A DNA stretch of 64,000 nucleotides from Dietzia lutea (GTDB taxonomy: Bacteria; Actinomycetota; Actinomycetes; Mycobacteriales; Mycobacteriaceae). The notes beneath the pieces are model-generated. The model was not told the DNA's origin. It was given only the letters and a program-made list of their open reading frames with translations, and did not search any database. Numbering within the stretch: position 1 is the stretch's first letter; every line of letters begins with the position of its first letter. The stretch is taken from positions 620,001 through 684,000 of the forward strand of contig NZ_CP015449.1 in the NCBI RefSeq assembly GCF_003096075.1, in the 5' to 3' direction. Positions 1-64,000 of this stretch are shown piece by piece. The position numbers were made by a program, and so were the translations under genes.

Positions 1-51
1 CCGCTCGACGCGCCCGTCGAGGTCGAGCTGGTCGTCGAGGTCGAGGTCTAG
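1..51 (+). CDS. C-terminal end of a RidA-family (YjgF) protein, cut by window edge
   Basis: Only the last 16 codons are present, ending in TAG at 49-51. The peptide ends PLDAPVEVELVVEV, which matches the strand-forming C-terminus of RidA/YjgF enamine-imine deaminases. In M. tuberculosis a RidA-like gene (Rv3678c) sits directly before the homologues of the next genes, so context supports the call. The next start codon follows after 5 bases, which suggests one transcript. The assignment rests on a very short tail plus gene order. Confidence 0.6.
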   Translation, partial: PLDAPVEVELVVEVEV

Positions 52-56
52 CCGCC

Positions 57-908
57 ATGACAGCAGGGCTGACCCCGATCAGTTTCCCGGCGTACGAGAC
101 GCTCCGGCCCGTCACGGACCTGTCCGGGGTCATCCTCTGCGACAACCCCTCCGAGATGACCTTCGAGGGGACCAACACGGTCGTCCTGCGGGCCCCCGGG
201 TCGCCCACGTGTGTGGTGGTGGATCCCGGGCCCGACGACCGCGCGCACGCCGAGCGGATCGCGGCGATCGTGGGGGAGGTCGAGCTCGTCGTCGTCACCC
301 ATCGCCACGGTGACCACACCGACGGCATCGATCACCTGCGCGCCTTCACCACCGCCCCCGTGCGGGCCGCGGAGGGACGGTTCTGTCGCGACGCCGCGCC
401 GTTGGTGACGGACGGGGACGACGACGAGGTGATCCACGCCGCCGGACTGGACATCACCGTGTTGGGCACGCCGGGGCACACGGCCGATTCGGTCAGCCTC
501 GAGGTGCGGCCCGCGGGCGCCGGGTTCACCGCCCGGCCGGACTGCGTGGTCCTCGGTGACACGATCCTCGGCAGGGATTCGACCGTGCTGGACTCGACCG
601 ACGGCGATCTCGGCGACTACCTGGGCAGCATGGACCTGCTCGCCGCGCGGGCCGACGGTGTGATCGGCATCCCCGGCCACGGGCCCGACGTCGAGAACAC
701 CGGGCTCGCCGCCCAGGTCCTCGGGCAGCACCGGCGCGATCGGCTCGAGCAGATCGTCGCCGCGCGGGCCGAGTTGGGCCGCGACGCCTCCGCCGAGGCG
801 ATCACGCAGCACATCTACCGCGACGTGACGCCGTTCCTGCTGAAGGTGGCCGAGCAGTCGACGAAGGTGGCGCTGCGCTACCTCGACCGTCTCGACGCCG
901 AGGCCTGA
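57..908 (+). CDS. MBL-fold metallo-hydrolase (Rv3677c / LACTB2-like)
   Basis: A 283-residue metallo-beta-lactamase-fold protein. The metal-binding motif THRHGDH lies near residue 82, followed by the further ligands in GTPGHTADS, LGDTILG and GIPGHGPD. The C-terminal third (Leu/Arg-rich, ending ALRYLDRLDAEA) fits the winged-helix tail of LACTB2-like members, which include endoribonucleases and thioesterase-like hydrolases. The substrate cannot be told from sequence. It follows the RidA-like gene by 5 bp and precedes the crp region, as in M. tuberculosis. The family call is firm; the function is open. Confidence 0.88.
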   Translation: MTAGLTPISFPAYETLRPVTDLSGVILCDNPSEMTFEGTNTVVLRAPGSPTCVVVDPGPDDRAHAERIAAIVGEVELVVVTHRHGDHTDGIDHLRAFTTAPVRAAEGRFCRDAAPLVTDGDDDEVIHAAGLDITVLGTPGHTADSVSLEVRPAGAGFTARPDCVVLGDTILGRDSTVLDSTDGDLGDYLGSMDLLAARADGVIGIPGHGPDVENTGLAAQVLGQHRRDRLEQIVAARAELGRDASAEAITQHIYRDVTPFLLKVAEQSTKVALRYLDRLDAEA

Positions 909-1031
909 GCCGGCCCCGTCGGCCCGCCCCGCCCGCCGGCGCGCTCCCCACGCGCCGCCCACGCCGCCCCGCCGCGCACCCGGCCCGGACCTCCCGCGGC
1001 CCCCGCACACGCCGCCCAGCGCTCCCGCCCC

Positions 1032-1103
1032 GGATCCGCTACCCACCCTCCGGATCCGCTACCTTCACAGGAGTAGCGGATTCCGTGCGGGAGTAGCGGA
1101 TCC
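1032..1103. repeat. Nested inverted-repeat array (ATCCGCTAC family), left copy
   Basis: Four copies of one word are arranged as two nested palindromes: GGATCCGCTAC at 1032-1042 and 1052-1062, then the complement GTAGCGGAT at 1073-1081 and 1093-1101, extending to CC. The outer and inner arms pair perfectly. The array lies in the gap 909-1232, between the MBL gene and the AbiEi/DUF559 gene; the rest of that gap is C-rich sequence with no gene. An equivalent array lies just after the same gene at 2231-2298. It could be an autoregulatory operator, a REP-type element or a pair of terminators. Confidence 0.75.
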
Positions 1104-1232
1104 CGGGGGAGGGCGGGTCACGGGCCGGGACGGCGACTCGCGTTGTCCACAGGGCCGGGCGTCTCCACAGGAGGCCGGCCCGCGAGGCCCTGAATCGCCG
1201 GGGTGTGGCAACACCGGCGGGACGATGTCCGC

Positions 1233-2222
1233 ATGAACACTTCGATACCCGCCCAGAACCGCCCCACCCGCCTGTCGACGTACGCCGATCTGGCGAGGGG
1301 CGGTCTGACCCACGCCGACATCGCAAGGCTGCTCGCGAGCGGCGAGCTCAGACGTGTCCGCACCGGGGTCTACGCTCACGCCGCAGACGACGCCGGTCCG
1401 GACGGCCGATTGCCCGGCGAACCCGCCTATGAGCGACGTCGCCGGATAGTCGTCGAACGCACGGCGGCCGCAGCGCGAGCGGTGGAACCGGGGACGGTCT
1501 TCTCGCACGCCTCGGCGCTGGCCCTGCAAGGGCTACCGCTTCACGGGATGGTTCTCGATCGTCCCACCGCCACTCGTCACCGCGCGGGCGGTGGGAGTCG
1601 TCGCAGTTCCGCGCTCATAGTCGCGAACCTGCCGCTCGACGGGGTGGTGCAGATGCTCGACGGCATACCGGTGACCTCGCCGGCCCGAACGATCGTCGAC
1701 GTGGCCCGGACGTCCGGGTTGGAGAGCGGGGTGTGCGCGGCGGACCAGGCAATCCGCCGAGGCCTCTGTACCCGGTTCGACCTGCAGGTGGAGGCCGATG
1801 CAGCGAAGGGCAGGACGGGGGTGGCTCGGGCGCGCGCCCTGCCTGAGCGGACCTCCGGATCGGCCGAGTCGGTGTTGGAGACTCTGATCCGGCTCATCCT
1901 GGTGATGGCAGGGCTGCCGGAGGCCGAGCTGCAGGTGAGGCTGGCGGTACGCGGAGGCAAGAGATTCCGGGTGGACTTCTGCTGGCCGCAGTGGCGCCTG
2001 ATCGGCGAGGCGGACGGCTTCGGCAAGTACGGGACGGAACCGGAGGAGATCCGCCGGAACTGGGCGGCCGAGCGGCGCAGGCAGGCTCAGTTGGAGGACG
2101 CCGGATATGTGGTGATCCGGTGGACGTGGGCGGACCTCAGGGATCCCCGGGCGATCGTGCGTCGAGTCCGTGAGGAGATGTGGCGGCAGGAACGGCTCGG
2201 GCTGGGCCCGAACGCTGCCTGA
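1233..2222 (+). CDS. AbiEi-like N-terminus plus DUF559 (Vsr-like nuclease fold) protein
   Basis: A 329-residue protein; the start is the ATG at 1233 (an in-frame GTG lies 30 bp upstream). The N-terminus, with LSTYADLARGGLTHADIARLL followed by RVRTGVYAHA, resembles the winged-helix domain of type IV antitoxins of the AbiEi family. The C-terminal 110 residues carry FRVDFCWPQ and LIGEADGFGKYG, then YVVIRWTW, which is the DUF559/very-short-patch-repair-like nuclease pattern with Asp and Glu ligands. Such two-part proteins are common, scattered and often solitary in actinomycetes, with unproven function. No AbiEii-type toxin lies beside it. It interrupts the otherwise conserved MBL-crp order and is bracketed by matching inverted-repeat arrays, which suggests an inserted unit. 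Confidence 0.72.
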   Translation: MNTSIPAQNRPTRLSTYADLARGGLTHADIARLLASGELRRVRTGVYAHAADDAGPDGRLPGEPAYERRRRIVVERTAAAARAVEPGTVFSHASALALQGLPLHGMVLDRPTATRHRAGGGSRRSSALIVANLPLDGVVQMLDGIPVTSPARTIVDVARTSGLESGVCAADQAIRRGLCTRFDLQVEADAAKGRTGVARARALPERTSGSAESVLETLIRLILVMAGLPEAELQVRLAVRGGKRFRVDFCWPQWRLIGEADGFGKYGTEPEEIRRNWAAERRRQAQLEDAGYVVIRWTWADLRDPRAIVRRVREEMWRQERLGLGPNAA

Positions 2223-2230
2223 TCCGGAAA

Positions 2231-2298
2231 ATCCGCTACTCCGACCCAAGATTCGCTACCCATATCGGGCTAGCGAATCCGGAGGCAGGGTAGCGGAT
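2231..2298. repeat. Nested inverted-repeat array (ATCCGCTAC family), right copy
   Basis: ATCCGCTAC at 2231-2239 pairs with GTAGCGGAT at 2290-2298. Inside it, GATTCGCTA at 2250-2258 pairs with TAGCGAATC at 2271-2279. The inner pair carries a compensated change (C to T in one arm, G to A in the other) relative to the outer pair, so pairing rather than sequence has been kept. It mirrors the array at 1032-1103 on the other side of the AbiEi/DUF559 gene. It could also act as a two-way terminator against crp, which is convergent. Confidence 0.75.
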
Positions 2299-2356
2299 TT
2301 CGGAAAAGGTGCCGGGTGAGGCCGGGCCGGGTGAGGCCGAGAGGGTCCGGTCCGCG

Positions 2357-3061
2357 TCAGCGGGCGCGGCGGGCCAGGCGCTCGGTGTCCGAGATGATGA
2401 CGCTCTTGCCCTCGAGCCGCAGCCAGCCGCGGTGCGCGAACTCGGCGAGCGCCTTGTTCACCGTCTCGCGGGAGGCGCCGACGAGCTGGGCGATCTCCTC
2501 CTGCGTGAGATCGTGCGTCACGCGGATGTTGCCGCCCTCCTGCGTGCCGAAGCGCTGCGCCAGCTGGAGCAGGGCCTTGGCGACGCGACCGGGCACGTCG
2601 GTGAAGATGAGGTCGGCCAGGTTGTTGTTGGTGCGCCGCAGGCGGCGGGCCAGCACGCGCAGCAGCTGGTCGGAGATCTCCGGCCGCTCGGCGATCCACC
2701 GCTTGAGGGCGGAGCGGTCCATGGCCTGGACGGTGACGTCGGTGACGCACACGGCCGAGGAGGTCCGCGGACCCGGGTCGAAGATGGACAGCTCGCCGAA
2801 CATGTCCGACGGGCCGAGGATGGACAGCAGGTTCTCGCGGCCGTCGGGCGCCTTGCGGGAGAGCTTCACCTTCCCGGAGGTGACGATGTACAGGCTGTCG
2901 CCCTGCTCGCCCTCGCGGATGATCACGTCACCCTTCGAGTACTCCTCGCGGGTCAGATCGGCACGCAGAGCGGAGACGGCCGCCGTCTCCACACCCTGGA
3001 AGATTCCGGCCCGGGTGAGGACGTCGTCGGCAGACTGGTCCGTGCGGCGATCAATCGTCAC
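2357..3061 (-). CDS. crp: cAMP receptor protein, Crp/GlxR global regulator
   Basis: A 234-residue Crp/Fnr-family regulator very close to M. tuberculosis Rv3676 and corynebacterial GlxR. The N-terminal cyclic-nucleotide domain contains [15 protein letters not shown], the cAMP-phosphate cassette. Next come the long hinge helix ([21 protein letters not shown]) and a C-terminal helix-turn-helix with [21 protein letters not shown]. The start is GTG at 3061 with GGAGGG about 11 bp upstream; some relatives start near residue 13 ([12 protein letters not shown]). The window also encodes a membrane adenylate cyclase (30550-32196) and carries several TGTGAN6TCACA-type sites, so a cAMP circuit is plausible. 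Confidence 0.97.
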
Positions 3062-3182
3062 AGTCTGTGACCCTCCGTTCTGGGCGGGGACATGCGCGTC
3101 CGCGCCATGGCGTGCGTGTGGCGAAAGCCACTGTAGTCGTTCGCGCGTCGAGGTGTGGTCAACGCGCGGTCAGCGGGATGGT

Positions 3183-3299
3183 TCAGGCCTCGATCCGCTC
3201 GGGTTCGTCGAGGACCGCGTTCTCGAAGCGGTCCATGAGGAGCGCGAACCCGGCGAGGAGCACCGGCACGAGGACGACGAGGATTCCCTGCATGCCCAT
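3183..3299 (-). CDS. Small single-span membrane protein (38 aa)
   Basis: A short ORF from ATG 3299 to TGA 3183. It begins MGMQGILVVLVPVLLAGFALL, a clear hydrophobic segment, followed by an acidic tail (MDRFENAVLDEPERIEA). GGTGG lies about 7 bases upstream. It sits between crp and nth, the place where M. tuberculosis has the small membrane gene Rv3675. No function is known. The hydrophobic-then-charged pattern and the conserved position support a real gene, but the length makes this tentative. Confidence 0.5.
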   Translation of the reverse strand: MGMQGILVVLVPVLLAGFALLMDRFENAVLDEPERIEA

Positions 3300-3386
3300 G
3301 ATTATCCACCGCCGACCGCGCGGGCGCACACGTGCCCGTCCGGAGCGGCGCGGCGCCGTGTGCACGCGGAGCCGTAATGTGGACTC

Positions 3387-4178
3387 ATGCCCGACCCCGC
3401 TCCAGCCGTGAAGCGCCGCAGACGAGGGGTGGCCGCGAGGGGGGTGGAAACCGACCTCGGGCGCACCCGGCGCGCGAGGCGCATGCTGCGCACTCTCGAG
3501 GAGGCGTTCCCGCACGTCTACTGCGAGCTCGACTTCACCACCCCGCTCGAGCTCTCCGTCGCCACGATCCTCTCCGCGCAGTGCACGGACAAGCGGGTCA
3601 ACGAGGTCACGCCGGCACTGTTCCGCCGCTACAGGACCGCGGAGGACTACGCGGGCTCGGACCGCGAGGAGCTGGAGGAGTTCATCCGCCCGACGGGCTT
3701 CTACCGCAACAAGGCGCGGAGCATCCAGGGCCTCGGCGCGGCCCTGGTGGAGAGGTACGACGGCGAGGTGCCGCAGCGGCTCGAGGAGCTGATCTCCCTC
3801 CCGGGGTTCGGGCGTAAAACCGCGAACGTGGTGCTGGGCAACGCTTTCGGCATCCCGGGACTGCCCGTCGACACGCACTTCATCCGGTTGGTTAACCGCT
3901 GGAAGTGGACCGACGCCACCGACGCGGTCCGCATTGAGCGGGAGGTGTCGCAGATGCTGCCCCGGGCCTCCTGGACCGACGCCAGTCACCGGATCATCTT
4001 CCACGGTCGCCGGGTGTGCCATGCGCGGACCGCGGCCTGCGGGGCGTGTGTCCTGGCCGACGACTGCCCGTCCGCGGGCGAGGCCGGCCCGCTCGATCCG
4101 GTCGCGGCCGCCCGCCTCGTGGCGGGACCCGAGCGTGAGCACCTCCTCGAACTGGTGGGACTGGGGGATCACGCGTGA
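3387..4178 (+). CDS. nth: Endonuclease III, DNA glycosylase/AP lyase
   Basis: A 263-residue base-excision repair glycosylase for oxidised pyrimidines. Visible features are [11 protein letters not shown], the helix-hairpin-helix [16 protein letters not shown] with the catalytic Lys, and [12 protein letters not shown] with the catalytic Asp. The C-terminal 4Fe-4S cluster ligands are spaced C-X6-C-X2-C-X5-C within [17 protein letters not shown]. About 25 extra basic residues precede the conserved core. The stop overlaps the start of the TlpA-like gene by 4 bp (GTGA), which indicates translational coupling. Confidence 0.96.
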
Positions 4179-4867
4179 GCGCCTCCACCCGCTGGTCGCT
4201 GGTCGCGCTCGTGGCGCTGGTCGGCGTCGTCGTCGCCCTCCTCACCACCTTCGGTGACTCCGGCGACGGTTCCGGCGACCCCACCGCCGCCCCCACCGTC
4301 CCCCCCGCGGGCGCCCCCGCCGCGCCGCCGGTCGGTGGGCCGCCCGCGGACGAGCCCCACACCGTCGTGGACGCCGACACCCGCGCCACGGCCGACCTGC
4401 CCGCCTGCCGCGACAGCGCCGCGCCCGCCACCACGACCGGCCCCGTCGCGGGCCTCATGGTGCGGTGCATGGACGACGGCTCCACCACGACGCTCGGCAA
4501 GATCCAGGCTGGCACGCCCATGGTCGTCAACATGTGGGCCTACTGGTGCGAGCCGTGCCGACGCGAGCTGCCCGCGATCCGGAACGCGGCCGCCACGCTC
4601 GGTGACGAGGTGCGGGTGGTCCTCTCGCACACCGATCCCTCCGAGACCAAGGGCTTCGACACGCTCGGCGCGCTCGGGATCGACGAGCTCGTGTCGGTCT
4701 CCGACCACGACGAGGAGCTTCCCACCGTGCTCGGCGCGCCGCCCGTCCTGCCGCTGACGCTCTTCGTACGGGCCGACGGGACGGTCGCCCACGTGCTGGT
4801 GCAGCCCATGGACAGCGAACAGGACGTGCTGGACGCCGTCGCCGAGCACCTGGGGGTGACCGCGTGA
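4175..4867 (+). CDS. Membrane-anchored TlpA/ResA-like thiol-disulfide protein
   Basis: A 230-residue protein with an N-terminal signal or anchor ([20 protein letters not shown]), then a Pro/Ala-rich linker of about 40 residues and a thioredoxin-fold domain. The redox site is [12 protein letters not shown] (CxxC), and the cis-Pro region is [11 protein letters not shown]. It probably acts outside the membrane on exported protein or haem-lyase thiols. It corresponds to Rv3673c by position. It starts GTG inside the nth stop and its own stop overlaps the NUDIX start, so the genes from nth to marP form one chain of overlapping reading frames. Confidence 0.88.
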
Positions 4868-5910
4868 GTGAGACCGCGAAGGACCGCGCAGACGACCGCC
4901 CGGGCGACTCCGGCGCCCGCCCGTCCGCCTTCGGCGATCCCACGGTCGCACCGGCGCCCCGGCCCGGCGACATCACCGGCGTCCCGCACCCCGGCTGGAT
5001 GGACCCGCTGATGTCGGCGTGCACCGACGGCAGCTTCGACGGGCTGCTGCCGCGGCGACGCCCGCCCGAGGACCGCGGCCCCAACGAGGTCGGCCGCCCG
5101 CACCGCGACGCCGCCGTGCTGGTGCTGCTCTCGGGCTCCCCGGACGCGCCCGGCCCGCAGCCGCCCGAGGACGCGCGGGTCCTGCTCACCCATCGCGCCC
5201 CGACCCTGCGCAACCACTCCGGACAGATCTCCTTCCCCGGCGGCGGGGTCGACGATACCGACAGCGGGCCCGTCGAGGCCGCTCTGCGCGAGGCGTGGGA
5301 GGAGACCGGCCTGGACCCGGCCGGTGTCGACGTCCTGGCCGTGCTGCCCGAGCTGTACATCCCCGTGTCCAACTACTCGGTCGCGCCCGTGCTGGGGTAC
5401 TGGCGTGAGCCGATGGAGGTCGGCGTGGTGGACCCGGGCGAGACCGCGCGCGTGATGACCGTCCCGGTCAACGAGCTACTCGACCCGGCCAACCGCTTCC
5501 TGCTGCGGCACACCACCGGGTGGACCGGCCCCGCCTTCCAGCACGACGACCTGGTGGTGTGGGGCTTCACCGCCGGCATCCTCGCCGCGATGTTCCACTC
5601 CGCCGGCTGGGACCTGGACTGGGACACCGACGACATCCGCGATCTCGAGAAGACCCTGGCCGCGTCTGCCAACGGCGAGCAGCACCGCATGTCGGCGGAG
5701 GAGGCCCGGCGTGAGTCCGCGGATCCGCTGGCCGACCGCACCGTCGCCGGAGTGCCCGGGGTGACGGCCGGGCGCGCAGACGGGGCCGACGGGAGCGCTC
5801 GGGGCGGTGCGGCGGAGACCGACGGGGACGCTCCGGGCGGTGCCGCGGGGACCGACGGCGAAGAGCCCCTCGACCTCCCCGCCGACAACCCCCGGAGGGG
5901 ACTTCGGTGA
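4864..5910 (+). CDS. NUDIX hydrolase of the CoA-pyrophosphatase type
   Basis: A 348-residue protein. The NUDIX box runs through GGGVDDTDSGPVEAALREAW and continues EETGL, and is preceded by LRNHSGQISFPGG. That is the extra signature of CoA diphosphatases (NudL/PCD1 type), which cut CoA into phosphopantetheine and 3',5'-ADP. The last 90 residues are low-complexity (Ala, Gly, Asp and Glu-rich, with GGAAETDGDAPGGAAGTDGE). It overlaps both neighbours by 4 bp. The homologue by position is Rv3672c. CoA specificity is inferred from the signature only. Confidence 0.85.
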   Translation: MSETAKDRADDRPGDSGARPSAFGDPTVAPAPRPGDITGVPHPGWMDPLMSACTDGSFDGLLPRRRPPEDRGPNEVGRPHRDAAVLVLLSGSPDAPGPQPPEDARVLLTHRAPTLRNHSGQISFPGGGVDDTDSGPVEAALREAWEETGLDPAGVDVLAVLPELYIPVSNYSVAPVLGYWREPMEVGVVDPGETARVMTVPVNELLDPANRFLLRHTTGWTGPAFQHDDLVVWGFTAGILAAMFHSAGWDLDWDTDDIRDLEKTLAASANGEQHRMSAEEARRESADPLADRTVAGVPGVTAGRADGADGSARGGAAETDGDAPGGAAGTDGEEPLDLPADNPRRGLR

Positions 5911-7103
5911 CGGGCTCACAGTGGCTCGACCTCGCCCTGTTCGCCCTGGCCGCCGCCGCCGCGATCTCCGGTTGGATCAACGGTGCCGCAGCCTCGGGGT
6001 TCGCCCTGCTCGGCGTGGGTATCGGCGCGACCTCCGGGCTCCTCGTGGCCCCGCACCTGGTCCGCGAGGTCGACTCGCCGCTGGGCCGCCTGGTGGCGGG
6101 ACTGGCGATCATCGCGGTGATGGTCATCATCGGGCAGGTCGCCGGTGTGACGATCGGCCGCGCCGCCAGACGCTACATCTCCGGAACCGGCGCCCGGCTC
6201 CTCGACAGCACGCTGGGCGCGGTGTTCCAATCCGCCGCGATGCTGCTGGTGGCGTGGCTGGTGGCCGTGCCCATCGCCGCCCAGGAGGGCCCGGGGCCCG
6301 GTAAGGCGGTGCGGGGTTCGTCGGTGCTGGCGAAGATCGACGACGTCGCCCCCGAGCAGCTGCAGCGGATCCCGGCCGCGTTCACCCAGGTCCTCGGCAC
6401 GACCGGGTTCCCGGACATCCTCGGCCCGTTCGGCACCACCCCGCTGCAGGAGGTGCCGCCGCCGGATCCCGTGCTCGCGGGTTCGGAGGTCGTCGCCCGG
6501 GTGAAGCCGTCGGTGCTGAAGATCCGTGGCCGTGCCGAGTCGTGCAGCCGCGCGCTGGAAGGGTCCGGCTTCGTGGCCGCGCCGGGGCTCGTCATGACCA
6601 ACGCGCACGTCGTGGCCGGCACCGGCTCGGTGAGCGTGGTCGCGGGCGACGACGAGCTAGACGCCGAGGTCGTGGTCTACGACTCCTCGGTGGACGTGGC
6701 GGTCCTACGCGTGCCCGGGCTGGACGCGCCGGTCCTGCCCTTCGCCGAGACCCGCGCCCGCACGGGCGACAACGCGATCGTCGTGGGCTATCCCGGCAAC
6801 GGGCCCTACCGCCCGGACGCGGCGCGGATCCGCGAGCGCGTGACCCTGCGCGGCCCGGACATCTACCGTGAGCAGACCGTCGAGCGCGAGGTCTACATCC
6901 TGCGGGGCAGTGTCCGCGAGGGCAATTCGGGCGGTCCGCTGATCACGCCCGAGGGGCAGGTCGCGGGAGTGGTGTTCGGTGCCGCGATGGACGCCGCCGA
7001 CACCGGGTACGCGCTGACCGTCGAGCAGGTCCTCCCGCAGCTGCAGGCGGCGGTCGACGCGCCGGGCGCGGTGCCGACGGGCCCCTGCGTCGGCGTCCGC
7101 TGA
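5907..7103 (+). CDS. marP: Membrane serine protease MarP (acid resistance)
   Basis: A 398-residue protein with a four-span CvpA-like N-terminal membrane domain (about residues 5-130) and a periplasmic chymotrypsin-like protease domain. The catalytic triad reads His234 in TNAHVV, Asp263 in SVDVAVLRV and Ser341 in REGNSGGPL, nearly the same numbering as M. tuberculosis MarP. A Cys near residue 213 (ESCSRAL) and one in the last six residues (GPCVGVR) match the disulfide that tunes MarP. In mycobacteria MarP cleaves RipA and is needed for survival in acid. It is the last gene of the overlapping nth-tlpA-nudix-marP chain. Confidence 0.95.
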   Translation: MTGSQWLDLALFALAAAAAISGWINGAAASGFALLGVGIGATSGLLVAPHLVREVDSPLGRLVAGLAIIAVMVIIGQVAGVTIGRAARRYISGTGARLLDSTLGAVFQSAAMLLVAWLVAVPIAAQEGPGPGKAVRGSSVLAKIDDVAPEQLQRIPAAFTQVLGTTGFPDILGPFGTTPLQEVPPPDPVLAGSEVVARVKPSVLKIRGRAESCSRALEGSGFVAAPGLVMTNAHVVAGTGSVSVVAGDDELDAEVVVYDSSVDVAVLRVPGLDAPVLPFAETRARTGDNAIVVGYPGNGPYRPDAARIRERVTLRGPDIYREQTVEREVYILRGSVREGNSGGPLITPEGQVAGVVFGAAMDAADTGYALTVEQVLPQLQAAVDAPGAVPTGPCVGVR

Positions 7104-7229
7104 CTCACCCGCGCCAGCCCGCCGGCCCGCGCCGCGATCTGGACGTAATCAGGGAGATTTTGGACGTAGCCATGTTGCTCCGGCGTGTTACCACGATGGT
7201 TACGACCAAATCCGATATGACGGCGATCG

Positions 7230-7249
7230 GCGCGGCCCCTCGGCCGCGC
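7230..7249. terminator. Hairpin between convergent marP and hydrolase genes
   Basis: GCGCGGCC (7230-7237), loop CCTC and GGCCGCGC (7242-7249) form a perfect 8-bp stem between two convergent genes. There is no T tract, as is usual for high-GC actinobacterial terminators. Upstream, 7104-7229 holds no gene but has a short direct repeat TGGACGTA about 20 bp apart (near 7140 and 7160). Confidence 0.45.
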
Positions 7250-7276
7250 TCCTCGGCCGCGCCCCAAGGCTGAGCT

Positions 7277-8146
7277 TCAGGACGGCGTGACGCGGCGGGC
7301 GAAGTCGACGATCAGGCGGGACGTCTCCGCCGGGGCCTCCATCACCGGATAGTGGCCTGCGCCGGGGACGAGTCCGCTGCTGAAGTCACGCGCCCAGGCG
7401 GACGACGAGCGGACGGTCTCCGGCAGGATGAACCGGTCCTCGGCGCCGCTGATCCCCAGCACGGGCTGCGAGAGCACACCCGAGACCGCCCGCCGGAAGT
7501 CGCGGCCGTCCGGCCGGAGCTGACTGCGCACCATCCAGCGACGACTCTCGAGCGACAGATGCGCGACCTTCGGGATGAGCATCGCCCGCCGGAGCAGCTC
7601 CGCGGTCTCGCGGAAGTCATCCGTCTCCGGCCACGTCGGGGCGGAGCGGCTGCGGAGCATCTCCTCGACGTCGGCGGCCCCGTCGCGGGTGAGGCGCCGT
7701 TCGGGCAGTCGGGGCACCTGGTCCGCGACCAGACGGGGCACGAGCGCGCGACGTTGGTGGCGGTCGCGCAGGGCGGCGCGGCGTGTGGCGAGTGGGTGAG
7801 GGGATCCGACGACGACGAGGCCCCGCACCGCGCGCGGCCGGCGGTACGCGGCGGTCCACGCATAGAAACCGCCCTCGCCCTGTCCGACGATGACGGCCGA
7901 GGAATGGCCGAGCGCCCGCACGAGATTCGTGAGGTCGGACGCGAGGGTCCAGGCGTCGTAGCCACGCGGCGGTTTGTCGGAGTCGCCGTGGCCCCGCAGG
8001 TCGACGGCGACGGCGTGGAAGCCCGCCTCCGCCAGCGCGAGCATGGGCGCGCGCATCGTCCACCAGATGCCGCTCAGGCCGTGGACGAGCAGGACCAGCG
8101 GCGGCAACTCCCCGGCGTCGGCGTCGGCGGGGAGCGCCTCGGCCAC
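7277..8146 (-). CDS. EphE-like alpha/beta hydrolase lacking the nucleophile
   Basis: The reading frame from GTG 8146 gives 289 residues with the alpha/beta-hydrolase fold: LVLLVHGLSGIWWTMR (oxyanion region), VDLRGHGDSDKP, the acid in GAEDRF and the His in GAGHYPVME. The nucleophile elbow reads GQGEGG where epoxide hydrolases of the EphE type (Rv3670, same position in M. tuberculosis) have GHDLGG. The catalytic Asp is therefore Gly here. Conserved N-terminal sequence (RHRDVSANGIRLH) continues in frame upstream of 8146, but no ATG, GTG or TTG starts it. It may be a non-catalytic fold, use an unusual start, or be decaying. Confidence 0.75.
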   Translation of the reverse strand: MAEALPADADAGELPPLVLLVHGLSGIWWTMRAPMLALAEAGFHAVAVDLRGHGDSDKPPRGYDAWTLASDLTNLVRALGHSSAVIVGQGEGGFYAWTAAYRRPRAVRGLVVVGSPHPLATRRAALRDRHQRRALVPRLVADQVPRLPERRLTRDGAADVEEMLRSRSAPTWPETDDFRETAELLRRAMLIPKVAHLSLESRRWMVRSQLRPDGRDFRRAVSGVLSQPVLGISGAEDRFILPETVRSSSAWARDFSSGLVPGAGHYPVMEAPAETSRLIVDFARRVTPS

Positions 8147-8189
8147 GTGAAGGCGGATGCCGTTGGCCGAGACGTCACGATGCCGCCAC

Positions 8190-8218
8190 GACCCGTCGAT
8201 CCTGACGATCGACGGGTC
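8190..8218. terminator. 12-bp perfect hairpin after the holin-like gene
   Basis: GACCCGTCGATC (8190-8201), loop CTGAC and GATCGACGGGTC (8207-8218) form a perfect stem. It lies 24 bp past the stop of the holin-like gene on the minus strand and so fits its terminator. It also lies in the stretch that would encode the missing N-terminus of the downstream hydrolase, which argues that the two genes are transcribed separately. No T run is present. Confidence 0.6.
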
Positions 8219-8241
8219 GGGCGGCCTGTGAGCGGGCGTTT

Positions 8242-8760
8242 TCAGTTGCGGACGGGGGGCTCAGGCGTGCTGGTGATCCGCACCGTGTGGGGACGCTGCG
8301 GCTCGGAGCCCTTGGGCATGGCCAGCTTGAGATCCGACACCGAGTCAATGGTGCGCTGCGGCTTACGGATCTTCTTGACCTTGCGGTACCCGAGCAGTCC
8401 GCACACCGCGGCCAGCAGGACGAGCACCACGAACACGATGAGGAAGCCCATCCAGTCCCAGCTCTCGGTGCCGAACCACAGCGAGATGAGCTTCGCCCAC
8501 ATGAACACGAACGGGAAGAAGGACATCAGGAGGAACACGAGAGCGGCCACGAAGAACCCGGACCCGGTGGCGGCCTTCTTCACCTGCTCGGTGATCTCGG
8601 TCTTCGCCAACTCGATCTCCGCCCGCATCAGCGTGGAGACGTGGGTCGAGGCGTTCTTGACCAGGGTGCCGATGCTGGCGTCGCCCCGGCCGATCGAGTC
8701 CGCGTCGTGCAGGGGGATCGAGGCCTCGGTCGGCTTGTGCGTTCCCTGGGCGTGGCTCAC
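8242..8760 (-). CDS. Phage-holin-family (PF07332-type) membrane protein
   Basis: A 172-residue protein. The start is GTG 8760, which has GGAGG 7 bp upstream; a longer reading frame to 8811 lacks such a site. The N-terminal helix TLVKNASTHVSTLMRAEIELAKTEI is the family hallmark. Two membrane spans follow (FFVAALVFLLMSFFPFVFMW and FLIVFVVLVLLAAVCGLLGY), then a basic tail. Despite the name, chromosomal members such as Rv3669 are not lysis proteins and their role is unknown. It lies between acs and the EphE-like gene on the same strand. Confidence 0.82.
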   Translation of the reverse strand: MSHAQGTHKPTEASIPLHDADSIGRGDASIGTLVKNASTHVSTLMRAEIELAKTEITEQVKKAATGSGFFVAALVFLLMSFFPFVFMWAKLISLWFGTESWDWMGFLIVFVVLVLLAAVCGLLGYRKVKKIRKPQRTIDSVSDLKLAMPKGSEPQRPHTVRITSTPEPPVRN

Positions 8761-8841
8761 GGTTGTTCCTCCATTGTCCGGCGACGGCTGCACCGTCGTC
8801 CATCGTGCCACGTCACGTGGCGGCCTTCACCCGCTACCCGG

Positions 8842-10809
<1,968 letters not shown>

Positions 10810-10883
10810 CAGCGGCTCTCTCTCGGGGATGAGGTTTCACGGACGGCCGGGGTCGCCACGGCGGACGTGACCGGACCGATGCC

Positions 10884-10899
10884 TGTGAGCGTAGTCACA
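10884..10899. promoter_or_regulatory. CRP/GlxR binding site upstream of acs
   Basis: TGTGAGCGTAGTCACA is a perfect match to the TGTGAN6TCACA consensus bound by Crp of mycobacteria and GlxR of corynebacteria. Its centre is about 82 bp upstream of the acs start codon. Regulation of acs by cAMP-Crp is known in mycobacteria, which supports the reading. Whether it activates or represses depends on the start of transcription, which cannot be placed with confidence. Confidence 0.85.
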
Positions 10900-10963
10900 T
10901 GCGTCCCGTCGTGTCGGGCGACCCACCCGAGGGGGTACGACGGGGGAGTCCCGCCCGCCGGCA

Positions 10964-11719
10964 TCAGTCGCGACGCGGTTCCGGGCCTTTACCGCCGGTC
11001 TCCCCGTCCGGGTCCGCGGCCGGGGTCGCGGGGCCCGGGCCGGAGGCCTTCGCGGGGGCGGAGGAGTCGGCGGTCGTGTCACCGTCGGTCGACCTCGTCG
11101 TCGTCGCCCCCTTACCGTCCCGGCGCGCCGACGCCGGGTCCGCCGCGGCGCGCTCGCCCGCGCCCGGCGTCGCGGTGTCCTCACCATCGCCCGGCGCCGT
11201 GGGGCTTTTGCCCGCACCCGGCTTCTCGGACGCCGCGGCGGCTTCCACGCCCGTGCCGGCGGCCTTCACCGTCTTCCCCGCCCCGGCGCCCGCGGTCTCA
11301 TTCGCGGCGCCCGTCGACGTCGTCTTCCCGTCGCCCTTCGCCGGCTTTCCGGCCGCACCCGCCGCCGGACCGGACGGCGGCGCTGCCGTGCCCCGGAGGC
11401 GTGTGGGCGTCTCGATGCCGTAGTACTCGAGCAGTTTGGCCTCCTGCTCGGGGGTGAGGGCGTCCTCGGTGTTGTCGGGGCGCGGGGAGTCGCGGATGAC
11501 GGCGCGTGTGTGGTCGACGTGGAGCTCGTCGTCCAGCAGCCGCGCCCCGTGCAGGGGGACGATCGCGTCGGCGGAGAAGATGCCGGTCGAGACGGTCGCG
11601 AACGTGATCTTGCCGCTGGCGTCGTCCGCGTAGACCTGGCGCACCGCGCCGATCTTTGCCCCCGTCGAGTCGAAGGCGGTCGCGTCGAGCAGTGCGTCGA
11701 GCTGGTCCTTGAGGTTCAC
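10964..11719 (-). CDS. PRC-barrel-like protein with long disordered Ala-rich tail
   Basis: A 251-residue protein starting GTG 11719 (GGAG 8 bp upstream). The first 110 residues form a PRC-barrel-like domain (DQLDALLDATAFDSTGAKIG, VRQVYADDASGKITFATV, then IVPLHGARLLDDELHVDH) and end in EQEAKLLEYYGIETP. The remaining 140 residues are Ala, Gly, Thr, Lys and Glu-rich with no hydrophobic segment and are probably disordered. PRC-barrel proteins in actinomycetes are often stress-related, but nothing here gives a specific role. It stands between acs and the Fic-like gene. Confidence 0.75.
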   Translation of the reverse strand: MNLKDQLDALLDATAFDSTGAKIGAVRQVYADDASGKITFATVSTGIFSADAIVPLHGARLLDDELHVDHTRAVIRDSPRPDNTEDALTPEQEAKLLEYYGIETPTRLRGTAAPPSGPAAGAAGKPAKGDGKTTSTGAANETAGAGAGKTVKAAGTGVEAAAASEKPGAGKSPTAPGDGEDTATPGAGERAAADPASARRDGKGATTTRSTDGDTTADSSAPAKASGPGPATPAADPDGETGGKGPEPRRD

Positions 11720-11864
11720 GCGGATCTCCGAGGTTCGAGGGTGGGGGGGGCGGAGCCGGCGCGGGCCCCGCCGGGTGGAGGTGATTACACCAGCTCCACA
11801 CCGGTTGAGGCAGCTGAAAATTGCCTGTGTCGGCCGATTGTCGTCCGCTGGGTAACCTCGACCC

Positions 11865-12623
11865 GTGACCTCCGCAGCTCCCGACCCGCTCGCCCCGCTG
11901 ACCGCCCTGCCGGGCGTGGCCGGGGCCGCGGACACCGCCCGCGACGCCCTGGCAAAGGTGCACCGGCACCCCGCCAATCGCCGCGGATGGCCCACCACCG
12001 CCGCCGAATCGGTCCTGCGCGGGGCCCGCGCGTCCGCCGGCGTCGAGGGCGCGTCCGTCCGCCTGGACAGCGACGGCGAGCCCGACGAGATCCTGTCCGG
12101 CGCCCTCCGCGTCGCCGGTGAGCTCACCGGCGAATCCCTCGACCGCGCCGTCGCCGTGTGGACGCGCTCGCCGCTCCAGGAACTCGCCCACCTGCACCTC
12201 CTCGCCGCCGCCCGGCCCGACGGCGACCCGCAGACACTGGGCCGCCCCCGCGCCGGCCAGGGCGTGGCCGAGCGCCTCCAGGGCCTGGCCGGGCTCGTCA
12301 CCGGCGGCACGCGCGTGCCGGCGCCGGTGCTCGCCGCGGTCGTGCTGGGCGAACTCTCCGGGCTCGCGCCGTTCGGCTCGGCCGACGGGATTGTCGCCCG
12401 CGCCGCGTTCCGGCTGGTCGCGGTGTCCACGGGCCTGGACCCGCACTGTCTGGGCGTGCCCGAGGTGACCTTCTACCGCGATCCGGAGGCCTACCGCGCC
12501 GCGGTCGCCGACTATATGGCGGGTACCGAGGAGGGCGTCGCCGCCTGGATCCTCTACTGCTGTAAGGCGCTGGAGGCGGGGGCTCGCGAGGCCACCTCGA
12601 TCGCCGACGCCGCCGGGGCCTGA
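11865..12623 (+). CDS. Conserved Fic-like protein of the Rv3662c family
   Basis: A 252-residue protein from GTG 11865. The centre (VLAAVVLGELSGLAPFGSADGIVARAAFRLVAVSTGLDP) resembles the Fic core, where the canonical motif is HPFxxGNGRxxR; the His and Asn are replaced here (APFGSADGIVAR), so AMP-transfer activity is unlikely. M. tuberculosis has Rv3662c, sometimes labelled oxidoreductase, at this position next to the HAD-IB gene. The true function is unknown. It ends before a strong hairpin at 12662-12687. Confidence 0.65.
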   Translation: MTSAAPDPLAPLTALPGVAGAADTARDALAKVHRHPANRRGWPTTAAESVLRGARASAGVEGASVRLDSDGEPDEILSGALRVAGELTGESLDRAVAVWTRSPLQELAHLHLLAAARPDGDPQTLGRPRAGQGVAERLQGLAGLVTGGTRVPAPVLAAVVLGELSGLAPFGSADGIVARAAFRLVAVSTGLDPHCLGVPEVTFYRDPEAYRAAVADYMAGTEEGVAAWILYCCKALEAGAREATSIADAAGA

Positions 12624-12661
12624 CGCGCCGGGTCTGGCGCGCCGGGAGCTGGCGCGCGAAT

Positions 12662-12687
12662 GGCGGGTCGGCCGAAGCCGACCCGCC
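12662..12687. terminator. Terminator-like hairpin after the Fic-like gene
   Basis: GGCGGGTCGGC (12662-12672), loop CGAA and GCCGACCCGCC (12677-12687) form a perfect 11-bp stem 38 bp after the stop codon. There is no T tract. The GNRA-like tetraloop makes it very stable. Confidence 0.65.
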
Positions 12688-13164
12688 AACTCACTGCGGT
12701 TCATCGAGAGATCCGGGTACCAAGCGTCCTGTGGTCCGCCGTGTCGCCGGCCCGGGACAACCGTCGGTGACGGCTGGCGCGGACCCACGGCTGGTGTTGC
12801 CTCTCGGGCGTCATCCGTCGCGTGGGTTTCCGAACGTCGATGACGGTAGATCAGGCGGGGGGCCGTGACTTCTCTTCCGTCGCGGTCCTGGCGTCCTCAC
12901 CACCGTGCCTTGAGCATGCCGTCGGGCACCGTGCCGGGGCGATGGTGGGAACCCCCAAAGAACCCGCCGACTCCTCAGGCGATTCGGCTATCGCCTCAGG
13001 CTCTGTCCTCGGCCCACGATGAGTGTTTGGGCGTCTGCGATGGTCGGCCGCAGAGGGCGGTTGTGGAGGGCGGTAGCAGAGGTCGGTGCAGCCGTGGGTC
13101 GAGCCACGACTACCGCGCCGCCGCCGGAGCCGGAGCTATGGCGACCGCACCGCCGGAAGTGCAG
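12688..13164. other. Gene-poor interval between Fic-like and HAD genes
   Basis: About 480 bp with no convincing gene. Short reading frames exist on both strands but lack domain signal and ribosome binding sites. A small hairpin CGTGG-GTCGAG-CCACG lies near 13093-13108. The word CTACCGCGCCGCC occurs twice, at 13110 and 13164, the second copy covering the HAD gene's stop codon, so the end of that gene may have been partly duplicated. Confidence 0.5.
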
Positions 13165-14007
13165 CTACCGCGCCGCCCGCCTCGCGCCACGCGCGAACGC
13201 GGCGGCCGCCGCGCTCATCGCCACGACGATGGCCCCGACCCCCACGATCGGCCCCGTCGCCCTTTCGAGCGTCGGCAGCAGCGGGGTGGGGTTGGAGAAC
13301 GTCAGGATCGGCCAGCCCCGCTCGAGCGCCTCACGTCGCAGCGCGCGGTCGGGATTGATCACCGTCGGATGGCCGACCAGCTCGAGCATCGGCAGGTCCG
13401 TCGAGGAGTCGGAGTAGGCGTAGCTCGCGTCGAGGTCGTAGCCGTACCGCTCGGCGAACCCGCGGATGGCCTCCGCCTTGCCGGGGCCCTGGCAGTAGAA
13501 CTCGATCTGCCCGCCGTACCGGCCGTTCGCGTCGCGGTTCATGCGGGTGCCGGCGTAGTGGTCCACGCCGAGCATGCGGGCGATCGGCGCCACCAGCTCC
13601 TCGCCGGAGGCGGACACGATCACCAGGTCGTGGCCCAGCGCCCGGTGTTCGGCGAGCAGCTCCTGCGCCTCGGCGTACACGGTGGGGGAGACGGTCTCGG
13701 TGAGCGCCTCGGTGACGATCCGCTCGACCTGCTCGGGCGCCCAGCCCCTGGTGGCGGTCGCCATGGCCTGGCGCACCTTCTGCATCTGCTCGTCGTCGGC
13801 GTCGGAGAGGCTGAACGCCAGCTGCGTGTAGGCCAGGTCGATGACCGACCGGCGGGAGAGCAGCCCCTCGTCGAGGAACGACTTGTTGAACGCGAACACC
13901 GACGAGGTCGCGATGATCGTCTTGTCGAGGTCGAAGAACGCGGCCACGCGGCGCGGCCGGTGCGAGATCCTGGGGCCCGGTGGGCGGGGGGCGGACACGA
14001 CACCCAC
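13165..14007 (-). CDS. HAD-IB family hydrolase (SerB-like, Rv3661-type) with C-terminal membrane span
   Basis: A 280-residue haloacid-dehalogenase-superfamily protein, subfamily IB (phosphoserine-phosphatase-like). Motif I is FFDLDKTII (both Asp present), motif II IVSASGEE, motif III CQGPGKAEAI and motif IV YAYSDSSTDLPML. The C-terminus has a hydrophobic stretch (PIVGVGAIVVAMSAAAAAFA) followed by Arg-rich residues, so the enzyme may be tethered to the membrane. Relatives include CicA-type and lysophosphatidic-acid-type phosphatases, and the substrate is unknown. It diverges from the 6C RNA, as in M. tuberculosis. Confidence 0.85.
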   Translation of the reverse strand: MGVVSAPRPPGPRISHRPRRVAAFFDLDKTIIATSSVFAFNKSFLDEGLLSRRSVIDLAYTQLAFSLSDADDEQMQKVRQAMATATRGWAPEQVERIVTEALTETVSPTVYAEAQELLAEHRALGHDLVIVSASGEELVAPIARMLGVDHYAGTRMNRDANGRYGGQIEFYCQGPGKAEAIRGFAERYGYDLDASYAYSDSSTDLPMLELVGHPTVINPDRALRREALERGWPILTFSNPTPLLPTLERATGPIVGVGAIVVAMSAAAAAFARGARRAAR

Positions 14008-14017
14008 GATACGGTCC

Positions 14018-14046
14018 TTGTGTTGCCCACGCAGATGGGTGATACT
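14018..14046 (+). promoter_or_regulatory. Promoter of the 6C small RNA
   Basis: A -35 hexamer TTGTGT (14018-14023) is followed after 17 bp by a -10 hexamer GATACT (14041-14046). This places the start of transcription near 14053, at the 5' end of the predicted small RNA. Confidence 0.6.
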
Positions 14047-14052
14047 GATTGT

Positions 14053-14146
14053 GCCCTTAACGGGGCATCCCCCTATAGGTGCTCAGTTCATCCCCCCGAG
14101 AACTGAGGCTTTGAGAAACCGCGGCACCCCCTGCCGCGGTTTCTCG
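14053..14146 (+). ncRNA. 6C-type small RNA (B11/ncRv13660-like)
   Basis: A predicted RNA of about 93 nt. Its first hairpin is CTCAGTTC (14082-14089) with GAACTGAG (14100-14107), exposing a CCCCCC loop. A second perfect 14-bp hairpin, GAGAAACCGCGGCA (14113-14126) with TGCCGCGGTTTCTC (14132-14145), exposes CCCCC and doubles as terminator. C-rich loops on two stems define the actinobacterial 6C RNA. In M. tuberculosis the 6C RNA (B11, 93 nt) lies between Rv3660c (ssd) and Rv3661 (HAD), exactly the neighbours here and on the same strand as ssd. In mycobacteria it pairs through its C loops with G-rich target mRNAs. Confidence 0.8.
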
Positions 14147-14178
14147 CATTTGTGGGCATCAAGCGGCGCGCCGGGCCA

Positions 14179-14342
14179 CTGCAGCCGCTCCTGGACTTGG
14201 CGTCTCGCTCGCCAGGATGTGCGCGGAGCCTGCAGCCGCTCCTGGATTTGGCGTCTCGCACCCGCCGCGGTGTGCGCGAGACGCCATGCTCGCGTGCGGC
14301 TGTGCCGAGGGGCGCGCGAGACGCCATGTTCGCGTGCGGCTG
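14179..14342. repeat. Dispersed palindromic repeat, locus A (GGCGTCTCGC / GCGAGACGCC)
   Basis: Two nearly identical 30-bp units at 14179-14208 and 14230-14259 (one base different) contain GCAGCCGCTCCTGGA and GGCGTCTCGC. Two further units at 14276-14302 and 14316-14342 (one base different) carry the complement GCGAGACGCCATG and GCGTGCGGCTG. The four together make a direct-plus-inverted array. A diverged second locus lies at 45609-45730. The surrounding gap 14147-14487 has no gene; paired CTCCACAG words occur near 14400 and 14418. Confidence 0.8.
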
Positions 14343-14487
14343 GGCGGGAGCGGCGGCACCGCGTGCAGCTGCGCTGGAGCGGCGGGTGTCCGCGCGTTCT
14401 CCACAGCCCCGTCCCCCTCCACAGGCCGACCTCGGTTCCGCGTCGCGGCGGGGCCGACGGCCGCCGGCATGGGCGAGGGTGGGCGCC

Positions 14488-15549
14488 GTGGACACGACTA
14501 CGAGAGCGCGGACCGTCGCGGTGGAGATCACCGATCCCGACCTGGACGCCGAAGTGCGCGCGGTGCTGGCCGCCTTGGCGATGGAACCGGGGACCGGGCC
14601 CGCCGACGTCCTGGTGACCGACCGCGCCGCCGAACGCGCGGACCGTGCCGACCGCGCCGACGGTGCCGTCCCGGACGCAGCCGCCGCGGGGAGGGTGGGA
14701 ACCGGCGGGGCGCGCGTCGTGCGGGTCGGTTCGGACCGCGATCCGGGTGACGACGACGAGGTGATCCGCCTGCCGTCCGGGACCGGCGATCTCGTGGGGG
14801 TGCTGCTGGCGCCGGTGCCGACTCGGGCGGGAGCGGTGGTGGTGGTCGTCGGCGCGGTGGGCGGATGCGGGGCCAGCACGCTCGCCGCCGCGCTGGCGGT
14901 GCGGGCCGCGCCGTCTCACCGGACTCTTCTTGTGGAGACGGACCCGCACGGCACTGGCGTCGACCTGCTGCTGGGCGCGGAGGACCGCCCGGGCCTGCGG
15001 GTCGAGGACGTCCGCGCCGACCTGGGCGGGCCCGACCCCGGGGCCCTGTGGGGCGCGGCGCCCGAGGTGCTGCCGGGTCTGCGGGTCCTGGCCAGGTCAA
15101 GAAGCCGTCCAGCGGCCGCCGACCACGCCCGCGCCCCCGATGGCGGACCGGGCGCCGTGCGGGCCCACCGGGCGGGCGGCGGACTCGCGGTGAGCGATTC
15201 CGGCGGCGCCGAGGACTGCGGGCCGGTGCGCGACGAGGCTGATCTCGTCGTCGTCGTCACCAGGGCCGACCTCCAGGGCGCGGTCGCGGCCGGACGGGCG
15301 GTGCGACGGTCACCCGGCGCGACGCTGGTGATCCGGACCGGGCGCGGTGACCCCCTGCACGCGGCCGACGTCGCCGGGTCGGTGGGGGCGCAGCGGTGGC
15401 GCGTCCTACCCGAGATCGGCGCCGTGCGGCGCGCGACCGGCGCCGGCGAGCTGGCCGATGCGCTGCGTCGTGGCCGCGCGGGTGGGATGCGGCGGCTGTG
15501 CGCACTCGCCGACACCCTGCTCGAGGAGGTGGGCTCCGGTGAGCGCTGA
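14488..15549 (+). CDS. ssd: Septum-site-determining-like protein Ssd (CpaE/MinD-like) of the tad locus
   Basis: A 353-residue protein from GTG 14488; the in-frame sequence upstream is repeat-derived and rejected. After an Ala/Asp-rich N-terminal domain it has a deviant Walker A motif (VVGAVGGCGASTLAAALA), then LLVETDPHGTGVDLLLGAED and LVVVVTRADLQGAVAAGRAV, the pattern of MinD/ParA-type CpaE proteins. The M. tuberculosis homologue Rv3660c is called Ssd and affects septation and dormancy genes. Its stop overlaps the start of tadA by 11 bp, so it is the first gene of the pilus operon. Confidence 0.87.
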   Translation: MDTTTRARTVAVEITDPDLDAEVRAVLAALAMEPGTGPADVLVTDRAAERADRADRADGAVPDAAAAGRVGTGGARVVRVGSDRDPGDDDEVIRLPSGTGDLVGVLLAPVPTRAGAVVVVVGAVGGCGASTLAAALAVRAAPSHRTLLVETDPHGTGVDLLLGAEDRPGLRVEDVRADLGGPDPGALWGAAPEVLPGLRVLARSRSRPAAADHARAPDGGPGAVRAHRAGGGLAVSDSGGAEDCGPVRDEADLVVVVTRADLQGAVAAGRAVRRSPGATLVIRTGRGDPLHAADVAGSVGAQRWRVLPEIGAVRRATGAGELADALRRGRAGGMRRLCALADTLLEEVGSGER

Positions 15550-16753
15550 GGACCCGGGTGCCCTGACCGGCGCCGCGCTCGGAACCCCGACCGGCGCCCC
15601 GCCCGCCGACCTGGTCGACCGCGTCCGCGCGCGCCTCGCCGGCCTCGGCGTGGATCCCGAACCCGACGAGGTGGTCCGCGCGGTGCGGGCCGAGTCCGGC
15701 GTCCTTCACGGACACCTCGACCTGCTGCGCACGGCACGGCTCGTCCGGGAGCACCTGGCCGGCGCCGGACCGCTTGAGGCGCTGCTCGCCAGTCCCGGAG
15801 TGACCGACGTGGTGGTCGACGGGCCGGGCCCCGCGCTGGTCGATCGCGGACGGGGGCTCGAGGAGACCGACGTCGTGGTGCCGACCGAAGCCGAGCTGCG
15901 CGCGCTCGCGGTGCGGCTGGCCGGGCGGGCGGGCCAGCGGCTCGACGACGCGCGCCCGTGGGCCGACGGCGTGGTGCGGTCCCGCGACGGGATGGCGTGG
16001 CGACTGCACGCGGTGCTTCCGCCGGTCGCCGTGGACGGGACATGCCTGTCGCTACGGGTGTCGAGGCCCGCGCAGTCGACGTTCGACCGGCTCGTGGCGG
16101 CGGGCACCGTCCCCGACGACGCCGAGCCGCTGCTCCGAGCGCTGGTCGCGGCACGGGTCGGCTACCTCGTCGTGGGCGGCACCGGATCTGGCAAGACGAC
16201 GCTGCTCGCCGCGCTGCTGGGGCTTGTCCCGGACTCGGAGCGGCTGTTGTGCGTCGAGGACTCGCCCGAGCTGCGCCCCGCGCACCCGCACGTCGTCCGA
16301 CTCGTGGTGCGGCACGGCAACGTCGAGGGCGCCGGCGAGGTGACGATGGCCGACCTCGTCCGGCAGGCGCTGCGTATGCGGCCCGACCGCATCGCCGTGG
16401 GCGAGGTCCGCGGCGGCGAGGTCGCCGACCTGCTCGCCGCCCTCAACACCGGCCACGACGGGAGCGCCGGCACGGTCCACGCCAACTCGCCCACCGAGCT
16501 GCCCGCCCGGCTGGAGGCGCTCGGCGCCCTCGGCGGTCTCGACCGCGCCGCGCTGTCCGCGCAGGTAGCCGCGTCGCTGCGGGTCGTGGTGGGCATGCGC
16601 CGCCTGCCCGACGGGATGCGCGGCGTCGACTCGATCGGGGTGGTGCGCCGCGAGGCGCAGGGGATCGTGGTGGACCCGGCCTGGCGAGCCGACGTGGGAG
16701 AGATCCCCGGTCGTGCGGCCCTCGACGCGATGCTCGTGGAGCGCGTGCGATGA
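15539..16753 (+). CDS. tadA: Tad/Flp pilus assembly ATPase TadA (CpaF)
   Basis: A 404-residue secretion ATPase of the VirB11/GspE family that powers Flp pilus assembly at the membrane. It starts GTG 15539 inside the end of ssd. Visible motifs are Walker A GGTGSGKTTLLAALL, the Asp box LLCVEDSPELRP, Walker B RPDRIAVGEVRGGE, and the His box GHDGSAGTVHANS. The N-terminal domain (DPGALTG to RLHAVLPPV) is typical of CpaF. It overlaps tadB by 4 bp (ATGA). Confidence 0.94.
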   Translation: MSAEDPGALTGAALGTPTGAPPADLVDRVRARLAGLGVDPEPDEVVRAVRAESGVLHGHLDLLRTARLVREHLAGAGPLEALLASPGVTDVVVDGPGPALVDRGRGLEETDVVVPTEAELRALAVRLAGRAGQRLDDARPWADGVVRSRDGMAWRLHAVLPPVAVDGTCLSLRVSRPAQSTFDRLVAAGTVPDDAEPLLRALVAARVGYLVVGGTGSGKTTLLAALLGLVPDSERLLCVEDSPELRPAHPHVVRLVVRHGNVEGAGEVTMADLVRQALRMRPDRIAVGEVRGGEVADLLAALNTGHDGSAGTVHANSPTELPARLEALGALGGLDRAALSAQVAASLRVVVGMRRLPDGMRGVDSIGVVRREAQGIVVDPAWRADVGEIPGRAALDAMLVERVR

Positions 16754-17718
16754 CGGCCGCGCTGGTGTCGGTCGCCGTCGCGCTGCTGGTGTGGCCGGGC
16801 GGGCGCGCGGCCGACCGGCTGTCGGCGCTCGAGTCCGGTGAGGCCGGCGTGCGCGGCGTGCGCGGCGAGCCCGGCCGGGCTGCGGGCGACAGTGCCGCGG
16901 GCGGGGCGATCGGCTCCGCGGGTGCCGCGACCGGCGCCGCCCAGCGCATCGGCGCGCTGGGCGGTCTCCTCCTGCAGCTCCCGGCGGGCCTCTCGTGGCC
17001 GGTCGCGGCGGGGCTGGTCGGCCTGGTCGGTGCCGGTCCGCTGCACGCCTGCGCAGCCGCGGTGCTCGGGGGCGTCGCCGCCGACCTGCACGGCCGCGCC
17101 ACCGAGCGTCGCAGCCGCCTCTCGCGGTTGGGCGCGTGGGAGCGTGCGCTGGACGACGCCGGCTCCGCTCTCCGCGCAGGCGCCGGCCCGGGGGCCGCTC
17201 TCGGCCGGGCCGCCGACGCGGCCGCCGTCCACGACCCTCAGGTCGCCGGGCTTCTCACCGCCGCCGGATCGCACGCCCGCCTGGGCGGTGACGTCACCGC
17301 AGCACTGCTGCCCGCCGGGGCCGGGGCGACCGGTCCGACCGGCACGGCCGCCGCCAACGGCTCGAACCGTGACCGCGGGGGCGACCGTGTCCCCGGCGAG
17401 CTCGCCGGGGCCTGGCTGCTCGCGACCCGGCACGGGGTCGAGCTCGCCGACGTCGTGGACGGGCTCCGCGCCGACGTGGCCTCCCGCCGCGAGCGCGCCG
17501 TCCGGGTGCACGCGACTCTCGCCGGTCCCCGCGCCACCGCCGTCATCCTCACCGCCCTGCCCGGCCTGGGCGTCCTCCTGGGCGCGGGTTTCGGCGCCGA
17601 CCCCCTGGGGGTCCTGCTGGGCGGGACACTCGGCGGGGCCCTGTGCCTGGCGGGGGCGGTCCTCCTCGCGGCCGGTCTGCTGTGGACCGACCGGATCGCG
17701 GGCGGGGCGGGCAGATGA
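16750..17718 (+). CDS. tadB: Tad pilus inner-membrane platform protein TadB
   Basis: A 322-residue type II secretion F-domain protein. It has an N-terminal membrane span, a second pair of spans (LSWPVAAGLVGLVGAGPLHACAA), a cytoplasmic GspF-like helical domain (RLSRLGAWERALDDAGSALRAGAG to DVVDGLRADVASRRERAVRVHA) and two C-terminal spans. It starts at ATG 16750 overlapping tadA and itself overlaps tadC by 4 bp. Ala/Gly-rich inserts near residues 35-60 and 195-215 are not part of the family core. Confidence 0.88.
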   Translation: MTAALVSVAVALLVWPGGRAADRLSALESGEAGVRGVRGEPGRAAGDSAAGGAIGSAGAATGAAQRIGALGGLLLQLPAGLSWPVAAGLVGLVGAGPLHACAAAVLGGVAADLHGRATERRSRLSRLGAWERALDDAGSALRAGAGPGAALGRAADAAAVHDPQVAGLLTAAGSHARLGGDVTAALLPAGAGATGPTGTAAANGSNRDRGGDRVPGELAGAWLLATRHGVELADVVDGLRADVASRRERAVRVHATLAGPRATAVILTALPGLGVLLGAGFGADPLGVLLGGTLGGALCLAGAVLLAAGLLWTDRIAGGAGR

Positions 17719-18407
17719 GCCCGACCGTTCTCCTGCTCGCCGCCGCGGTGTGCGTCGCACCGTGGCGTCCCCGGGCCGCCGAGAGGCTCGACGCGGTCCT
17801 CCCCGACACCGGCGGGCCTGCTCGGCATCACGCGGTGCCGGGGCGCCCGCGCGGCGTGGCGATTCTCGGCCCCGCGGCGTTGACGGGCCGCATCGCGGCT
17901 CCGGTGGCACGCCTGCTGGCCCCGCTCACCCGCCGCCGACCCGCCCCTGCCGACACCGAGGTGCTCGCGCACCTCCTCGACCTGCTCGCGGTCGCCCTGC
18001 TCGCGGGCCTGCCCACGCCGGACGCCCTGTTCGCGGTCGCCGACGCCGTCGAGCACTCCGACCCCGACGCCGCGGAGCCCCTGCGCGCGGCGGCCGCCCG
18101 CATGCGACTGGGCGCCACGTCGGACGAGGCCTGGCGGGACGTCCCGGGCGCCGCACGTCTGGCCCCCGTCGCTCCGGTGCTGGTCCGCGCGAGCGACGGC
18201 GGTGGGTCGGTCCGCTCCGCGCTGGAGCACGCCGCCGCGCGCATGCGGTCCGAGGCCGACGCCGCCGCGACCGCCCGCGCCGAGCGCGCCTCCGTCCTGG
18301 TCGCCGGGCCCCTCGGCCTGTGCTTCCTGCCCGCGTTCGTCTGCCTGGGCGTGCTCCCCGTCGTGGTGGGGCTGGCCGACGGGATGCTGCCGGGGGTCCT
18401 GCCGTGA
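17715..18407 (+). CDS. tadC: Tad pilus inner-membrane platform protein TadC
   Basis: A 230-residue type II secretion F-domain protein, partner of TadB. It contains the GspF-like core (EVLAHLLDLLAVALLAGLPTPDALFAVAD and VLVRASDGGGSVRSALEHAAARMRSEAD) and ends with two membrane spans (GPLGLCFLPAFVCLGVLPVVVGLADGMLPGVL). It starts at ATG 17715 in the tadB stop. It is shorter than proteobacterial TadC (about 300), as is usual in mycobacteria (Rv3657c). Confidence 0.86.
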   Translation: MSPTVLLLAAAVCVAPWRPRAAERLDAVLPDTGGPARHHAVPGRPRGVAILGPAALTGRIAAPVARLLAPLTRRRPAPADTEVLAHLLDLLAVALLAGLPTPDALFAVADAVEHSDPDAAEPLRAAAARMRLGATSDEAWRDVPGAARLAPVAPVLVRASDGGGSVRSALEHAAARMRSEADAAATARAERASVLVAGPLGLCFLPAFVCLGVLPVVVGLADGMLPGVLP

Positions 18408-18476
18408 GCAGCGCCGCCGGCCACACGGATTCCGGGGCGGAGACGCCGCCCCGGTCAGTGAAGAAGGAGAACCCGC

Positions 18477-18746
18477 ATGTCCACTCACCTCACCCATCGG
18501 ACCGACACCCTCGCCACCCGGACTCTCGCCGCCCCGGCGGCGGCGGTGGCGCGCGCCCGTTCCGCCCTGCATCGCCGGTTCCACGCGATGACCGGCCCGG
18601 ACGCGGGGATGTCCACAGTCGAGTACGCCGTCGGGACCATCGCCGCGGCGGCGTTCGGCGCCGTGCTGTACACGGTGGTCAGCGGCGACTCTATCCCGGA
18701 CGCGCTCGGCGGGATCATCGAGCAGGCGCTCAACACCTCGGTGTGA
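18477..18746 (+). CDS. Flp-type pilin-like DUF4244 protein
   Basis: An 89-residue protein with a strong ribosome binding site (AAGGAG 8 bp before ATG 18477). The C-terminal half has MSTVEYAVGTIAAAAFGAVLYTVV, which matches the Flp pilin processing region: Glu at +5 followed by a hydrophobic helix. It belongs to the DUF4244 family found in actinobacterial tad loci (Rv3656c-like) and is probably the structural pilin. No prepilin peptidase gene is present in the window. Confidence 0.85.
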   Translation: MSTHLTHRTDTLATRTLAAPAAAVARARSALHRRFHAMTGPDAGMSTVEYAVGTIAAAAFGAVLYTVVSGDSIPDALGGIIEQALNTSV

Positions 18747-19105
18747 CGGTGCCGCGACGGCTCCACGCGGCGGCGACCCGCGACGACGGCTCGGTGACCG
18801 TCGAGGCCGCCCTCGGGATCGCCTCCCTCGTGGTGGTGGTCGCGCTCGCCGCCGCCGGTGCCGGTGCCGCGTTGACGCAGATCAGGGTGGTCGACGCCGC
18901 CCGTGAGGCGGCGCGGGTGGCCGCGATGTCCGGGGCGGAGGAGGGCACGGCGGCCGGCCGGGTCGCCGCGCCCGGTGCCGACGTCTCGGTCACCGGCGCC
19001 GGGGGATCCGTCACGGCCGAGGTCGTGGCGCCGGCGCGGGGCCTGCGCGGCGTGGAGTTGCGCGGTCGGGCCGTGGCGCGCGCCGAGCCCGGCGTGGCGC
19101 CGTGA
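18743..19105 (+). CDS. tadE: TadE-like minor pseudopilin
   Basis: A 120-residue protein with GSVTVEAALGIASLVVVVALAAAGAGAAL, the TadE-like N-terminal membrane helix with the conserved Glu. LTQIRVVDAAREAARVAAMSG follows, as in TadE families. It starts GTG 18743, overlapping the pilin stop (GTGA); a second GTG lies 6 bp on. The protein is presumably exported and attached to the outer face of the membrane. It corresponds to Rv3655c. Confidence 0.82.
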   Translation: MTVPRRLHAAATRDDGSVTVEAALGIASLVVVVALAAAGAGAALTQIRVVDAAREAARVAAMSGAEEGTAAGRVAAPGADVSVTGAGGSVTAEVVAPARGLRGVELRGRAVARAEPGVAP

Positions 19106-19533
19106 CGGGGCGTAGTGCGGTGGCCTGGCGCGCCGGGCGCCGCGCCGTGACCGGGCGCGCCGCCGTAGCCGTGCGCACCGGGTGGCGCCGGGCGGGTGAC
19201 GACGACGAGGGGGCCATGACCGTCGCGACCGCCTTCGCCGTGGCAGCCGTCTTGGCCCTGGCCGTGGCCGTCCTGTTGGCGGGACGAGCGGCAGTGGCCA
19301 CGCATGCCGCCCGATCCGCCGCGGAGCTGGCCGCGCTGGCCGGCGCGCACGCGCTCCGCGAAGGCCTCGACCCGTGCACGGCGGCGTCCAGGATCGCCGC
19401 CGCCAACGGCGCCGAGTTGCCGGTGTGCACGGTCGACGGCCACGACGTGGTGGCCCGGGCCGAGGTGCACGTGGAGCTCGGCGTGCTCGGCTCGCGAGCG
19501 GCGTCGGCGGTCGCGCGGGCGGGGCCGGTGTGA
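19102..19533 (+). CDS. TadG/Rv3654c-like membrane protein of the pilus locus
   Basis: A 143-residue protein. A basic N-terminus is followed by DDDEGAMTVATAFAVAAVLALAVAVLLAGRAAVATHAARSAAELAALAGAHAL, a TadE/TadG-like membrane segment. Two Cys (DPCTAAS and LPVCTVD) may form a disulfide outside the membrane. It overlaps tadE by 4 bp and ends the operon. Annotation pipelines often call this family 'Rv3654c family TadE-like protein'. The N-terminal 30 residues are low-complexity. Confidence 0.78.
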   Translation: MTGRSAVAWRAGRRAVTGRAAVAVRTGWRRAGDDDEGAMTVATAFAVAAVLALAVAVLLAGRAAVATHAARSAAELAALAGAHALREGLDPCTAASRIAAANGAELPVCTVDGHDVVARAEVHVELGVLGSRAASAVARAGPV

Positions 19534-19551
19534 GGCGGTGCCGGGGTGAGA

Positions 19552-19592
19552 CCCGGCCCGGCGTGAGGCCGGTCCGGGCACCCCGGGCCGGG
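19552..19592. terminator. Possible bidirectional terminator after the tad operon
   Basis: CCCGGCCCGG (19552-19561) can pair with CCGGGCCGGG (19583-19592) across a 21-nt loop, between the convergent tad operon and the helicase gene. The sequence is very GC-rich, so chance pairing is likely enough to keep confidence low. Confidence 0.35.
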
Positions 19593-19619
19593 GGAGCGGG
19601 CGGGTCGGCCGGCGGCCCG

Positions 19620-22019
19620 CTACCCGGCGACCCCGGCGAGCTGCCCGACCACCTCCGTGAGCAGCGCGATCGCACCCGGCTTGGAGAGCGGGTCGTTGCC
19701 GTTGCCGCACTTGGGGGACTGGATGCACGAGGGGCAACCGGATTCGCACTCGCAGGCGCGGATCGCGTCGAGGGTCGCCCGCAGCCACGAGGTCGCGCGG
19801 CGGAATCCCCGCTCGGCGAAACCCGCGCCGCCCGCATAACCGTCGTAGACGAAGACCGTCGGCAGGCCGGTGTCGGGGTGCAGGGCGGTGGAGACCCCGC
19901 CGATGTCCCAGCGGTCGCACGTGGCGACCAGGGGCAGCAGCCCGATCGCGGCGTGCTCGGCCGCGTGCAGCGCCCCCGGCCAGTCCGCCTCCTCGAGCCC
20001 GGCCACCCGCAGGAGCTGCGGGGTGAGCGTGTAGACCACCGCCCGGGTGGCGAGGGTCGTCCCGGGCAGATCCAGCGGGGGCACGTCGAGAATCTCCCCG
20101 CCGCGCAGCCGCCGCTGGTAGCCGGTGACGCGGGTGGTGACCTCCACGTCGGCCAGCGAAAGCGTGACCGGTCCGGCCGGCGCCGTCTCCAGCGTCTCGA
20201 TCAGGTCGATCGACACCTGCTCGCGCGCGGAGGTCGTCCACTCCGGCACCTCGGGGTGGCACAGCGCCAGCCCCTCGTCGAGGTCGAGCTCGTCGACGAT
20301 GAACGACTCGCCCTGATGCAGGTACAGCGCGCCGGGGTGGACCTGCGAGCGGGCGCGGACGGAGTCGATCGTCCCGAGCATGCGGCCGTCCACCGCGTCC
20401 ACGATCACCACTTCCGCGCCGCCCGTGCCCCGGATGTCGACCTCGGCGTGCGGGGTGTGGTCGTCGGCGGCCGGGTACCAGCCCGCGGGCCGGCGTCGCA
20501 CGAGCCCGCGCGCGGAGAGGTCCTCGAGCACCTCGGTCGCGCCCCAGGCCCGCGCCTCGTCGTGCGTCATGGGCCGTTCGCTCACCGCGCACCGCAGCTG
20601 CCCCGCCAGCAGGACGGGGTTGCGTGGGTCGGTGACGGTGGCCTCGACGGGGCGGCCGAGCAGCGCGGCGGGGTGGTGGACGAGGTAGGTGTCGAGCGGG
20701 TCGTCGCGCGCGACCAGCACGACCAGCGCGCCCTGGCCGCGGCGTCCGGCGCGGCCGGCCTGCTGCCAGAACGAGGCGATGGTGCCGGGGAAGCCCGCGC
20801 TGACCACGGCGTCCAGACCGGAGATGTCCACGCCCAGCTCGAGCGCGGACGTCGAAGCCACGCCCACCAGTTCGCCCTCGGCGAGGCCGCGTTCGAGCTC
20901 GCGGCGGTCGTCGGCGAGGTAGCCCGCGCGGTAGGCGGCGATGCGGCCGGCGAGTTCGAGGCCGCGCGCCCCGTGCTCCGAGGCCAGGCGCTCGCGGGCG
21001 CGCAGCGCGGTGGCTTCGGCACCGGTGCGGGACCGCACGAACGTCAGGGTGCGCGCGCCCTCGGCCACGAGGGAGGCCATGAGCGCCGACGCCTCGACGG
21101 GCGCGGGTCGGCGGACGGGCGCGCCGTGCTCGCCGGCGAGGCCCTCCATCAGCGGTGGTTCCCACAGCGCGACGGTCCGGCCGCCCTGGGGCGAGGCGTC
21201 GTCGGTGACCTCCACGCACTCGCGGCCGACCAGCGTGGTAGCGGCGGCCCCGGCGTCGGAGGTGGTGGCAGAGGCCAGGACGAAGGTCGGCGCCGCGCCC
21301 ATGGCGCGGGCCAACCTGTCGAGCCGGCGTAAGACCAGGGAGACGTTGGAGCCGAACACACCGCGGTAGGAGTGACATTCGTCGACGACGACAAAGCGGA
21401 GCCCCCGCAGGATTCGTGTCCACTGGCGGGCTCTGCCGAGCATCGACAGGTGGAGCATGTCAGGATTGGTGACGATCCACCGGGAGTTCTCCCGGATGAA
21501 GGGTCGGGCGTCGGACGGGGTGTCTCCGTCGTAGGAGGCGGGTGCGACGTGAGAGAGCCCGGGCACGGAGTCCACCAGCGAGATCACCGACGACAGCTGG
21601 TCCTGCCCGAGGGCCTTGGTCGGGGCCAGGTAGAGGACGCAGGCGTTGCGGTCCTCGGCGAGGGCGCTCAGCGCGGGCAGCTGGTAGCCGAGGGTCTTCC
21701 CGGACGCGGTTCCCGTCGCCACCACGACGTGTCGACCGGCGTGCGCGTGTTCGGCGGTGGCGACCTGGTGTGCCCAGGGCCGGTCGACGCCGCGGGCGCG
21801 CAGTTCGTCGACCAGGCCGGGGTGGGCCCAGGTGGGCCAGTCGGCGTACCGCGCCTCGCGGGCGGGCAGGTCGGCGGCGTGGGTCAGTGGCGACGGACCG
21901 GGCGGGAGCTGTTCCAGCAGGTGGCCCAGGAGTTCGCGTCCGTAAGTCGTCACCCTTCGACCGTAGAGGGATCCGCCCGGCCGGTCGATTCGCCGACGGC
22001 GGAGGACCGACGTGCCCAA
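19620..22019 (-). CDS. DEAD/DEAH-box helicase with DUF1998 domain (Rv3649-type, YprA/MrfA-like)
   Basis: A 799-residue superfamily 2 helicase. The motifs are Walker A VATGTASGKTLGYQLP, DEAH box VVVDECHSY, motif III LASATTSDA, motif V DAVVSAGFPGTIAS and motif VI QQAGRAGRRG. The C-terminal DUF1998 region has clustered Cys (CECESGCPSCIQSPKCGNG) that fit the zinc site of MrfA-type repair helicases. The TTG at 22019 is chosen because GGAGGAG stands 8 bp upstream; GTG 21953 (VTTYGRELL) is the conventional alternative but has no spaced site. It diverges from cspA. Confidence 0.9.
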   Translation of the reverse strand: MGTSVLRRRRIDRPGGSLYGRRVTTYGRELLGHLLEQLPPGPSPLTHAADLPAREARYADWPTWAHPGLVDELRARGVDRPWAHQVATAEHAHAGRHVVVATGTASGKTLGYQLPALSALAEDRNACVLYLAPTKALGQDQLSSVISLVDSVPGLSHVAPASYDGDTPSDARPFIRENSRWIVTNPDMLHLSMLGRARQWTRILRGLRFVVVDECHSYRGVFGSNVSLVLRRLDRLARAMGAAPTFVLASATTSDAGAAATTLVGRECVEVTDDASPQGGRTVALWEPPLMEGLAGEHGAPVRRPAPVEASALMASLVAEGARTLTFVRSRTGAEATALRARERLASEHGARGLELAGRIAAYRAGYLADDRRELERGLAEGELVGVASTSALELGVDISGLDAVVSAGFPGTIASFWQQAGRAGRRGQGALVVLVARDDPLDTYLVHHPAALLGRPVEATVTDPRNPVLLAGQLRCAVSERPMTHDEARAWGATEVLEDLSARGLVRRRPAGWYPAADDHTPHAEVDIRGTGGAEVVIVDAVDGRMLGTIDSVRARSQVHPGALYLHQGESFIVDELDLDEGLALCHPEVPEWTTSAREQVSIDLIETLETAPAGPVTLSLADVEVTTRVTGYQRRLRGGEILDVPPLDLPGTTLATRAVVYTLTPQLLRVAGLEEADWPGALHAAEHAAIGLLPLVATCDRWDIGGVSTALHPDTGLPTVFVYDGYAGGAGFAERGFRRATSWLRATLDAIRACECESGCPSCIQSPKCGNGNDPLSKPGAIALLTEVVGQLAGVAG

Positions 22020-22168
22020 GATCTGTTCTCCTCCCGCTGTTGTCGTGGTCTACTGGAGCCGGTCGTCACAACCGCCCACCGGGCAGCCGGTGAACGGGGG
22101 CGTCGGCCCGACACGCGCGGCCATCCCGCGAGTCGCACCTGGCAGTACGGAAAAGGAACGCAGTAAAC

Positions 22169-22372
22169 ATGGCACAGGGCACCGTCAAGTGGTTCAACGC
22201 GGAGAAGGGCTACGGGTTCATCGCTCCCGAGGACGGTTCGGCCGACCTCTTCGTCCACTACTCCTCCATCGAGGGCACCGGCTTCAAGTCGCTCGAGGAG
22301 AACCAGCGCGTCGAGTTCGAGGTGGGCGAGGGGCAGAAGGGCCCGCAGGCGCAGGAGGTCCGCGCCCTCTGA
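22169..22372 (+). CDS. cspA: Cold-shock protein CspA
   Basis: A 67-residue single-OB-fold cold-shock protein. RNP1 is KGYGFIAPE and RNP2 LFVHYSSI, with the usual start [17 protein letters not shown]. It binds single-stranded RNA and DNA and acts as an RNA chaperone. AAAGGAA lies 12 bp upstream of the ATG. About 150 bp of leader separates it from the divergent helicase gene. A strong hairpin follows. Confidence 0.97.
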
Positions 22373-22391
22373 CCGATCCGGTCCGGCACGA

Positions 22392-22425
22392 CGAGGCCCC
22401 CGCCGCGCTCGCGGTGGGGGCCTCG
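22392..22425 (+). terminator. Terminator of cspA
   Basis: A 15-bp stem with one G-U wobble: 22392-22406 pairs with 22411-22425 around a GCTC loop. The core arms are CGAGGCCCCCGCCGC and GCGGTGGGGGCCTCG. It lies 20 bp after the cspA stop. No T tract is present. Confidence 0.75.
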
Positions 22426-22474
22426 CGCCGTGTCGGGGTCGGCGGTGTCGGGGGCCGACCGTAGGCTCTGTTCC

Positions 22475-23062
22475 GTGACGCAGCTGTCGTTCTTCGCCGC
22501 GGACGACCATGTCCCCGACCCCTCGGACCTCGAGGGTGTGCTGGCCGCCCGTGGGCAGTCCACCCTGGCCGGCGAGGTGGCGCAGGTGTCGGTGGCGCTC
22601 GACGCCCCGTGGCGGGCGGATGCGTTCGAGGCGACTCTCACCCAGGCGGGACTGGATCCCGTGCGCTCCGACCCGGATGCCGACGGCCGGTGCACGGTCT
22701 CCACGGCGCGGACGTCGGTGCTGGTGCCGGTGGTACGCCGCTGGCGGCGGGGCGCCGTCACCGCGGTCCCGGAGGGGTGGACCCCTTCGGCCGGGGCGCT
22801 GCGCATCTGGGTCCTCACCGCCGGCCACATCACGGATACCGGGGTGGTCGAGCTGGGCATCGACGCCGGGCTGGAGCACCACGCCCCCCGCCGGGACGCG
22901 CTGCGTGCGGCACTGGAGCGGGTCGGTATCCGGACGACGTACGTCGGGTCCAAGGGCGGCGGTCCGTTGCTGCGACTGGGGACGGCCAAGGCGCGGGCGC
23001 GGCTGGCGCAGTACGTCGGCGCGCCGCCCGCCGGGGTGCCCGCGGAGTACTGGCCCGGCTGA
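22475..23062 (+). CDS. Conserved hypothetical protein (Rv3647c-like)
   Basis: A 195-residue protein from GTG 22475 (VTQLSFFAADDH). No known catalytic motif or membrane segment is visible. It has an acidic, Ala-rich N-terminal half and a conserved-looking C-terminal part (LRIWVLTAGHITDTGVVELGIDA, then VGIRTTYVGSKGGGPLLRL). The position between cspA and the topA region equals Rv3647c of M. tuberculosis. The function is unknown. Confidence 0.75.
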   Translation: MTQLSFFAADDHVPDPSDLEGVLAARGQSTLAGEVAQVSVALDAPWRADAFEATLTQAGLDPVRSDPDADGRCTVSTARTSVLVPVVRRWRRGAVTAVPEGWTPSAGALRIWVLTAGHITDTGVVELGIDAGLEHHAPRRDALRAALERVGIRTTYVGSKGGGPLLRLGTAKARARLAQYVGAPPAGVPAEYWPG

Positions 23063-23145
23063 CGCGGCGCTGCACACCCCCCGCCGCGCGCCGCCCCGCC
23101 CCCGGCGTCGCGGTGCCCCGGCGCAGGTCGACGTACCGTGGGGGT

Positions 23146-23931
23146 ATGTGCATGCTCGTGGTCGCCCGCCGGGTCCACCCCCGTTACCCGCTCATCGTGG
23201 TGGCCAACCGGGACGAGGTCCTCGCCCGTCCCACCGAGCCGCTCCACGAGTGGACGCTGGAGCACGACGGTGTCGCGGGCATCGTCGCCGGCCGGGACAT
23301 CACCGCCGGAGGGACCTGGATGTCCATGGCGCCGGGCGGGCGGTTCGCCGCGGTCACCAATGTCCGCGAGCCCGGGCCGGCGATCCCCGCGCCGGCGTCG
23401 CGTGGCGAGCTGCCGGTCGAGGCGCTCACCGGTCCGGTGCCGGTCACGGAGTTCGCCCACCTCGTCGTCGACGGCCTCGACGCCTACGGGGGCGTCAACC
23501 TCCTCGCCGGTGACCTCGACGCCATGTGGTGGGCCTCCAACCGGTCCACGCGCGGCCCGCTACCTCTGGACGACGGCGTCCATGGACTGTCCAACGCGGC
23601 CCTGAACACGCCGTGGCCCAAGGTCGTCGGCGCGGTCCGTGACGTGCGGACGCTGCTGGGCACCGACCTCATCGAAGGCCCGGACTGGTCGCGGGCTCTG
23701 CTCGATGTACTGGCGGACCGCCGCCCGGCCGCGCCGTGGACGATGCCCCGCACCGGCGTGCCCCTGTCGCACGAGTGGCGGTTGTCGTCGAGGTTCGTCC
23801 GTATCGGCGGGAGTTACGGCACCCGATCGACGACCGCGGTCCGCGTGGACCAGCACGGCGTCGCCGACGTCGTCGAGCGGACGTGGGACACCCGCGGACG
23901 CGTCACGGGGACGGTCACCCGGCGCGTGTGA
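23146..23931 (+). CDS. NRDE (TANGO2) family protein
   Basis: A 261-residue protein starting MCMLVVARR, with the conserved Cys at residue 2 and the NRDE motif in VVANRDEVLARPT. Further conserved parts are GRDITAGGTWMSM, RFAAVTNVREPG and STRGPLPLDDGVHGLSNA. TANGO2-type proteins have an Ntn-hydrolase-like fold with the Cys as candidate nucleophile; the human member is linked to haem or lipid handling. The bacterial role is unknown. It starts at ATG 23146 and is convergent with korB. Confidence 0.88.
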   Translation: MCMLVVARRVHPRYPLIVVANRDEVLARPTEPLHEWTLEHDGVAGIVAGRDITAGGTWMSMAPGGRFAAVTNVREPGPAIPAPASRGELPVEALTGPVPVTEFAHLVVDGLDAYGGVNLLAGDLDAMWWASNRSTRGPLPLDDGVHGLSNAALNTPWPKVVGAVRDVRTLLGTDLIEGPDWSRALLDVLADRRPAAPWTMPRTGVPLSHEWRLSSRFVRIGGSYGTRSTTAVRVDQHGVADVVERTWDTRGRVTGTVTRRV

Positions 23932-24004
23932 GCCGGTGACCGCCCCCGTGAGCGGTGGTGCGTGCGCCGTCGGCCTCGAGGGACGCGGCGCGCGTGGTGC
24001 GGTG

Positions 24005-25075
24005 CTACTCGACCGTCCAGGTGCTGGAGCCGTCGAGGAGGGCCTGCAGATCGCTGGTGGCGATCTCCTTGGCGTGCTCGACCTGTCCGCGGGCGAGGTC
24101 GTCGTAGGTGTCGCGGGCGACCTGACGGATGATGCCGGTGACCGTGTACTCCAGGTCCTGGCTGGACAGGTTGGCCAGGGCGTGGGCGTAGGTCGGGTCG
24201 TCGGTGTGGGCGTCGTGGACGACGATGTCGGCCTCGTCGACGTCCGCGGTGGCCGCGACGGCCAGGGAGAAGCCGCGGCGGACCACGCAGTGCTGGCCCT
24301 CGTCGCCGAAGATGATCTTCTCGCCGTGACGCACCGGGATGAGGTGGTCGGCGGCGTCCTCCTTGCGCAGCAGGTCGAAGGAGCCGTCGTTGAAGATCGG
24401 GCAGTCCTGCATGATCTCCACGAAGCTGGTGCCGCGGTGGCGGGCGGCGGCCTCGAGGACCTCGGTCAGGCCCTTGCGGTCCGAGTCCAGGGCGCGGGCC
24501 ACGAAGGTGCCCTGAGCACCAAGGGCCAGCGACAGGGTGTTGAACGGGTGGTCCAACGAGCCCATGGGGCTGGACTTGGTGACCTTGCCGGTCTCGGAGG
24601 TCGGGGAGTACTGGCCCTTGGTCAGGCCGTAGATCCGGTTGTTGAACATGAGGACGTTCATGTTCACGTTGCGGCGCAGCGTGTGGATCAGGTGGTTGCC
24701 GCCGATGGACATGGCGTCGCCGTCACCGGTGACGACCCACACCGACTGGTCGGGGCGGGTGGTGGCCAGGCCGGTGGCGATGGCGGGGGCGCGGCCGTGG
24801 ATCGAGTGCATCCCGTACGTCTCGAGGTAGTACGGGAAGCGGCTCGAGCAGCCGATGCCGGAGATGAAGGTGATGTTCTCGCGCTTGAGACCGAGCTTGG
24901 GCAGCAGCGCGCGGATGGTGGCCAGGATGACGTAGTCACCACAGCCCGGGCACCAGCGCACCTCCTGGTCGGAGGTGTAGTCCTTGGGCTTCTGGGGGGC
25001 GTCGGTCTTGGGCACCGAGCTGAGGGCGTCGAGTGGCAGTTTGGTGCCGACGAGTCCGGGTTCGGTCGTTGTCAT
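24005..25075 (-). CDS. korB: 2-oxoacid:ferredoxin oxidoreductase, beta subunit
   Basis: A 356-residue thiamine-diphosphate-binding subunit. It has WCPGCGDYVILATI (cluster-proximal CxxC), GIGCSSRFPYY, the ThDP motif VVTGDGDAMSIGGNHL with downstream FNNRIYGLTKGQYSPTS, and LDHPFNTLSLALGAQGTFVAR. With KorA it oxidises 2-oxoglutarate (or a related 2-oxoacid) to acyl-CoA with ferredoxin. The start is ATG 25075 with GAGAGG upstream; a longer frame is rejected. It lies 25 bp downstream of korA, so the two are co-transcribed. Confidence 0.93.
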   Translation of the reverse strand: MTTTEPGLVGTKLPLDALSSVPKTDAPQKPKDYTSDQEVRWCPGCGDYVILATIRALLPKLGLKRENITFISGIGCSSRFPYYLETYGMHSIHGRAPAIATGLATTRPDQSVWVVTGDGDAMSIGGNHLIHTLRRNVNMNVLMFNNRIYGLTKGQYSPTSETGKVTKSSPMGSLDHPFNTLSLALGAQGTFVARALDSDRKGLTEVLEAAARHRGTSFVEIMQDCPIFNDGSFDLLRKEDAADHLIPVRHGEKIIFGDEGQHCVVRRGFSLAVAATADVDEADIVVHDAHTDDPTYAHALANLSSQDLEYTVTGIIRQVARDTYDDLARGQVEHAKEIATSDLQALLDGSSTWTVE

Positions 25076-25100
25076 GGGGATCCTCTCCTCGCTCGTGACG

Positions 25101-27083
25101 TCAGCGGGTTCGGTTGGCGGTGGTGGTGCCGGTGGCGGTGTGGCCGATCTGCCGGGCGCGGGCCGCGGGCTCACCGGTCGTGGTGACGACCCCGTCGAGC
25201 GCGACTCGGTACTTGTCGTGCTCGGCGTGGGTGAGGCGGCCGGCGAACTCGGCTTCGATCGCGTTCTGCAGCTCCTCGGCGGAGAACGCCATGCCGTGCA
25301 CCTTGGTGATGGGCTGGATGTCGGCGGGGAAGCGGGCCTTGAGCAGCATCGACAGCTGACCGAGGTTCATCTCCGGCACCAGTACGCGGCGGTAGCGCCC
25401 GAGTACCTCGCCGATGTTGTGGGGCAGCGGGTTGAGGTGACGCACGTGCGCGCGGGCCACGCGGTGGCCGTTGGCGCGGGCGCGGCGCACGGCCTCGCCG
25501 ATGGGGCCGTAGGACGAGCCCCAGCCCACGACGAGGACATCGGCCTCTCCCGACGGGTCGTCGACCTCGAGGTCCGGCACGTCGATGCGCGCGATGCGCA
25601 GGGCGCGCGTGCGGGTCATGAGGTCGTGGTTGTCCGGCGTGTAGGAAATGTTGCCGGTGCCGTTGGCCTTCTCGAGGCCACCGATGCGGTGCTCCAGGCC
25701 CGCGGTACCGGGCACGGCCCAGTCGCGGGCGAGGGTCTCCGGGTCACGGGCGTACGGCAGGTAGTCCTTGGCGTCCTCACCCTCGGGTGCGGGGGCCAGG
25801 TTCCTGTCGATCTTCGGCAGCGCGTCGACCTCGGGCAGCAGCCACGGCTCGGAGCCGTTGGCGATCGCGCCGTCCGAGAGCAGGATGACCGGCGTGCGGT
25901 AGGTGACCGCGATGCGGGCGGCCTCACGGGCGGCGTCGAAGCAGTCCGCGGGGGACCGGGGGGCCACCACGGCCACCGGCGACTCGCCGTTGCGGCCGAA
26001 CAGCGCCTGCAGCAGGTCGGACTGCTCGGTCTTGGTGGGCAGGCCGGTCGAGGGGCCGCCGCGCTGGACGTCGATGATCACCAGCGGCAGTTCGGTCATC
26101 ACCGCGAGGCCGATGGCCTCGGATTTGAGGGCCAGGCCGGGGCCGGAGGTCGAGGTGACGCCGAGGGCGCCGCCGTAGGAGGCGCCGAGTGCCGCGCCGA
26201 TACCGGCGATCTCGTCCTCGGCCTGGAAGGTGGTTACGTCGAACTGCTTGAGCTTGCTCAGCTCGTGCAGGATGTCCGAGGCCGGCGTGATGGGGTAGGT
26301 GCCCAGGAAGACGGGCATGTCGGCGGACTTGCCCGCGGTCACCAGCCCGTAGGCCATCGCGGTATTGCCGGTGACCTGGCGGTAGCGGCCCGCGGGCAGC
26401 TTGGCGGGGGCGATCTCGTACTCCGACGCGAACGCCTCGGTGGTCTCGCCGTAGTTCCAGCCCGCCCGCAGCGCGAGGGTGTTGGCCTCGAGGATGGTCG
26501 GCTTCTTGCCGAACTTGTCGGACAGGAACTTCTCGATCGAGTCGACCGTGCGCCCGTACATCCACATCAGCAGACCGAGCGCGAACATGTTCTTGCAGCG
26601 CTCGGCGTCCTTCTTGCCGATGTCGACCGACTCCACGGCACCGATGGTCAGCGTGCTCATCGCGACCTCGTGCACTTGGAACGCCTCGAACGCCGGCGAG
26701 CCCAGCGGGTTGGACTCGTAACCCACCTTCGTCAGGTTCCGCTTGGTGAACTCGTCGGAGTTGACGATGAGGATGCCGCCCGAGGGCAGGTCGCCGATGT
26801 TGGCCTTCAGCGCGGCGGGGTTCATCGCCACCAGCACGTCGGGCCGGTCACCGGCGGTGAGGATGTCGTAGTCCGCGATCTGGATCTGGAAGCTCGAGAC
26901 ACCATGGATGGTGCCCTGGGGAGCCCGGATCTCGGCCGGATAGTTGGGCTGGGTCGCGAGGTCGTTGCCGAAGGCGGCCGCCTCGGACGTGAACTGGTCA
27001 CCGGCGAGCTGCATGCCGTCACCCGAGTCACCCGCGATGCGGATGACCACCTTGTCCAGCTTGGTCTTGGACGCATTGCCCAC
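25101..27083 (-). CDS. korA: 2-oxoacid:ferredoxin oxidoreductase, alpha subunit (gamma-alpha fusion)
   Basis: A 660-residue subunit starting GTG 27083, with GGAGGT 8 bp upstream; the longer upstream frame has no support. The N-terminal 190 residues are the gamma domain (VIRIAGDSGDGMQLAGDQFT). The pyrimidine-binding domain follows (GTYPITPASDILHELSKL, FQAEDEIAGIGAALGASYGG, TSTSGPGLALKSEAIGLA), then PVILLSDGAIANGSEPW and the C-terminal domain. In M. tuberculosis the equivalent KorAB supports growth on fatty acids as a CoA-dependent 2-oxoglutarate oxidoreductase. The operon order is korA then korB, transcribed away from topA. Confidence 0.94.
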   Translation of the reverse strand: MGNASKTKLDKVVIRIAGDSGDGMQLAGDQFTSEAAAFGNDLATQPNYPAEIRAPQGTIHGVSSFQIQIADYDILTAGDRPDVLVAMNPAALKANIGDLPSGGILIVNSDEFTKRNLTKVGYESNPLGSPAFEAFQVHEVAMSTLTIGAVESVDIGKKDAERCKNMFALGLLMWMYGRTVDSIEKFLSDKFGKKPTILEANTLALRAGWNYGETTEAFASEYEIAPAKLPAGRYRQVTGNTAMAYGLVTAGKSADMPVFLGTYPITPASDILHELSKLKQFDVTTFQAEDEIAGIGAALGASYGGALGVTSTSGPGLALKSEAIGLAVMTELPLVIIDVQRGGPSTGLPTKTEQSDLLQALFGRNGESPVAVVAPRSPADCFDAAREAARIAVTYRTPVILLSDGAIANGSEPWLLPEVDALPKIDRNLAPAPEGEDAKDYLPYARDPETLARDWAVPGTAGLEHRIGGLEKANGTGNISYTPDNHDLMTRTRALRIARIDVPDLEVDDPSGEADVLVVGWGSSYGPIGEAVRRARANGHRVARAHVRHLNPLPHNIGEVLGRYRRVLVPEMNLGQLSMLLKARFPADIQPITKVHGMAFSAEELQNAIEAEFAGRLTHAEHDKYRVALDGVVTTTGEPAARARQIGHTATGTTTANRTR

Positions 27084-27534
27084 CGCTGCTGACCTCCAGA
27101 AAGTCGTGATGGTCGGGACTCGTCGTGGCTCCCGTACGGCCATCGACGGTACGCCTTTTACGGCGTAGCCCGCGGCCACGACCGGATTGCCGGAACTGTA
27201 ACAGGTTGCAATCCGCGGCCGTGGATGTTCCTTTTCATCATAGACCGACCTGTCTATCTCTGCCACTCTCGCCGGTGTGGCCTGGGGGGACGACGACGAG
27301 GGGGCGCTTTCGTTCGCGGGTGCATATAGAGGAATAGGCCGGACCGTCCCGGGGGGTCGTGGCGTCCGGGCGGGCGGGCTCACGGGGCCCGCGCAGGGGT
27401 GGATCGCGTTTCCTCCCGTGACGGACCGGCCTGGTATGAATCTGTATGGAAAGGCCTCGGCACGCGTACCGTAGCCGGGACCGGAGTCGATGGCGGGCGT
27501 CGTCGACGGATCAGCGCAGGTTGGGAGCACTCCA
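27084..27534. other. korA-topA divergent control region
   Basis: About 450 bp with no gene. It contains the perfect inverted repeat at 27240-27257 (separate entry). On the plus strand, AT-richer elements such as TATAGA near 27324 and TATGAAT near 27433 could be -10 boxes for topA, but neither has a clear -35. Long topA and cspA-type leaders are common in this group. Some sequence near the gene ends is low-complexity G-rich. Confidence 0.5.
27240..27257. promoter_or_regulatory. TetR-type operator upstream of korAB
   Basis: ATAGACCGACCTGTCTAT has perfect 6-bp arms (ATAGAC and GTCTAT) around 6 bp. The arm and spacing pattern TAGAC-N6-GTCTA is typical of TetR-family operators in actinomycetes. 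It lies 157-174 bp upstream of the korA start and about 280 bp upstream of topA. No TetR gene is in the window, so the regulator is unknown. Confidence 0.5.
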
Positions 27535-30534
27535 GTGGCGAGCAAGAAGACAGCATCAGGCGGCAAGCGGAGCCTGGTGATCGTCGAGTCCGCCACCAAG
27601 GCGCGCAAGATCCAGCCCTATCTTGGGTCCGACTATGTGGTCGAGGCCTCCGTCGGCCACATCCGCGACCTGCCCAAGGGTGCCGCGGACATCCCCACCA
27701 AGTACAAGAAGGAACCGTGGGCGCGGCTGGGCGTGAACCCGGAGGACGACTTCGAGCCCATCTACGTGGTCAGCGCCGACAAGAAGAAGAAGGTCTCCGA
27801 GCTCAAGAAGGAGCTCGCGGGGGTGGACCAGCTCCTGCTGGCGACGGACCCCGACCGTGAGGGTGAGGCGATCGCCTGGCACCTCCTCGAGGTGCTCAAG
27901 CCCAAGGTCCCCGTCAAGCGCATGGTGTTCCACGAGATCACCAAGCCCGCCATCCTCGCCGCCGCCGAGAACACCCGCGAGCTGGACACCGACCTCGTCG
28001 ACGCCCAGGAGACCCGCCGCATCCTCGACCGTCTCTACGGGTACGAGGTCTCGCCCGTGCTGTGGAAGAAGGTCATGCCGCGGCTGTCCGCCGGACGTGT
28101 GCAGTCTGTGGCCACCCGCGTCATCGTCGAGCGCGAGCGCGAGCGCATGGCGTTCGTCGCCGCCGACTACTGGGACATCACCGCCACCCTGGCCACGCAG
28201 CGCTCGGCCGGAGGCGACGCCGGTGAGCCACGCAGCTTCACCGCCAAACTCTCCGCCGTCGACGGCGCCCGTGTGGCGCAGGGCCGCGACTTCGGCCAGG
28301 ACGGCAGGCTGAAGACCACCGGCGCAGCCAAGGACTCCGTCGTGCTCGACGAGCCCGCGGCCCGGGCGCTGGCCGGCGCTCTCGACGGCGCCGACTTCGT
28401 CGTCGACACCGTCGAGTCCAAGCCCTACACACGGCGCCCCTACGCGCCCTTCATGACCTCGACCCTCCAACAGGAGGCCGGCCGCAAGCTCCGGTACACG
28501 TCCGAGCGCACCATGCGCATCGCGCAGCGGCTGTACGAGAACGGCTACATCACCTACATGCGGACCGACTCCACGACCCTGTCCGAGGGCGGCATCGCCG
28601 CCGCCCGGGCGCAGGCGACGGAGCTCTACGGCAGCGAGTACGTCTCGCCCACGCCGCGGCAGTACACGCGCAAGGTCAAGAACTCGCAGGAGGCGCACGA
28701 GGCCATCCGCCCCGCCGGCGAGTCGTTCGCCACCCCCGGCCAGCTCCACGGTGTGCTCGACGCCGAGGAGTACCGCCTCTACGAGCTCATCTGGCAGCGC
28801 ACCGTCGCCTCCCAGATGGCCGACGCCCGAGGTACGTCGGTGAGCATCCGCATCAGCGGGCAGGCCGGCGACAATGCCTCCGGCTACAGCCGTGCCACCT
28901 TCTCCGCGTCCGGCCGCACGATCACCTTCCCGGGCTTCCTCAAGGCCTACGTCGAGGCCGCCGACGAGCCCGCCGAGTCCTCCGACAAGCCCATGGCCGA
29001 CGACGCCGAACGGCGCCTGCCGCAGCTGTCCGAGGGGCAGCCCCTCACCGGCTCGGACCTCGCGCCCGAGGGGCACACCACCAGCCCGCCGGCACGCTAC
29101 ACCGAGGCGAGCCTCGTCAAGGTGATGGAGGAGATGGGCATCGGCCGCCCGTCCACCTACGCCAGCATCATCCGCACCATCCAGGACCGCGGCTACGTCT
29201 ACTCGCGCGGCAACGCGCTCGTGCCCAGCTGGGTGGCGTTCGCGGTCGTCGGGCTGCTCGAGCAGAACTTCGGTCGGCTCGTCGACTACGACTTCACCTC
29301 CCTCATGGAGGACGAGCTCGACGCGATCGCCGAGGGCCGCGAGAACCGGGGTGACTGGCTGCGCCGCTTCTACTTCGGCGCCGGCGGCCCGGGGGGCGAC
29401 GGCGAGGCGGGTGATGGCGACGCTGACTCGCACTACGCGGTGGGGCTGAAGAACCTCGTCGACGTCAACCTCGAGGCCATCGACGCCCGCAGCATCAACT
29501 CGATCCGCGTGTTCGACGACGCCGAGGGACGCCCCGTCCACGTGCGCGTCGGTCGCTACGGTCCCTACCTCGAGCGGATGGTGCAGGGCGAGTCCGGCGA
29601 AGAGGAGTCGCAGCGCGCCAACCTGCCCGAGGGCATGAGCCCCGACGAGCTCACCCTCGAGGTGGCCGAGAAGCTCTTCGCCACCCCGCAGGACGGGCGC
29701 CCGCTGGGCGTCGACCCCGAGACCGGGCACGAGATCGTCGTCAAGGACGGGCGCTACGGGCCTTACGTCACCGAGAAGCTGCCCGAGCCCAGCGACGCCG
29801 AGAAGGCCGCGTGGGCGAAGAAGGTGCTCGCCGACGCCGAGGCGGAGAAGAAGCGGATCGACGCCGAGCGCGACGCCGCGATCGCCGCCGCGAAGGACGA
29901 CGAGGCCAAGGCCGAGGCCAAGAAGGCCGCCACGAAGGCCAAGGCCGCCGTCACGCGCAAGGCCAAGAAGGACTCCGAGAACCCCACGGGTCCCAAGCCG
30001 CGGACCGGGTCGCTCATGCAGTCCATGGATCCGGCGACGGTCACCCTCGAGGACGCGCTCAAGCTCCTGTCCCTGCCCCGCGTCGTGGGCGTCGACCCCA
30101 CCAGCGGCGACGAGATCACCGCGCAGCTCGGCCGGTACGGGCCGTACCTGAAGAAGGGCACCGACTCGCGCACGCTCGAGTCCGAGGACGCGGTGTTCAC
30201 GGTGACGCTCGAGCAGGCGCTGAAGATCTACTCCGAGCCCAAGCGCCGGGGCCGCCAGGCCGCCGCGCCCAAGGCGCTGCGCGAGATGGGCATCGACGAG
30301 GTCTCCGGCAAGCAGATGCTGGTCAAGGACGGCCGGTTCGGCCCGTACGTGACCGACGGTGAGTCCAACGCGTCGCTGCGCAAGGGCGACACCGTCGAGA
30401 GTCTCACCGACGCGCGCGCCTCCGAGTTGCTCTCGGAGCGCCGGGCCAAGTCGCCGCCGGCCAAGAAGGCGCCCGCCAAGAAGTCGGGTGCGCGCAAGGC
30501 GCCGGCGAAGAAGGCCGCCTCCTCCCGCCGCTGA
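27535..30534 (+). CDS. topA: DNA topoisomerase I
   Basis: A 999-residue type IA topoisomerase that relaxes negative supercoils. The Toprim domain has LVIVESATKARKI with the catalytic Glu and ATDPDREGEAIAWHL with the metal-binding acids. The active-site Tyr is Tyr341 in GYITYMRTDSTTLSEGG (Tyr342 in M. tuberculosis). The C-terminus lacks zinc fingers. It has several TopA C-terminal repeats (each with GRYGPY or GRFGPYVTDG), a Lys/Ala-rich coiled insert near residues 765-815, and a Lys-rich tail. GTG 27535 is used (GGAG 7 bp upstream); ATG 27490 is a weaker option. It is convergent with the cyclase gene, 15 bp apart. Confidence 0.95.
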   Translation: MASKKTASGGKRSLVIVESATKARKIQPYLGSDYVVEASVGHIRDLPKGAADIPTKYKKEPWARLGVNPEDDFEPIYVVSADKKKKVSELKKELAGVDQLLLATDPDREGEAIAWHLLEVLKPKVPVKRMVFHEITKPAILAAAENTRELDTDLVDAQETRRILDRLYGYEVSPVLWKKVMPRLSAGRVQSVATRVIVERERERMAFVAADYWDITATLATQRSAGGDAGEPRSFTAKLSAVDGARVAQGRDFGQDGRLKTTGAAKDSVVLDEPAARALAGALDGADFVVDTVESKPYTRRPYAPFMTSTLQQEAGRKLRYTSERTMRIAQRLYENGYITYMRTDSTTLSEGGIAAARAQATELYGSEYVSPTPRQYTRKVKNSQEAHEAIRPAGESFATPGQLHGVLDAEEYRLYELIWQRTVASQMADARGTSVSIRISGQAGDNASGYSRATFSASGRTITFPGFLKAYVEAADEPAESSDKPMADDAERRLPQLSEGQPLTGSDLAPEGHTTSPPARYTEASLVKVMEEMGIGRPSTYASIIRTIQDRGYVYSRGNALVPSWVAFAVVGLLEQNFGRLVDYDFTSLMEDELDAIAEGRENRGDWLRRFYFGAGGPGGDGEAGDGDADSHYAVGLKNLVDVNLEAIDARSINSIRVFDDAEGRPVHVRVGRYGPYLERMVQGESGEEESQRANLPEGMSPDELTLEVAEKLFATPQDGRPLGVDPETGHEIVVKDGRYGPYVTEKLPEPSDAEKAAWAKKVLADAEAEKKRIDAERDAAIAAAKDDEAKAEAKKAATKAKAAVTRKAKKDSENPTGPKPRTGSLMQSMDPATVTLEDALKLLSLPRVVGVDPTSGDEITAQLGRYGPYLKKGTDSRTLESEDAVFTVTLEQALKIYSEPKRRGRQAAAPKALREMGIDEVSGKQMLVKDGRFGPYVTDGESNASLRKGDTVESLTDARASELLSERRAKSPPAKKAPAKKSGARKAPAKKAASSRR

Positions 30535-30549
30535 CCGTCGGTGGGCCGG

Positions 30550-32196
30550 TCAGAGCGTCGCGTCGTCGACGACCGCGTCGGCCGACGGGGCGGCGGCCGG
30601 GCGCGCCTCTGGTGTGGGCGCCGCGCCGGCCCCGGTCTCACCGGCCGACCGCCGCACGGTGTCGCCCGCCTGCCACCGATCAGCGAGGGTGGGGCGCAGG
30701 GGCCGGGCGAGCTGGGTCATGATCCCGCGGCCGCGCAGCTCGACGCTCTGGCCCAGCACCCACCGGGCGGCCTCCGGGTCGTCCGCGTGGTGGATCGTCG
30801 CCGCCGAGGCCAGCACGTGCCCCTGCTCCATCTTGGCCAGGGTCGTCAGGCGCGCGGCCTCGTTGACCGGGTCACCGATCACCGTGTACTCGAACCGCTT
30901 GGCGTGACCGATGTGCCCGGCGATGACGGTCCCGTAAGACACGCCGATGCCCGCCGAGAGCGGCGACAGCTCGGCGAGGCGGCTCTGCAGCGCGCGGGCG
31001 GCGCGCAGAGCGCGGCCGGCCTCGTTGTCCACCTCGAGGGGCGCGCCGAAGACCGCGAGGAGCGCGTCACCCTGAAACTTGTTGATGTACCCGCCGTTGG
31101 AGTCGACGGCCTCGACCGCGATCCGGAAGAACTCGTTGAGCACGGACACGACCTCGGCCGGCTCGTGCGCTGCCGCGAACTCGGTCGACCCGGTGAGGTC
31201 GACGAACAGCACCGCGACCTCCCGCTCCTGTCCACCGAGCTCGGTGCCGCGCTCGAGGGCGTTGCGGGCGACGTCCTCGCCGACGTAGCGGCCGAACAGG
31301 TCCTGGATGGCCTCGCGTTCCTGCAGGCCGGTCACCATCTCGTTGAAGCCCTGCGCGAGGCGGCCGATCTCCGAGCTGTCGTAGATCGTCACGCGGGTCT
31401 CGAGGTCGCCCTGCTTGACGCGGCTGACGCCCGCCTGCATCTCGCGGACGGGGTCGGCGATCGAGTCCGAGACAAGCCCCATGCCGATCGCGCCGGCGAT
31501 CACGGCGACGCTCGCCAGGACCGCCAGCGCGACCAGGATGTGCACGGGATCGTCACCGAACAGTCCGAACCAGTGGCCGGTGAGGATGAGCAGGATGCCC
31601 GCGATCGGGATGACCGTCGTCAGCGCCCAGCCCAGGAAGATCCGACGCCGGACACCGGGGACGTGCCGGTTGGCCGGCACGCCGCTGGCCAACGCGCGCA
31701 CGGTGATCGGCCGCATGATCCGCTCGGCCTGGAGATAGGAGATGAGGACTGTCGTGCTCCCGCCCAAGAGGCTCGTCACCGCCACGATGAGAGCCAGCCT
31801 GGGGGAGTGGCCGACGTTGACGGCGACGAACAGCAGGGTCCCGATCACCCACATCGCGCCCGAGATGATCGCCTGGTGGAACGGCAGGCGCAGGGTGCGG
31901 CGACGGATGGCGCCGTCGAACTCCGCCCCCGCCCGGTCCACCCTGAGTACGGGTAACAGGAGCAGGGTCGAGGCGATGACGCCGCCGATGAAGGCCAGCA
32001 AGAGGTAGCCGATGAAGAGGTACTGGTTGAGGAACCGGAACTCGTCGAGGTCCAGGAACCGGTCCATCGGCAACACGAAGCGCAGGAACGAGAAGACGAA
32101 GACCGCGCCGATGATGTTGGCCTGCACCATCGTCAGCGCATACACGGGCCAGGGGGTGGCCCACAGCCACCTGAACAACCTGACCCAGCGCTCCAT
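30550..32196 (-). CDS. Membrane class III adenylate cyclase with HAMP domain (Rv3645-like)
   Basis: A 548-residue protein. Six hydrophobic spans lie in residues 20-275 (for example IIGAVFVFSFLRFVLPM and VHILVALAVLASVAVIAGAIGMG). A HAMP linker follows (IADPVREMQAGVSRVKQGDLETRV), and then a class III cyclase domain: metal Asp in VLFVDLTGSTEF, INKFQGDALLAVFGAP with substrate Lys and second Asp, and YTVIGDPVNEAARL with the transition-state Asn and Arg. The 50-residue Ala/Pro-rich tail is unordered. In M. tuberculosis Rv3645 is a major source of cAMP and is tied to fatty-acid response. With crp in the same window it completes a cAMP signalling pair. Confidence 0.93.
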   Translation of the reverse strand: MERWVRLFRWLWATPWPVYALTMVQANIIGAVFVFSFLRFVLPMDRFLDLDEFRFLNQYLFIGYLLLAFIGGVIASTLLLLPVLRVDRAGAEFDGAIRRRTLRLPFHQAIISGAMWVIGTLLFVAVNVGHSPRLALIVAVTSLLGGSTTVLISYLQAERIMRPITVRALASGVPANRHVPGVRRRIFLGWALTTVIPIAGILLILTGHWFGLFGDDPVHILVALAVLASVAVIAGAIGMGLVSDSIADPVREMQAGVSRVKQGDLETRVTIYDSSEIGRLAQGFNEMVTGLQEREAIQDLFGRYVGEDVARNALERGTELGGQEREVAVLFVDLTGSTEFAAAHEPAEVVSVLNEFFRIAVEAVDSNGGYINKFQGDALLAVFGAPLEVDNEAGRALRAARALQSRLAELSPLSAGIGVSYGTVIAGHIGHAKRFEYTVIGDPVNEAARLTTLAKMEQGHVLASAATIHHADDPEAARWVLGQSVELRGRGIMTQLARPLRPTLADRWQAGDTVRRSAGETGAGAAPTPEARPAAAPSADAVVDDATL

Positions 32197-32268
32197 CGGT
32201 CCAAGCCTAGTTCGCGCCGGTGCCGGTGGGGACTCAGGTGTGTCGGTCCGCGGGGATAAGGTGGGGCC

Positions 32269-33486
32269 ATGCCCGGGGTGTTCGAACGATTGGCCGGACA
32301 GGCCGACGTCGTGGCGGAGCTGACCGCTGCCGCCACGGCCGCCCGTGCCCGCGTCCCTGGCCAGGGGTGGGACGAGTCCGACCCCCGGATGGTCCACGCG
32401 TGGTTGTTCACCGGGCCGCCGGGCAGCGGACGCAGCGTTGCGGCCATGGCGTTCGCGGCGGCCCTGCAGTGCGAGGACCCCGACGTGGTGGGGTGCGGTC
32501 GGTGCCGCGCATGCCACACCGTCCTGGCGGGAACTCATGCGGATGTGCACCTGCTCGCCCCGCAGGGCGTGAACATCCTCCTCAAGGACGTCAAGGAGAC
32601 CATCCACCGCGCGGCCAGTCGCCCCGGGACCGGTCGGTGGCAGATCGTCGTGGTCGAGGAGGCGGACCGGCTCACAGAGCAGTCCGGCAACGCGCTGCTC
32701 AAGGTGGTGGAGGAGCCACCGAGTCGGACAGTGTTCCTGCTGTGCTCGCCGACCACCGATCCGATGGACATCATGGTCACGTTGCGCTCGCGCTCTCGGA
32801 ACGTCGCGCTGCACCAGCAGAACGCCGAGGCGGTCGAGCGGGCCCTTCTCGCCGACGGCGACGCGATCGACCCGGACCTCGCCCGGTGGGCCGCCTCGGT
32901 GTCCTCCGGACACGTGGGGCGCGCGCGGTGGCTGGCGACCGACGAGGCAACCCGCGAACGCCGGGACCTCGTCCTCCAGTTGCCGATGGTCATGCACAAC
33001 CCCGGGCGGGCCTTCCCGCTCGCGAGCCGGCTCGTCAGTTCCGCCGAGCAGGAAGCGCTGGCGCGCAACAGCGAGTCGGACGAGCGAGAGGTCGAGGAAC
33101 TGCGCACCGCCCTCGGCGCCGGCGGCACCGGTAAGGGCACCGCCTCCGCCGGCCGCGGGGCGACAGGCGCGGTCAAGGAACTCGAACGCGTGCAGAAGTC
33201 GAGGCGGACCCGCTCCACCCGGGACTCGCTGGACCTCGCCCTGGTCGACCTGGCCGGCTTCTACCGCGACGCGCTCACGGTTGCGCTCGGCGCCCGCGAC
33301 GTCGCGGCGGTCCACCCCGACAAGGCCGAAGAGGCCGCACGCCTCGGGGGGCACTACCCGGCCGCCTCGATCCTCAAGGCGATCGAGGCGGTGCAGGACT
33401 GCCGGGCCGCGATCGAGGTCAACGTCAAGCCGAAGTTCGCGGTGTCAGCGATGGTCGGCGCGATCCGCGCTGCGCTCGGCTCCTGA
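32269..33486 (+). CDS. holB: DNA polymerase III delta-prime-type subunit (clamp-loader ATPase)
   Basis: A 405-residue AAA+ clamp-loader protein of the Rv3644c type. It has FTGPPGSGRSVAAMAFA (P-loop with Lys replaced by Arg, as in many non-hydrolysing delta-prime subunits), a zinc site with Cys in CEDPDVVGCGRCRAC, IVVVEEADRLTEQSGNALLKVVEEPP, and the sensor-1 region FLLCSPTT. The C-terminal collar domain runs to the end and contains a Gly/Ala-rich insert near residues 285-302. In M. tuberculosis the gene lies between the cyclase and tRNA-Thr, as here. Confidence 0.9.
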   Translation: MPGVFERLAGQADVVAELTAAATAARARVPGQGWDESDPRMVHAWLFTGPPGSGRSVAAMAFAAALQCEDPDVVGCGRCRACHTVLAGTHADVHLLAPQGVNILLKDVKETIHRAASRPGTGRWQIVVVEEADRLTEQSGNALLKVVEEPPSRTVFLLCSPTTDPMDIMVTLRSRSRNVALHQQNAEAVERALLADGDAIDPDLARWAASVSSGHVGRARWLATDEATRERRDLVLQLPMVMHNPGRAFPLASRLVSSAEQEALARNSESDEREVEELRTALGAGGTGKGTASAGRGATGAVKELERVQKSRRTRSTRDSLDLALVDLAGFYRDALTVALGARDVAAVHPDKAEEAARLGGHYPAASILKAIEAVQDCRAAIEVNVKPKFAVSAMVGAIRAALGS

Positions 33487-33568
33487 CCGCCGGGGCGGAG
33501 TCGTCCGGCGCGAGCGCCGTATGGGGCGCTCCGGTGCAGGCCGTTTTTCGGCTCGGGGGTCCGTCGGA

Positions 33569-33574
33569 TATAGT
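33569..33574 (+). promoter_or_regulatory. -10 box of the tRNA-Thr gene
   Basis: TATAGT lies 22 bp upstream of the mature tRNA 5' end, in otherwise GC-rich sequence. The -35 region about 17 bp earlier is T-rich (TTTCGG) and weak. Confidence 0.5.
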
Positions 33575-33595
33575 TGCGTCGCCCCACAAGGGCTC

Positions 33596-33668
33596 GCCGC
33601 GTTAGCTCAGTCGGTAGAGCATTTCACTCGTAATGAAAAGGTCGTCGGTTCGATTCCGACACGCGGCT
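33596..33668 (+). tRNA. tRNA-Thr (anticodon CGT)
   Basis: A complete cloverleaf of 73 nt. The acceptor stem is GCCGCGT (33596-33602) with ACGCGGC (33661-33667) and discriminator T. The D arm is AGCTCAGTCGGTAGAGC. The anticodon arm is TTTCA-CTCGTAA-TGAAA, and the T arm is GTCGG-TTCGATT-CCGAC. The anticodon CGT reads ACG (Thr). CCA is not encoded. It follows holB as in M. tuberculosis and marks the left border of the catabolic block. Confidence 0.97.
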
Positions 33669-33675
33669 CTACAGG

Positions 33676-33712
33676 AAGCCCCTGTCTCACTCAATGAGAC
33701 AGGGGCTTTTTC
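33676..33712 (+). terminator. Rho-independent terminator of tRNA-Thr
   Basis: AAGCCCCTGTCTCA (33676-33689) pairs perfectly with TGAGACAGGGGCTT (33695-33708) around a CTCAA loop, followed by TTT and CTT. This is the only hairpin in the window with a true T tract. Confidence 0.92.
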
Positions 33713-33753
33713 TTGTGCAGATGTGTCTCCTGCCTGGTATTTCGCCTCTTCCG

Positions 33754-33783
33754 TTGACAGTGACTCATGTCACTAAGTAGCCT
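33754..33783 (+). promoter_or_regulatory. Promoter of the TRAP transporter operon
   Basis: A consensus -35 TTGACA (33754-33759) is followed after 18 bp by TAGCCT (33778-33783) as -10. It lies 53-82 bp before the dctP start codon. Its spacer contains the palindrome at 33759-33774. Confidence 0.65.
33759..33774. promoter_or_regulatory. CRP-like or other dyad operator in the TRAP promoter
   Basis: AGTGACTCATGTCACT is a perfect dyad. It equals the CRP/GlxR consensus TGTGAN6TCACA at all positions except the two outermost. It fills the spacer between the -35 and -10 boxes, so a bound protein would block RNA polymerase. The neighbouring IclR protein is an alternative binder. Confidence 0.6.
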
Positions 33784-33835
33784 CGGGCCAGACCGGTACG
33801 TATATACATAGCCCGTTCCCTAAGTAAGGAATTTC

Positions 33836-34987
33836 ATGGCTACCTTTTCCTGGCCTGGCACGGCCCGCCCCCGCTCGAGCGGACCGCCTCCGCGGGCGGA
33901 GTCGAAGCGCAGACGCACTGTGTCCAGAGTCTCTGGTGCCGCCGTTACCGGCCTCGCGATCGCCCTGGTGGCCGGATGTGCGGGTTCGTCGACCGAAAGC
34001 GCTGATCTGACCGAGGTGCGGATCGGCGACAGCTTTGCCGCGACCCACCCCATCGGGCGCAGTGGCACTGCCGCGTTCATGGAGGTCCTCGAGAGCAAGG
34101 GGCCGGACGCAGGAATGGACATCGAGTACTACGCGTCGGGCCAGCTCGGTAAGCAGCGAGACATGCCGGCGGTGCTACGGACTGGGATCGCCCAGATCGC
34201 CGCTGTGTCGCCCGCCTATGTCGGAACCCAGCTCCCGATGTCGAACGTCGGGGATCTCCCCGGCTTCACTCAGGACCCGTGCGTGGGCGGGGACGCGATG
34301 CTCGAGATCATGCAGCCGGGGACCACGCTGTTTGAAGCGGAGCTCGCGCCGCAGGATGTCAGGCCGCTCTGGGTGGCGTACATCCCCGGTTACGAGGCGA
34401 TGTCCGGGGCGTTCCCGGTCGACTCGGTGAAGGCCCTGCAAGGCAAGATCATGCGATCGACCGGAGGCGCCGCAGACCGGGTCGTGGACCAGGCCGGGGC
34501 CGCGGGCGTCTCCATGCCGCTAGGTGACATGTACGAGGCCATCTCGCGCGGAACCGTCGAAGGGACCCTCGCCAGCCCGATCAGCATCACTCCGTACAGC
34601 CTCGAGGAAGTGATCTCCTACTCCACGGACGGCGCCCGTCTCGGCTCGTTCACGGTCACCTACTCGGTCTCCAACTCGGTCTGGAACGAGATGACCCCGG
34701 ATCAGCAGGCGGTTCTCGCGGAGGCCTCCGAACTCGCCCAGGTGGAGGTGTGCGAAGAACTCACGCGGTCGATGGACGAGTCCAAACAGGCAATGCGCGA
34801 TGCGGGAGTCCAGATGGTGGCGGTCACCGACGCGCAGCGTCCCGAGTGGGAGGCGCTCGCCGCACCGGTCCGAGAGGCGTGGGTGGACGATCTCGAAAGT
34901 ATCGGGCTCCCAGCCCAGCAAGTTCTGGACGACTTCACCGCAGCGCTCGCACGCGCTGAGTCCGAGCACGGGGGAGAACGATCATGA
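33836..34987 (+). CDS. dctP: TRAP transporter substrate-binding lipoprotein DctP
   Basis: A 383-residue extracytoplasmic solute receptor. A long basic N-terminus (residues 1-32) is followed by a lipoprotein signal with lipobox LVAGC, Cys near residue 45. The DctP fold shows EVRIGDSFAATHPIGRSG, YYASGQLGKQRDMPAVLRTGIAQIA, VDSVKALQGKIMRSTGG and the specificity-helix region AISRGTVEGTLASPISI. The ligand is unknown; TRAP receptors usually bind carboxylates through a conserved Arg, here probably Arg in KIMRSTGG. AAGGAA stands 4 bp before ATG 33836. It is the first gene of dctPQM, overlapping dctQ by 4 bp. Confidence 0.92.
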   Translation: MATFSWPGTARPRSSGPPPRAESKRRRTVSRVSGAAVTGLAIALVAGCAGSSTESADLTEVRIGDSFAATHPIGRSGTAAFMEVLESKGPDAGMDIEYYASGQLGKQRDMPAVLRTGIAQIAAVSPAYVGTQLPMSNVGDLPGFTQDPCVGGDAMLEIMQPGTTLFEAELAPQDVRPLWVAYIPGYEAMSGAFPVDSVKALQGKIMRSTGGAADRVVDQAGAAGVSMPLGDMYEAISRGTVEGTLASPISITPYSLEEVISYSTDGARLGSFTVTYSVSNSVWNEMTPDQQAVLAEASELAQVEVCEELTRSMDESKQAMRDAGVQMVAVTDAQRPEWEALAAPVREAWVDDLESIGLPAQQVLDDFTAALARAESEHGGERS

Positions 34988-35616
34988 GCAACAACGTTCC
35001 CGAGGTGATCGTCCCGCGGCAGGGTTCAACTCCGGCGGTCCGGACGCCATTCGGCTACATCACCGAAGATCACTCACGACTCGACAAGTTCCAGAACGGG
35101 ATTTCCGGGGTCTGCGCCGCCATCGCGAGCGTGGCGATCGTCGCAATCGCCGCACTGACCGCCCTCGAAGTGTTCACCAGAACGGCCTTCGGCTCTCCGC
35201 TCGGATGGAACGTCGGGTTCGTCGAGCAGTACCTGATGATGGCGGTCGCGTTCTTCGGGACGGTGACCGCATACCGCGCCGGAGCGCACGTCGCGGTGGT
35301 GACGATCTTCGAGAAGATGCCGCCGGTCGTCCGAAAGCTGCTCTTGGTGTCGACCTACCTCATCGTCCTCGCGGGGCTCGTCCTGCTGACGTATTCGGGG
35401 ACGCGCGCCGCTCATTTCTCGTTCGTCACCGCCGAGATGCCTCCTCCGGGAATGGCGGAACTGCCCTGGCCCACCTGGTGGTGGAAGACGATCATCCCCA
35501 CCGCCAGCGTGCTCGGTCTGGTCGTGGTGGCGATCGATCTCTACCGCGAGATCACGGCGCCTCTGACCAGCGTGGTCACTGACTACGAGCCCGGCAACTT
35601 CCAGGAAGAAGGCTGA
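34984..35616 (+). CDS. dctQ: TRAP transporter small membrane subunit DctQ
   Basis: A 210-residue protein with four membrane spans (for example VAIVAIAALTALEVFTRT, YLMMAVAFFGTVTAYRAG, LLVSTYLIVLAGLVLLTY and TASVLGLVVVAIDLYREI) and DctQ-typical WNVGFVEQYLMM. It pairs with DctM in the membrane. It has an unusually long cytoplasmic N-terminus of about 40 residues. It starts inside the dctP stop (ATGA) and ends 1 bp before dctM. Confidence 0.9.
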   Translation: MSNNVPEVIVPRQGSTPAVRTPFGYITEDHSRLDKFQNGISGVCAAIASVAIVAIAALTALEVFTRTAFGSPLGWNVGFVEQYLMMAVAFFGTVTAYRAGAHVAVVTIFEKMPPVVRKLLLVSTYLIVLAGLVLLTYSGTRAAHFSFVTAEMPPPGMAELPWPTWWWKTIIPTASVLGLVVVAIDLYREITAPLTSVVTDYEPGNFQEEG

Positions 35617-35617
35617 T

Positions 35618-36901
35618 ATGACCGCGCTCGCCGTAGTAGTACTGCTGCTCCTTCTCATCCTTATCCGGGTGCCGGTGTCTTTCGCCATCCTGGGCGCCGG
35701 ACTGGTCGGGCTCCTGATGATCGGCGGCGGCAACGTCGTCGACGGCGTCATGCAGACCGTGCCCGCGACATCGGTGATGAGCTACTCGCTGTCAGCCGTG
35801 CCGCTGTTCATCCTCATGGCGCACCTGCTGATGCTCTCCGGGCTACTCGACTCCCTCTTCGACGCGGCCCGGGCGCTCGTGGGCCGCATCCGCGGCGGAA
35901 CCGCCGTGGCATCGATCGGCGCCGGAACCGCCTTCGCGTCGGTGTCCGGTTCGTCGACCGCAGCGGCTGCGACCCTGGCCCAGACCTCGACGCTCAAGAT
36001 GATCGACGAGGGGTACAGCCCCAGGACCGCGAGTGGCCTCGTCGCTGTAGTGGGAACGCTGGCCGCGATGATCCCGCCCTCGATCATTCTCGTCTTCTAT
36101 GCGATCACCGCCGAGGTGAGCGTCGGCGACCAGCTCGTCGCCGGAGCGGTGCCGGGTGTGATCATCGCCTGTGGTCTCGTGGTGATGCTCTACGTCACGA
36201 TGATGCGTAACCCAGACACGGTGCCCCGTGGCGAGCCCGCCACCTGGGGGCAGAAGGGAAGGGCGCTGCTGACCGCCGCGCCGCTGGTACTCGTTTTCGC
36301 GGCCGTGGTCGGCTCCATCTACCTCGGTCTGGCGACCCCGACCGAAGCCGCCGCGCTGGGAAGTATCGCCGCGTTGATACTGGTGATCGCTCGCAAGCGG
36401 TTCACTATGGTCGCCGTCGGGCACACGCTCGTCGAGACCACCAAGTCCACAGCGATGATCTTCGCGATCATCATCGGCGCCCATGTGTTCGGCCACTTCC
36501 TCACCGAATCCCGCGTTACGCCGAGCCTCGTAGCGTGGGTGGGTGATCTTCCGGTGCCTGCGGTCGTCATCATGGTCTTCATCGGGTCGATCTACGTGGT
36601 GCTCGGGTTCTTCATGGACCAGATCGCCATCATCGCGCTCACCGTCCCCGTAGTGCTGCCGCTCGTGGAGGCGCTCGGATACGACCCCATCTGGTTCGGC
36701 GTGTTCATGGTGCTGCTCGCAGAGGTCGGACTCGTCACGCCGCCGATGGGGCTCAACGTGTTCGTGGTGGCCCGATCCGCGGGGCAGCGGGTCGAGGAAG
36801 TGTTCCGGGGGGCGTTCCCATACGTTGTCGCCATGCTGGTGACGGCGCTTGTCTTCCTCATATTCCCGCAGGTCGTTCTGTGGGTGCCGCAATCCATGTA
36901 G
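35618..36901 (+). CDS. dctM: TRAP transporter large membrane subunit DctM
   Basis: A 427-residue protein with about 12 hydrophobic spans that forms the Na+- or H+-coupled translocation channel with DctQ. Family features include VSFAILGAGLVGLLM, GGTAVASIGAGTAFASVSGSSTAAAATLAQT, MIPPSIILVFYAI, and LLAEVGLVTPPMGLNVFVV near the C-terminus. It starts 1 bp after the dctQ stop. A 68-bp gap separates it from the crotonase, which may still be co-transcribed. Confidence 0.94.
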   Translation: MTALAVVVLLLLLILIRVPVSFAILGAGLVGLLMIGGGNVVDGVMQTVPATSVMSYSLSAVPLFILMAHLLMLSGLLDSLFDAARALVGRIRGGTAVASIGAGTAFASVSGSSTAAAATLAQTSTLKMIDEGYSPRTASGLVAVVGTLAAMIPPSIILVFYAITAEVSVGDQLVAGAVPGVIIACGLVVMLYVTMMRNPDTVPRGEPATWGQKGRALLTAAPLVLVFAAVVGSIYLGLATPTEAAALGSIAALILVIARKRFTMVAVGHTLVETTKSTAMIFAIIIGAHVFGHFLTESRVTPSLVAWVGDLPVPAVVIMVFIGSIYVVLGFFMDQIAIIALTVPVVLPLVEALGYDPIWFGVFMVLLAEVGLVTPPMGLNVFVVARSAGQRVEEVFRGAFPYVVAMLVTALVFLIFPQVVLWVPQSM

Positions 36902-36969
36902 GGCTGTAGTCGACACTCCCGGTCCCGGCCGGCCCGGCCGTGATCCTGAAAAGAAAGTTGAATTGAGAT

Positions 36970-37776
36970 ATGTCTTCCAATGATTCCGTGCTCGTCCGGC
37001 GTGACGGACACATCGAGACGTGGACCCTCAACCTCCCCGACAGTCGCAATCCAATCTCCGACGCGTCGATCGTGGAGGCGCTCTGTGCTCGCGTGGCCGC
37101 GGTTAACGCGGACCGCGAGGTCCGGGCGGTGGTGCTTACCGGGGCCGGATCGGCGTTCTCGGCCGGCGGCAACGTTAAGGACATGGTCGAACGGAACGGA
37201 ATGTTCGGTGGCAGCCCCTACGAGCTACGCGACGGATACCGCGGAGGTATCCAGCGGATCCCCCGCGCGCTATATCACTGCGAGGTGCCGGTGATCGCCG
37301 CCGTGAACGGTCCCGCGGTGGGGGCAGGATGCGACCTGGCCATGATGTGTGACCTGAGGGTCGCCTCCAGCCGCGCCTTTTTCGCCGAGAGCTTCGTTCA
37401 GCTCGGAATCATCCCGGGTGACGGAGGTGCCTGGCTGCTCACCAAAGCGATCGGCCCCATGCGGGCGGCGGAGATGGCGCTCACCGGCGACCGCGTGCCC
37501 GCAGAGAAGGCGCTGGAGTGGGGCATGGTCAACGACGTCGTGGAGCCGGAACAGCTCCTGGAGGCGGCCACCTCGCTCGCGGCGAGGGTCGCCAAGAATC
37601 CCCCCCACTCCGTCCGCATGGCCAAGAAGCTCCTTCGGGAATCGCAGCATCAGTCGCTTGAGTCCCTCCTGGAACTCTCGGCTGCGATGCAGGCCCTCGC
37701 TCATCACACGCAGGATCACCGTGAGGCCTTGGACGCGTTCATGGAGAAGCGCGCCGGTGATTACAGCGGCAACTGA
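36970..37776 (+). CDS. Crotonase-family enoyl-CoA hydratase/isomerase with altered acid residues
   Basis: A 268-residue crotonase-fold protein. The oxyanion-hole segments are GAGSAFSAGGNVKDM and NGPAVGAGCDLAMMCDLRV. Relative to rat mitochondrial hydratase, Glu144 is replaced by Asp122 (GCD) and Glu164 by Phe142 (AESFVQLG), with the 20-residue spacing kept. Classical two-Glu hydration is therefore unlikely. Isomerase, dienoyl-CoA isomerase, lyase or hydrolase activity is possible. The C-terminus (MEKRAGDYSGN) is typical. It lies between dctM and the convergent iclR gene, within the catabolic block. Confidence 0.87.
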   Translation: MSSNDSVLVRRDGHIETWTLNLPDSRNPISDASIVEALCARVAAVNADREVRAVVLTGAGSAFSAGGNVKDMVERNGMFGGSPYELRDGYRGGIQRIPRALYHCEVPVIAAVNGPAVGAGCDLAMMCDLRVASSRAFFAESFVQLGIIPGDGGAWLLTKAIGPMRAAEMALTGDRVPAEKALEWGMVNDVVEPEQLLEAATSLAARVAKNPPHSVRMAKKLLRESQHQSLESLLELSAAMQALAHHTQDHREALDAFMEKRAGDYSGN

Positions 37777-37788
37777 GCACTAGAGATT

Positions 37789-37817
37789 GGGAGGGGCGGC
37801 TGCTGGCCGCCCCTCCC
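37789..37817. terminator. Bidirectional terminator between crotonase and iclR genes
   Basis: GGGAGGGGCGGC (37789-37800), loop TGCTG and GCCGCCCCTCCC (37806-37817) form a perfect 12-bp stem between two convergent genes. There is no T run. Confidence 0.7.
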
Positions 37818-37824
37818 GTCCTTG

Positions 37825-38607
37825 TCAGCGCATCCCCCAGTCCTGCGCGTAGCGCAGGAGGATCTCGGCGAGATCGTCACTCCGCGCCGCGATCTCCTCG
37901 GCTTTTCCGATGACACCCACCGTCGCGATGGTGCGCCCCCGCTCACGCAGGGCCACCGAGACGCCGTCGCCGCCGTCCACCGCGACGCGGGGCGAGACAC
38001 AGACCCCGGTTTCGCGCAGCTCGTCGAGGGACCGCAGGAACTGCTCGACGATGTCGGCCTCGTTGGCCGGGCGGGAATTCAGGTATGCCCAGATGTCGCG
38101 TCGTTCCCGGTCGGCGAGCAGGAGCCATCCCGCAGAGGTTCGCAGCAGTGATCGGCGGAGCCTGTTCTCGGCGAGGTAGGCGTAGTGCGGATCCGTCGAG
38201 AGGTGGTCCACGTAGAACAGGTCGTCACCGACATCGGTCGATAGTGCCGTTGTCAACCCGGTTTCGGCGTGCAACGCTTCCAGCTGTTCGCGACTGACGT
38301 TGGTCACCGGAGGTCGACCCGCGATGACGTTCAGAAGATACGGGGCGGTGCCCAGCGTGTAGACGCGATCCCGTTCGTCGAGGTAACCGACGGCGACCAG
38401 GCCGTTGATCAGTCCTTGGGTGGAGCTCACCGGGGCGTCGAGGGCCTTGGCGATGGCGGTGAGGGTCAGCCCGGACCGCGAGCGGGCGACCAGCTCCATG
38501 ATGGCCGCGACGCGGTCGACCATCCTGTGCCGCGGACGCTCCGGGGCCTTCTCCACACTCAGTCGCCCGACTGGGCCGCTGCCGTCAGCTGTAGTGCGTT
38601 CCGTCAT
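37825..38607 (-). CDS. IclR-family transcriptional regulator
   Basis: A 260-residue regulator. The N-terminal winged helix contains MVDRVAAIMELVARSRSGLTLTAIAKALDAPVSSTQGLINGLVAVGYL. The C-terminal IclR effector domain spans residues 105-255 (ALHAETGLTTALSTDVGDDLFYVDHL, GWLLLADRER, SVALRERGRTIATVGVIG). IclR proteins sense small organic acids or aromatics and usually control adjacent catabolic genes. It is divergent from the acyl-CoA dehydrogenase operon and convergent with the crotonase, so it is the likely local regulator of both arms. Confidence 0.9.
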   Translation of the reverse strand: MTERTTADGSGPVGRLSVEKAPERPRHRMVDRVAAIMELVARSRSGLTLTAIAKALDAPVSSTQGLINGLVAVGYLDERDRVYTLGTAPYLLNVIAGRPPVTNVSREQLEALHAETGLTTALSTDVGDDLFYVDHLSTDPHYAYLAENRLRRSLLRTSAGWLLLADRERRDIWAYLNSRPANEADIVEQFLRSLDELRETGVCVSPRVAVDGGDGVSVALRERGRTIATVGVIGKAEEIAARSDDLAEILLRYAQDWGMR

Positions 38608-38756
38608 GGCGTAACAGTATCGGCAGCAGCGGCTCCGCGGAGCCTCATGCTCCAGCAGCTACAAAAACACGTATACGAATCCGCTATTGCGTAAAGTGGG
38701 GCCGTGTGTGACTCTAGGGTGGTGACACCGATCACCCGTTGCCCAGAGGAGGCCCC
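38608..38756. promoter_or_regulatory. Divergent iclR / acyl-CoA dehydrogenase control region
   Basis: This 149-bp AT-richer region holds a perfect 14-bp palindrome GGCTCCGCGGAGCC (38631-38644) and the 8-bp palindrome CGTATACG (38670-38677) next to CGCTATTGCG, all candidate IclR sites. Further right is the CRP-like dyad GGTGACACCGATCACC (38721-38736), matching TGTGAN6TCACA except at the outer bases. It ends 20 bp before the ATG, so bound Crp would probably repress. GATACT on the minus strand near 38617 could be the iclR -10. Confidence 0.55.
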
Positions 38757-39929
38757 ATGAGTTCGACCCTCGCACCGCCGACGACGGCGTCCACCGACGC
38801 GATGAACTCACTTCGCGCGGAGGTCCGCGCTTTCCTGGCGGAGGAGATCGCCGCCGGCCGCCTCACCCCGTGGATCGACACGTGGCTGACACGCTGGGAC
38901 GAGGACTTCACCCGCCGGCTGGCCGAACGCGGCTGGGTGGGCATCACCATCCCCACCGAATATGGCGGGCGGGGGCGAACTCACCTCGAGCGTTTCGTCG
39001 TCACCCAGGAACTCCTGTCGGTCGGGGCGCCGGTCGCGGCGCAGTGGGTCGCGGACCGACAGATCGCCCCCTCACTGCTCGCGTACGGAACCGAGGAGCA
39101 GAAGCGTGAGTACCTGCCGCGTATCGCCTCCGGGGAGTGCTGCTTCGGGATCGGGATGAGCGAGCCGGATTCCGGCTCGGACCTGGCCAGCGTCCGCACC
39201 AAGGGCGTCCGGGTGGACGGCGGCTGGTTGGTGACCGGCACCAAGGTGTGGACGTCCGGGGCCCAGCACGCGGAGGCGTTTTTCGCACTCGCGCGTACGT
39301 CACCCCTGGACACCTCCGACAGGCACGCGGGCCTGAGTCAGTTCATCGTCGACCTCCGCAGCGAGGGGGTGACCATTCGGCCGATCATCTCGCTGTCCGG
39401 GGACCATCACTTCAACGAGGTCGTCATGGAGGAGGTCTTCGTACCCGACTCCATGGTGTTCGGGACCATCGGTCGCGGTTGGGAGCAGGTGAACTCCGAG
39501 CTGGCCTTCGAGCGCAGCGGCCCCGAGCGCTTCCTCTCCTCGTTCCGGCTCTTCGCCGCCGAGATCGGCGCGATCGCCGAAGGGCGACTCGCCGAACGTA
39601 GTGACCTGGGCCGATCGGTCGCGCGGATGGCGGGTCTGCACGCGCTCAGCCAAAACGTCGCCGGTGCGCTCCAGCGCGGTGAGAAGGCGGACACGGCCGC
39701 TGCGTTGGTCAAGCTCCTCGGAACGACGACCGAGGGCGACCTGGTGGACCACGTCTCGGCCCGGGTGGGCGATGAGTTCGTGCCCGGCGACACCACCGAT
39801 GCCCCCGGCGCCGCCGAGATCCAGAGCCTGCTCCGGGCAGGCCTTCATCAACGCCCCGGCTTCACTCTCCGTGGCGGGACCAACGAGATTCTGCGCGGTG
39901 TGATCGCGCGGGGACTGGGGATGCGATGA
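38757..39929 (+). CDS. Acyl-CoA dehydrogenase, large subunit of a heteromeric pair
   Basis: A 390-residue flavoprotein. The start is ATG 38757 (AGAGGAGG 5 bp upstream). It has ERGWVGITIPTEYGGRG, CCFGIGMSEPDSGSDLASV (FAD and substrate contact), GTKVWTSGAQHAEAFFALAR, ELAFERSGPERFLSSF and the C-terminal GGTNEILRGVIARGLGM. Where SCAD/MCAD have the C-terminal catalytic Glu (YEGT), this has GGT. A Glu in the FERSGPERF helix is the likely base, as in IVD/LCAD-type and FadE29-like subunits. The stop overlaps the next dehydrogenase gene by 4 bp, so the two are made in step. The substrate is unknown. Confidence 0.9.
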   Translation: MSSTLAPPTTASTDAMNSLRAEVRAFLAEEIAAGRLTPWIDTWLTRWDEDFTRRLAERGWVGITIPTEYGGRGRTHLERFVVTQELLSVGAPVAAQWVADRQIAPSLLAYGTEEQKREYLPRIASGECCFGIGMSEPDSGSDLASVRTKGVRVDGGWLVTGTKVWTSGAQHAEAFFALARTSPLDTSDRHAGLSQFIVDLRSEGVTIRPIISLSGDHHFNEVVMEEVFVPDSMVFGTIGRGWEQVNSELAFERSGPERFLSSFRLFAAEIGAIAEGRLAERSDLGRSVARMAGLHALSQNVAGALQRGEKADTAAALVKLLGTTTEGDLVDHVSARVGDEFVPGDTTDAPGAAEIQSLLRAGLHQRPGFTLRGGTNEILRGVIARGLGMR

Positions 39930-41020
39930 CTGAGCAGCAGACGAGCACGGACAGCGTCGACCTGACCGTCGACCCGGACGTGGAAGCGATGATCGCGGAC
40001 GTTCTGGCCGGCTACTCGGGCCCTTCGGTGGAACCCGAGCACGTGGCGGTGTGGAACACCCTCAGGGAAGTGGGGCTTGCGCGGCTCACCGCGCCGGAGG
40101 AAACCGGAGGCAGCGGGGCCGGATGGGCCGAGGCCGCCGCGCTGCTCCGCGCCGCTGCTGCGGCGGGTGTCGCCGTACCCTTCGCCGAAACCGACCTGCT
40201 GGCGGGGCCGTTGCGGCGGGCGTCGGGGATCGACGACGCCACCGATGCCACGTCCACTGTCGCGGTTCTGGGGGCCGAAGGCACCGCACATTCGGTGCCC
40301 TGGGCAGGGGAGACCGACGGCGTGGTGTGTGTCCGACGGACCGCGGACGGCACCTTCGAGGTGGCTGACGCGGTGACCTCAGACCTGACGATCACCCCGG
40401 TCGAGGCGGTGTCGGCCGTCCCTCACGCGGACGTCTCAGTGGCTGGGGAACTCGACTGGCGCCCCGTGGATTCCACGGCCGTGCGGGGTCATGTCCTACG
40501 CGGTGCCCTCGTTCGCTCACTCCAGTGCGTGGGCGCGATGGAGGGGATGCTGGACCTCGCGATCGAGCACACGACCGAGCGCAACCAGTTCGGACGGTCA
40601 CTGGCCAAGTTCCAGTCCGTGCAGAACCTCGTCGTCGACCTGGCCGCGGAGACCGTGCTCGCGCGCGCGGCGGTCGACTCCGCCCTCACCGACGCGATCG
40701 CCACAAACCAGACGGGGGAACGCTCCGGGTACTCGGTTGCGGTCGCCCGCAGCGTCGTGTCCCAGGCGCTGGCCGTGACCGTGCGCAACGCGCACCAGGT
40801 CCACGGCGCGATCGGCACCACCCATGAACACACATTGCACCGGCGTACCCTCCCGGCGCTCCAGTGGAGAGGAGAGTTCGGCTCACCCTTCTTGTGGGAG
40901 ACGGCACTCACCCGATCCGCGATCGCCGGGGGGATGAGCGGCGCATGGCCGATGGTGGTCGAGGGCACCGACCTCGGGGACGTCGCCGGCACCTGGCTCG
41001 ACACCATCACCGGCCGCTGA
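39926..41020 (+). CDS. Acyl-CoA dehydrogenase, small partner subunit
   Basis: A 364-residue acyl-CoA-dehydrogenase-fold protein with a divergent, Ala-rich N-terminal half (EEVGLARLTAP-type core reads REVGLARLTAPEETGGSG). The C-terminal FAD-contact region is well kept: AIEHTTERNQFGRSLAKFQSVQNLVVDLAAE and VHGAIGTTHEHTLHRRTLPALQW. Lacking the MSEPxxGSD segment, it probably cannot act alone. Coupled pairs of this kind form alpha2-beta2 enzymes in actinomycete steroid and branched-acyl catabolism (FadE28-FadE29, ChsE4-ChsE5). Complex formation here is inferred from architecture and the ATGA overlap. Confidence 0.85.
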   Translation: MTEQQTSTDSVDLTVDPDVEAMIADVLAGYSGPSVEPEHVAVWNTLREVGLARLTAPEETGGSGAGWAEAAALLRAAAAAGVAVPFAETDLLAGPLRRASGIDDATDATSTVAVLGAEGTAHSVPWAGETDGVVCVRRTADGTFEVADAVTSDLTITPVEAVSAVPHADVSVAGELDWRPVDSTAVRGHVLRGALVRSLQCVGAMEGMLDLAIEHTTERNQFGRSLAKFQSVQNLVVDLAAETVLARAAVDSALTDAIATNQTGERSGYSVAVARSVVSQALAVTVRNAHQVHGAIGTTHEHTLHRRTLPALQWRGEFGSPFLWETALTRSAIAGGMSGAWPMVVEGTDLGDVAGTWLDTITGR

Positions 41021-41034
41021 GAATCGCGCCCGTG

Positions 41035-42321
41035 ATGACCCCTCTCGTGCGGCTGTTCATCGCAGCCGTTCTCATCAACGGCGCGTACGACGCCGTCCGG
41101 GTGGCGGTGTCTTATCGCGTCCTCGCCCTGGGCGGCGACGCCACCACCGTGGGGATCGTCGCGGGCACCTTCGCGCTCCTGCCGATGCTGCTGGCGTTGC
41201 ACTTCGGACGCCTCGTCGACCGCTCCGGTAGCCGTGGGGTCTTCTTCACCGGGATCGCGCTATCCGCGCTCGCGGTCTCCGGCGCCGCGCTCTCGCCTTC
41301 GATCTGGGTGCTAGCCGTGTCGAACACGGTCCTGGGGCTCGGCCAGATCATGACGATGATCGGCGCACAGGGTTTCGTCATGGAACTCACGGAGAGGTCC
41401 CGCCACGTCAACGGGTTCGCCGCGTTCACCCTCGCGGTGTCCCTCGGGCAGTCCGTCGGAACACCGGCCATAGGTCTCCTGCTCGGGGGCGGTGGCACGG
41501 CGGGGCCGGTAAAAACGACCTTCCCGTTGTTCGTCATGGCGGCGGTCATCGTGATCGCCCTACCGTTCGCCTTGAGCCTCCCACGCCGGGCACCGGGTGG
41601 CGGAGTGGCCCGCCCCGAGGGAGGGGCGTCCATGATCGCCCTCCTGCGGCGGCCGGGCATGATCCCAGCGATTTACGCCGCCCTGGTGGTGATCACCGGC
41701 GTCGACTTGGTGACCGCATATATGCCCGTGATCGGGGAGTCCGTGGGTCTGAGTCCGATGGTGGTGACTCTGCTCGTGGCGGTGCGCTCCGTGTTCTCGA
41801 TGATCTCGAGAGCAGCGCTGCCGTGGATTCTCCGGAAGTGGCCGCAGAGAACGATCCTCACACTCACGCCGCTGGTCACGGTTCCTGCCGCGGTGACGCT
41901 CGGCCTTGGCGAGCAGACGGTGGTGTTGGGCGTCGCGCTCGCGGTGATCGGCTTCTTCTGGGGCCTCAACCAGCCGGTGACCATGAACTGGGTGACGGCG
42001 GTGGCGCCGGCGGGGGACCGCTCGGCCGCACTGTCACTCCGGCTGACGGGAAACCGGGCGGCCCAGGTGGTCATCCCGCTCGGAGCGGGAGCGGTGGCGG
42101 CGGTAGCCGGACCGGGAAGCGTGTTCCTGCTCCTGGGCGGGGTGTCAGCCATCTCGGCCGTCTCGACGAGCGTGTCGTTGAGAAGAACCCCGATCGCTGA
42201 GCTCGAGACGGCGGCGCCTCCCTCAGCGGGTGAGCGGTCCGGGGACCCCCTGGCCACCGAACAGACCTGCCCGACGACCTCTCGGACGCGCTCGGACACA
42301 CAGAAAACGACAGGAAGTTGA
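41035..42321 (+). CDS. MFS transporter
   Basis: A 428-residue major-facilitator protein with about 12 spans. It has GRLVDRSGSRGVFF, the loop 2-3 motif (GxLaDrxGrr type), and a central loop near residues 190-205 (PRRAPGGGVARPEGG). The start is ATG 41035, or GTG 41032 one codon earlier. The last 35 residues are hydrophilic. It follows the dehydrogenase pair by 14 bp and precedes the CoA-transferase by 7 bp, so it belongs to this operon. It may export an intermediate or import a related substrate; the sequence does not say which. Confidence 0.86.
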   Translation: MTPLVRLFIAAVLINGAYDAVRVAVSYRVLALGGDATTVGIVAGTFALLPMLLALHFGRLVDRSGSRGVFFTGIALSALAVSGAALSPSIWVLAVSNTVLGLGQIMTMIGAQGFVMELTERSRHVNGFAAFTLAVSLGQSVGTPAIGLLLGGGGTAGPVKTTFPLFVMAAVIVIALPFALSLPRRAPGGGVARPEGGASMIALLRRPGMIPAIYAALVVITGVDLVTAYMPVIGESVGLSPMVVTLLVAVRSVFSMISRAALPWILRKWPQRTILTLTPLVTVPAAVTLGLGEQTVVLGVALAVIGFFWGLNQPVTMNWVTAVAPAGDRSAALSLRLTGNRAAQVVIPLGAGAVAAVAGPGSVFLLLGGVSAISAVSTSVSLRRTPIAELETAAPPSAGERSGDPLATEQTCPTTSRTRSDTQKTTGS

Positions 42322-42328
42322 GACACAG

Positions 42329-43615
42329 ATGAACACCACGAACCCCGGCTCCGGCTTCGACGACGACAACACGCTGCCCCCTCGCTCGGGCGCGCTTACC
42401 GACATCCGGGTCGTGGACCTCTCCCGTGTGCTCGCGGGACCACTGTGCGGACAGATGCTCGCGGACCACGGCGCGGACGTCATCAAGGTCGAGGCTCCCA
42501 GCGGAGACGACACGCGTAGTTGGGGCCCACCATTCGTGCGGGAGGGCCACAGCGCCTACTTCGACGGCCTCAACCGCAACAAACGGAATATCAGCATCGA
42601 TCTTCGCGAGAAGGAGGGTCAGGCCTTGCTGGGTCGAATGCTGGAAGAAGCGGACGTCGTCATCGAGAACTTCAAGGCCGGCACCCTGGAACGGTGGGGG
42701 CTGGCGGACGACGTGATCGCCGAACGGTTCCCGCGGCTCATCCACTGCCGCATCACCGGGTACGGCGTCGACGGCCCGCTGGGAGGGGCGCCGGGATACG
42801 ACGCCGTCCTGCAGGGGCTGTCCGGCCTGATGAGCATCAACGGGGTGCCTGATGGCCCTGCAATGCGGATCGGCATCCCGCTCGTGGACATCGTCACCAG
42901 CCTCAACGCCATGAACGGCATCCTCATGGCGCTCCATGTGAGAGCCGCGACCGGGCGTGGACAACTCGTCGACCTAGCACTGCTCGACAACGCCATATCG
43001 ATCCTTCACCCCCACGCGGCCAAGTGGTTCGCCACGGGCGAGCCCCCGGAACGAACTGGCGTCGCACACCCGACGATTTGCCCGTACGAGACCTTCACCT
43101 GCGCCGACGGTCCGTTCTTCATCGGTGCTGGAAACGATCGTCAATTCCGCGCGCTCGCCGTCGCGTTGGACGCACCCGCCCTCGTGGAGGATCCCAGGTT
43201 CCTCACCAACCCCGACCGACTAGCGCACGCCGAGGAGCTGAGGTCGATTCTGGGCGGCTTGGTCGGCGGGGTGACCCGTGAGGACCTCGCGGATCGCCTC
43301 CGCGCGGCGGGAGTGCCGTCCGGGGCGGTCAATCACGTCGGGGAAGCACTGTCGATGCCGCAGGTGCTGCACCGCGAGATGGTCGTCGAACGCGACGGGT
43401 ACCGCAGCATGGGTATCCCCGTGAAGCTCTCCGGGACGCCGGGGGCGGTTCGCTTCGGTCCGCGCGCCAGGGGAGCCGATACCGACTCGGTGCTGGCGGA
43501 GTTCGGCGTCGATCCGGAGCAGGCTGACGCACTGCGACGCGCGGGCGTCGTGGACTCGAGCTCGGCCGCGGAAGGTCTATCGCGCGAGGAGGCGTCGAGC
43601 AACGTCACCCACTGA
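42329..43615 (+). CDS. CaiB/BaiF family (family III) CoA-transferase
   Basis: A 428-residue enzyme. Family features are IRVVDLSRVLAGPLCGQMLADHGADVIKVE, TRSWGPPF-type loop (DDTRSWGPPFVREG), FDGLNRNKRNISIDLR, VVIENFKAGTLERWGL and YDAVLQGLSGLMSINGVPDG. GQLVDLALLDNAI carries the catalytic Asp (about residue 220) that forms the acyl anhydride. Family III enzymes transfer CoA between carboxylic acids such as formate/oxalate, carnitine and succinate with citramalate or benzylsuccinate. The start is ATG 42329 (AGGAAG 8 bp upstream). As the last gene of the operon it would activate the imported acid. The donor is unknown. Confidence 0.9.
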   Translation: MNTTNPGSGFDDDNTLPPRSGALTDIRVVDLSRVLAGPLCGQMLADHGADVIKVEAPSGDDTRSWGPPFVREGHSAYFDGLNRNKRNISIDLREKEGQALLGRMLEEADVVIENFKAGTLERWGLADDVIAERFPRLIHCRITGYGVDGPLGGAPGYDAVLQGLSGLMSINGVPDGPAMRIGIPLVDIVTSLNAMNGILMALHVRAATGRGQLVDLALLDNAISILHPHAAKWFATGEPPERTGVAHPTICPYETFTCADGPFFIGAGNDRQFRALAVALDAPALVEDPRFLTNPDRLAHAEELRSILGGLVGGVTREDLADRLRAAGVPSGAVNHVGEALSMPQVLHREMVVERDGYRSMGIPVKLSGTPGAVRFGPRARGADTDSVLAEFGVDPEQADALRRAGVVDSSSAAEGLSREEASSNVTH

Positions 43616-43630
43616 TCCGCCGTCCGCGAT

Positions 43631-43657
43631 CTCGGTACCCTCGGAACCAGTACCGAG
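43631..43657. promoter_or_regulatory. Inverted repeat between the CoA-transferase and the glycine-rich gene
   Basis: CTCGGTAC (43631-43638) and GTACCGAG (43650-43657) form perfect 8-bp arms around 11 bp. The repeat lies 16 bp after the CoA-transferase stop and 12 bp before the next start codon. It could be the terminator of the catabolic operon or an operator or leader hairpin of the downstream gene. Confidence 0.5.
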
Positions 43658-43669
43658 AAAGGTCGTGTC

Positions 43670-44557
43670 GTGGAATTCCTCCTCATCGCCGCAGTGATCG
43701 CGGTGGCCGTCGCTGTGATCTCCCGCAGCCAGAACAAGGGTCAGACGCAGCTGGAGGCGCACCACAACCGTCATCTCGAGGACTACCGCGCGGAGGCGTC
43801 CCGCTGGATCGAGCGGCTCGGCGGCCAGGTGTTCAATCTCGACGGCACGGACGAGGCGTCCAAGCAGGCGATGGCCGACGCCTCCGAGCGCTACACCGCC
43901 GCCGTCGCGGAGCTGGAGAAGGCGCGCACGCCCGTGCAGGCGCAGCTGGCCAAGGACACCGCGCTGGAGGGCCTGTACTACGTGCGCGCCGCCCGCTCGG
44001 CGATGGGCCTCGACCCCGGTCCGGAGCTGCCGCCGACTCCCGGCCAGGACCGCGCCGGCCGGGTGACCGAGGACCGCGAGGTCGAGGTCGAGGGCCGCAA
44101 GATGAAGGCCGCCACCGACCCGAGCGACGAGACTCCGCACTACTACCCGGGTGGCGTCGTGGCGGGTCGCCCGGTGCCCGCGGGCTGGTATTCGGAGCCC
44201 TGGTGGGCGTCGGCGCTGGCCACGGGCGTGTGGATGATGGGCTCGATGATGATGTTCAACATGATGTTCGCCGGCATGGCGGGCGTCGGCTACTCCGGCG
44301 AGGACTTCGAGGCCGGGGTCGGCGAGGGCGGCGAGGACGTCAGCGACCTCGGCGGGGGCGAGGGCGGTGACGGCGAGGGCTTCCTCGACGGCGGGTTGTT
44401 CGGCGGCGACGGTGGCGAGGGCGGAGACGCCGGTGGTGACGGCGGTGGCTTCTTCGACGGCGGGCTGTTCGGCGGCGACGGCGGGGGAGACGGCGGCGGC
44501 GGGTTCCTCGACGGGGGCCTGTTCGGCGGCGACGGCGGCGGCTTCTTCGACTTCTGA
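43670..44557 (+). CDS. Hypothetical membrane protein with glycine-aspartate repeat tail
   Basis: A 295-residue protein from GTG 43670 (GAGAAAGG 7 bp upstream). It has an N-terminal span (FLLIAAVIAVAVAVIS), a charged helical region (residues 25-140, probably coiled), a Met/Trp-rich hydrophobic segment (WWASALATGVWMMGSMMMFNMMFAG), and a C-terminal tail of about 85 residues with the unit FLDGGLFGGDGG or FFDGGLFGGDGG repeated three times and ending GGGFFDF. The tail is acidic, lacks Pro and is likely flexible or calcium-binding. The family is not recognised. It lies outside the catabolic operon by composition. Confidence 0.75.
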   Translation: MEFLLIAAVIAVAVAVISRSQNKGQTQLEAHHNRHLEDYRAEASRWIERLGGQVFNLDGTDEASKQAMADASERYTAAVAELEKARTPVQAQLAKDTALEGLYYVRAARSAMGLDPGPELPPTPGQDRAGRVTEDREVEVEGRKMKAATDPSDETPHYYPGGVVAGRPVPAGWYSEPWWASALATGVWMMGSMMMFNMMFAGMAGVGYSGEDFEAGVGEGGEDVSDLGGGEGGDGEGFLDGGLFGGDGGEGGDAGGDGGGFFDGGLFGGDGGGDGGGGFLDGGLFGGDGGGFFDF

Positions 44558-44628
44558 GAGGCCGGCCGGCGGCGGGTCGGTCGGTCCGGCCGCGCCCGCC
44601 GTTCAGGGCCGGTCCGCCCCGCGCCCGC

Positions 44629-45456
44629 TCAGCAGCCCGCCAGGATCCGGTCCATCGCGTCGCGCTCGGCGGCCGTCACCCACAGCCCGTAGCGCTCCTT
44701 GACCAGCACCTGCCGCGACACATACGAGCAGCGGAACTCGCGACGCGGCGGTAGCCACGTGGCGGTGTCGCCGTCGCCCTTCTGCTGATTGGCCCACCCC
44801 GCCACCGCCATGAGGTTGAGGGGGTCGTTGGCGAGATCGCGCCGCTGCTCCTCGGTGAGCTGCTGTGCGCCCTTCTGCCACGCGTCGGACAGCGCCACGA
44901 CGTGGTCGATCTGCACCTCCGAGGAGGTGTCCTGCCCGCGCGTGAACTCGATGCGTTCCCCGGTGTACGGGCCTTCGAGGACGCCGGTGAGGACCACGCA
45001 GTCGCGGGTCCCAGGCCGGAAGGTGAGGTCGGTCAGGTCCCGCTTGAGGATGTCGTTGCGGGTGTCGCAGCCGTTGTGTCCGAACTCCACGGACACGTCG
45101 TCGGTCCAGGCCTGCCCGAACAGGTCCCGGTCGTAGCCCGTCCTGGGCGCACGGCCCTTCACCTCGAGCTGCGGTAGCGCCACCTTCGCGGCGATGACCT
45201 GCGGGTCGCCCGACGGGTCCGCGGGCGGGGCGGCCGGGGGCACGGGCTCGGCCGCCCCGCCCGCGTCCGGCGCCGGGGGAGCCGGTGGGATTGACGACGA
45301 CGACGAGACGGGCCCGCCCGGATCGACCTGCGAGCTCTGGGGGGTGCCGGTCGTGCCGGGAGCGCCGTCCTCGGCCTCCGCGCACCAGCCGATCCCCGCC
45401 AGCATGGCCACACCGAGGACGACTGCACCGACTGCACGAGGGGTTCCGGAACTCAT
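44629..45456 (-). CDS. Exported HNH nuclease (GmrSD/DUF1524-type C-terminus)
   Basis: A 275-residue protein. ATG 45456 gives a signal-like N-terminus (RAVGAVVLGVAMLAGIGWCA); ATG 45486 adds 10 residues. A Pro/Ser/Ala-rich linker (residues 30-85) precedes the nuclease domain: GHNGCDTRNDILKRDL, TGERIEFTRG, VQIDHVVALSDAWQKGAQ with the His-metal core, and DPLNLMAVAGWANQQKGDGDTATWLPP. A conserved Cys pattern (GCDTR, RDCVVLTG, FRCSYVSRQ, LAGC) suggests disulfides, consistent with export. Such secreted nucleases are widespread in actinomycetes and may serve nutrient DNA use or defence. The exact substrate is unknown. Confidence 0.85.
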   Translation of the reverse strand: MSSGTPRAVGAVVLGVAMLAGIGWCAEAEDGAPGTTGTPQSSQVDPGGPVSSSSSIPPAPPAPDAGGAAEPVPPAAPPADPSGDPQVIAAKVALPQLEVKGRAPRTGYDRDLFGQAWTDDVSVEFGHNGCDTRNDILKRDLTDLTFRPGTRDCVVLTGVLEGPYTGERIEFTRGQDTSSEVQIDHVVALSDAWQKGAQQLTEEQRRDLANDPLNLMAVAGWANQQKGDGDTATWLPPRREFRCSYVSRQVLVKERYGLWVTAAERDAMDRILAGC

Positions 45457-45608
45457 GCGGGGCACCCTATCGACGCCCTCGGACATCCCAGCCCGCGGCA
45501 GGGCATCGGCACAGGCGGCTGCGCATCAGCGGGAGCGCGTGCAACCTCGCCCGAGCCTGCGCGCAACCGTCTGAATCCGCGTGTGCATCGAGCCCGCACG
45601 CCCGGCCC

Positions 45609-45730
45609 GCAGCCGCTCTCATCCCTGGCGTCTCGCTCTTGTGGATGTACGCGGAATTCGTCGTCGCTCCTCGCCATGGCGTCTGGCCTGCGCAGCGGGA
45701 CGGGCGAGACGCCATGGCGGCGCGCGGCTG
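45609..45730. repeat. Dispersed palindromic repeat, locus B (GGCGTCTCGC / GCGAGACGCC)
   Basis: The unit at 45609-45636 carries GCAGCCGCTCTCAT and GGCGTCTCGC; the following bases (GGATGTACGCGGA) also match locus A (GGATGTGCGCGGA). The inverted unit GCGAGACGCCATGG with GCGCGCGGCTG lies at 45704-45730. The arrangement matches 14179-14342, with one unit per orientation instead of two. It lies in a gap of about 360 bp (45457-45817) between divergent genes that has no other recognisable content. Confidence 0.72.
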
Positions 45731-45817
45731 TGGTCGAGGCGGCGAGTGCGGGCGTACCCGGCCGGCGCGCGGACGTCGAGGACACCGGGGGCCGGGATCC
45801 GGCTAGCCTTGCCCGCG

Positions 45818-47788
45818 ATGCCGCCCGCGACCCCCGACCGCAGTCCCGCACCCGCCGAGACCGATCCTCCCGCCGAGACGGCTCCGGCTGCCGAGACCGA
45901 TCCGCGCACCGAGTCCGTGCCCGCGGCCTCCCGCCCTGTGCTCGGCCGCCGCCCGGTGCTCATGGTCTGCGTGTTCGTGGTGCTGGCGGCCACGGGGGCG
46001 CGGCTGTGGGTCGCGGCGGCGGGCTGGTTCTACTGGGACGATCTCATCCTCCACGGCCTGGCCGCCCGGCACGCGTGGCCGGATCCGGACCTGTTGTTCA
46101 CCGACCACGACGGCCACCTCATGCCCGGCGGGATGGCCCTGGTCTGGCTCGCGACCCACCTCGCGCCGCTGGAATTCCGGGTACCGCTGCTGCAGATCGC
46201 GCTGCTCCAGCTGGTCTCCGGCGCGGCGCTGGCGCGCATGCTGTGGGTGTTGCTGTCCGGGCGGACGGTCCTGCTCGTCCCGCTGACGGCGGCGCTGGTG
46301 ATCCCGCTGGGCCTGCCCGCCGCCACCTGGTGGGCGGCGGCGCTCAACGCGCTCCCGCTCACCGCCGCGATGGCGTGGGCCGTCGCATCGATGGTCCTCC
46401 TCGCACGCACGGGCGGGGCTCAGCACGCAGTGGGCGCGGCTGTGGCCACTGCACTGGGACTGTTGTTCGTGGAGAAGGCCGTCTTCGTCCCGGTGGTGGC
46501 GGCCGTCGTGCTGCTGGGCGGGTGGTGGACGACGAGCGGAACGCGCGCCGACCTGCCCACACTGTGGCGGCGGACCCGCGCCGCCTGGCTCGCTCAGTCC
46601 GTGATCGTGGCGGTGTGGGCGGCGGTCTTCCTCGTCGTCGTCGGCCGTCTCGGAGGGCGGGGCTCGTTCGGCGCCGCGGAGGGCACCCGCCCCGACTTCG
46701 CGGCGCTGGTCGACCACACCTACCGGCTGGCCGTCGCGCCGACGCTCGGCGGTGGGCCGTGGCGGTGGGACCGATGGCACCCCGGTCCGCCGATGGCCGA
46801 CCCGCCGCTCGCCGCGGTGATCGCGGGCGCGGTCGCGTGCGCGGCGGTCCTGGCGTGGTCCCTGGCCACCCGACGCCGCACCGGCGCGATCTGGGCGGGC
46901 GCGGCGCTGTACCCGCTGGTCTCGGTGGTCCTCGTGGCGGTCGGCCGCGCCGGCCCGGACACGGCCGCGGAGATCGTCCAGACGCTGCGTTACCACGCCG
47001 AGCTGCCGGTCGTGCTGGCCGCGGCGACGGCCCTCGCCCTGGCGGCCCCCCGACGCGCGAACGCGCCGCGACGATCCCCCACCCCCCGACGCGCGAACGC
47101 GCCACGACCCAGGAACGACCCCCGCCGCACGCACAACGCGCCGACCCTCGGCGGGTGGCCGGCCGCGGGCGCGCTCGGCCTCGTGGCGCTGCTCGCCTCC
47201 TCCGCGGTCTCCACCGTCACCTACCGGCAGACCTGGGCCGAGCAGCCCTCCCGCGACTACGTGCAGCCGCTGCTCGCCGCGCTGCGCGACCGCACCGAAC
47301 CGCTGCTGGACAAGGACCTCCCGCCCGAGGTGTTGCTGCCCGTCACGGCCCCCGCGCACCGGCTGTCCTGGCTGCTCAGCGGGATGCCCGGCGTCCCGGA
47401 GGTGGGGGCGTGGACCCGTGAGCCGGTGGTGATCGACGCGGGCGGCACCCTCTGGTCGGCGGACGTGGTGCCCGGCCGCACGCTCCCGCAGGGGCCCGAG
47501 CCGGGCTGCGGCCACCGGATCGGCGCGGACGGCACCCGGATCGAGCTGGACGGGCCGCTGATCGGGCGCGACTGGGTGGTGCGGTTGCACACGTTCGCCG
47601 AGGCCGACGGTCACGTGTCCGTGCGTCTCGACGACGGCGAGCCCGCGATCGCGCCCGTCGAGGCGGGCCTGGGAACGGTGTACGTGCGTCTCGTCGGCGG
47701 CGGGAGCGGACTCACCGTCTCGCCGATCGGAGGGCTGTCGGGCCTGTGTGTGGGCAGCGGACCGGTCGGGGTGCTCGTGCCGCGCTGA
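45818..47788 (+). CDS. Large multi-spanning membrane protein, GT-C-like topology
   Basis: A 656-residue protein from ATG 45818. A Pro/Glu-rich N-terminus of about 45 residues precedes roughly ten membrane spans. The first extracytoplasmic loop has FYWDDLILHGLAARHAWPDPDLLFTDHDGHLMP, whose Asp pair after the first span resembles the acidic loop of GT-C glycosyltransferases. A basic linker with two copies of PRRANAPR (near residues 410-425) leads to a C-terminal extracytoplasmic beta-rich domain. By neighbourhood it may correspond to Rv3635-type envelope membrane proteins. The activity is inferred only from topology. Confidence 0.7.
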   Translation: MPPATPDRSPAPAETDPPAETAPAAETDPRTESVPAASRPVLGRRPVLMVCVFVVLAATGARLWVAAAGWFYWDDLILHGLAARHAWPDPDLLFTDHDGHLMPGGMALVWLATHLAPLEFRVPLLQIALLQLVSGAALARMLWVLLSGRTVLLVPLTAALVIPLGLPAATWWAAALNALPLTAAMAWAVASMVLLARTGGAQHAVGAAVATALGLLFVEKAVFVPVVAAVVLLGGWWTTSGTRADLPTLWRRTRAAWLAQSVIVAVWAAVFLVVVGRLGGRGSFGAAEGTRPDFAALVDHTYRLAVAPTLGGGPWRWDRWHPGPPMADPPLAAVIAGAVACAAVLAWSLATRRRTGAIWAGAALYPLVSVVLVAVGRAGPDTAAEIVQTLRYHAELPVVLAAATALALAAPRRANAPRRSPTPRRANAPRPRNDPRRTHNAPTLGGWPAAGALGLVALLASSAVSTVTYRQTWAEQPSRDYVQPLLAALRDRTEPLLDKDLPPEVLLPVTAPAHRLSWLLSGMPGVPEVGAWTREPVVIDAGGTLWSADVVPGRTLPQGPEPGCGHRIGADGTRIELDGPLIGRDWVVRLHTFAEADGHVSVRLDDGEPAIAPVEAGLGTVYVRLVGGGSGLTVSPIGGLSGLCVGSGPVGVLVPR

Positions 47789-47906
47789 GGTTTCACGACG
47801 CGGTGGACCATAATGGGCGGGTCGGACGGCGGGACACGAGACGAGCCCGCGGGCCGGGACGAGACGCTGACAGGGCGGGGAACGGAGGCGGGTCATCGAC
47901 ATCGCG

Positions 47907-50096
47907 ATGGTCATGATGACCCTCACCGCGCTCCTGGTGGTGCCCGGCGTGATCGTCGGCGCCGCCGCGCAACTGCCCCTTCGCCTGTCGGTGGCCACGT
48001 CGATCCCCGTCTCGTTCGGTATCGCCGCGATCTCCGGCTACGTCTACGGCCGGATCGGCGTGCCGTGGTCACTCGGCGGGTACGTGGTCGCCACGGCCGC
48101 CACCGCCGCCGTCGTGGGTGTGGTGGGGTTGGCCATCACCGGGGTGCTGTGGATGGGGCGACGACGACGAGCACGCGTCGCCGCGCCGGCGGGCGGGCGT
48201 GGCGGTCGCCGGCGCGGCGGGACCGGCCGGGTCGGCCGGATCCGCAGGGCTTCCCGGACCACAGGGGTCGAGCAGCCCGGCCGGCTGAGCGGTCGGCGGG
48301 GGCGGCGCGCGCGGTGGTGGCTGCTGCCGGGCGCGGCGGTGCTGGTCAGCGCCTGGCTGATCGGGCAGATGATCCTCACCGAGCTGTCGGCGATGCCCGG
48401 CGGCACCGCGAACATCTTCCAGGGCTGGGACGCCCACTGGCACGCCAACTACATCCGCTTCATCCACGACGTGGGTCTGGCATCGCCCGACCAGGCCGGT
48501 GAGCTGCGGTATCCGGAGAACGGCGCGACGCTGTACTACCCGAGCACGTGGCACGCGATCGCCGCGCTCGTGATGGGGTTGTGCGGCATCGGGGCGGTCG
48601 AGACGTACAACCTCGTCCAGATCGGGAGCGTCGCGCTGGTCTTCCCGCTCGGCGTGGCGGCCCTGGCATGGCTCATCACGCACCGGCACTTCTCGCGGCC
48701 GGTCGTGGCCACGTCGGCGGCCGTCGCCGCGATGGCCACCCCGCTGTTCCCCGGGCTGCCGTTCGTCGAGGTCATGGTGGCCGCGACCCCGTCCGCCGTG
48801 GCCAACGGGATGGTCGGCCTCGGGGCCGCGGTGGTGGTCGCGGCGCTGGCGGACCGGCGGCTCATCCCCGCCGCGGCACTCGCGCTGGTCGGCATCGGCG
48901 GCGTCCACCCCTCGGCGATGGTCACCGCCGGGGTGTTCGTGCTGTTCTGGTGGCTCTTCGACGGGCTGTGGCGGCCGGTGCGCGGGCGGGTGCGCGACTT
49001 CGCGGTGCTGGCCGGCATCGGCCTGGCCGGGGTGCTGACGCTGCTGCCGCAGGTGCTCACCGTGTCCGAGGAGGCCGACGACATCTCGGCGTTCGAGTTC
49101 GAGATCGGCGCCGACCGCGCTGCCACGTGGGGCAAGGCGGTCGCCCTGCAGGTCCGGCACGTCGAGGACTGGGGCGTGCGCTGGGTGCTCCTGTCTCTCG
49201 CGGCGCTGGGGCTGCTCGTCATGCTGCGACGGCGCGTGGTGTGGCCGCTCCTGCTGTGGGGCGGCGCGCTCGTGGTGTGCGTGAACGCGATGAGCGTCTT
49301 CGGCAACTGGACCGGCGGCGTGCTCCGCGGGATCGGCAGCATCTACTACAACGATCCCCGCCGGATCGGGGTGGTGCTCGCCGTGGTGGTGGCCGCCGCC
49401 GTCGGCGTGGGCGTGGGCGCCACCGTGCAGGGCCTAGCGGGCTGGCTGGGTCGGCTCATCGATCCCGTCACCGATCCCGAGGGCCGCGGCGTGGAGCTGG
49501 CGCGGGTGGCCGTGGCGCTGGCCGCCCTGGTCGGCGTGGGCTCGTGGGTCGTCCAGGCCTCGCCCGAGTACGCCTCCGCGGCCGGGACCAGCCAGCGTTG
49601 GGGCCGCATGGTCGACCAGCACGACCTGCGCGCGTTCCGGTGGCTCTCCGAGAAGCCGCGGGCCTACTCCGGACTGATCTACACCAACCCCGACGAGGGC
49701 TCCGGGTGGATGTACGCCACCGACGGGCTGCCCTCGACGGCGCGGCACTACCTCCAGCCCGGTTCGACCGCCCCGCTGACGACCTACCTGTTCTCCCGGA
49801 TGGACCGGGCCGGCGAGGACCCGCGGGTCGATCAGGCGCTCGCCGAGCTGGGCGTGACCTACGTGTACGTCAGCCCGCCGAACTACTGGGGGTTCCAGCG
49901 GCCCAACGAGCACCTGCTCGACCTGGCGACCACGCCCGGTCTGGTCACCGTGTACGCGGATTCGCAGGTGCGCGTCTACGCCGTGCGCGCCGCGTTCACC
50001 GACGCCGAGCTCGCGCAGATCCTGGAGGACTCGCCGTTCCCGCCCGAGCGGCGGACCCCGCTCACCAGGGCGACGGAGATATACGGGCCGGAGTGA
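47907..50096 (+). CDS. DUF6541-type integral membrane protein
   Basis: A 729-residue protein with about 13 hydrophobic spans. The first extracytoplasmic loop contains NIFQGWDAHWHANYIRFIHDVG and ENGATLYYPSTWHAIAAL, and the C-terminal domain (residues 555-729) is soluble (SGLIYTNPDEGSGWMYATDGLPSTARHY). This is the actinobacterial DUF6541 pattern, which looks like a GT-C glycosyltransferase. It has an odd Arg/Gly-rich cytoplasmic insert near residues 80-130. The neighbours (GT-C-like protein, galE-like epimerase, DPM1-like transferase) point to building a cell-wall polysaccharide or glycolipid. Confidence 0.78.
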   Translation: MVMMTLTALLVVPGVIVGAAAQLPLRLSVATSIPVSFGIAAISGYVYGRIGVPWSLGGYVVATAATAAVVGVVGLAITGVLWMGRRRRARVAAPAGGRGGRRRGGTGRVGRIRRASRTTGVEQPGRLSGRRGRRARWWLLPGAAVLVSAWLIGQMILTELSAMPGGTANIFQGWDAHWHANYIRFIHDVGLASPDQAGELRYPENGATLYYPSTWHAIAALVMGLCGIGAVETYNLVQIGSVALVFPLGVAALAWLITHRHFSRPVVATSAAVAAMATPLFPGLPFVEVMVAATPSAVANGMVGLGAAVVVAALADRRLIPAAALALVGIGGVHPSAMVTAGVFVLFWWLFDGLWRPVRGRVRDFAVLAGIGLAGVLTLLPQVLTVSEEADDISAFEFEIGADRAATWGKAVALQVRHVEDWGVRWVLLSLAALGLLVMLRRRVVWPLLLWGGALVVCVNAMSVFGNWTGGVLRGIGSIYYNDPRRIGVVLAVVVAAAVGVGVGATVQGLAGWLGRLIDPVTDPEGRGVELARVAVALAALVGVGSWVVQASPEYASAAGTSQRWGRMVDQHDLRAFRWLSEKPRAYSGLIYTNPDEGSGWMYATDGLPSTARHYLQPGSTAPLTTYLFSRMDRAGEDPRVDQALAELGVTYVYVSPPNYWGFQRPNEHLLDLATTPGLVTVYADSQVRVYAVRAAFTDAELAQILEDSPFPPERRTPLTRATEIYGPE

Positions 50097-50127
50097 GCTC
50101 GCGGGGAACCCCGCGGTCGTATTGTGA

Positions 50128-51126
<999 letters not shown>

Positions 51127-51136
51127 CCCCCCGGGT

Positions 51137-51910
51137 CTACTCGCCCCGCTCGTCGCCGACGGCCTCGTCGGTCGCCTCAACCTTTGCGGTCGCCTTCGCC
51201 TCGGTCGCGTTCGCGCCGACTGCCGCGGCTCCGACGGTGTCCGGCTGGGGGAGCACGTTCGGGCGGGGGAGGAACGGCCGCAGCAGGTCCGGGAATCCGG
51301 GCGCGGGCCGGGCGCCGTCGGGCTGCCGCACCTCGAGGTCGCCCTGACCGCCCTGCTCGCCGCCCTCACCGTTCTCGGCGGCCTCACCCTGACCAGGCTC
51401 GCCGGCCTCGCCGTCGCCTGTCTCGCCGGTGCCGGGGACTGCGCCGGGGTCGACGCCCGGCGCTCCCTCACCCGTCCCGGCGTCCTGACCTGCACCCGCC
51501 GCCGGCGGCGCGACGGGGGCGACCGGGGCGACCGGCGCCTGGCGGACCGGCTGGCCGGCGGTGGCCTGCCGCGCCGGGGCCGCGGTCGGCACGGTCGTCG
51601 AGGGCGTCTGCGTCGCGACGGGCGTCTCTGTGGTCTCCTCCGGCGTCGTCGTCTCGGTGGGCGGCTCGTTGGTCTCCTCCGAAGTGGCCTCGGTGGTCGA
51701 CTCGGAGGTGGTGCTCGCGATCGGCTCGGCGGTGGGTCCGCCGGTCTGGGCGGTCTCCACCTGGGCGCGGGCCCGCTCGACGGCCTGGGCGCTGCGGTGC
51801 GAGTCGTACCAGAGGCCGGTCGTGATGAGGCCGACGGACAGGACCCCCAGCGCGCTCATCCCCACGGCGGTGAGGGACGGGCGGCTGAACCGGGTGTCGA
51901 GCGATGCCAT
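51137..51910 (-). CDS. Membrane-anchored Thr/Glu/Pro-rich hypothetical protein
   Basis: A 257-residue protein starting MASLDTRFSRPSLTAVGMSALGV, with one membrane span (residues 13-31). It then has a long low-complexity extracytoplasmic region: a Thr/Ser/Glu-rich part (TTSESTTEATSEETNE, TPEETTETP), a Val-Ala-Pro part (VRQAPVAPVAPVAPPA) and a Gly/Glu-rich part. There is no enzymatic domain. Thr/Pro-rich stretches of this kind are often O-mannosylated in this order. The function is unknown. Confidence 0.65.
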   Translation of the reverse strand: MASLDTRFSRPSLTAVGMSALGVLSVGLITTGLWYDSHRSAQAVERARAQVETAQTGGPTAEPIASTTSESTTEATSEETNEPPTETTTPEETTETPVATQTPSTTVPTAAPARQATAGQPVRQAPVAPVAPVAPPAAGAGQDAGTGEGAPGVDPGAVPGTGETGDGEAGEPGQGEAAENGEGGEQGGQGDLEVRQPDGARPAPGFPDLLRPFLPRPNVLPQPDTVGAAAVGANATEAKATAKVEATDEAVGDERGE

Positions 51911-51921
51911 GGGCCCCAGTA

Positions 51922-53520
51922 TCAGACAGCCTCCGTGCGAACGCCAACACCTTCCCCCGCCGCGCGCGTCGCCGGCGGGACGATCGTCAGTCGTTCGGGC
52001 GCTTCCCAGGTGACCTCGGCATCGCCGTAGGGTTCGCGGTCTCGGCGCAGCCAGAGGCCGGCGACGTGCCGCCGGAGGACGGGCAGCAGCCGACCCTCGT
52101 CGCCCCGCCGGACCGCGGTGTGGCGGGCGCGGATCTCGCGCTCGCGCCACAGGGGCACCGGCCCACCGAGCATCACGGCGAGCATCGCCCGGAACGCGCC
52201 GCAGTCGCGGTCGAACACCCCGCCGTGCCCGCGCGTGCCGTAGACGGGCGTGCCGTCGGCGAAGTAGCCGGTGTCGAGGCGCACGCCGCCGTCGCCGAGG
52301 TCGGAGTGCGACCACCGCCGCCGCAATCCGAAGCGCACCTGGAGCAGCTCGACGGGATCGCCCGGCGCGGTGAGGGTGTAGCGGAGCACCGGGCCGGGGG
52401 CGCGCCAGTCCGACGGCCCGGTCACCCCCGCCCCGAGGTCGGGGGATTCGGCGTAGATGACCCGGTCGGCGCGCAGGCCAAGCCGCTCGGCGGTGCCGAC
52501 GATCCGGCCGCCGTAGGAATGACCCACGACCGTCAGGACGGCGCCGGGGCACTCGATCTCGATCACCCGGTCGGCCTCGCGGCAGAAGCGCACCAGCCGC
52601 GGCGCCATCGTCTCGGCGTACCGCGGGTTGCCGGCGTCGGCCATGATGTCCTGCGGGAACTCGCCGTCGAGGAACGCGATCACCGCCAGTCGGCCGTCGG
52701 CGGCGTCGACGAGGTCCACGGCGACGCCGGTGTTGACGTGCGACATGTCGAGGTTGGTGCCGGTGCCGGGGACGTACACCGCGACCGCCTCGGTGCGCGG
52801 CCCGAGGTCGCCCACGACCTCGATCATCCGCCCACCGCGCCGCGGGGAGAAGGCGGGGAAGGACCGACGACGACGAGCGTCGCGCCGCGCCATCGTCTCC
52901 AGTCTCCCGATGCGCGGGGACCACGGGGTGCCCGCCAGTTGCTCGCGGTGGAGGGCCCTGCGCACGGCCACTGCATTGGAGCGGGCCCGCATCGGCCAGG
53001 GCACGCCGTAGGTCGCGCCGACGGCCTCGGGCTCGGCGAGCGTGAGCACGCGCCTGTCGGCGACCGGCAGGTGCCCGATCCGCGAGTAGACCTCCTCGGG
53101 CTCGGCCGTCGCCCAGCCGGCCACGGTCGCGGCCGTGTCGATGCCGCCGGGAGCCGCGGGCCCGGCTAGTCCCGCGAGCCTGGCCAGGTCGGCGAGCGCG
53201 TTGCTCCGGGCCCGGCCCAGCCGCTCGCGTTGCCGGGCGCGCTGCGGCGCGGGCAGGGGGTCCGGCCCGTCGAGGTCGTCGAAGGCGTCCTCGGCGAGTT
53301 CGACCAGCCGGTAGACGCCCGCCAGTTGTTCGTCGAGGCCGCGGGCCTCGCCGTCGATCGCGTCGGCGAGGGCGTCGAGCGCGGGGGAGCGGGTCGGTGA
53401 GGTCAGCAGGGCGTCGCGCGCGGTCGCGAGGGCGTCCCGCGTCGCCAGGAGGTCGGCGGCCAGCCCGAGTAGCGCGACGACCCGGGCTGGCGGCGGGTAC
53501 TCCGGCAGTGCCCCGGTCAT
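51922..53520 (-). CDS. DUF1023 alpha/beta hydrolase
   Basis: A 532-residue protein. The N-terminal half (residues 1-225) is helical and Ala/Arg-rich. The C-terminal half is the DUF1023 alpha/beta hydrolase with VAVYVPGTGTNLDMSHVNTGVAVDL, the nucleophile elbow VVGHSYGGRIVG (Ser) and VIYAESPDLGAGV. DUF1023 proteins of actinomycetes often occur with WXG/ESX-type N-terminal helices and may be exported esterases. No signal peptide is visible. It overlaps the preceding small gene by 4 bp and lies 11 bp from the end region of the Thr-rich gene on the same strand. Confidence 0.82.
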   Translation of the reverse strand: MTGALPEYPPPARVVALLGLAADLLATRDALATARDALLTSPTRSPALDALADAIDGEARGLDEQLAGVYRLVELAEDAFDDLDGPDPLPAPQRARQRERLGRARSNALADLARLAGLAGPAAPGGIDTAATVAGWATAEPEEVYSRIGHLPVADRRVLTLAEPEAVGATYGVPWPMRARSNAVAVRRALHREQLAGTPWSPRIGRLETMARRDARRRRSFPAFSPRRGGRMIEVVGDLGPRTEAVAVYVPGTGTNLDMSHVNTGVAVDLVDAADGRLAVIAFLDGEFPQDIMADAGNPRYAETMAPRLVRFCREADRVIEIECPGAVLTVVGHSYGGRIVGTAERLGLRADRVIYAESPDLGAGVTGPSDWRAPGPVLRYTLTAPGDPVELLQVRFGLRRRWSHSDLGDGGVRLDTGYFADGTPVYGTRGHGGVFDRDCGAFRAMLAVMLGGPVPLWREREIRARHTAVRRGDEGRLLPVLRRHVAGLWLRRDREPYGDAEVTWEAPERLTIVPPATRAAGEGVGVRTEAV

Positions 53521-53873
53521 CGGACGCCGCGGTGCGGTTGGGAGGCGGCCACCGCGCGGGCCGCCTCGCCGGCCGACGCCTCTGTGAGCGTGCCGTCCGC
53601 CAGGGCGCCCGCGAGCTCGGCCAATCGCGCGATCCGGTCGGCGGCGGGGCTCAGGAGGGTGCGGACCTCGTCGTCGTCGCCCCTGTCGGCCCCCGCGGCG
53701 TCGGACGTGCGCTCGCCACGGGCGCGGTCGAGGCGGTCGCGCGCCACCTCGAGGCGTCGCAGCAGGCGCGCGGCCTCACCACGCACGGCGTCGCCACCGC
53801 CCTCGGCGTCACCGGGCTGCTCGACGTCGGGCGCGGAGGGTGCGCGGCTGGTCCCTCCCTCGGCGCCATCCAC
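53517..53873 (-). CDS. Small hypothetical protein coupled to the DUF1023 hydrolase
   Basis: A 118-residue acidic, helical protein (AARLLRRLEVARDRLDRARGER, then LLSPAADRIARLAELAGALADG). It is not recognised. Its stop overlaps the start of the DUF1023 gene (ATGA), and its start lies 8 bp after the DUF2304 stop. The all-helical character and size resemble partners of ESX-associated proteins, but there is no WXG motif. The hydrolase probably needs it as a co-expressed partner; this is inference from coupling only. Confidence 0.6.
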   Translation of the reverse strand: MDGAEGGTSRAPSAPDVEQPGDAEGGGDAVRGEAARLLRRLEVARDRLDRARGERTSDAAGADRGDDDEVRTLLSPAADRIARLAELAGALADGTLTEASAGEAARAVAASQPHRGVR

Positions 53874-53881
53874 GGGCGGGG

Positions 53882-54268
53882 TCAGGGCCGCAGCGGGTCG
53901 TCGTCCGCCGCCGGCTTCATCGCGCGGACGTCGACCCGGTCGTCGGGACGCACGGCGTTCTGCAGGGCGATCGTCCGCGCCAGGCGCGAGTAGCGCAGCT
54001 CCTGCTCGCGGAACCGCACGTAAGTGGAGACGGTGACGAAGGCGAAGCCCATGACCAGCGCGTAGAGCACCAGGTCCGTGCCACGCTGGACGCCCAGCGC
54101 GTTGGCCACCACGGTGAGGTCGTCGGGGCGGATCACGGCGTAGACCATGAACACCACGAACAGGACGAACCCGATCTTCACGCCTGCCTTGGCGCGCGCC
54201 TTGCGGCGATTGGCCAGGAAGAACAGGACCAGCGCGGCGCCGGCCAGCAGGAGCAGGACCTTGATCAT
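53882..54268 (-). CDS. DUF2304 membrane protein
   Basis: A 128-residue protein from ATG 54268 with three hydrophobic segments (VLLLLAGAALVLFFLA, IGFVLFVVFMVYAVI and LYALVMGFAFVTVSTYVRF), followed by a conserved basic helix REQELRYSRLARTIALQN, which is diagnostic for DUF2304. The family regularly follows DPM1-like glycosyltransferases and is thought to serve as a membrane partner (Rv3632-Rv3631 in M. tuberculosis). It overlaps the transferase stop by 4 bp. Confidence 0.88.
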   Translation of the reverse strand: MIKVLLLLAGAALVLFFLANRRKARAKAGVKIGFVLFVVFMVYAVIRPDDLTVVANALGVQRGTDLVLYALVMGFAFVTVSTYVRFREQELRYSRLARTIALQNAVRPDDRVDVRAMKPAADDDPLRP

Positions 54269-55029
54269 CGGGGCAGCCTCCGTCCCACGAAGCCGTCGGA
54301 GAGGATGTTGATGCCGTTGAGCAGCGACTGCCCCTTGGACATGGAGTACTCGGTGTAGAGGATGTCGACCGGCTGCTCGGCGACCCGCCAGCCGTGCGAG
54401 TCCATGAGCTCGACGAACTCGCTGGCGTGGCTCATGCCGTTCATCCGCAGGTTGAGCTCGTCGGCGACGCGGCGGTTGAACACGCGCAGGCCGTTGTGCG
54501 CGTCGGTCAGGCCCAGTCGGCGGGTGCGGGGGCTGAGCAGCACGACCGTGCGCAGGACGAGCCGTTTGATGAGCGGTACCTGGTCGTCCTCGCCGCGCGG
54601 GCGGCCGAAGCGGGTGCCGACGATGATGTCGATCGGTTCGCTGCGCAGCCGACCGACCATCGCCTGCACGTCCTTGACCTGGTGCTGACCGTCGGCGTCG
54701 AACGTGACGAAGTACCGCGCGCCGGGCTGGGCGCGGGCGTACTCCACGCCGGTCTGGATGGCCGCGCCCTGACCGAGGTTCACCGGGTGCCGCACCAGGT
54801 GCGCCCCGGCGCGGTGGATCGCCGCGGCCGAGTCGTCGGCCGAACCGTCGTCCACCGCCACGATGTTGGGGAACGTCTCGCGCGCGCCGGCGAGCACGTC
54901 CTCGATCACGGTGCCCTCGTTGAAACACGGGACGATGAGCCACACATCGCGGTTACCGCCGGGGCCCGAGCCGTCAGCCCGCCCGTCCGCCGCGCCCGGC
55001 TCGCCATCCCGCACACTGTCACCCGTCAT
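54265..55029 (-). CDS. GT2 glycosyltransferase, polyprenyl-phosphate-sugar synthase type (Rv3631-like)
   Basis: A 254-residue GT2 protein. The first 28 residues are Gly/Asp-rich. The GT-A core has VWLIVPCFNEGTVIEDVLAG, IVAVDDGSADDSAA, HPVNLGQGAAIQTGVEYA, the metal motif FDADGQHQVKD, and the acceptor region VGTRFGRPRGEDDQVPLIKRL and GLTDAHNGLRVFNRR. This matches dolichol- or polyprenyl-phosphate sugar synthases, which load a sugar on decaprenyl phosphate for envelope GT-C enzymes. Two GT-C-like membrane proteins lie upstream in the window. The sugar is unknown; in M. tuberculosis Rv3631 is linked to galactosamine transfer on arabinogalactan. Confidence 0.88.
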   Translation of the reverse strand: MTGDSVRDGEPGAADGRADGSGPGGNRDVWLIVPCFNEGTVIEDVLAGARETFPNIVAVDDGSADDSAAAIHRAGAHLVRHPVNLGQGAAIQTGVEYARAQPGARYFVTFDADGQHQVKDVQAMVGRLRSEPIDIIVGTRFGRPRGEDDQVPLIKRLVLRTVVLLSPRTRRLGLTDAHNGLRVFNRRVADELNLRMNGMSHASEFVELMDSHGWRVAEQPVDILYTEYSMSKGQSLLNGINILSDGFVGRRLPR

Positions 55030-55092
55030 CGCGGGTCGATACTATGCGATCAGTCGGACAACCCGGTGAAGAGAAGGACGGCGGTTCCCCTG

Positions 55093-55989
55093 ATGGCCAT
55101 TGACGTGATGCTCCCGTACTACGGGGACGTCGACCACTTCAAGAAGGCCGTGGACAGTGTCCTCGCCCAGAGCTACCGGGACTTCCGCCTCGTCGTGGTG
55201 GACGACGGCTACCCGGACCCCGAGCCCGCCCGCTACATGGGCGAGATCACCGCGCGCGACGAGCGGGTCTCGTACGAGAAGAACGAGACGAACCTCGGCG
55301 CCAACGGCAACTACCGCAAGTGCCTCGACATGGTCACCGCGCCGATCGTCGTGGTGATGGGCGCCGACGACGTCATGCTGCCCAACTACCTGCAGGTCGT
55401 GGCCGACGGGTTCGCCGCCGTGCCCGACGCCGCCGTCATGGAGGTCGGCGTCAGCGTCATCGACGAGCACGGAGCGCCCGTGCGCGGCCTGTCCGACTCG
55501 GTCAAGGCCTTCACCCAGCCCAAGACACAGGGCCGCACCGTGCTGCACGGCGAGAAGCTCATGACCTCGCTCATGCACGGCAACTGGACCTACTTCCCGT
55601 CGCTGGCGTGGAACTCCGAGTGGGTCAAGCGGATCGGCTTCCGCGAGGGCCTGGACGTGGTGCAGGACCTCGCGCTGCTGGTGGACGTCATCACCGGCGG
55701 CGGCCACATGATCTACGACCCCACGCTGGCGTTCCTCTACCGCCGCCACTCCGCCTCCGACTCCTCCGTCCGCGCCCTCGACGGTCGGCGGTTCGACGAG
55801 GAGGCACGCTTCTTCGCCGGCGAGGCCGACGCGTTCGCCGCCTGCGGCTGGAAGAACGCCGAGCGGGCCGCCCGCCTGCACGTCACGTCGCGGCTCAACG
55901 CGCTGTCGCTCATCCCGACGGCGGCGAAGGCCGGCAAGCTCGCCGAGGGCGGAAAGAAGCTGCTCGGGCACACCTTCCGCAAGTTCTGA
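55093..55989 (+). CDS. GT2 glycosyltransferase
   Basis: A 298-residue GT-A family 2 transferase. It has IDVMLPYYGDVDHFKKAVDSVLAQSYRDFRLVVVDDGYP, NETNLGANGNYRKCLDM, the metal site VVVMGADDVMLPNY, and the catalytic region GLDVVQDLALLVDVITGG. There is no membrane span. ATG 55093 gives the canonical N-terminus; a GTG at 55066 would add nine residues. It is divergent from the DPM1-like gene. The donor and acceptor are unknown; envelope glycan synthesis is the contextual guess. Confidence 0.86.
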   Translation: MAIDVMLPYYGDVDHFKKAVDSVLAQSYRDFRLVVVDDGYPDPEPARYMGEITARDERVSYEKNETNLGANGNYRKCLDMVTAPIVVVMGADDVMLPNYLQVVADGFAAVPDAAVMEVGVSVIDEHGAPVRGLSDSVKAFTQPKTQGRTVLHGEKLMTSLMHGNWTYFPSLAWNSEWVKRIGFREGLDVVQDLALLVDVITGGGHMIYDPTLAFLYRRHSASDSSVRALDGRRFDEEARFFAGEADAFAACGWKNAERAARLHVTSRLNALSLIPTAAKAGKLAEGGKKLLGHTFRKF

Positions 55990-55996
55990 CGAGGCG

Positions 55997-56794
55997 ATGA
56001 CCGGCGGCGCGGGTCCCGGCGGAGTCGGCCCCGGCGGCGCGCGTCCCGGCGCGCGTCCCGGCGGTGAGGGGCGCCGAGGCGCGGGTCGCGACCCCGTCCG
56101 CGCGCGGTGGGGCCTGGGCCTGTCCATGTACGCCGTCGAGGTCGTGGCCGTGGGGTTCCTGTGCCTGCTCTTCGGCGGCATGTCCGCGATGCTCGCCGAC
56201 ACCTGCTTCCGCGAGAGCCCAGAGCTGATCTGCGAGCCGCGCTGGCAGACCATCATGGCGGCCACGCCGATCACCGCGTGGCTCGTCACCGTCGCCGCGT
56301 TCGCGGGGCTGATGTGGTGGCGTCGACGGTTCTGGCTGCTGGTGACCGCGATGGTGGCGACCCCGGTCGTGCCGCTGGTGGCGTTCCTCGTCAGGAGGCG
56401 GTGGTCACCGCGTGACCCGGGTGGTGGGTCCGGTGGGGCTGTCGTGATCCCCGCGTCGTGGGTGCCGCACCGGCGTGACGACGGCGAGGTGGTCGGCTGG
56501 ATCGACATGGCGGTCGCCGAGCCGCTGTTCGTGCCGATCGACAGACTGGGCCGGGCGACGGACCCGGTCGACGACTGGCACGAGGCCGAGCAGGTCCTCG
56601 AGCGCGTGGGCCTGCGGTTCCTCATGGATCGCTATGTCATCGACGAGGGCGGCCGCGAGACCGTGGTCCGCATCGCCCACGTCTACGACGACCGAATCGT
56701 GCTGACCACCGCCCTCACCGACGCGATCGAGGAGGTCGGCCGCGAGATCGTGGTGCCCTTCCCGGCGCCGGCCGGGCTCCGACGCGTGGAGTGA
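55997..56794 (+). CDS. Hypothetical membrane protein
   Basis: A 265-residue protein starting ATG 55997, 7 bp after the GT2 gene. The first 37 residues are Gly/Arg-rich (PGGARPGARPGGEGRRG). Three membrane spans follow (YAVEVVAVGFLCLLFGGMSA, PITAWLVTVAAFAGLMWW and FWLLVTAMVATPVVPLVAFLV), with two Cys in the first outer loop. A soluble C-terminal domain of about 120 residues (EPLFVPIDRLGRATDPVDDWHEAEQ) ends the protein. No family is recognised. It ends one base before the stop of the convergent CPBP gene. Confidence 0.7.
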   Translation: MTGGAGPGGVGPGGARPGARPGGEGRRGAGRDPVRARWGLGLSMYAVEVVAVGFLCLLFGGMSAMLADTCFRESPELICEPRWQTIMAATPITAWLVTVAAFAGLMWWRRRFWLLVTAMVATPVVPLVAFLVRRRWSPRDPGGGSGGAVVIPASWVPHRRDDGEVVGWIDMAVAEPLFVPIDRLGRATDPVDDWHEAEQVLERVGLRFLMDRYVIDEGGRETVVRIAHVYDDRIVLTTALTDAIEEVGREIVVPFPAPAGLRRVE

Positions 56795-56795
56795 C

Positions 56796-57569
56796 TCAGT
56801 GGACCGGAGCCCCGGACGTCCGTGTGTCCTCGCGGAGCCGCGTGAGACCGCCGGCTCCGTAGAGCAACCACGGCCCGTACACCGCGAGGACGGCGAGCCC
56901 GGTGAGGATGACGCCGAGGCCGTCCGGGACCTGGGCGCTCTCGGCGATGATGTTGTAGAAGACGTGGGCGACGATGACGGCGGTGAGGCTGCCGGTCGCC
57001 ACGACCACGAGAGTGAACAGAAGTCCGACCACAGTGGGGTTGATGACCTGCCAGATGGTGTCGGCGCCGCTCTGGTCAGCCAGCATGCTGGTCGCGTGGC
57101 CTAGTCCGAAGGTCAGCGCGCTCAGGAGGATCGCGGATGTGGCCGGCCATTCCCTGAGCAGATGCGTGAGCAGCAGACCGCGGAACAGCACTTCCTCCAG
57201 GTAGCCGGATGCGACGTAGTGCACGACCATCGCCACGATCAGCAGCACCGTGAGATCAGCCCGAACCCCAGTGCTCAGTGGCAACGCGACCAGGACGACG
57301 AGCGGTAGATAGAACCACAACCGCGGCAGCGATACCGCTGGGCGTACGCCGAGGCCGATGTCGCGGCCCACGCCGCTGCGCACGAGATAGATGGTGATCA
57401 CCACCGCCAGCATCGCGAGTGGAATGGCGACGACCGTGTGGCCGGGGAGGTCCAGCGCGCTCTCGAGGTTCAGCGCGATGATGTCGATGCCCAGGTAGAG
57501 CGCGAGCCATACGAGGAAGTGGCGCAGTGGGTCTCGCGCGTACAGGCGGCGCATAGGCGTCCAGGACAT
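56796..57569 (-). CDS. CPBP-family intramembrane metalloprotease
   Basis: A 257-residue protein with about eight spans. The catalytic motifs of the CPBP/Abi family are all present: EEVLFRG (EExxxR), FGLGHA (FxxxH) and HVFYN (HxxxN). Members process prenylated or other membrane proteins (Rce1-like), or in bacteria confer self-immunity to bacteriocins. The substrate is unknown, and no bacteriocin gene is adjacent. It starts at ATG 57569. Confidence 0.88.
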   Translation of the reverse strand: MSWTPMRRLYARDPLRHFLVWLALYLGIDIIALNLESALDLPGHTVVAIPLAMLAVVITIYLVRSGVGRDIGLGVRPAVSLPRLWFYLPLVVLVALPLSTGVRADLTVLLIVAMVVHYVASGYLEEVLFRGLLLTHLLREWPATSAILLSALTFGLGHATSMLADQSGADTIWQVINPTVVGLLFTLVVVATGSLTAVIVAHVFYNIIAESAQVPDGLGVILTGLAVLAVYGPWLLYGAGGLTRLREDTRTSGAPVH

Positions 57570-57656
57570 CGGCGGTCGAGCCTCCCGATGATGCGGATGG
57601 TCGTGTTCACAGCAGTACCAGGGTCGTCCGCTATCGGCGGCCCGGACCGCGGATCC

Positions 57657-59606
57657 CTACTGGTTTCCGGCGCCTCCGCCGGTGTAGTCGCGGCCGAGGG
57701 TGCGTCCGCGGTACGGCTCGGCGGCGTCGTCCGGGGGCGCTGGGTCTTCGACTCGCGGGCGGCCCAGCACCGCCGGGGCCACCTTGACCGGCTCGCCGAT
57801 GATGGCGGTGGTGTTGGTGGCGTTGGTCAGGTAGCTCGCCGGCGTGTGCCCGCGCCGATCACTGTTCTGGCCCGCGTTGGCCGCGCCCATCACCCCGCCC
57901 ATCGGCATCGCCCCGGCGCGCCCGGCCTGGGCCGTGCCTGTCGACGACGACGAGAGCGCCCCCGCACCCGACCCCGCCACTCCACCGGGCGCGGGACCGG
58001 CACCGGGAGCACCCGCAGCCGGGCCGCCAGCGCCGGGGCCCGCCGCGCCGCCGGCACCGAAACCGGCCAGCGTCCCAGCACCGCCAATGCGCGATGCGCC
58101 CGCACCCGCGCCGGCCGCGGCGGCGCCACCACCGCCGAGCAGGCCGCTGGTCGAGCCGAACCCGCGATCACGGCCCCGGCCGTCCCCGCTCGCCCCACCC
58201 CGGATCCCGCGGATCCCGCCCGCACCGGCGCCTGTCGCGCCGCCCTGCTGGCCGCCCGCCGCGGTGATCGGCGTGAGCGGCGCTCCGGCCGCGGTCGTGG
58301 CCGCGTTCACCCCGCCGCCCGAACCAGGCTGTCCGGCCACCGGCTGCCTTGCATCCGACTGCCCAGCGCCCGCCTGGCCCGCTCCCGCCGCGGCCGTCCC
58401 ACCGCCGTCGGCTGCGCCCGTCCACGCGGCCAGAAGCGCCTGCTCGGTCGCGGCATCGCTCACCGCGCCCGGCGGGTTCGTCGTCGTCCCGGCAGCGCCC
58501 GCGGCGCCGCTCGCGGGGCCGCCGGCCTCTCCGGCGCCGGCTGTGAGCGCGGCGAGCGTGGCGGGGTTCGGCGCGGCCGGCTGCGCCGGACGCGGGATGC
58601 CCTCGGTGTTCCAGACCCGCGCCATGTCGATGCCGTCCGGACCACCCAGCGCAGTCGTGGAGACCACCCGGTATGCCGCGGTGAAGTCCAGATCGTCGAG
58701 GTTGGCGTCCATCACCGCGGGGCTGTACTCGGTGTTGACGATCGCCCGCGCCTGCTCCTCCGCCGCCTGCCGAGCTGCTTCGACCTCCGCCTTCACTGAC
58801 GGCGCCACCGGGCCGGCGAGTCGCCCGAACCCGGGCGTGCGGCTCTCGGCGAGTGTGACGTCCGCGGCTTCGGACGCGATGCGCTGGCGGGTGGTGACGA
58901 AGCCGCGTTGCGCGACATCGGCTTTGTTCCTGACGGCGTTGAGCTGGCCGGCGAGTTCGAGGGCGGACGTGACGAGCCCGTGTGCTGATTCCTGGGCGCG
59001 GTCGGCGAAGTCGCCCTGCCACGTGTGGCCGAGAACGGTGCTCAACCCGCTGCGAAGCTCGGTGGCCGCGTCTTCGAGCGCGGTCGAGACCTCGGTCATC
59101 CGCGTGGCGATGGCTGCGAATTGGTTTGCATCGAGCGCTTGCGCAGCCTCGACCATCCGTTCCAGCGGTGAGGTCGACACGTCCTCGGGCCCGACTCGGC
59201 CGTAGGCGCCGAGCGTGGTCGTGCCGTCGACGGCGTCGAGCAGCGCGGTGGTCGATCCGAGTGATCCTGTGAGTCCGAGACTCTGCAGCCCCGCGGGCTC
59301 TTCGGCGGCCTTGCCCAGTGCGGCCGCCACCGCCTCGTCCTGCGCCTCGATCAGACCCCCGCCTACGGCGAAGAGCATGGACATGGCCCGGCCCTGGTCG
59401 ATGAATCCGTTGAGGAGCGTTCGGAGGTCTTCTCCGACGAACAAGGAGTAAACAGTCCCGAGCTGACGGGCGGTATCGAAGGCTGCGAAGCTAGGTTTCT
59501 GACTTGTCTGCCATTCGTCGGCCACGGCAGTCGTGAGGGCGCTGACGAAAGAATCGCAGTGGGTGAAGCATGCTTGTGCGACGCCTGGTCCCAAGCGCAC
59601 GGTCAT
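57657..59606 (-). CDS. Large Ala/Gly-rich WXG-containing protein, candidate ESX (type VII) cargo
   Basis: A 649-residue protein. The start is ATG 59606 (GGAG 8 bp upstream, and inside the stop of the DUF3558 gene). The N-terminal 270 residues are long helices with a helix-turn containing LGHTWQGDFADRAQES (WxG), as in WXG100/PPE-type secretion substrates. A linker (residues 330-570) is extremely Ala/Gly-rich, like PE/PPE tails. The conserved-looking C-terminus ends TAIIGEPVKVAPAVLGRPRV and GRTLGRDYTGGG. There is no signal peptide. The ESX assignment is inferred from fold and composition; no ESX core gene is in the window. Confidence 0.65.
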   Translation of the reverse strand: MTVRLGPGVAQACFTHCDSFVSALTTAVADEWQTSQKPSFAAFDTARQLGTVYSLFVGEDLRTLLNGFIDQGRAMSMLFAVGGGLIEAQDEAVAAALGKAAEEPAGLQSLGLTGSLGSTTALLDAVDGTTTLGAYGRVGPEDVSTSPLERMVEAAQALDANQFAAIATRMTEVSTALEDAATELRSGLSTVLGHTWQGDFADRAQESAHGLVTSALELAGQLNAVRNKADVAQRGFVTTRQRIASEAADVTLAESRTPGFGRLAGPVAPSVKAEVEAARQAAEEQARAIVNTEYSPAVMDANLDDLDFTAAYRVVSTTALGGPDGIDMARVWNTEGIPRPAQPAAPNPATLAALTAGAGEAGGPASGAAGAAGTTTNPPGAVSDAATEQALLAAWTGAADGGGTAAAGAGQAGAGQSDARQPVAGQPGSGGGVNAATTAAGAPLTPITAAGGQQGGATGAGAGGIRGIRGGASGDGRGRDRGFGSTSGLLGGGGAAAAGAGAGASRIGGAGTLAGFGAGGAAGPGAGGPAAGAPGAGPAPGGVAGSGAGALSSSSTGTAQAGRAGAMPMGGVMGAANAGQNSDRRGHTPASYLTNATNTTAIIGEPVKVAPAVLGRPRVEDPAPPDDAAEPYRGRTLGRDYTGGGAGNQ

Positions 59607-60205
59607 CGGAAGTCTCCAGGGGGGACGAACTGGATTAGTGGGCTGCTCACCTCGTGCAAGACGTTGCACACGTCCGCGAAGCGCTCGCCTCGAAAAGTCT
59701 TGAAGGACGTAGTCAAACTGGCAGAAACAGCGACCGTCCCTTTTTCTGTGAAGAACAGATATCGACAGGTATTGGGATCATCCGCTCGGTCGAGTAGCCG
59801 CAGAGCAATCCGGTCACTAACGGGATAGCTTTCATCTGCGATAACACCGGTTGGGTCCACTAGATAGTCGGCGTGTGACTTCCAGGTCGCGACTAGATCC
59901 ACAATCAACTCGTCAGTGCTCCAGCCACACGCCTGGAGGTTTCCCGGATCGCTCTTAGTGAGACGCGCCTCCTGGCGGACTGGGGCCCCGACGGCGCGTT
60001 CTACCGCATCAGTGGGCACATCCGCGCACGGGTCGAAAAGGGCGGGTCTCTGCTCGACCGGCAGATCCCACGGATTGCCGGACTCCTCAGTGGCGGATGC
60101 GCTCGTCGTCGTCGGTGTCCCTTCTCCTCCGTCTGCCGAACCGCACCCCGCAGCGATCATGCCGACGGTGACCACCGCGGCCGCGACACCTCTACTTCTC
60201 CCCAC
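59603..60205 (-). CDS. DUF3558 lipoprotein
   Basis: A 200-residue protein. GTG 60205 gives a lipoprotein signal (AAAVVTVGMIAAGC, Cys near residue 20) followed by a Thr/Ser-rich linker. The DUF3558 domain shows ALFDPCADVPTDAVERAV, DPGNLQACGWSTDEL and CRYLFFTEKGTVAVSAS, with three or more Cys for disulfides. The frame is open for another 75 codons upstream, but that sequence does not look like a signal. Its stop overlaps the start of the WXG-containing gene by 4 bp, so the pair is translated together. Such DUF3558 lipoproteins are restricted to mycolic-acid actinomycetes. Confidence 0.82.
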   Translation of the reverse strand: MGRSRGVAAAVVTVGMIAAGCGSADGGEGTPTTTSASATEESGNPWDLPVEQRPALFDPCADVPTDAVERAVGAPVRQEARLTKSDPGNLQACGWSTDELIVDLVATWKSHADYLVDPTGVIADESYPVSDRIALRLLDRADDPNTCRYLFFTEKGTVAVSASLTTSFKTFRGERFADVCNVLHEVSSPLIQFVPPGDFR

Positions 60206-60468
60206 AACCTGTACGACGGGCCACGGCGCGCGGCGGTTCCCCCGACCCGCCGACTTCTTTGGCAGGTCACGTTCGGGCAGTTCAGCAGCGGCAGCGTCGG
60301 CGTGGTGGGAGCTCACGGTCGATGATCTTCGCAGTCGGCGACGACCAGTGGGTGGGTCTCCGCGGTCGTCGGTGCCGGCTGCTGCCGCGCAGTCGGGACC
60401 AGACGAACTCGGGGGAACCGCCCGGGCCACCCGCCCGTCCTACTGGGCAGCCGAGGAAAGGAATCGTC

Positions 60469-60936
60469 GTGGCGAACGGTCAGACGGGGAAGTATTCGAC
60501 AGCGAACTGGGTCGCCACGATCGTGGTCATCCTCGCACTGGGACTCTGGGGGTCCTGGCTCGCGTGGTCCACCGCGTCGCCATTCGAGGCTCGCCCGAGG
60601 CCGACCGAGTTACCGCTGGAGTACGTCCTGCTGACGTGCAGCCTGCTCTGCCTCTACTCCGCAGCGCTGATCGGCGGCTGGTTGGCCAGCCGCACTCGAG
60701 TACGCGCGCCGGGTGCGCGATCCCCATTGTCTGTCCTGACCGGCGCGGTGACCCTCTACGGACTGATCGTCTCGGCGATCTTCGCACTGTCGACGCCGTC
60801 GGAGTGGTCGCTGGCGGCCGTGCTCCCACTCGGGCTGATGGCGTACTTCCACGTCCACATGGCCAGGTCCGCGCGTGGGGAAGGTGGGGCGGCGCGGGGT
60901 GACGCCGAAGTGACGGCGGGCACCGGAACCGTCTAG
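60469..60936 (+). CDS. Hypothetical four-span membrane protein
   Basis: A 155-residue protein from GTG 60469 (AAAGGA 6 bp upstream). It has four hydrophobic segments (WVATIVVILALGLWGSWLAW, YVLLTCSLLCLYSAALIGGW, VLTGAVTLYGLIVSAIFAL and LAAVLPLGLMAYFHVHM) and a Gly/Ala-rich tail. The family is not recognised. It is divergent from the DUF3558 gene; the 263 bp between them hold no other feature that I can support. Confidence 0.65.
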   Translation: MANGQTGKYSTANWVATIVVILALGLWGSWLAWSTASPFEARPRPTELPLEYVLLTCSLLCLYSAALIGGWLASRTRVRAPGARSPLSVLTGAVTLYGLIVSAIFALSTPSEWSLAAVLPLGLMAYFHVHMARSARGEGGAARGDAEVTAGTGTV

Positions 60937-60989
60937 TCCAGCCCTACCGACCTGCGGAGACGGGTTCGTGTCGTACCCGGATGATCTAA

Positions 60990-61005
60990 TCGAACACATG
61001 AGCGA
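60990..61005. promoter_or_regulatory. Degenerate SOS-box-like site at the DUF222 start
   Basis: TCGAACACATGAGCGA matches the actinobacterial LexA box TCGAAC-N4-GTTCGA in 10 of 12 defined positions. The ATG of the DUF222/HNH gene lies inside it (60998-61000). SOS boxes in this position are known for 13E12 (DUF222) family genes of M. tuberculosis. TCTAAT (60985-60990) could be a -10 box just before it. Confidence 0.5.
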
Positions 61006-62374
61006 CAGGGTGAGTGGTGCGAGCAGTGCCTCCACGGCGGGCGGCGAGATGGCCGCCGTGCTGTCCGCGCTCGATGCGCACCTGCGCCGCGACTGGTCCG
61101 AGGCCCCGGCGGCTGAGTTGCACGCCGAGCTCGTCGCACTCGAGCAGGCCCAACGTCGCCTCCGCGCCACCCAGGCCCGCGTCATGGCCGCCGCCCGCAC
61201 CTCCGGCACCGCCAGGCAGATGGGCTACATCAACGAACGTCAGATGCTCACCGGCGGCCTCGGCCTGGCGCCGGGCGAGGCGCGCGGCCGCCTCGAGGAC
61301 TCCGCGATCGCCGACACCGCCCGCATGGCCGCCACCGCGGCCGGGAAGATCTCGGCCGGGCACCTGAAGATCATCACCGCTACCCTGGCCGCGCTACCGG
61401 ACGAGGTCGACGACGACGAGCGTAGCCGCCTCGAGGCCGAGCTGATCGCCCTGGCCGCCGGACAGTGCACGACCCGCCGCCTGCAGGAGAACGCCCACCG
61501 CCTGCTGGACCAGATCGACCCGGGCCGCACCGAACGCGGCGCCGGCGAACGGGCTAGGCGTCGCTCGGTCACCTGCTCCGGCCAGGGCCTGGACCTGATG
61601 GCCCGGGCGTCGATGACCATGGACCCCCAACTGGCGGCCCTGATGCGTGAGATCCACGCCCGCTGGGCACAACCCGGACGCCTGTGACCCGACCCCGACG
61701 ACAAGGACACCCGCACCGACGGTCAACGCATGCACGACGCCCTCGTCCACGCCCTGACCCTCGCGCTGGCCACAGACGCGAGCAAGACCGGCGCGGCAGC
61801 GACGATCGTCGTGCGCGTCGACCTCGACCAACTGGCCACCCTGGCCGGATGCGGCGAGACCGACGGCGGCATCCGCGTCCCCGTCGACCAGGCCATCGCC
61901 ATGGCGGCCGGCAACCACTGGTTCCTCACCCTGTGCGATGAGCAGATCGACCTGAAGCTCTACCGCAGTCGCCGCACCGCCTCCCGCTACCAACGCCTGG
62001 CACTATTCGCCGCCTACGGCGGCTGCACCCACCCCGACTGCGACCAGGACGCCCGACACTGCCAAGCCCACCACGCCGATAAACCCTGGGCCGCAGGCGG
62101 GCTGACCAACATCAACGAACTGGCCCTGACCAGCGCCGACTGCCACGCCATGATCCACGACACCGGCTGGACCACCATCCCCGACCGCACCGCACCCCAA
62201 GGCGTCCGATGGATCCCACCAGCCGGAACCCCACGCGCGACCAACCCACCGCCACCCACACCCGGCCCACCACCACTGACGCCGCTGCACGCGCCAGTCC
62301 TACCGTTCGCCCTTCTCCACGACCTCGACACAGCGATCGCGCAGCGCCTCACCGACACCCGGATCGCCGCATGA
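60998..62374 (+). pseudogene. DUF222/HNH endonuclease (13E12-like) with one in-frame stop
   Basis: One continuous frame of 458 codons is interrupted only by TGA at 61685-61687 (codon 230). Before it is the DUF222 domain (MAAVLSALDAHLRRDW to REIHARWAQPGRL). After it, in the same frame, come PDPDDKDTRTDGQRMHDALVHALTLAL and the HNH domain: GGCTHPDCDQ, CQAHHADKPWAAGGLTNINEL, SADCHAMIHDTGW. In intact relatives the WAQPG segment runs straight into the TDGQRxHDAL segment, so the stop is a point mutation. ATG 61730 could restart the C-terminal part. The family is dispersed and repeated in mycobacterial genomes. Confidence 0.85.
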
Positions 62375-62430
62375 CCGCGCGAGCTGGTGCGGCCCCGTCA
62401 CGGCGAACCCGGTCAGGCCGCAGAGCCGCG

Positions 62431-64000
62431 TCAGCGCCGGACGATCACCATGTGCGATCCCACCTCGCGCACATCGAACAGCGCGGGATCGTCGAATTGA
62501 CGTGGGGCGAAGACGATCTCCTCGCGGGCGTTGTTCTGGGCCCGCGGCATCACGTTGACCATGGCCGGGAAGACCCACCTGCGGGACCCTTCGCGATCCA
62601 GGACCAGGACGTCCGGACCGCGGAACGGGCTCGACTCGATCGCGGCGGTCAGCTCCGCGGGCGAGTCGGTGTCGGACCACCGACGGATCTCGTCGAGCCG
62701 CTCCTCGTACCGGCCCGCCGGGGTCGCGTAGGCCTGTGCCGGCGCCTGAAAGGTGTGGAAGGGCTCGTACGAGTAGAGCGCCGGGTCCGCAGTCAGCAGG
62801 ACCAGGTCGGACGGTGCGCGGTCGCCGGTCATCTCGTCGATCGCCCCGAGCACATCGTGCGGCACCCCGGGGTTCCCCCGTGCGGCCGCGGCGAACTGCG
62901 CGTCCTCCTCGGAGACGTGCTGCACCATCTGCACCGCGGCGAGTCCGGCGATCACGACCGCGGCGGCGGTCACACGCCCGCGGGATTGCTCGGGCGAGGT
63001 CCGCACCGCCCAACGGGCCAGCGCGACCGCGCCGACGACCCCGGCCAGTGCGAGCACCAGCGTGACCACCGGGATCATGCGGAACGGCAGCAGTGTGCTC
63101 CCGGTGACCGCGCGCAGTCCGGACAGGATGTACCACCCGAGCGCGGCCACCACCGTCAATCCCAGTGCGTGCGCCAGGACCCGCCGGCGCCCGACGGAGG
63201 GGAGCGGGCCGTCCTCTCGGCGCGCGGAGTCGGCGGTGGCGCCGGCCCCGGCACCGGAGCTGGCACCGACACGTGCTCGCACCGATTCCGCCGCGTGATC
63301 GGCGACCGCTCCGGCCCCAGCGGGCCACACGGTGACGACCAGCCACACGACGCCGATCAGACAAAGGAGTCCGGCGGCGGACGGCTCGAACATCGGCAAC
63401 GGCCACCGCGACGCGACCTCGGGCGCGAAGTCGTTCGCCACCGACGGCTCGGTCTCCGCGCCGCCCAGCACCGCCAGCAGATAGCGGTGCCAGAACAGCA
63501 GTGCGATCGCCGCCGAGATGCCGGCTATGGCGGCCAGCCGTCCGAGCAGCGCCCCGACCACCGCGCGGTCGGCGCGGTGCCGCCAGGAATGGAGGACGAC
63601 GACCAGTCCGACCATCAGCGCCGCGAAACCCGCGATCAGCGTGTAGCCGAGCGCAGCCCAGCCGAGGTACACGCCGATCGTCACCACCAGCGGCCACGTG
63701 GGCGGATGGCCCGCCCCGGTCCCGGCCCGGGCGTCGGCGGCGCGCGCGCAGAGCAGGAAGGCCGCCACGACGACCTGCGGGAGCAGGCAGATCAGGATCC
63801 ACGAGTAGGGCTCGTAGGCGTTGGTGTGACCGCCGACCACGGAGGTGGCGAGGCCGAACAGCACGGCCAGCCGGGCGGGGACCAGCCAGCGCCACGCCAC
63901 GAACGCGATCGCGCCCGCGATGGCCATGGTGACGATCGCGTACGGCTTGTAGAACTCCCAGCCGTCGATGCCGAACAGTGCCGCGAGTCGTCCGCCCACC
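62431..64000 (-). CDS. aftA: Galactan 5-O-arabinofuranosyltransferase AftA, C-terminal part (cut by window edge)
   Basis: 523 residues are visible; the N-terminus lies beyond 64000. The frame has about eight or more membrane spans with GWEFYKPYAIVTMAIAGAIA and NAYEPYSWILICLLP, as in AftA. The C-terminal extracytoplasmic domain (residues 370-523: EPFHTFQAPAQAYATPAGRYEERLDEIRRW, SSPFRGPDVLVLDREG, EEIVFAPRQFDDP) fits the AftA C-terminal family. AftA, a GT-C enzyme using decaprenyl-phosphoryl-arabinose, adds the first arabinose to galactan. It is found only in mycolic-acid actinomycetes. The call rests on remembered family features, not an alignment. Confidence 0.72.
   Translation of the reverse strand, partial: VGGRLAALFGIDGWEFYKPYAIVTMAIAGAIAFVAWRWLVPARLAVLFGLATSVVGGHTNAYEPYSWILICLLPQVVVAAFLLCARAADARAGTGAGHPPTWPLVVTIGVYLGWAALGYTLIAGFAALMVGLVVVLHSWRHRADRAVVGALLGRLAAIAGISAAIALLFWHRYLLAVLGGAETEPSVANDFAPEVASRWPLPMFEPSAAGLLCLIGVVWLVVTVWPAGAGAVADHAAESVRARVGASSGAGAGATADSARREDGPLPSVGRRRVLAHALGLTVVAALGWYILSGLRAVTGSTLLPFRMIPVVTLVLALAGVVGAVALARWAVRTSPEQSRGRVTAAAVVIAGLAAVQMVQHVSEEDAQFAAAARGNPGVPHDVLGAIDEMTGDRAPSDLVLLTADPALYSYEPFHTFQAPAQAYATPAGRYEERLDEIRRWSDTDSPAELTAAIESSPFRGPDVLVLDREGSRRWVFPAMVNVMPRAQNNAREEIVFAPRQFDDPALFDVREVGSHMVIVRR

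Follow-up and report, generated by a model that had tools for sequence, protein, structure and literature searches.

What does a nine-gene block that directly follows a tRNA-Thr gene do for a Dietzia cell? The genes (33713-43620 of the 64-kb window, by which we mean the whole stretch of DNA that was analysed) encode DctPQM, a crotonase, a divergently transcribed IclR regulator, two coupled acyl-CoA dehydrogenases, an MFS transporter and a CaiB protein. An earlier note regarded this combination as unrecognised and its substrate as open. All the genes that it named are present there with strong family support, and the features of the locus are as follows.

33596..33669, plus strand: tRNA-Thr (CGT), found by ARAGORN; left border of the block
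33754..33783, plus strand: promoter-like region of dctP, with TTGACA at 33754 and TAGCCT at 33778
33797..33810, no strand assigned: IclR-operator-like palindrome TACGTATATACATA, top site of the 64-kb window with the 12-region matrix
33836..34987, plus strand: dctP, TRAP solute-binding protein (Pfam PF03480 DctP, E 6.8e-30)
34984..35616, plus strand: dctQ, TRAP small permease (Pfam PF04290 DctQ, E 3e-21)
35618..36901, plus strand: dctM, TRAP large permease (TIGR00786, 295 bits, cut-off 268; Pfam DctM, E 3e-83)
36970..37776, plus strand: ech, crotonase family PRK09245 (NCBIfam, 424 bits, cut-off 354)
37825..38607, minus strand: iclR regulator, divergent from acd1 (Pfam HTH_IclR and IclR_C)
38660..38693, no strand assigned: control region between iclR and acd1, where the 12-region matrix places its second- and third-ranked sites of the window, both IclR-operator-like (38660-38673 and 38680-38693)
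38757..39929, plus strand: acd1, large FAD-type subunit of a heteromeric acyl-CoA dehydrogenase (pimC-like, 156 bits, below the cut-off of 624)
39926..41020, plus strand: acd2, small subunit (middle, FAD, domain not recognised by Pfam)
41035..42321, plus strand: MFS transporter (Pfam PF07690, E 6e-34, query from 41029)
42329..43615, plus strand: caiB, family III CoA-transferase (E 8e-119, query from 42326)

ATG starts are given for acd1 (38757), the MFS gene (41035) and caiB (42329); the family scans of these genes ran from 38739, 41029 and 42326. An inverted repeat and a T-run lie 3′ of the tRNA gene. DctPQM has the organization of a TRAP transporter, with separate genes for the solute-binding protein and the small and large permeases standing side by side, and the reading frames of acd1 and acd2 share 4 bases.

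The reading that we prefer, with a probability of roughly 0.6, is that the block imports a C5-type dicarboxylate such as glutarate, and that the products of ech, acd1 and acd2 together do the job for which related bacteria have a single enzyme, glutaryl-CoA dehydrogenase (GCDH). From sequence, we infer the substrate, the CoA donor and the catalytic steps as follows. DctPQM would take up a small, glutarate-like dicarboxylic acid, and CaiB would place CoA on the imported acid, with succinyl-CoA as the probable donor. Acd1 and Acd2 would then form a two-subunit dehydrogenase for alpha-beta oxidation of the dicarboxyl-CoA, and Ech would act on the resulting 2-enoyl-CoA. The product of the trio (crotonyl-CoA if the acid is glutarate) would enter general beta-oxidation, which would explain why the block carries no gene for a 3-hydroxyacyl-CoA dehydrogenase or thiolase. 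IclR would control both transcription units, making the block inducible. The earlier proposal of a full route for an imported acid is thereby retained, as far as sequence tells, for uptake, CoA loading and heteromeric alpha-beta desaturation, but an ordinary hydration step is improbable. The substrate, in turn, is no longer wholly open, since the gene context points to C5-type dicarboxylates.

This context comes in part from recurrence of the block and from a related type of operon. Four further genomes, from three genera (L019, L109, L175 and L183), have the nine genes in identical order, and a fifth genome (L119) has the block with a distant CaiB (33%). A search of 121 genomes of a related genus with the DctP of locus L171 found homologues in 8, among them the genome that supplied the query. 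Six of these eight carry dctPQM, an iclR whose product is 44-46% identical to that of the window, GCDH and a caiB; one carries the full nine-gene block, and one a TRAP transporter with a distant iclR. The sibling operons (dctPQM-iclR-GCDH-caiB; L171 and L177-L181), in which GCDH with CaiB represents the established route for glutarate, resemble the block in their homologous TRAP transporter, IclR and family III CoA-transferase, but have one GCDH where the block has acd1-acd2-ech, and show no MFS match. The dehydrogenase of L171 is clearly of this kind (563 bits to 3swo). Given these recurrences, the sibling operon and the comparable thn set considered below, the combination is not unique.

As to the earlier remark that TRAP transporters are uncommon in the order, a count confined to homologues of this DctP (E <= 1e-15) gave 13 among 397 genomes surveyed, one of them the window genome. 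This survey of 397 genomes yielded no named substrate, and among the papers listed by our literature search no title or abstract start describes the block or a GCDH replacement of such kind. Of 21 distant plasmid records, three were inspected: all have a TRAP transporter and a CoA-transferase, two an acyl-CoA dehydrogenase and two an IclR. In Citricoccus, a DctP of 40% identity is adjoined by a CoA ester lyase and MaoC rather than by GCDH.

The control regions of the block and of the sibling operons are also alike. The operator matrix used here was trained on 12 regions from other loci. In six of six loci outside the training set (L171, L177, L178, L180, L181 and L183, with L179 and L182 left out), its two best distinct sites fall one at the promoter of dctP and one in the gap between iclR and acd1 or GCDH. 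The same palindrome type is found at both control regions in all five of the sibling loci included in this test (L171, L177, L178, L180 and L181). A stricter matrix built from acd1 regions alone missed the dctP palindrome and settled on another conserved element, TACGCAATAGCG-A, and this failed test counts against the preferred reading. Between the TTGACA and TAGCCT elements ahead of dctP lies the motif GTGA-N6-TCAC (33760-33773), which we take to be a CRP/GlxR-like site and which also occurs upstream of dctP in L019, L109 and L119.

Glutaryl-CoA is central in the breakdown of lysine, tryptophan and odd dicarboxylates, and GCDH is the standard aerobic enzyme. Among 15 good Dietzia genomes, acd1-acd2 are present in 14 and ech was seen in 13, and two have GCDH: the window genome, and G150, where an acd2 orthologue is missing. 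Thus, 13 of the 14 acd2-bearing genomes are without GCDH. In the window genome, GCDH and a CaiB are encoded on a separate contig, C2 (67.8 kb), probably a plasmid; part of it matches Dietzia plasmids. Of 17 plasmid records matched by 19 kb of a contig other than the window's own, with coverage of no more than 15%, 13 come from Dietzia, which points to this genus for the assembly. Outside this genus, a genome taken as Tomitella biformata (G060) has the core of the block and no GCDH, and its four congeners among the genomes drawn carry GCDH, with acd2 matches that are all distant.

In this draw of 151 genomes of the family, GCDH occurs in 3 of 13 genomes with the core versus 117 of 138 without it (Fisher p 7e-6). 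One genome with a partial acd2 and GCDH (G027) was excluded from this count; with it, the values are 4/14 versus 116/137 (p 2e-5). The core and GCDH occur together in four genomes (G000, G116, G123 and G549), and 21 of the 138 core-less genomes are also without GCDH. Because genomes of one genus are not independent, the exclusion amounts to about two events, one in Dietzia after G150, a distant member whose delta′ protein is 57% identical, and one in T. biformata.

The trio is also kept without CaiB (E <= 1e-70) or dctM (E <= 1e-30) in six of the 15 good Dietzia genomes (G003, G115, G034, G072, G159 and G153), which fits a trio whose CoA ester substrate arises within the cell. The acd1 gene of G003 is broken into two reading frames, so this copy may be non-working or may reflect a sequencing error. 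If the trio replaces GCDH, then most of Dietzia, a genus known for hydrocarbon degradation, does the glutaryl-CoA step differently, models are wrong to score GCDH absence as pathway loss, and a function can be proposed for a widespread crotonase family that lacks the hydratase residues. Even with another dicarboxylate as the substrate, the operon offers a regulator, candidate operators, a transporter and enzymes of a testable pathway.

On Rhodococcus plasmids, the orthologous core adjoins genes for a Baeyer–Villiger monooxygenase, an aldehyde dehydrogenase and hydrolases. The plasmid of strain BAA-870 and an island on it have annotated cyclopentanone monooxygenases and a 5-valerolactone hydrolase (PMC6941271), which are parts of a route to glutarate. 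The Rhodococcus monooxygenase tested is closest to 6jdk and to phenylacetone and cyclohexanone enzymes, without cyclopentanone being singled out. Less closely related sets of acd1, acd2 and ech have a FadD-type ligase or other genes as neighbours, and the substrates of the wider family therefore differ. An alicyclic or terpenoid reading from the Baeyer–Villiger neighbours alone was set aside after the GCDH sibling operons were found. We likewise gave up a link to ectoine, suggested by Ehu-like ABC genes beside the core of G055: in G088 and G154, too, the block is flanked by ABC transporter genes, those of G088 being similar to the genes of G055, and we did not take them as evidence for a substrate.

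Acd1 and Acd2 have the features of heteromeric acyl-CoA dehydrogenases of the FadE26/27 and Tcur3481/3483 type, namely coupled genes of which one encodes an FAD-type middle domain. The best PDB matches of Acd1 are 6wy9 (rank 1), 6wy8_B and 4x28_A (rank 3), and for Acd2 the partner chains 6wy8_A and 4x28_D rank 7 and 11 of 37 matches. Acd1 does not resemble a single-chain GCDH, as its top match (156 bits) is a heteromeric subunit and PDB chains titled glutaryl-CoA dehydrogenase reach at most 86 bits. The best NCBIfam model is the pimeloyl-CoA dehydrogenase large subunit for Acd1, and IpdE2 followed by PimD for Acd2, all far below cut-off; with 156 of 624 bits for TIGR03204 and 52 of 653 for TIGR03203, the pair is not classed as PimC/PimD. 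Likewise, Acd1 scores 100 bits of the 470 needed for GlutCoADH_Des (“glutaryl-CoA dehydrogenase Acd”), which we take to be the non-decarboxylating enzyme of anaerobes.

For CaiB, the best NCBIfam model is succinate--glutarate CoA-transferase (NF052585; 340 bits, below the cut-off of 750) and the best PDB match is 4ed9. The model lacks specificity, since CaiBs from other contexts (L105 and L172) likewise score best with it. DctP has weak PDB matches only, with 7nr2 on top. In weighing the glutarate-type reading, we counted as support the operon swap, the shared palindromes, the GCDH exclusion, the trio without transporter, the Rhodococcus context and the best model of CaiB. Counted against it were the four genomes with both core and GCDH, the non-independence of the exclusion, the core-less genomes that also lack GCDH, CaiB and Acd scores far below curated cut-offs, the unspecific CaiB model, the failed operator test, the other substrates of the wider family, the monooxygenase matches, the split acd1 of G003 and the weak DctP matches.

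The crotonase had earlier been called odd, which is right in a precise sense: both catalytic glutamates of hydratases (presumably E144/E164 in the numbering of the rat enzyme) are missing, replaced by Asp and Phe. Ech carries D122, F142, D151 and H245, and probably does not do the ordinary hydration step. Two crotonase paralogues of the same genome (L141 and L148) keep Glu at both positions. D122, F142 and D151 are invariant across 94 aligned rows and H245 is present in 91, a count that is partly biased in that 76 of 93 relatives came from a scan with peptide patterns covering the surroundings of D122 and F142. In a pattern-free set of 20 loci, D122, E140, F142, D151 and H250 are found in all 20 and H245 in 18. 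The latter residue does not occur in the own-genome paralogues that align there, and is replaced by Gln in two Rhodococcus plasmid copies (L099 and L184).

Among the chains listed, the solved structures nearest Ech are 7mcm, followed by 6sl9, 6sla, 6slb, 3hrx and 4fzw_C. We take 6sl9, 6sla, 6slb and 3hrx to be Thermus PaaG, with PDB titles that read enoyl-CoA hydratase; 4fzw_C is titled 1,2-epoxyphenylacetyl-CoA isomerase. Ech shares with PaaG-type isomerases a Phe at the hydratase-Glu position and an Asp in the following loop, but the first position is Asp in Ech and Ser in those enzymes, the loop Asp of Ech is displaced by one, and Ech carries His245.

We speculate that Acd1/Acd2 might be a non-decarboxylating heteromeric enzyme that makes glutaconyl-CoA, which the soluble crotonase Ech (D122/F142/D151/H245) might decarboxylate to crotonyl-CoA, thereby replacing GCDH in aerobes. 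This two-step scheme is doubtful, and it is equally tentative that Ech could be a glutaconyl-CoA decarboxylase other than the sodium pump; the two copies that have Gln in place of H245 make it slightly less likely. Obligate anaerobes use a non-decarboxylating glutaryl-CoA dehydrogenase and a sodium-dependent, sodium-translocating glutaconyl-CoA decarboxylase (PMC5852087). The proposed trio would resemble that pathway in separating desaturation from decarboxylation, but would have a heteromeric dehydrogenase and a soluble crotonase instead of the sodium-translocating decarboxylase. PksI and CurF-ECH2 are crotonase-fold decarboxylases that release CO2 from a glutaconyl thioester, and so resemble Ech in fold and in the chemistry proposed for it (PMC7501309). 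PksI has its catalytic residue, His230, in the C-terminal region (PMC7501309), and His245, located in the same part of Ech, is a candidate counterpart. PksI is absent among the 60 PDB chains listed as Ech matches. A pairing of PksI Phe136 with Ech Phe142 was dropped, as the spacing to the oxyanion-hole Gly is 28 in PksI versus 23 in Ech and PksH.

The alternative that survives best, unlikely in our view, is that the substrate is a dicarboxylate with a longer or branched chain (adipate, pimelate, methylglutarate or methylsuccinate), that the trio works like PimCD or ThnJK with Ech as an isomerase or atypical hydratase, and that the GCDH exclusion is coincidental. The pimeloyl-CoA, IpdE2 and PimD models that best fit Acd1 and Acd2, if far below cut-off, agree with this, as do the four genomes with both core and GCDH and the Citricoccus neighbours. 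The tetralin degradation genes thnHIJKL of Sphingopyxis granuli TFA, a pimelate set, also combine a CaiB-type CoA-transferase with large and small pimeloyl-CoA dehydrogenase-like subunits (thnH, thnJK; PMC6563040). The thn set differs in its acetyl transferase ThnI and in ThnL, a fused hydratase/3-hydroxyacyl-CoA dehydrogenase, and the portion of the source that describes it shows no TRAP transporter (PMC6563040). However, a longer acid is at odds with the homologous TRAP and IclR found with GCDH in six genomes and with the absence of GCDH from nearly all acd2-bearing Dietzia, and the block lacks the thiolase and hydroxyacyl dehydrogenase genes that thn has.

Heteromeric dehydrogenases are typical of ring-bearing CoA esters, and a bulky cyclic or terpenoid acid, with the TRAP system carrying an alicyclic or aromatic acid, is a further candidate, though a very improbable one. 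The nearest solved heteromeric enzymes, 6wy8/6wy9 (Tcur3481-Tcur3483) and 4x28, presumably act on steroid side chains; 7nr2, 7nqg, 7nsw and 7nrr, among the top DctP matches, are in our understanding cinnamate-binding TarP proteins; and the Rhodococcus contexts include Baeyer–Villiger monooxygenases. However, no ring-opening gene was recognised in the block, the GCDH-type sibling operons have the same regulator-site type, and the trio is retained without transporter or CoA-transferase. It is barely credible that the neighbouring genes lie together by chance and share no pathway: their contents vary, with six good Dietzia genomes lacking transporter and CoA-transferase, and the acd1-only operator test failed, but the gene order is kept in the four further genomes and, with a distant CaiB, in the fifth, the palindromes are common to the loci, and TRAP and CoA-transferase genes recur in the three plasmid records.

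The GC content of the block is 67.1%, compared to 70.0% to the left (24000-33500), 74.8% to the right (43700-53700) and 71.8% for the whole window, and the 9.9-kb stretch of lowest GC begins at 33501 (scan in steps of 250). The earlier note had suggested insertion at the tRNA, with no integrase or repeated tRNA end, and the latter observation holds: Pfam and NCBIfam scans found no integrase among the nine genes, and the 15-mers of 33596-33720 have no second copy at 34001-48000 on either strand that would indicate attachment-site duplication. The block thus lacks both marks of a tRNA-integrated genomic island. The genes ech-acd1-acd2 occupy this same tRNA-Thr site in eight further Dietzia genomes, which makes it an old location within the genus, contrary to a simple insertion. 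However, the window copy clusters with Tomitella and not with resident Dietzia copies (support 0.83), which suggests that its core is a replacement in place at the resident site. One Tsukamurella record shows the order topA - cyclase - DNA polymerase III delta′ that is seen in the flank.

All nine genes of the block (dctP, dctQ, dctM, ech, iclR, acd1, acd2, mfs and caiB) were recovered as the earlier note had described them, arranged as follows:

33836-37776, + strand: first unit, dctP-dctQ-dctM-ech
37825-38607, - strand: iclR, divergent from acd1
38757-43615, + strand: second unit, acd1-acd2-mfs-caiB

A tRNA-Thr gene sits ahead of the block, which is the lowest-GC 9.9-kb stretch within the window (67% GC versus a window mean of 72%). 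As that note also had it, no integrase is present among the nine genes and the tRNA end is not repeated within 34001-48000. The block is probably a system for dicarboxylate uptake and CoA-dependent oxidation, in which the place that glutaryl-CoA dehydrogenase (GCDH) holds in relatives is taken by an atypical crotonase together with a heteromeric dehydrogenase. Our best explanation, to which we assign a probability of roughly 0.6, is that a glutarate-class dicarboxylate is imported and loaded with CoA, and that ech, acd1 and acd2 (the trio, or core) do the job of GCDH. The dicarboxylate class is supported by genomic context; that glutarate itself is the substrate, and that Ech would perform the decarboxylation, are the boldest steps of this proposal.

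The DctP of a fetched locus, L171, has matches at E <= 1e-40 in 8 of 121 genomes of a related genus. Six of the eight carry dctPQM, iclR, a dehydrogenase and a CaiB, one (G549) carries the nine-gene block, and one (G565) has nothing beyond the TRAP genes and a distant iclR. The L171 dehydrogenase is a GCDH (563 bits to 3swo, 388 bits to 1siq), and those of the other five sibling operons are 83-92% identical to it. The top model for the L171 CaiB is succinate--glutarate, as it is for the window CaiB and also for CaiBs of other contexts. In another family, loci L172 and L173 combine TRAP genes and IclR with an acyl-CoA dehydrogenase of another kind, and their CaiB is 61-62% identical. Three plasmid neighbourhoods were examined from 21 records with more distant DctPs; all contain CoA-transferases, an acyl-CoA dehydrogenase is present in two of them, and IclR likewise in two.

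With the L171 protein as query, GCDH was found in 120 of the 151 genomes of a family draw at E <= 1e-110. If the core is defined as an acd2 match of 58% or more across nearly the whole length, among the matches listed, then GCDH is present in 3 of 13 genomes with the core versus 117 of 138 without it (p 7e-6, kinship ignored). Counting a partial acd2 match in G027 gives 4/14 versus 116/137 (p 2e-5, again ignoring kinship). A second case of the swap is G060, taken as Tomitella biformata, where the core is present and GCDH absent; the draw's four other members of its genus (G013, G041, G077, G093) have GCDH, and their acd2 matches listed are distant only. However, core and GCDH occur together in four counter-cases: the window genome (G000), G116, G123 and G549.

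Among 15 good Dietzia genomes (completeness 90% or higher, contamination 5% or lower, with the window genome counted), GCDH is found in two, the window genome and G150, the latter without acd2. In none of eight poorer Dietzia genomes was GCDH found at E <= 1e-50, and three of these hold acd2 fragments. CaiB was not found at E <= 1e-70 in six trio-bearing good genomes. The GCDH of the window genome adjoins a CaiB on contig C2 (C2:11924-14238; 8925-11239 of locus L189). This CaiB is 44% identical, and the two genes make up a second, ordinary glutarate pair. Within C2 (67.8 kb), the match to Dietzia plasmids falls on a MobF relaxase region and leaves out the GCDH genes; a 19-kb query from this contig hit 17 plasmid records, of which 13 belong to Dietzia, coverage of the query never exceeding 15%.

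In each of two solved heteromeric enzymes, 6wy8/6wy9 and 4x28, Acd1 matches one subunit and Acd2 the other (for Acd2, at ranks 7 and 11 of 37), and a two-subunit enzyme is therefore well supported by sequence comparison. Neither protein reached a curated substrate-specific model. In Ech, residues D122, F142, D151, E140, R130, Q241 and H250 are invariant in 94 aligned rows and position 245 is His in 91; the pattern scan that supplied most of these rows is biased towards such residues. Across 20 loci obtained without the scan, D122, E140, F142, D151 and H250 are present in all and H245 in 18, Gln replacing it in two Rhodococcus plasmid copies. Paralogues from the same genome with the canonical pair (e.g., L141 and L148) have Glu at the D122 and F142 positions.

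A 26-member Ech profile matched 7mcm best (titled simply "Enoyl-CoA hydratase"), followed by 6slb, 6sl9, 3hrx and 6sla, which we take to be Thermus PaaG. All four resemble Ech in having Phe at the second of the two Glu positions and a loop Asp; in 6sla that Asp is replaced by Asn, presumably a mutant made for testing it. Given the residue pattern and the PaaG-type matches, Ech is unlikely to catalyse ordinary hydration and likely to perform enolate chemistry, whether isomerisation or decarboxylation. Two crotonase-fold enzymes that decarboxylate glutaconyl thioesters, PksI and CurF, are described as using a C-terminal His (PMC7501309). H245 of Ech, likewise in the C-terminal region, is a candidate equivalent.

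The conversion of cyclopentanone to glutarate by way of valerolactone is well established. Rhodococcus plasmids hold orthologous iclR, acd1, acd2, caiB and ech, with a Baeyer-Villiger monooxygenase, aldehyde dehydrogenase and hydrolases as neighbours; the one monooxygenase tested, from L103, scores 565 bits to 6jdk. For Rhodococcus BAA-870, cyclopentanone monooxygenases and a 5-valerolactone hydrolase are annotated for the plasmid and an island on it (PMC6941271); we infer that this island is the cluster described here, and likewise which monooxygenase is meant. The full nine-gene set, with its order unchanged, is present in T. biformata (L019), G088 (L109), G154 (L175) and G549 (L183). Block order is also kept in L119 (G116), but its CaiB is just 33% identical.

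An acd2 orthologue is present in 14 of the 15 good Dietzia genomes, the sole exception being G150, where a different gene occupies the tRNA-Thr site. It is adjoined by acd1 in all 14, and ech was seen in 13, the G156 locus (4 kb) being too short for it to show. The core is flanked by the same tRNA-Thr and right flank in eight loci (L112-L118, L176); six have only the trio of the nine block genes, and L112 and L115 have iclR and caiB besides. Three genomes, G055, G088 and G154, carry the core at another place, tRNA-Thr and flank genes being absent from the fetched stretch. Orthologues of dctM (at least 86%) occur in 3 of the 15 good genomes (23 genomes searched). A tree built on concatenated Acd1, Acd2 and Ech put the window copy together with that of Tomitella (support 0.83) and in neither of the two Dietzia groups. 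Based on this site survey and tree placement, the trio at the tRNA-Thr site is an old trait of the genus, and the transporter-bearing version in the window may have replaced a resident trio.

Several individual copies deserve mention. In L108 (G055), a partial dctM (69%) precedes the core, and dctP and dctQ are without match; this resembles a nine-gene block in decay. The acd1 of G003 (L113 8518-9698) is split into two reading frames near codon 327 by a frameshift or sequencing error. Equal-score acd2 matches at G000:C1:3069942-3070454 and 3091372-3091884, ~21 kb apart on opposite strands, may reflect an inverted duplication within the chromosome that holds the window.

A 14-base operator matrix built on 12 control regions of other loci placed its three best distinct sites in the whole window at 33797 (15.1), 38660 (10.8) and 38680 (9.6), all inside the block's own two control regions, a result favoured by the homology of these regions to the training set. 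In six of six loci tested outside that set, the two top-scoring distinct sites fall at the dctP promoter and in the gap between iclR and acd1 or GCDH. When nine acd1 regions alone served for training, the matrix found a different element and missed the dctP site. Taken together, these results, that miss included, make co-regulation of the two units via predicted operator-like sites likely, short of proof. In the iclR-acd1 gap, at 38680-38693 of the window and in other loci, lies a well-conserved TACGCAATAGCG-A (TATTGCGTA on the opposite strand), an element derived from the nine training regions and separate from the palindrome. A CRP/GlxR-like GTGA-N6-TCAC between the -35- and -10-like elements of the dctP promoter (33760-33773) suggests that dctP is under catabolite control; the motif also precedes dctP in L019, L109 and L119.

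Several of loci L022-L044, from Rhodococcus chromosomes, keep a cluster of PRK09245 crotonase, another acyl-CoA dehydrogenase and TetR, with acd1 and acd2 homologues of 62-64% and 43-50%; L022 additionally has a UbiB-like and a FadD-like gene, making a related trio with a putative ligase. In nine gammaproteobacterial loci (L061, L071, L073, L074, L076, L079, L080, L083, L088), a PRK09245 crotonase gene starts ~1.8-6.6 kb from a weak match to the DNA polymerase delta' protein encoded in the window, an arrangement shared with Dietzia; this closeness is probably chance or an old neighbourhood.

What the first reader, a model, noticed from the sequence alone, without database searches (positions are those of the whole stretch)
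33713..43620. Uncharacterised catabolic block: TRAP import, CoA-transfer, heteromeric desaturation, odd crotonase
Directly after tRNA-Thr and its terminator lies a 9.9-kb block (dctPQM, crotonase, iclR, two coupled acyl-CoA dehydrogenases, MFS, CaiB-type CoA-transferase) absent from the M. tuberculosis order that the flanks follow. Together the parts make a full route for an imported acid: uptake, CoA loading, alpha-beta desaturation and further conversion. I do not recognise this combination. TRAP transporters are not common in this order, and the substrate is open. The position at a tRNA suggests an inserted block, although no integrase or repeated tRNA end was found.
Basis: partly seen in the sequence, partly recalled or inferred. 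Interest (0 to 1): 0.75.

Follow-up and report, generated by a model that had tools for sequence, protein, structure and literature searches.

The report
Co-regulated acid import and degradation genes
A block of nine genes in a bacterium of the genus Dietzia looks like a jointly switched kit for importing and starting to break down one unknown organic acid; related kits recur in a few relatives and contain an enzyme that lacks the usual active-site residues, so its chemistry is open.

Summary
The block is real and more than a chance neighbourhood: dctPQM (TRAP importer), ech (crotonase), iclR, acdA-acdB (paired acyl-CoA dehydrogenases), an MFS transporter and caiB (CoA-transferase). It is not one inserted island: ech, usually with acdA-acdB, sits at this tRNA-Thr slot in 17 of 23 genus genomes, while TRAP, MFS, iclR and caiB come and go. 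The window's copy was exchanged (neighbouring proteins 96-98% identical to D. cinnamea-group relatives, block proteins 62-86%). Full or near-full blocks with TRAP recur in two other Dietzia, Rhodococcus sp. 1168, Mycobacterium sp. NAZ190054 and two further family genomes. New here: an operator of two 16-bp sites 20 bp apart lies upstream of dctP and between iclR and acdA, and tracks iclR (24 of 24 loci with it; 0 of 16 tested without). This predicts one IclR regulon. The crotonase lacks both glutamates of ordinary hydratases. Most likely function: uptake, CoA loading and desaturation of a ring-containing, probably alicyclic, acid. Hints: DctP's nearest solved folds bind aromatic acids, and two Rhodococcus plasmids have flavin (Baeyer-Villiger-type) monooxygenases where Dietzia has TRAP. 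The substrate remains unproven.

The parts
33596..33669 (+). tRNA-Thr (CGT); left-flank DNA identity with relatives that share the slot stops at its last base
   Evidence: ARAGORN, Rfam; blastn alignment ends at 33669 against 4 of 5 relatives tested (L049, L047, L044, L052) and at 33674 against L058
33676..33711 (+). terminator-like stem (14 bp, 5-base loop) with T run after the tRNA
   Evidence: read from the sequence; not listed by the scan
33754..33783 (+). likely dctP promoter: TTGACA, 18-base spacer, TAGCCT, with GTGA-N6-TCAC (CRP/GlxR-like, name recalled) at 33760-33773
   Evidence: GTGA-N6-TCAC beside TTGAC in 5 of 8 dctP promoters looked at (window, L042, L043, L073, L204), absent in L206, L207, L173; the consensus scan found no promoter
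33796..33831 (+). predicted IclR operator upstream of dctP: two 16-bp sites, starts 20 bp apart (33796 and 33816); the second reaches to 4 bases before the start codon
   Evidence: best and third-best hits in 64 kb of a matrix built from other loci without any dctP site
33836..34987 (+). dctP, TRAP substrate-binding protein (lipoprotein-like Cys48)
   Evidence: PF03480 104.8 bits; Cys48 invariant in 8, Arg207 invariant in 35 sequences; model and fold searches
34984..35616 (+). dctQ, TRAP small permease
   Evidence: PF04290 76 bits
35618..36901 (+). dctM, TRAP large permease
   Evidence: PF06808 280 bits, TIGR00786 above cut-off
36970..37776 (+). ech, crotonase-fold enzyme without the two hydratase glutamates
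   Evidence: NF006699 424 bits above cut-off 354, the only match over cut-off among 25 in this genome; active-site alignment
37825..38607 (-). iclR, IclR-family regulator
   Evidence: PF09339 and PF01614 above cut-off
38659..38694 (.). predicted IclR operator between iclR and acdA: sites at 38659 and 38679
   Evidence: second and fourth best hits in 64 kb of the matrix without dctP sites
38757..39929 (+). acdA, catalytic (alpha-like) acyl-CoA dehydrogenase subunit
   Evidence: nearest solved: 6wy8/6wy9 Tcur3483 (E about 1e-44) and 4x28_A; Glu aligned with theirs
39926..41020 (+). acdB, beta-like acyl-CoA dehydrogenase subunit, overlapping acdA by 4 bases
   Evidence: weak matches include 6wy8_A Tcur3481 and 4x28_D, though an ordinary dehydrogenase, 4l1f, scores best; acdA-acdB adjacent in the relatives
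41035..42321 (+). MFS transporter
   Evidence: PF07690 117.5 bits
42329..43615 (+). caiB, class III CoA-transferase
   Evidence: PF02515 397 bits; nearest solved 4ed9, then 10uh, YfdE 4hl6, SUGCT 9br6

Best explanation
The block is an IclR-controlled uptake-and-activation unit for one carboxylic acid. DctPQM imports the acid; CaiB moves CoA onto it from an acyl-CoA donor; AcdA-AcdB, as a heteromeric dehydrogenase with a roomy site, puts in the alpha-beta double bond; Ech then does a step other than ordinary hydration (isomerisation, lyase or hydrolase chemistry), and general beta-oxidation enzymes coded elsewhere finish the job. The MFS protein probably moves the acid or a pathway product. The IclR protein, sensing the acid or its CoA ester, acts at two promoters (dctPQM-ech and iclR / acdAB-mfs-caiB) through a tandem pair of 16-bp sites set 20 bp apart. 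The acid most likely carries a ring and is probably alicyclic. Shown by sequence: gene identities, gene linkage across genera, the shared operator, loss of the hydratase glutamates, exchange of the block. Inferred: order of reactions, AcdA-AcdB complex, IclR binding, ring-type substrate. Confidence: unit and co-regulation about 0.85; alicyclic ring acid about 0.4.
Against: Binding of IclR to the sites is not shown; the link is position and co-occurrence, and some second sites score low (0.5-1.6 in L044, L076, L088; L041 has none among its next three). DctP is only 15-22% identical to the aromatic-acid proteins, other binding proteins follow closely (5im2 37.5 and 4nap 36.1, ligands cut off in the titles; ectoine proteins 33.5-33.8; most others 31-33). 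CaiB is nearest to CoA-transferases that include those for small dicarboxylates, which points to a dicarboxylate instead. None of the nine genes is a 3-hydroxyacyl-CoA dehydrogenase or thiolase. Three of the 12 DctP-clade genomes have the transporter without this IclR unit (L208, L209, L211). A third plasmid read (L063, acdB 44.5%) has no caiB, iclR or monooxygenase of this kind annotated. L174 and L175 (iclR 37-38%) show only a marginal, different palindrome (2-8 of 100 shuffles).
Confidence: 0.55

Rival explanations
1. The acid is a small or branched dicarboxylate (glutarate- or adipate-like): TRAP imports it, CaiB loads it with CoA from succinyl-CoA, and AcdAB desaturates the dicarboxyl-CoA.
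For: CaiB's best NCBIfam match is succinate--glutarate CoA-transferase (339 bits) and human SUGCT is among its five best solved relatives; monooxygenase plus hydrolase plus aldehyde dehydrogenase next to the Rhodococcus copies could make a diacid from a cyclic ketone.
Against: The CaiB match is far below that family's cut-off of 750; AcdA matches the glutaryl-CoA dehydrogenase model weakly (99.7 bits, cut-off 470) and is nearer to steroid-type heteromers; DctP's nearest folds bind aromatic monocarboxylates.
Confidence: 0.25
2. The acid is an aromatic one (cinnamate or phenylpropanoate type), imported as by TarPQM and shortened as its CoA ester.
For: Fold neighbours of DctP are TarP proteins with coumarate, cinnamate, ferulate and 4-hydroxyphenylacetate; TarPQM is named as an uptake system for lignin-derived aromatics in the title of PMC3610893 (title and abstract start seen in the listing).
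Against: None of the nine genes is a ring hydroxylase or dioxygenase; Ech lacks the second glutamate that side-chain-cleaving crotonases keep (recalled for feruloyl-CoA hydratase-lyase; for Ech).
Confidence: 0.15
3. A single genomic island inserted at tRNA-Thr by an integrase.
For: Left-flank identity ends at the last base of the tRNA against 4 of 5 relatives (33669); GC 67.1% against 72.8%; the block sits elsewhere in three other Dietzia genomes.
Against: ech is next to this tRNA/holB in 17 of 23 genus genomes; no integrase among the nine genes, no repeat of the tRNA end; the parts vary one by one between genomes.
Confidence: 0.07
4. The TRAP genes and the CoA genes are separate functions that merely share a regulator.
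For: Most Dietzia have ech-acdA-acdB without TRAP; three relatives have the TRAP clade without the IclR unit (L208, L209, L211).
Against: Same operator architecture at both promoters in 8 of 8 loci with both genes; TRAP and ech-acdAB stand together in five genera (Dietzia, Rhodococcus sp. 1168, Mycobacterium sp. NAZ190054 and the genera of G806 and G888).
Confidence: 0.12

Closest known systems
ChsE4-ChsE5 and IpdE1-IpdE2 type alpha2beta2 acyl-CoA dehydrogenases (solved: 4x28, 6wy8/6wy9; these protein names for the entries are recalled)
   Same: two adjacent genes; AcdA aligns over residues 21-395 of 396 with Tcur3483 and has Glu where 4x28_A and 6wy8_B have it; AcdB matches the partner chains. 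PMC11153573 (passages) states that the alpha subunit holds the catalytic Glu and the substrate site.
   Different: distant (acdA E 1e-39 to 1e-45; acdB E 1e-7 to 1e-8 to the partner chains, not its best matches); not an IpdE2 member (54.5 bits, cut-off 450)
ech-acdA-acdB trio of mycobacteria; echA13-fadE17-fadE18 of M. tuberculosis is the recalled counterpart
   Same: the three genes stand together in 17 mycobacterial loci without TRAP (for example M. gordonae L108: ech 60%, acdA 63%, acdB 47%); PMC3856593 (passage) lists fadE17, fadE18 and echA13 in one deletion, Rv1928c-Rv1936
   Different: orthology with the M. tuberculosis genes was not tested (no copy fetched); the three mycobacterial loci of this kind tested (L101, L108, L139) lack iclR and the operator; L104 has TRAP but no iclR
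PaaG-like crotonases (6sl9, 6sla, 6slb, 3hrx; the name PaaG for these is recalled)
   Same: best solved relatives after 7mcm; they too lack Glu at both hydratase positions in the alignment
   Different: PaaG model 180 bits against cut-off 345; the loop acid is one position on (PGDGG against PDSG)
TarPQM aromatic-acid TRAP importer
   Same: nearest solved folds of DctP
   Different: about 20% identity; the named hits are all actinobacterial genera (most of its 87 rows carry no name)
chcpca cluster for cyclohexane- and cyclopentanecarboxylate in Rhodococcus aetherivorans BCP1 (PMC5906575, passages)
   Same: acid activation, two neighbouring acyl-CoA-dehydrogenase-type ORFs (ORF4, ORF5) and an enoyl-CoA hydratase, for alicyclic acids
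   Different: uses a CoA ligase, badI/badH homologues and TetR regulators; its table lists no TRAP, CoA-transferase or IclR. Whether ORF4-ORF5 relate to AcdA-AcdB was not tested.

Membership tests
TRAP transporter (DctPQM type) | substrate-binding protein, small and large membrane subunits coded together | tested here: met
   PF03480, PF04290, PF06808 above cut-off in consecutive genes
TRAP transporter (DctPQM type) | conserved carboxylate-binding Arg (role recalled) | tested here: met
   Arg207 invariant in 35 sequences and aligned with an R in 7nr2, 4xfe, 4mco
alpha2beta2 acyl-CoA dehydrogenase (ChsE/IpdE type) | paired subunit genes, Glu in the alpha chain at the 4x28_A / 6wy8_B position | tested here: met
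   acdA and acdB overlap by 4 bases
alpha2beta2 acyl-CoA dehydrogenase (ChsE/IpdE type) | heterotetramer with FAD held by both subunits | not testable with these tools
   needs protein
IpdE2 (NF050027) | score over curated cut-off 450 | tested here: not met
   54.5 bits
canonical enoyl-CoA hydratase | two catalytic glutamates (positions recalled as 144 and 164 of the rat enzyme) | tested here: not met
   Asp and Phe in 10 of 10 orthologues that cover the site (an 11th, L061, is cut short); the control L104:869-1636 has both Glu, the second outside row, L062:13800-14570, only the second
crotonase subfamily NF006699 | score over cut-off 354 | tested here: met
   424 bits
PaaG (TIGR02280) | score over cut-off 345 | tested here: not met
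   180 bits
succinate--glutarate CoA-transferase (NF052585) | score over cut-off 750 | tested here: not met
   339 bits
class III CoA-transferase | PF02515 over cut-off | tested here: met
   397 bits
cyclohexanecarboxylate (bad/ali) pathway | cyclohexanecarboxyl-CoA dehydrogenase (TIGR03207, cut-off 575) | tested here: not met
   AcdA 66 bits
tRNA-targeted genomic island | integrase and repeated tRNA 3' end | tested here: not met
   no repeat in the window; none of the nine genes is an integrase; flanks beyond four neighbouring genes were not scanned for one
IclR regulator of an adjacent catabolic operon | both IclR domains; a shared site at the promoters it would control | tested here: met
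IclR regulator of an adjacent catabolic operon | binding of the regulator to the site | not testable with these tools
   needs protein and DNA

The most novel reading that the evidence does not exclude
The ech-acdA-acdB trio, found in mycobacteria, rhodococci and Dietzia without a substrate known to me, is the core of an alicyclic-acid pathway in which the crotonase without catalytic glutamates performs a reaction not yet described for this subfamily; the blocks with importer, CoA-transferase and one tandem-operator regulon show its natural entry point.
Probability: 0.25. Interest if true: 0.75.

Novelty: new variant of a known kind. Interest (0 to 1): 0.5.

Why it matters
The parts are known kinds, but the conserved combination, its rarity and the shared tandem operator define a discrete catabolic unit whose substrate can be found with a few binding and growth tests. 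The same enzyme trio stands without a transporter in 17 mycobacterial loci, so a substrate identified in Dietzia would give a chemical lead for that whole enzyme group and for a crotonase that cannot work as an ordinary hydratase.

Tried and rejected
Single-island reading: rejected on the slot census. Named substrate by family models: of the NCBIfam rows shown (for ech only 25 of 73 are shown), none of the equivalog models was over its cut-off; only three subfamily models were (NF037995, TIGR00786, NF006699).

Literature (only the held library): no paper on this block was recognised in the listings (Dietzia with TRAP transporter: 3 papers; Baeyer-Villiger monooxygenase, Rhodococcus, acyl-CoA dehydrogenase, CoA transferase, SMP-30; at least 4 of 5: 1 review; Dietzia, cyclohexane, naphthenic acid, alicyclic; at least 2 of 4: 426 papers, 20 listed) or (TRAP transporter, IclR, CoA transferase, acyl-CoA dehydrogenase, Corynebacterium; at least 4 of 5: 1 review). 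(3 and 8 papers on echA13, fadE17, fadE18 or their Rv numbers) listed no paper that names a substrate in title or abstract start. Searches were background. PMC11667970 (one passage) only mentions predicted Mce3R motifs between Rv1935c and Rv1936.

Other: the class-wide DctP search at E <= 1e-40 found only the window's own genome among 394. The consensus promoter scan found no promoter in the block. The named scan kept the best 80 of 179 relatives. Of 73 plasmid records with an AcdB match three were read (H1, H5, H8). Weaker DctP loci L176 and L177 (28-29%) were fetched and left out of the linkage count; L174 and L175 (39%) are outside that family sample. One search dropped fragments under 75% of the query (for example the broken acdB of L054). 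The operator sites that trained the matrix were picked by eye from promoter sequences; the window and L074, L076, L077, L078, L083, L086, L088, L132, L173, L204, L206, L207 were never in the training set. In one search twenty simulated 64-kb sequences reached 7.0-13.1 with the all-site matrix, where the window's sites score 23.1 (33796), 16.6 (38659), 12.8 (38679) and 10.4 (33816): only the first site of each pair stands clear alone, the second rests on the fixed spacing. The loose pattern does not match the acdA-side site. The CRP-like motif, first seen in 4 of 4 dctP promoters, is absent in 3 of the 4 added later.
Full report
What is there. The window lies in a 3.9-Mb genome. Several of its genus companions have contigs of the same length as named Dietzia contigs, and its flanks are closest to D. 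cinnamea and D. massiliensis (L049, L047) and G007 (L058). Between tRNA-Thr and orf43670 lie dctP, dctQ, dctM, ech, iclR (reverse), acdA, acdB, mfs and caiB. The neighbouring genes are topA, a HAMP/cyclase gene, a DNA polymerase III delta-type gene ('holB') and, beyond orf43670, a GmrSD_C protein ('hnh' in my scripts).

Evolution of the block. Among 23 genus genomes (G000-G022) an ech orthologue stands beside holB and this tRNA position in 17: the window, L044-L054 (11), L058, L186, L187, L188 and L189. Forms at the slot: ech-acdA-acdB alone (L045, L046, L048, L050, L051, L052, L053, L054, the last with a broken acdB match), ech-iclR-acdA-acdB-caiB (L044, L047, L049; L058 the same up to its contig end), the full block (window), and ech directly before orf43670 (L186). 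L187, L188 and L189 end at or inside the core. In three genomes (L041, L042, L043) the block lies elsewhere, with TRAP intact in L042 and L043 and only 39 residues of dctM left in L041; at their holB there is no ech (L191 and L193 run on to orf43670; L192 shows neither within 1.5 kb). G012 is divergent (holB 55-57%) and has no ech there; G018 and G019 gave no full holB match. Intact TRAP of this type is in 3 of 23.

Exchange. holB, the cyclase and orf43670 of the window are 96-98% identical to those of L047, L049 and L058, topA 97-98% and the GmrSD_C protein 93%, but the block is 84% (ech), 76-77% (iclR), 86% (acdA), 62% (acdB) and 84-85% (caiB); among L047, L049 and L058 themselves flank and block are all 96-100%. 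In DNA the left flank is 94.5-95.1% identical up to the end of the tRNA, identity resumes inside ech at 74-78%, and the stretch from caiB rightwards averages 86% with L049, so the right edge is less sharp than the left. In an acdA tree of 34 rows the window does not join L047, L049 and L058; it is a lone branch in a fork with the other Dietzia slot copies and two Rhodococcus copies (L062, L064), support 93/88, drawn open. I read this as replacement of the block, at its old site, by a diverged version from an unknown donor.

Recurrence. The named scan kept 80 of 179 loci. In these and three plasmid loci, blocks with TRAP are in L066 and L070 (Dietzia already counted), L073 (Rhodococcus sp. 1168, in full order, its CaiB only 33%) and L104 (Mycobacterium sp. 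NAZ190054, no iclR or mfs, CaiB 31%, with a PaaF-like hydratase, an acyl-CoA dehydrogenase and part of a CoA ligase resembling cyclohexanecarboxylate-CoA ligase at 288 bits, cut-off 792). Two Rhodococcus plasmids (L061, L062) and R. opacus L064 carry caiB, iclR, acdA and acdB at high identity but no TRAP. Beside them the annotated plasmids have an FAD monooxygenase (L062: Baeyer-Villiger type by its solved relatives; L061: FMO-like), an aldehyde dehydrogenase, and an SMP-30 protein in L062 or a lipase-like hydrolase in L061. A third plasmid, L063, has acdA-acdB without these. Of 401 family genomes 12 have this DctP clade: ech+acdAB beside it in 6 (G000, G015, G004, G806, G841, G888; G888 without mfs; G841 has the contig length of Rhodococcus sp. 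1168), IclR+CaiB+one acyl-CoA dehydrogenase in 2 (G421, G975, whose contig lengths fit Corynebacterium anserum and Corynebacterium sp. 320), no IclR unit in 3 (G1036 with a 29% IclR match, G1053 with unlike CaiB and dehydrogenase genes, G943), undecidable in 1 (G1046).

Co-regulation. Promoter sequences showed a repeated 16-bp near-palindrome, nTACGTAn-nTACGTAn, and a second, looser copy starting 20 bp on. Scored on the window with a matrix from other loci and without any dctP site, the best hits are 33796 (20.8), 38659 (16.5), 33816 (13.2) and 38679 (11.1): both promoters, both with 20-bp spacing. A loose pattern for the site has 3 matches in the whole 3.9-Mb genome, one of them at dctP and none at acdA, and none for the reversed control. 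Leave-one-locus-out, all 24 loci with iclR at 45% identity or more have the site upstream of iclR and 23 of 24 the 20-bp partner among the next three hits, some at low score; all 8 dctP promoters in such loci have both; none of 16 acdA promoters tested in loci without iclR (best: 16 of 100 shuffles as good), and none of 3 dctP promoters without any iclR match, has it. Several of the 24 loci are close relatives, so they are fewer than 24 independent cases; 12 of them and the window were not used in training. Intermediate cases: L174, L175 (iclR 37-38%) and L208 (29%) have a marginal palindrome of another shape. GTGA-N6-TCAC, which resembles a CRP/GlxR site as I recall it, lies next to TTGAC in 5 of 8 dctP promoters (window, L042, L043, L073, L204) and is absent in L206, L207 and L173.

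Enzymes. AcdA and AcdB match the two chains of solved heteromeric dehydrogenases, AcdB weakly and not best, and AcdA has Glu in AFERSG where 4x28_A and 6wy8_B have it in NHER. PMC11153573 (passages only) describes the alpha chain of such enzymes as holding the catalytic Glu and the substrate site. Ech belongs to NF006699, the only member above cut-off in this genome. All 10 orthologues that cover the site have Asp and Phe where the canonical control has Glu and Glu, with PGDGG kept; 7mcm, its closest solved relative, shows the same. So ordinary hydration is unlikely and the true reaction is open. CaiB falls among 4ed9, 10uh, YfdE and SUGCT.

Substrate. DctP was modelled at mean pLDDT 88. Its nearest solved folds by two aligners are mostly aromatic-acid TRAP proteins, at low identity and small margins. 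With the monooxygenase neighbourhood in Rhodococcus and the steroid-type dehydrogenase, this favours a ring-containing acid; the CaiB group pulls towards a dicarboxylate. I hold an alicyclic acid at 0.4, a dicarboxylate at 0.25 and an aromatic acid at 0.15.

Limits. Binding, complex formation and substrate are untested. The relation to echA13-fadE17-fadE18 is recalled; the texts seen only place those genes together (PMC3856593, passage) and put fadE17 and fadE18 in the Mce3R regulon (PMC10843139, passage).

Noticed in passing
L059 8098-12566 (window genome, contig C1 near 2705000) and L060: A second, unrelated TRAP set (DctP 26%, DctM 38% to the block's) with an acyl-CoA dehydrogenase directly downstream; the same arrangement is in genome G002.
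   Followed up: partly
window 30550-32205 and 33760-33773: A HAMP plus adenylate/guanylate cyclase gene lies in the conserved flank, about 1.5 kb from a dctP promoter with a GTGA-N6-TCAC motif (kept in 5 of 8 loci); cAMP control of the TRAP operon is possible.
   Followed up: partly
L041 7874-7990: Dietzia sp. NCCP-2495 (G010) keeps only the last 39 codons of dctM before ech: the TRAP genes look deleted.
   Followed up: partly
L186 2680-3474: Genome G001 has ech directly before orf43670, without acdA and acdB there: a lone crotonase may be useful by itself.
   Followed up: no
L044 6457-7933 and L052 6825-8300: Between tRNA-Thr and ech two genomes carry a 274-283-residue gene (alpha/beta hydrolase by Pfam in L044; not scanned in L052) and a divergent 201-residue gene instead of TRAP.
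   Followed up: partly
L062 13800-19449 and L061 17063-21074: A second Rhodococcus plasmid cluster beside the first: a crotonase-like gene and acyl-CoA dehydrogenase(s), with a CoA ligase and SMP-30 protein in L062 and a Baeyer-Villiger-type monooxygenase in L061.
   Followed up: partly
window 43670-44557: Conserved flank gene with a glycine-rich tail and no Pfam or NCBIfam match at E <= 0.001.
   Followed up: no
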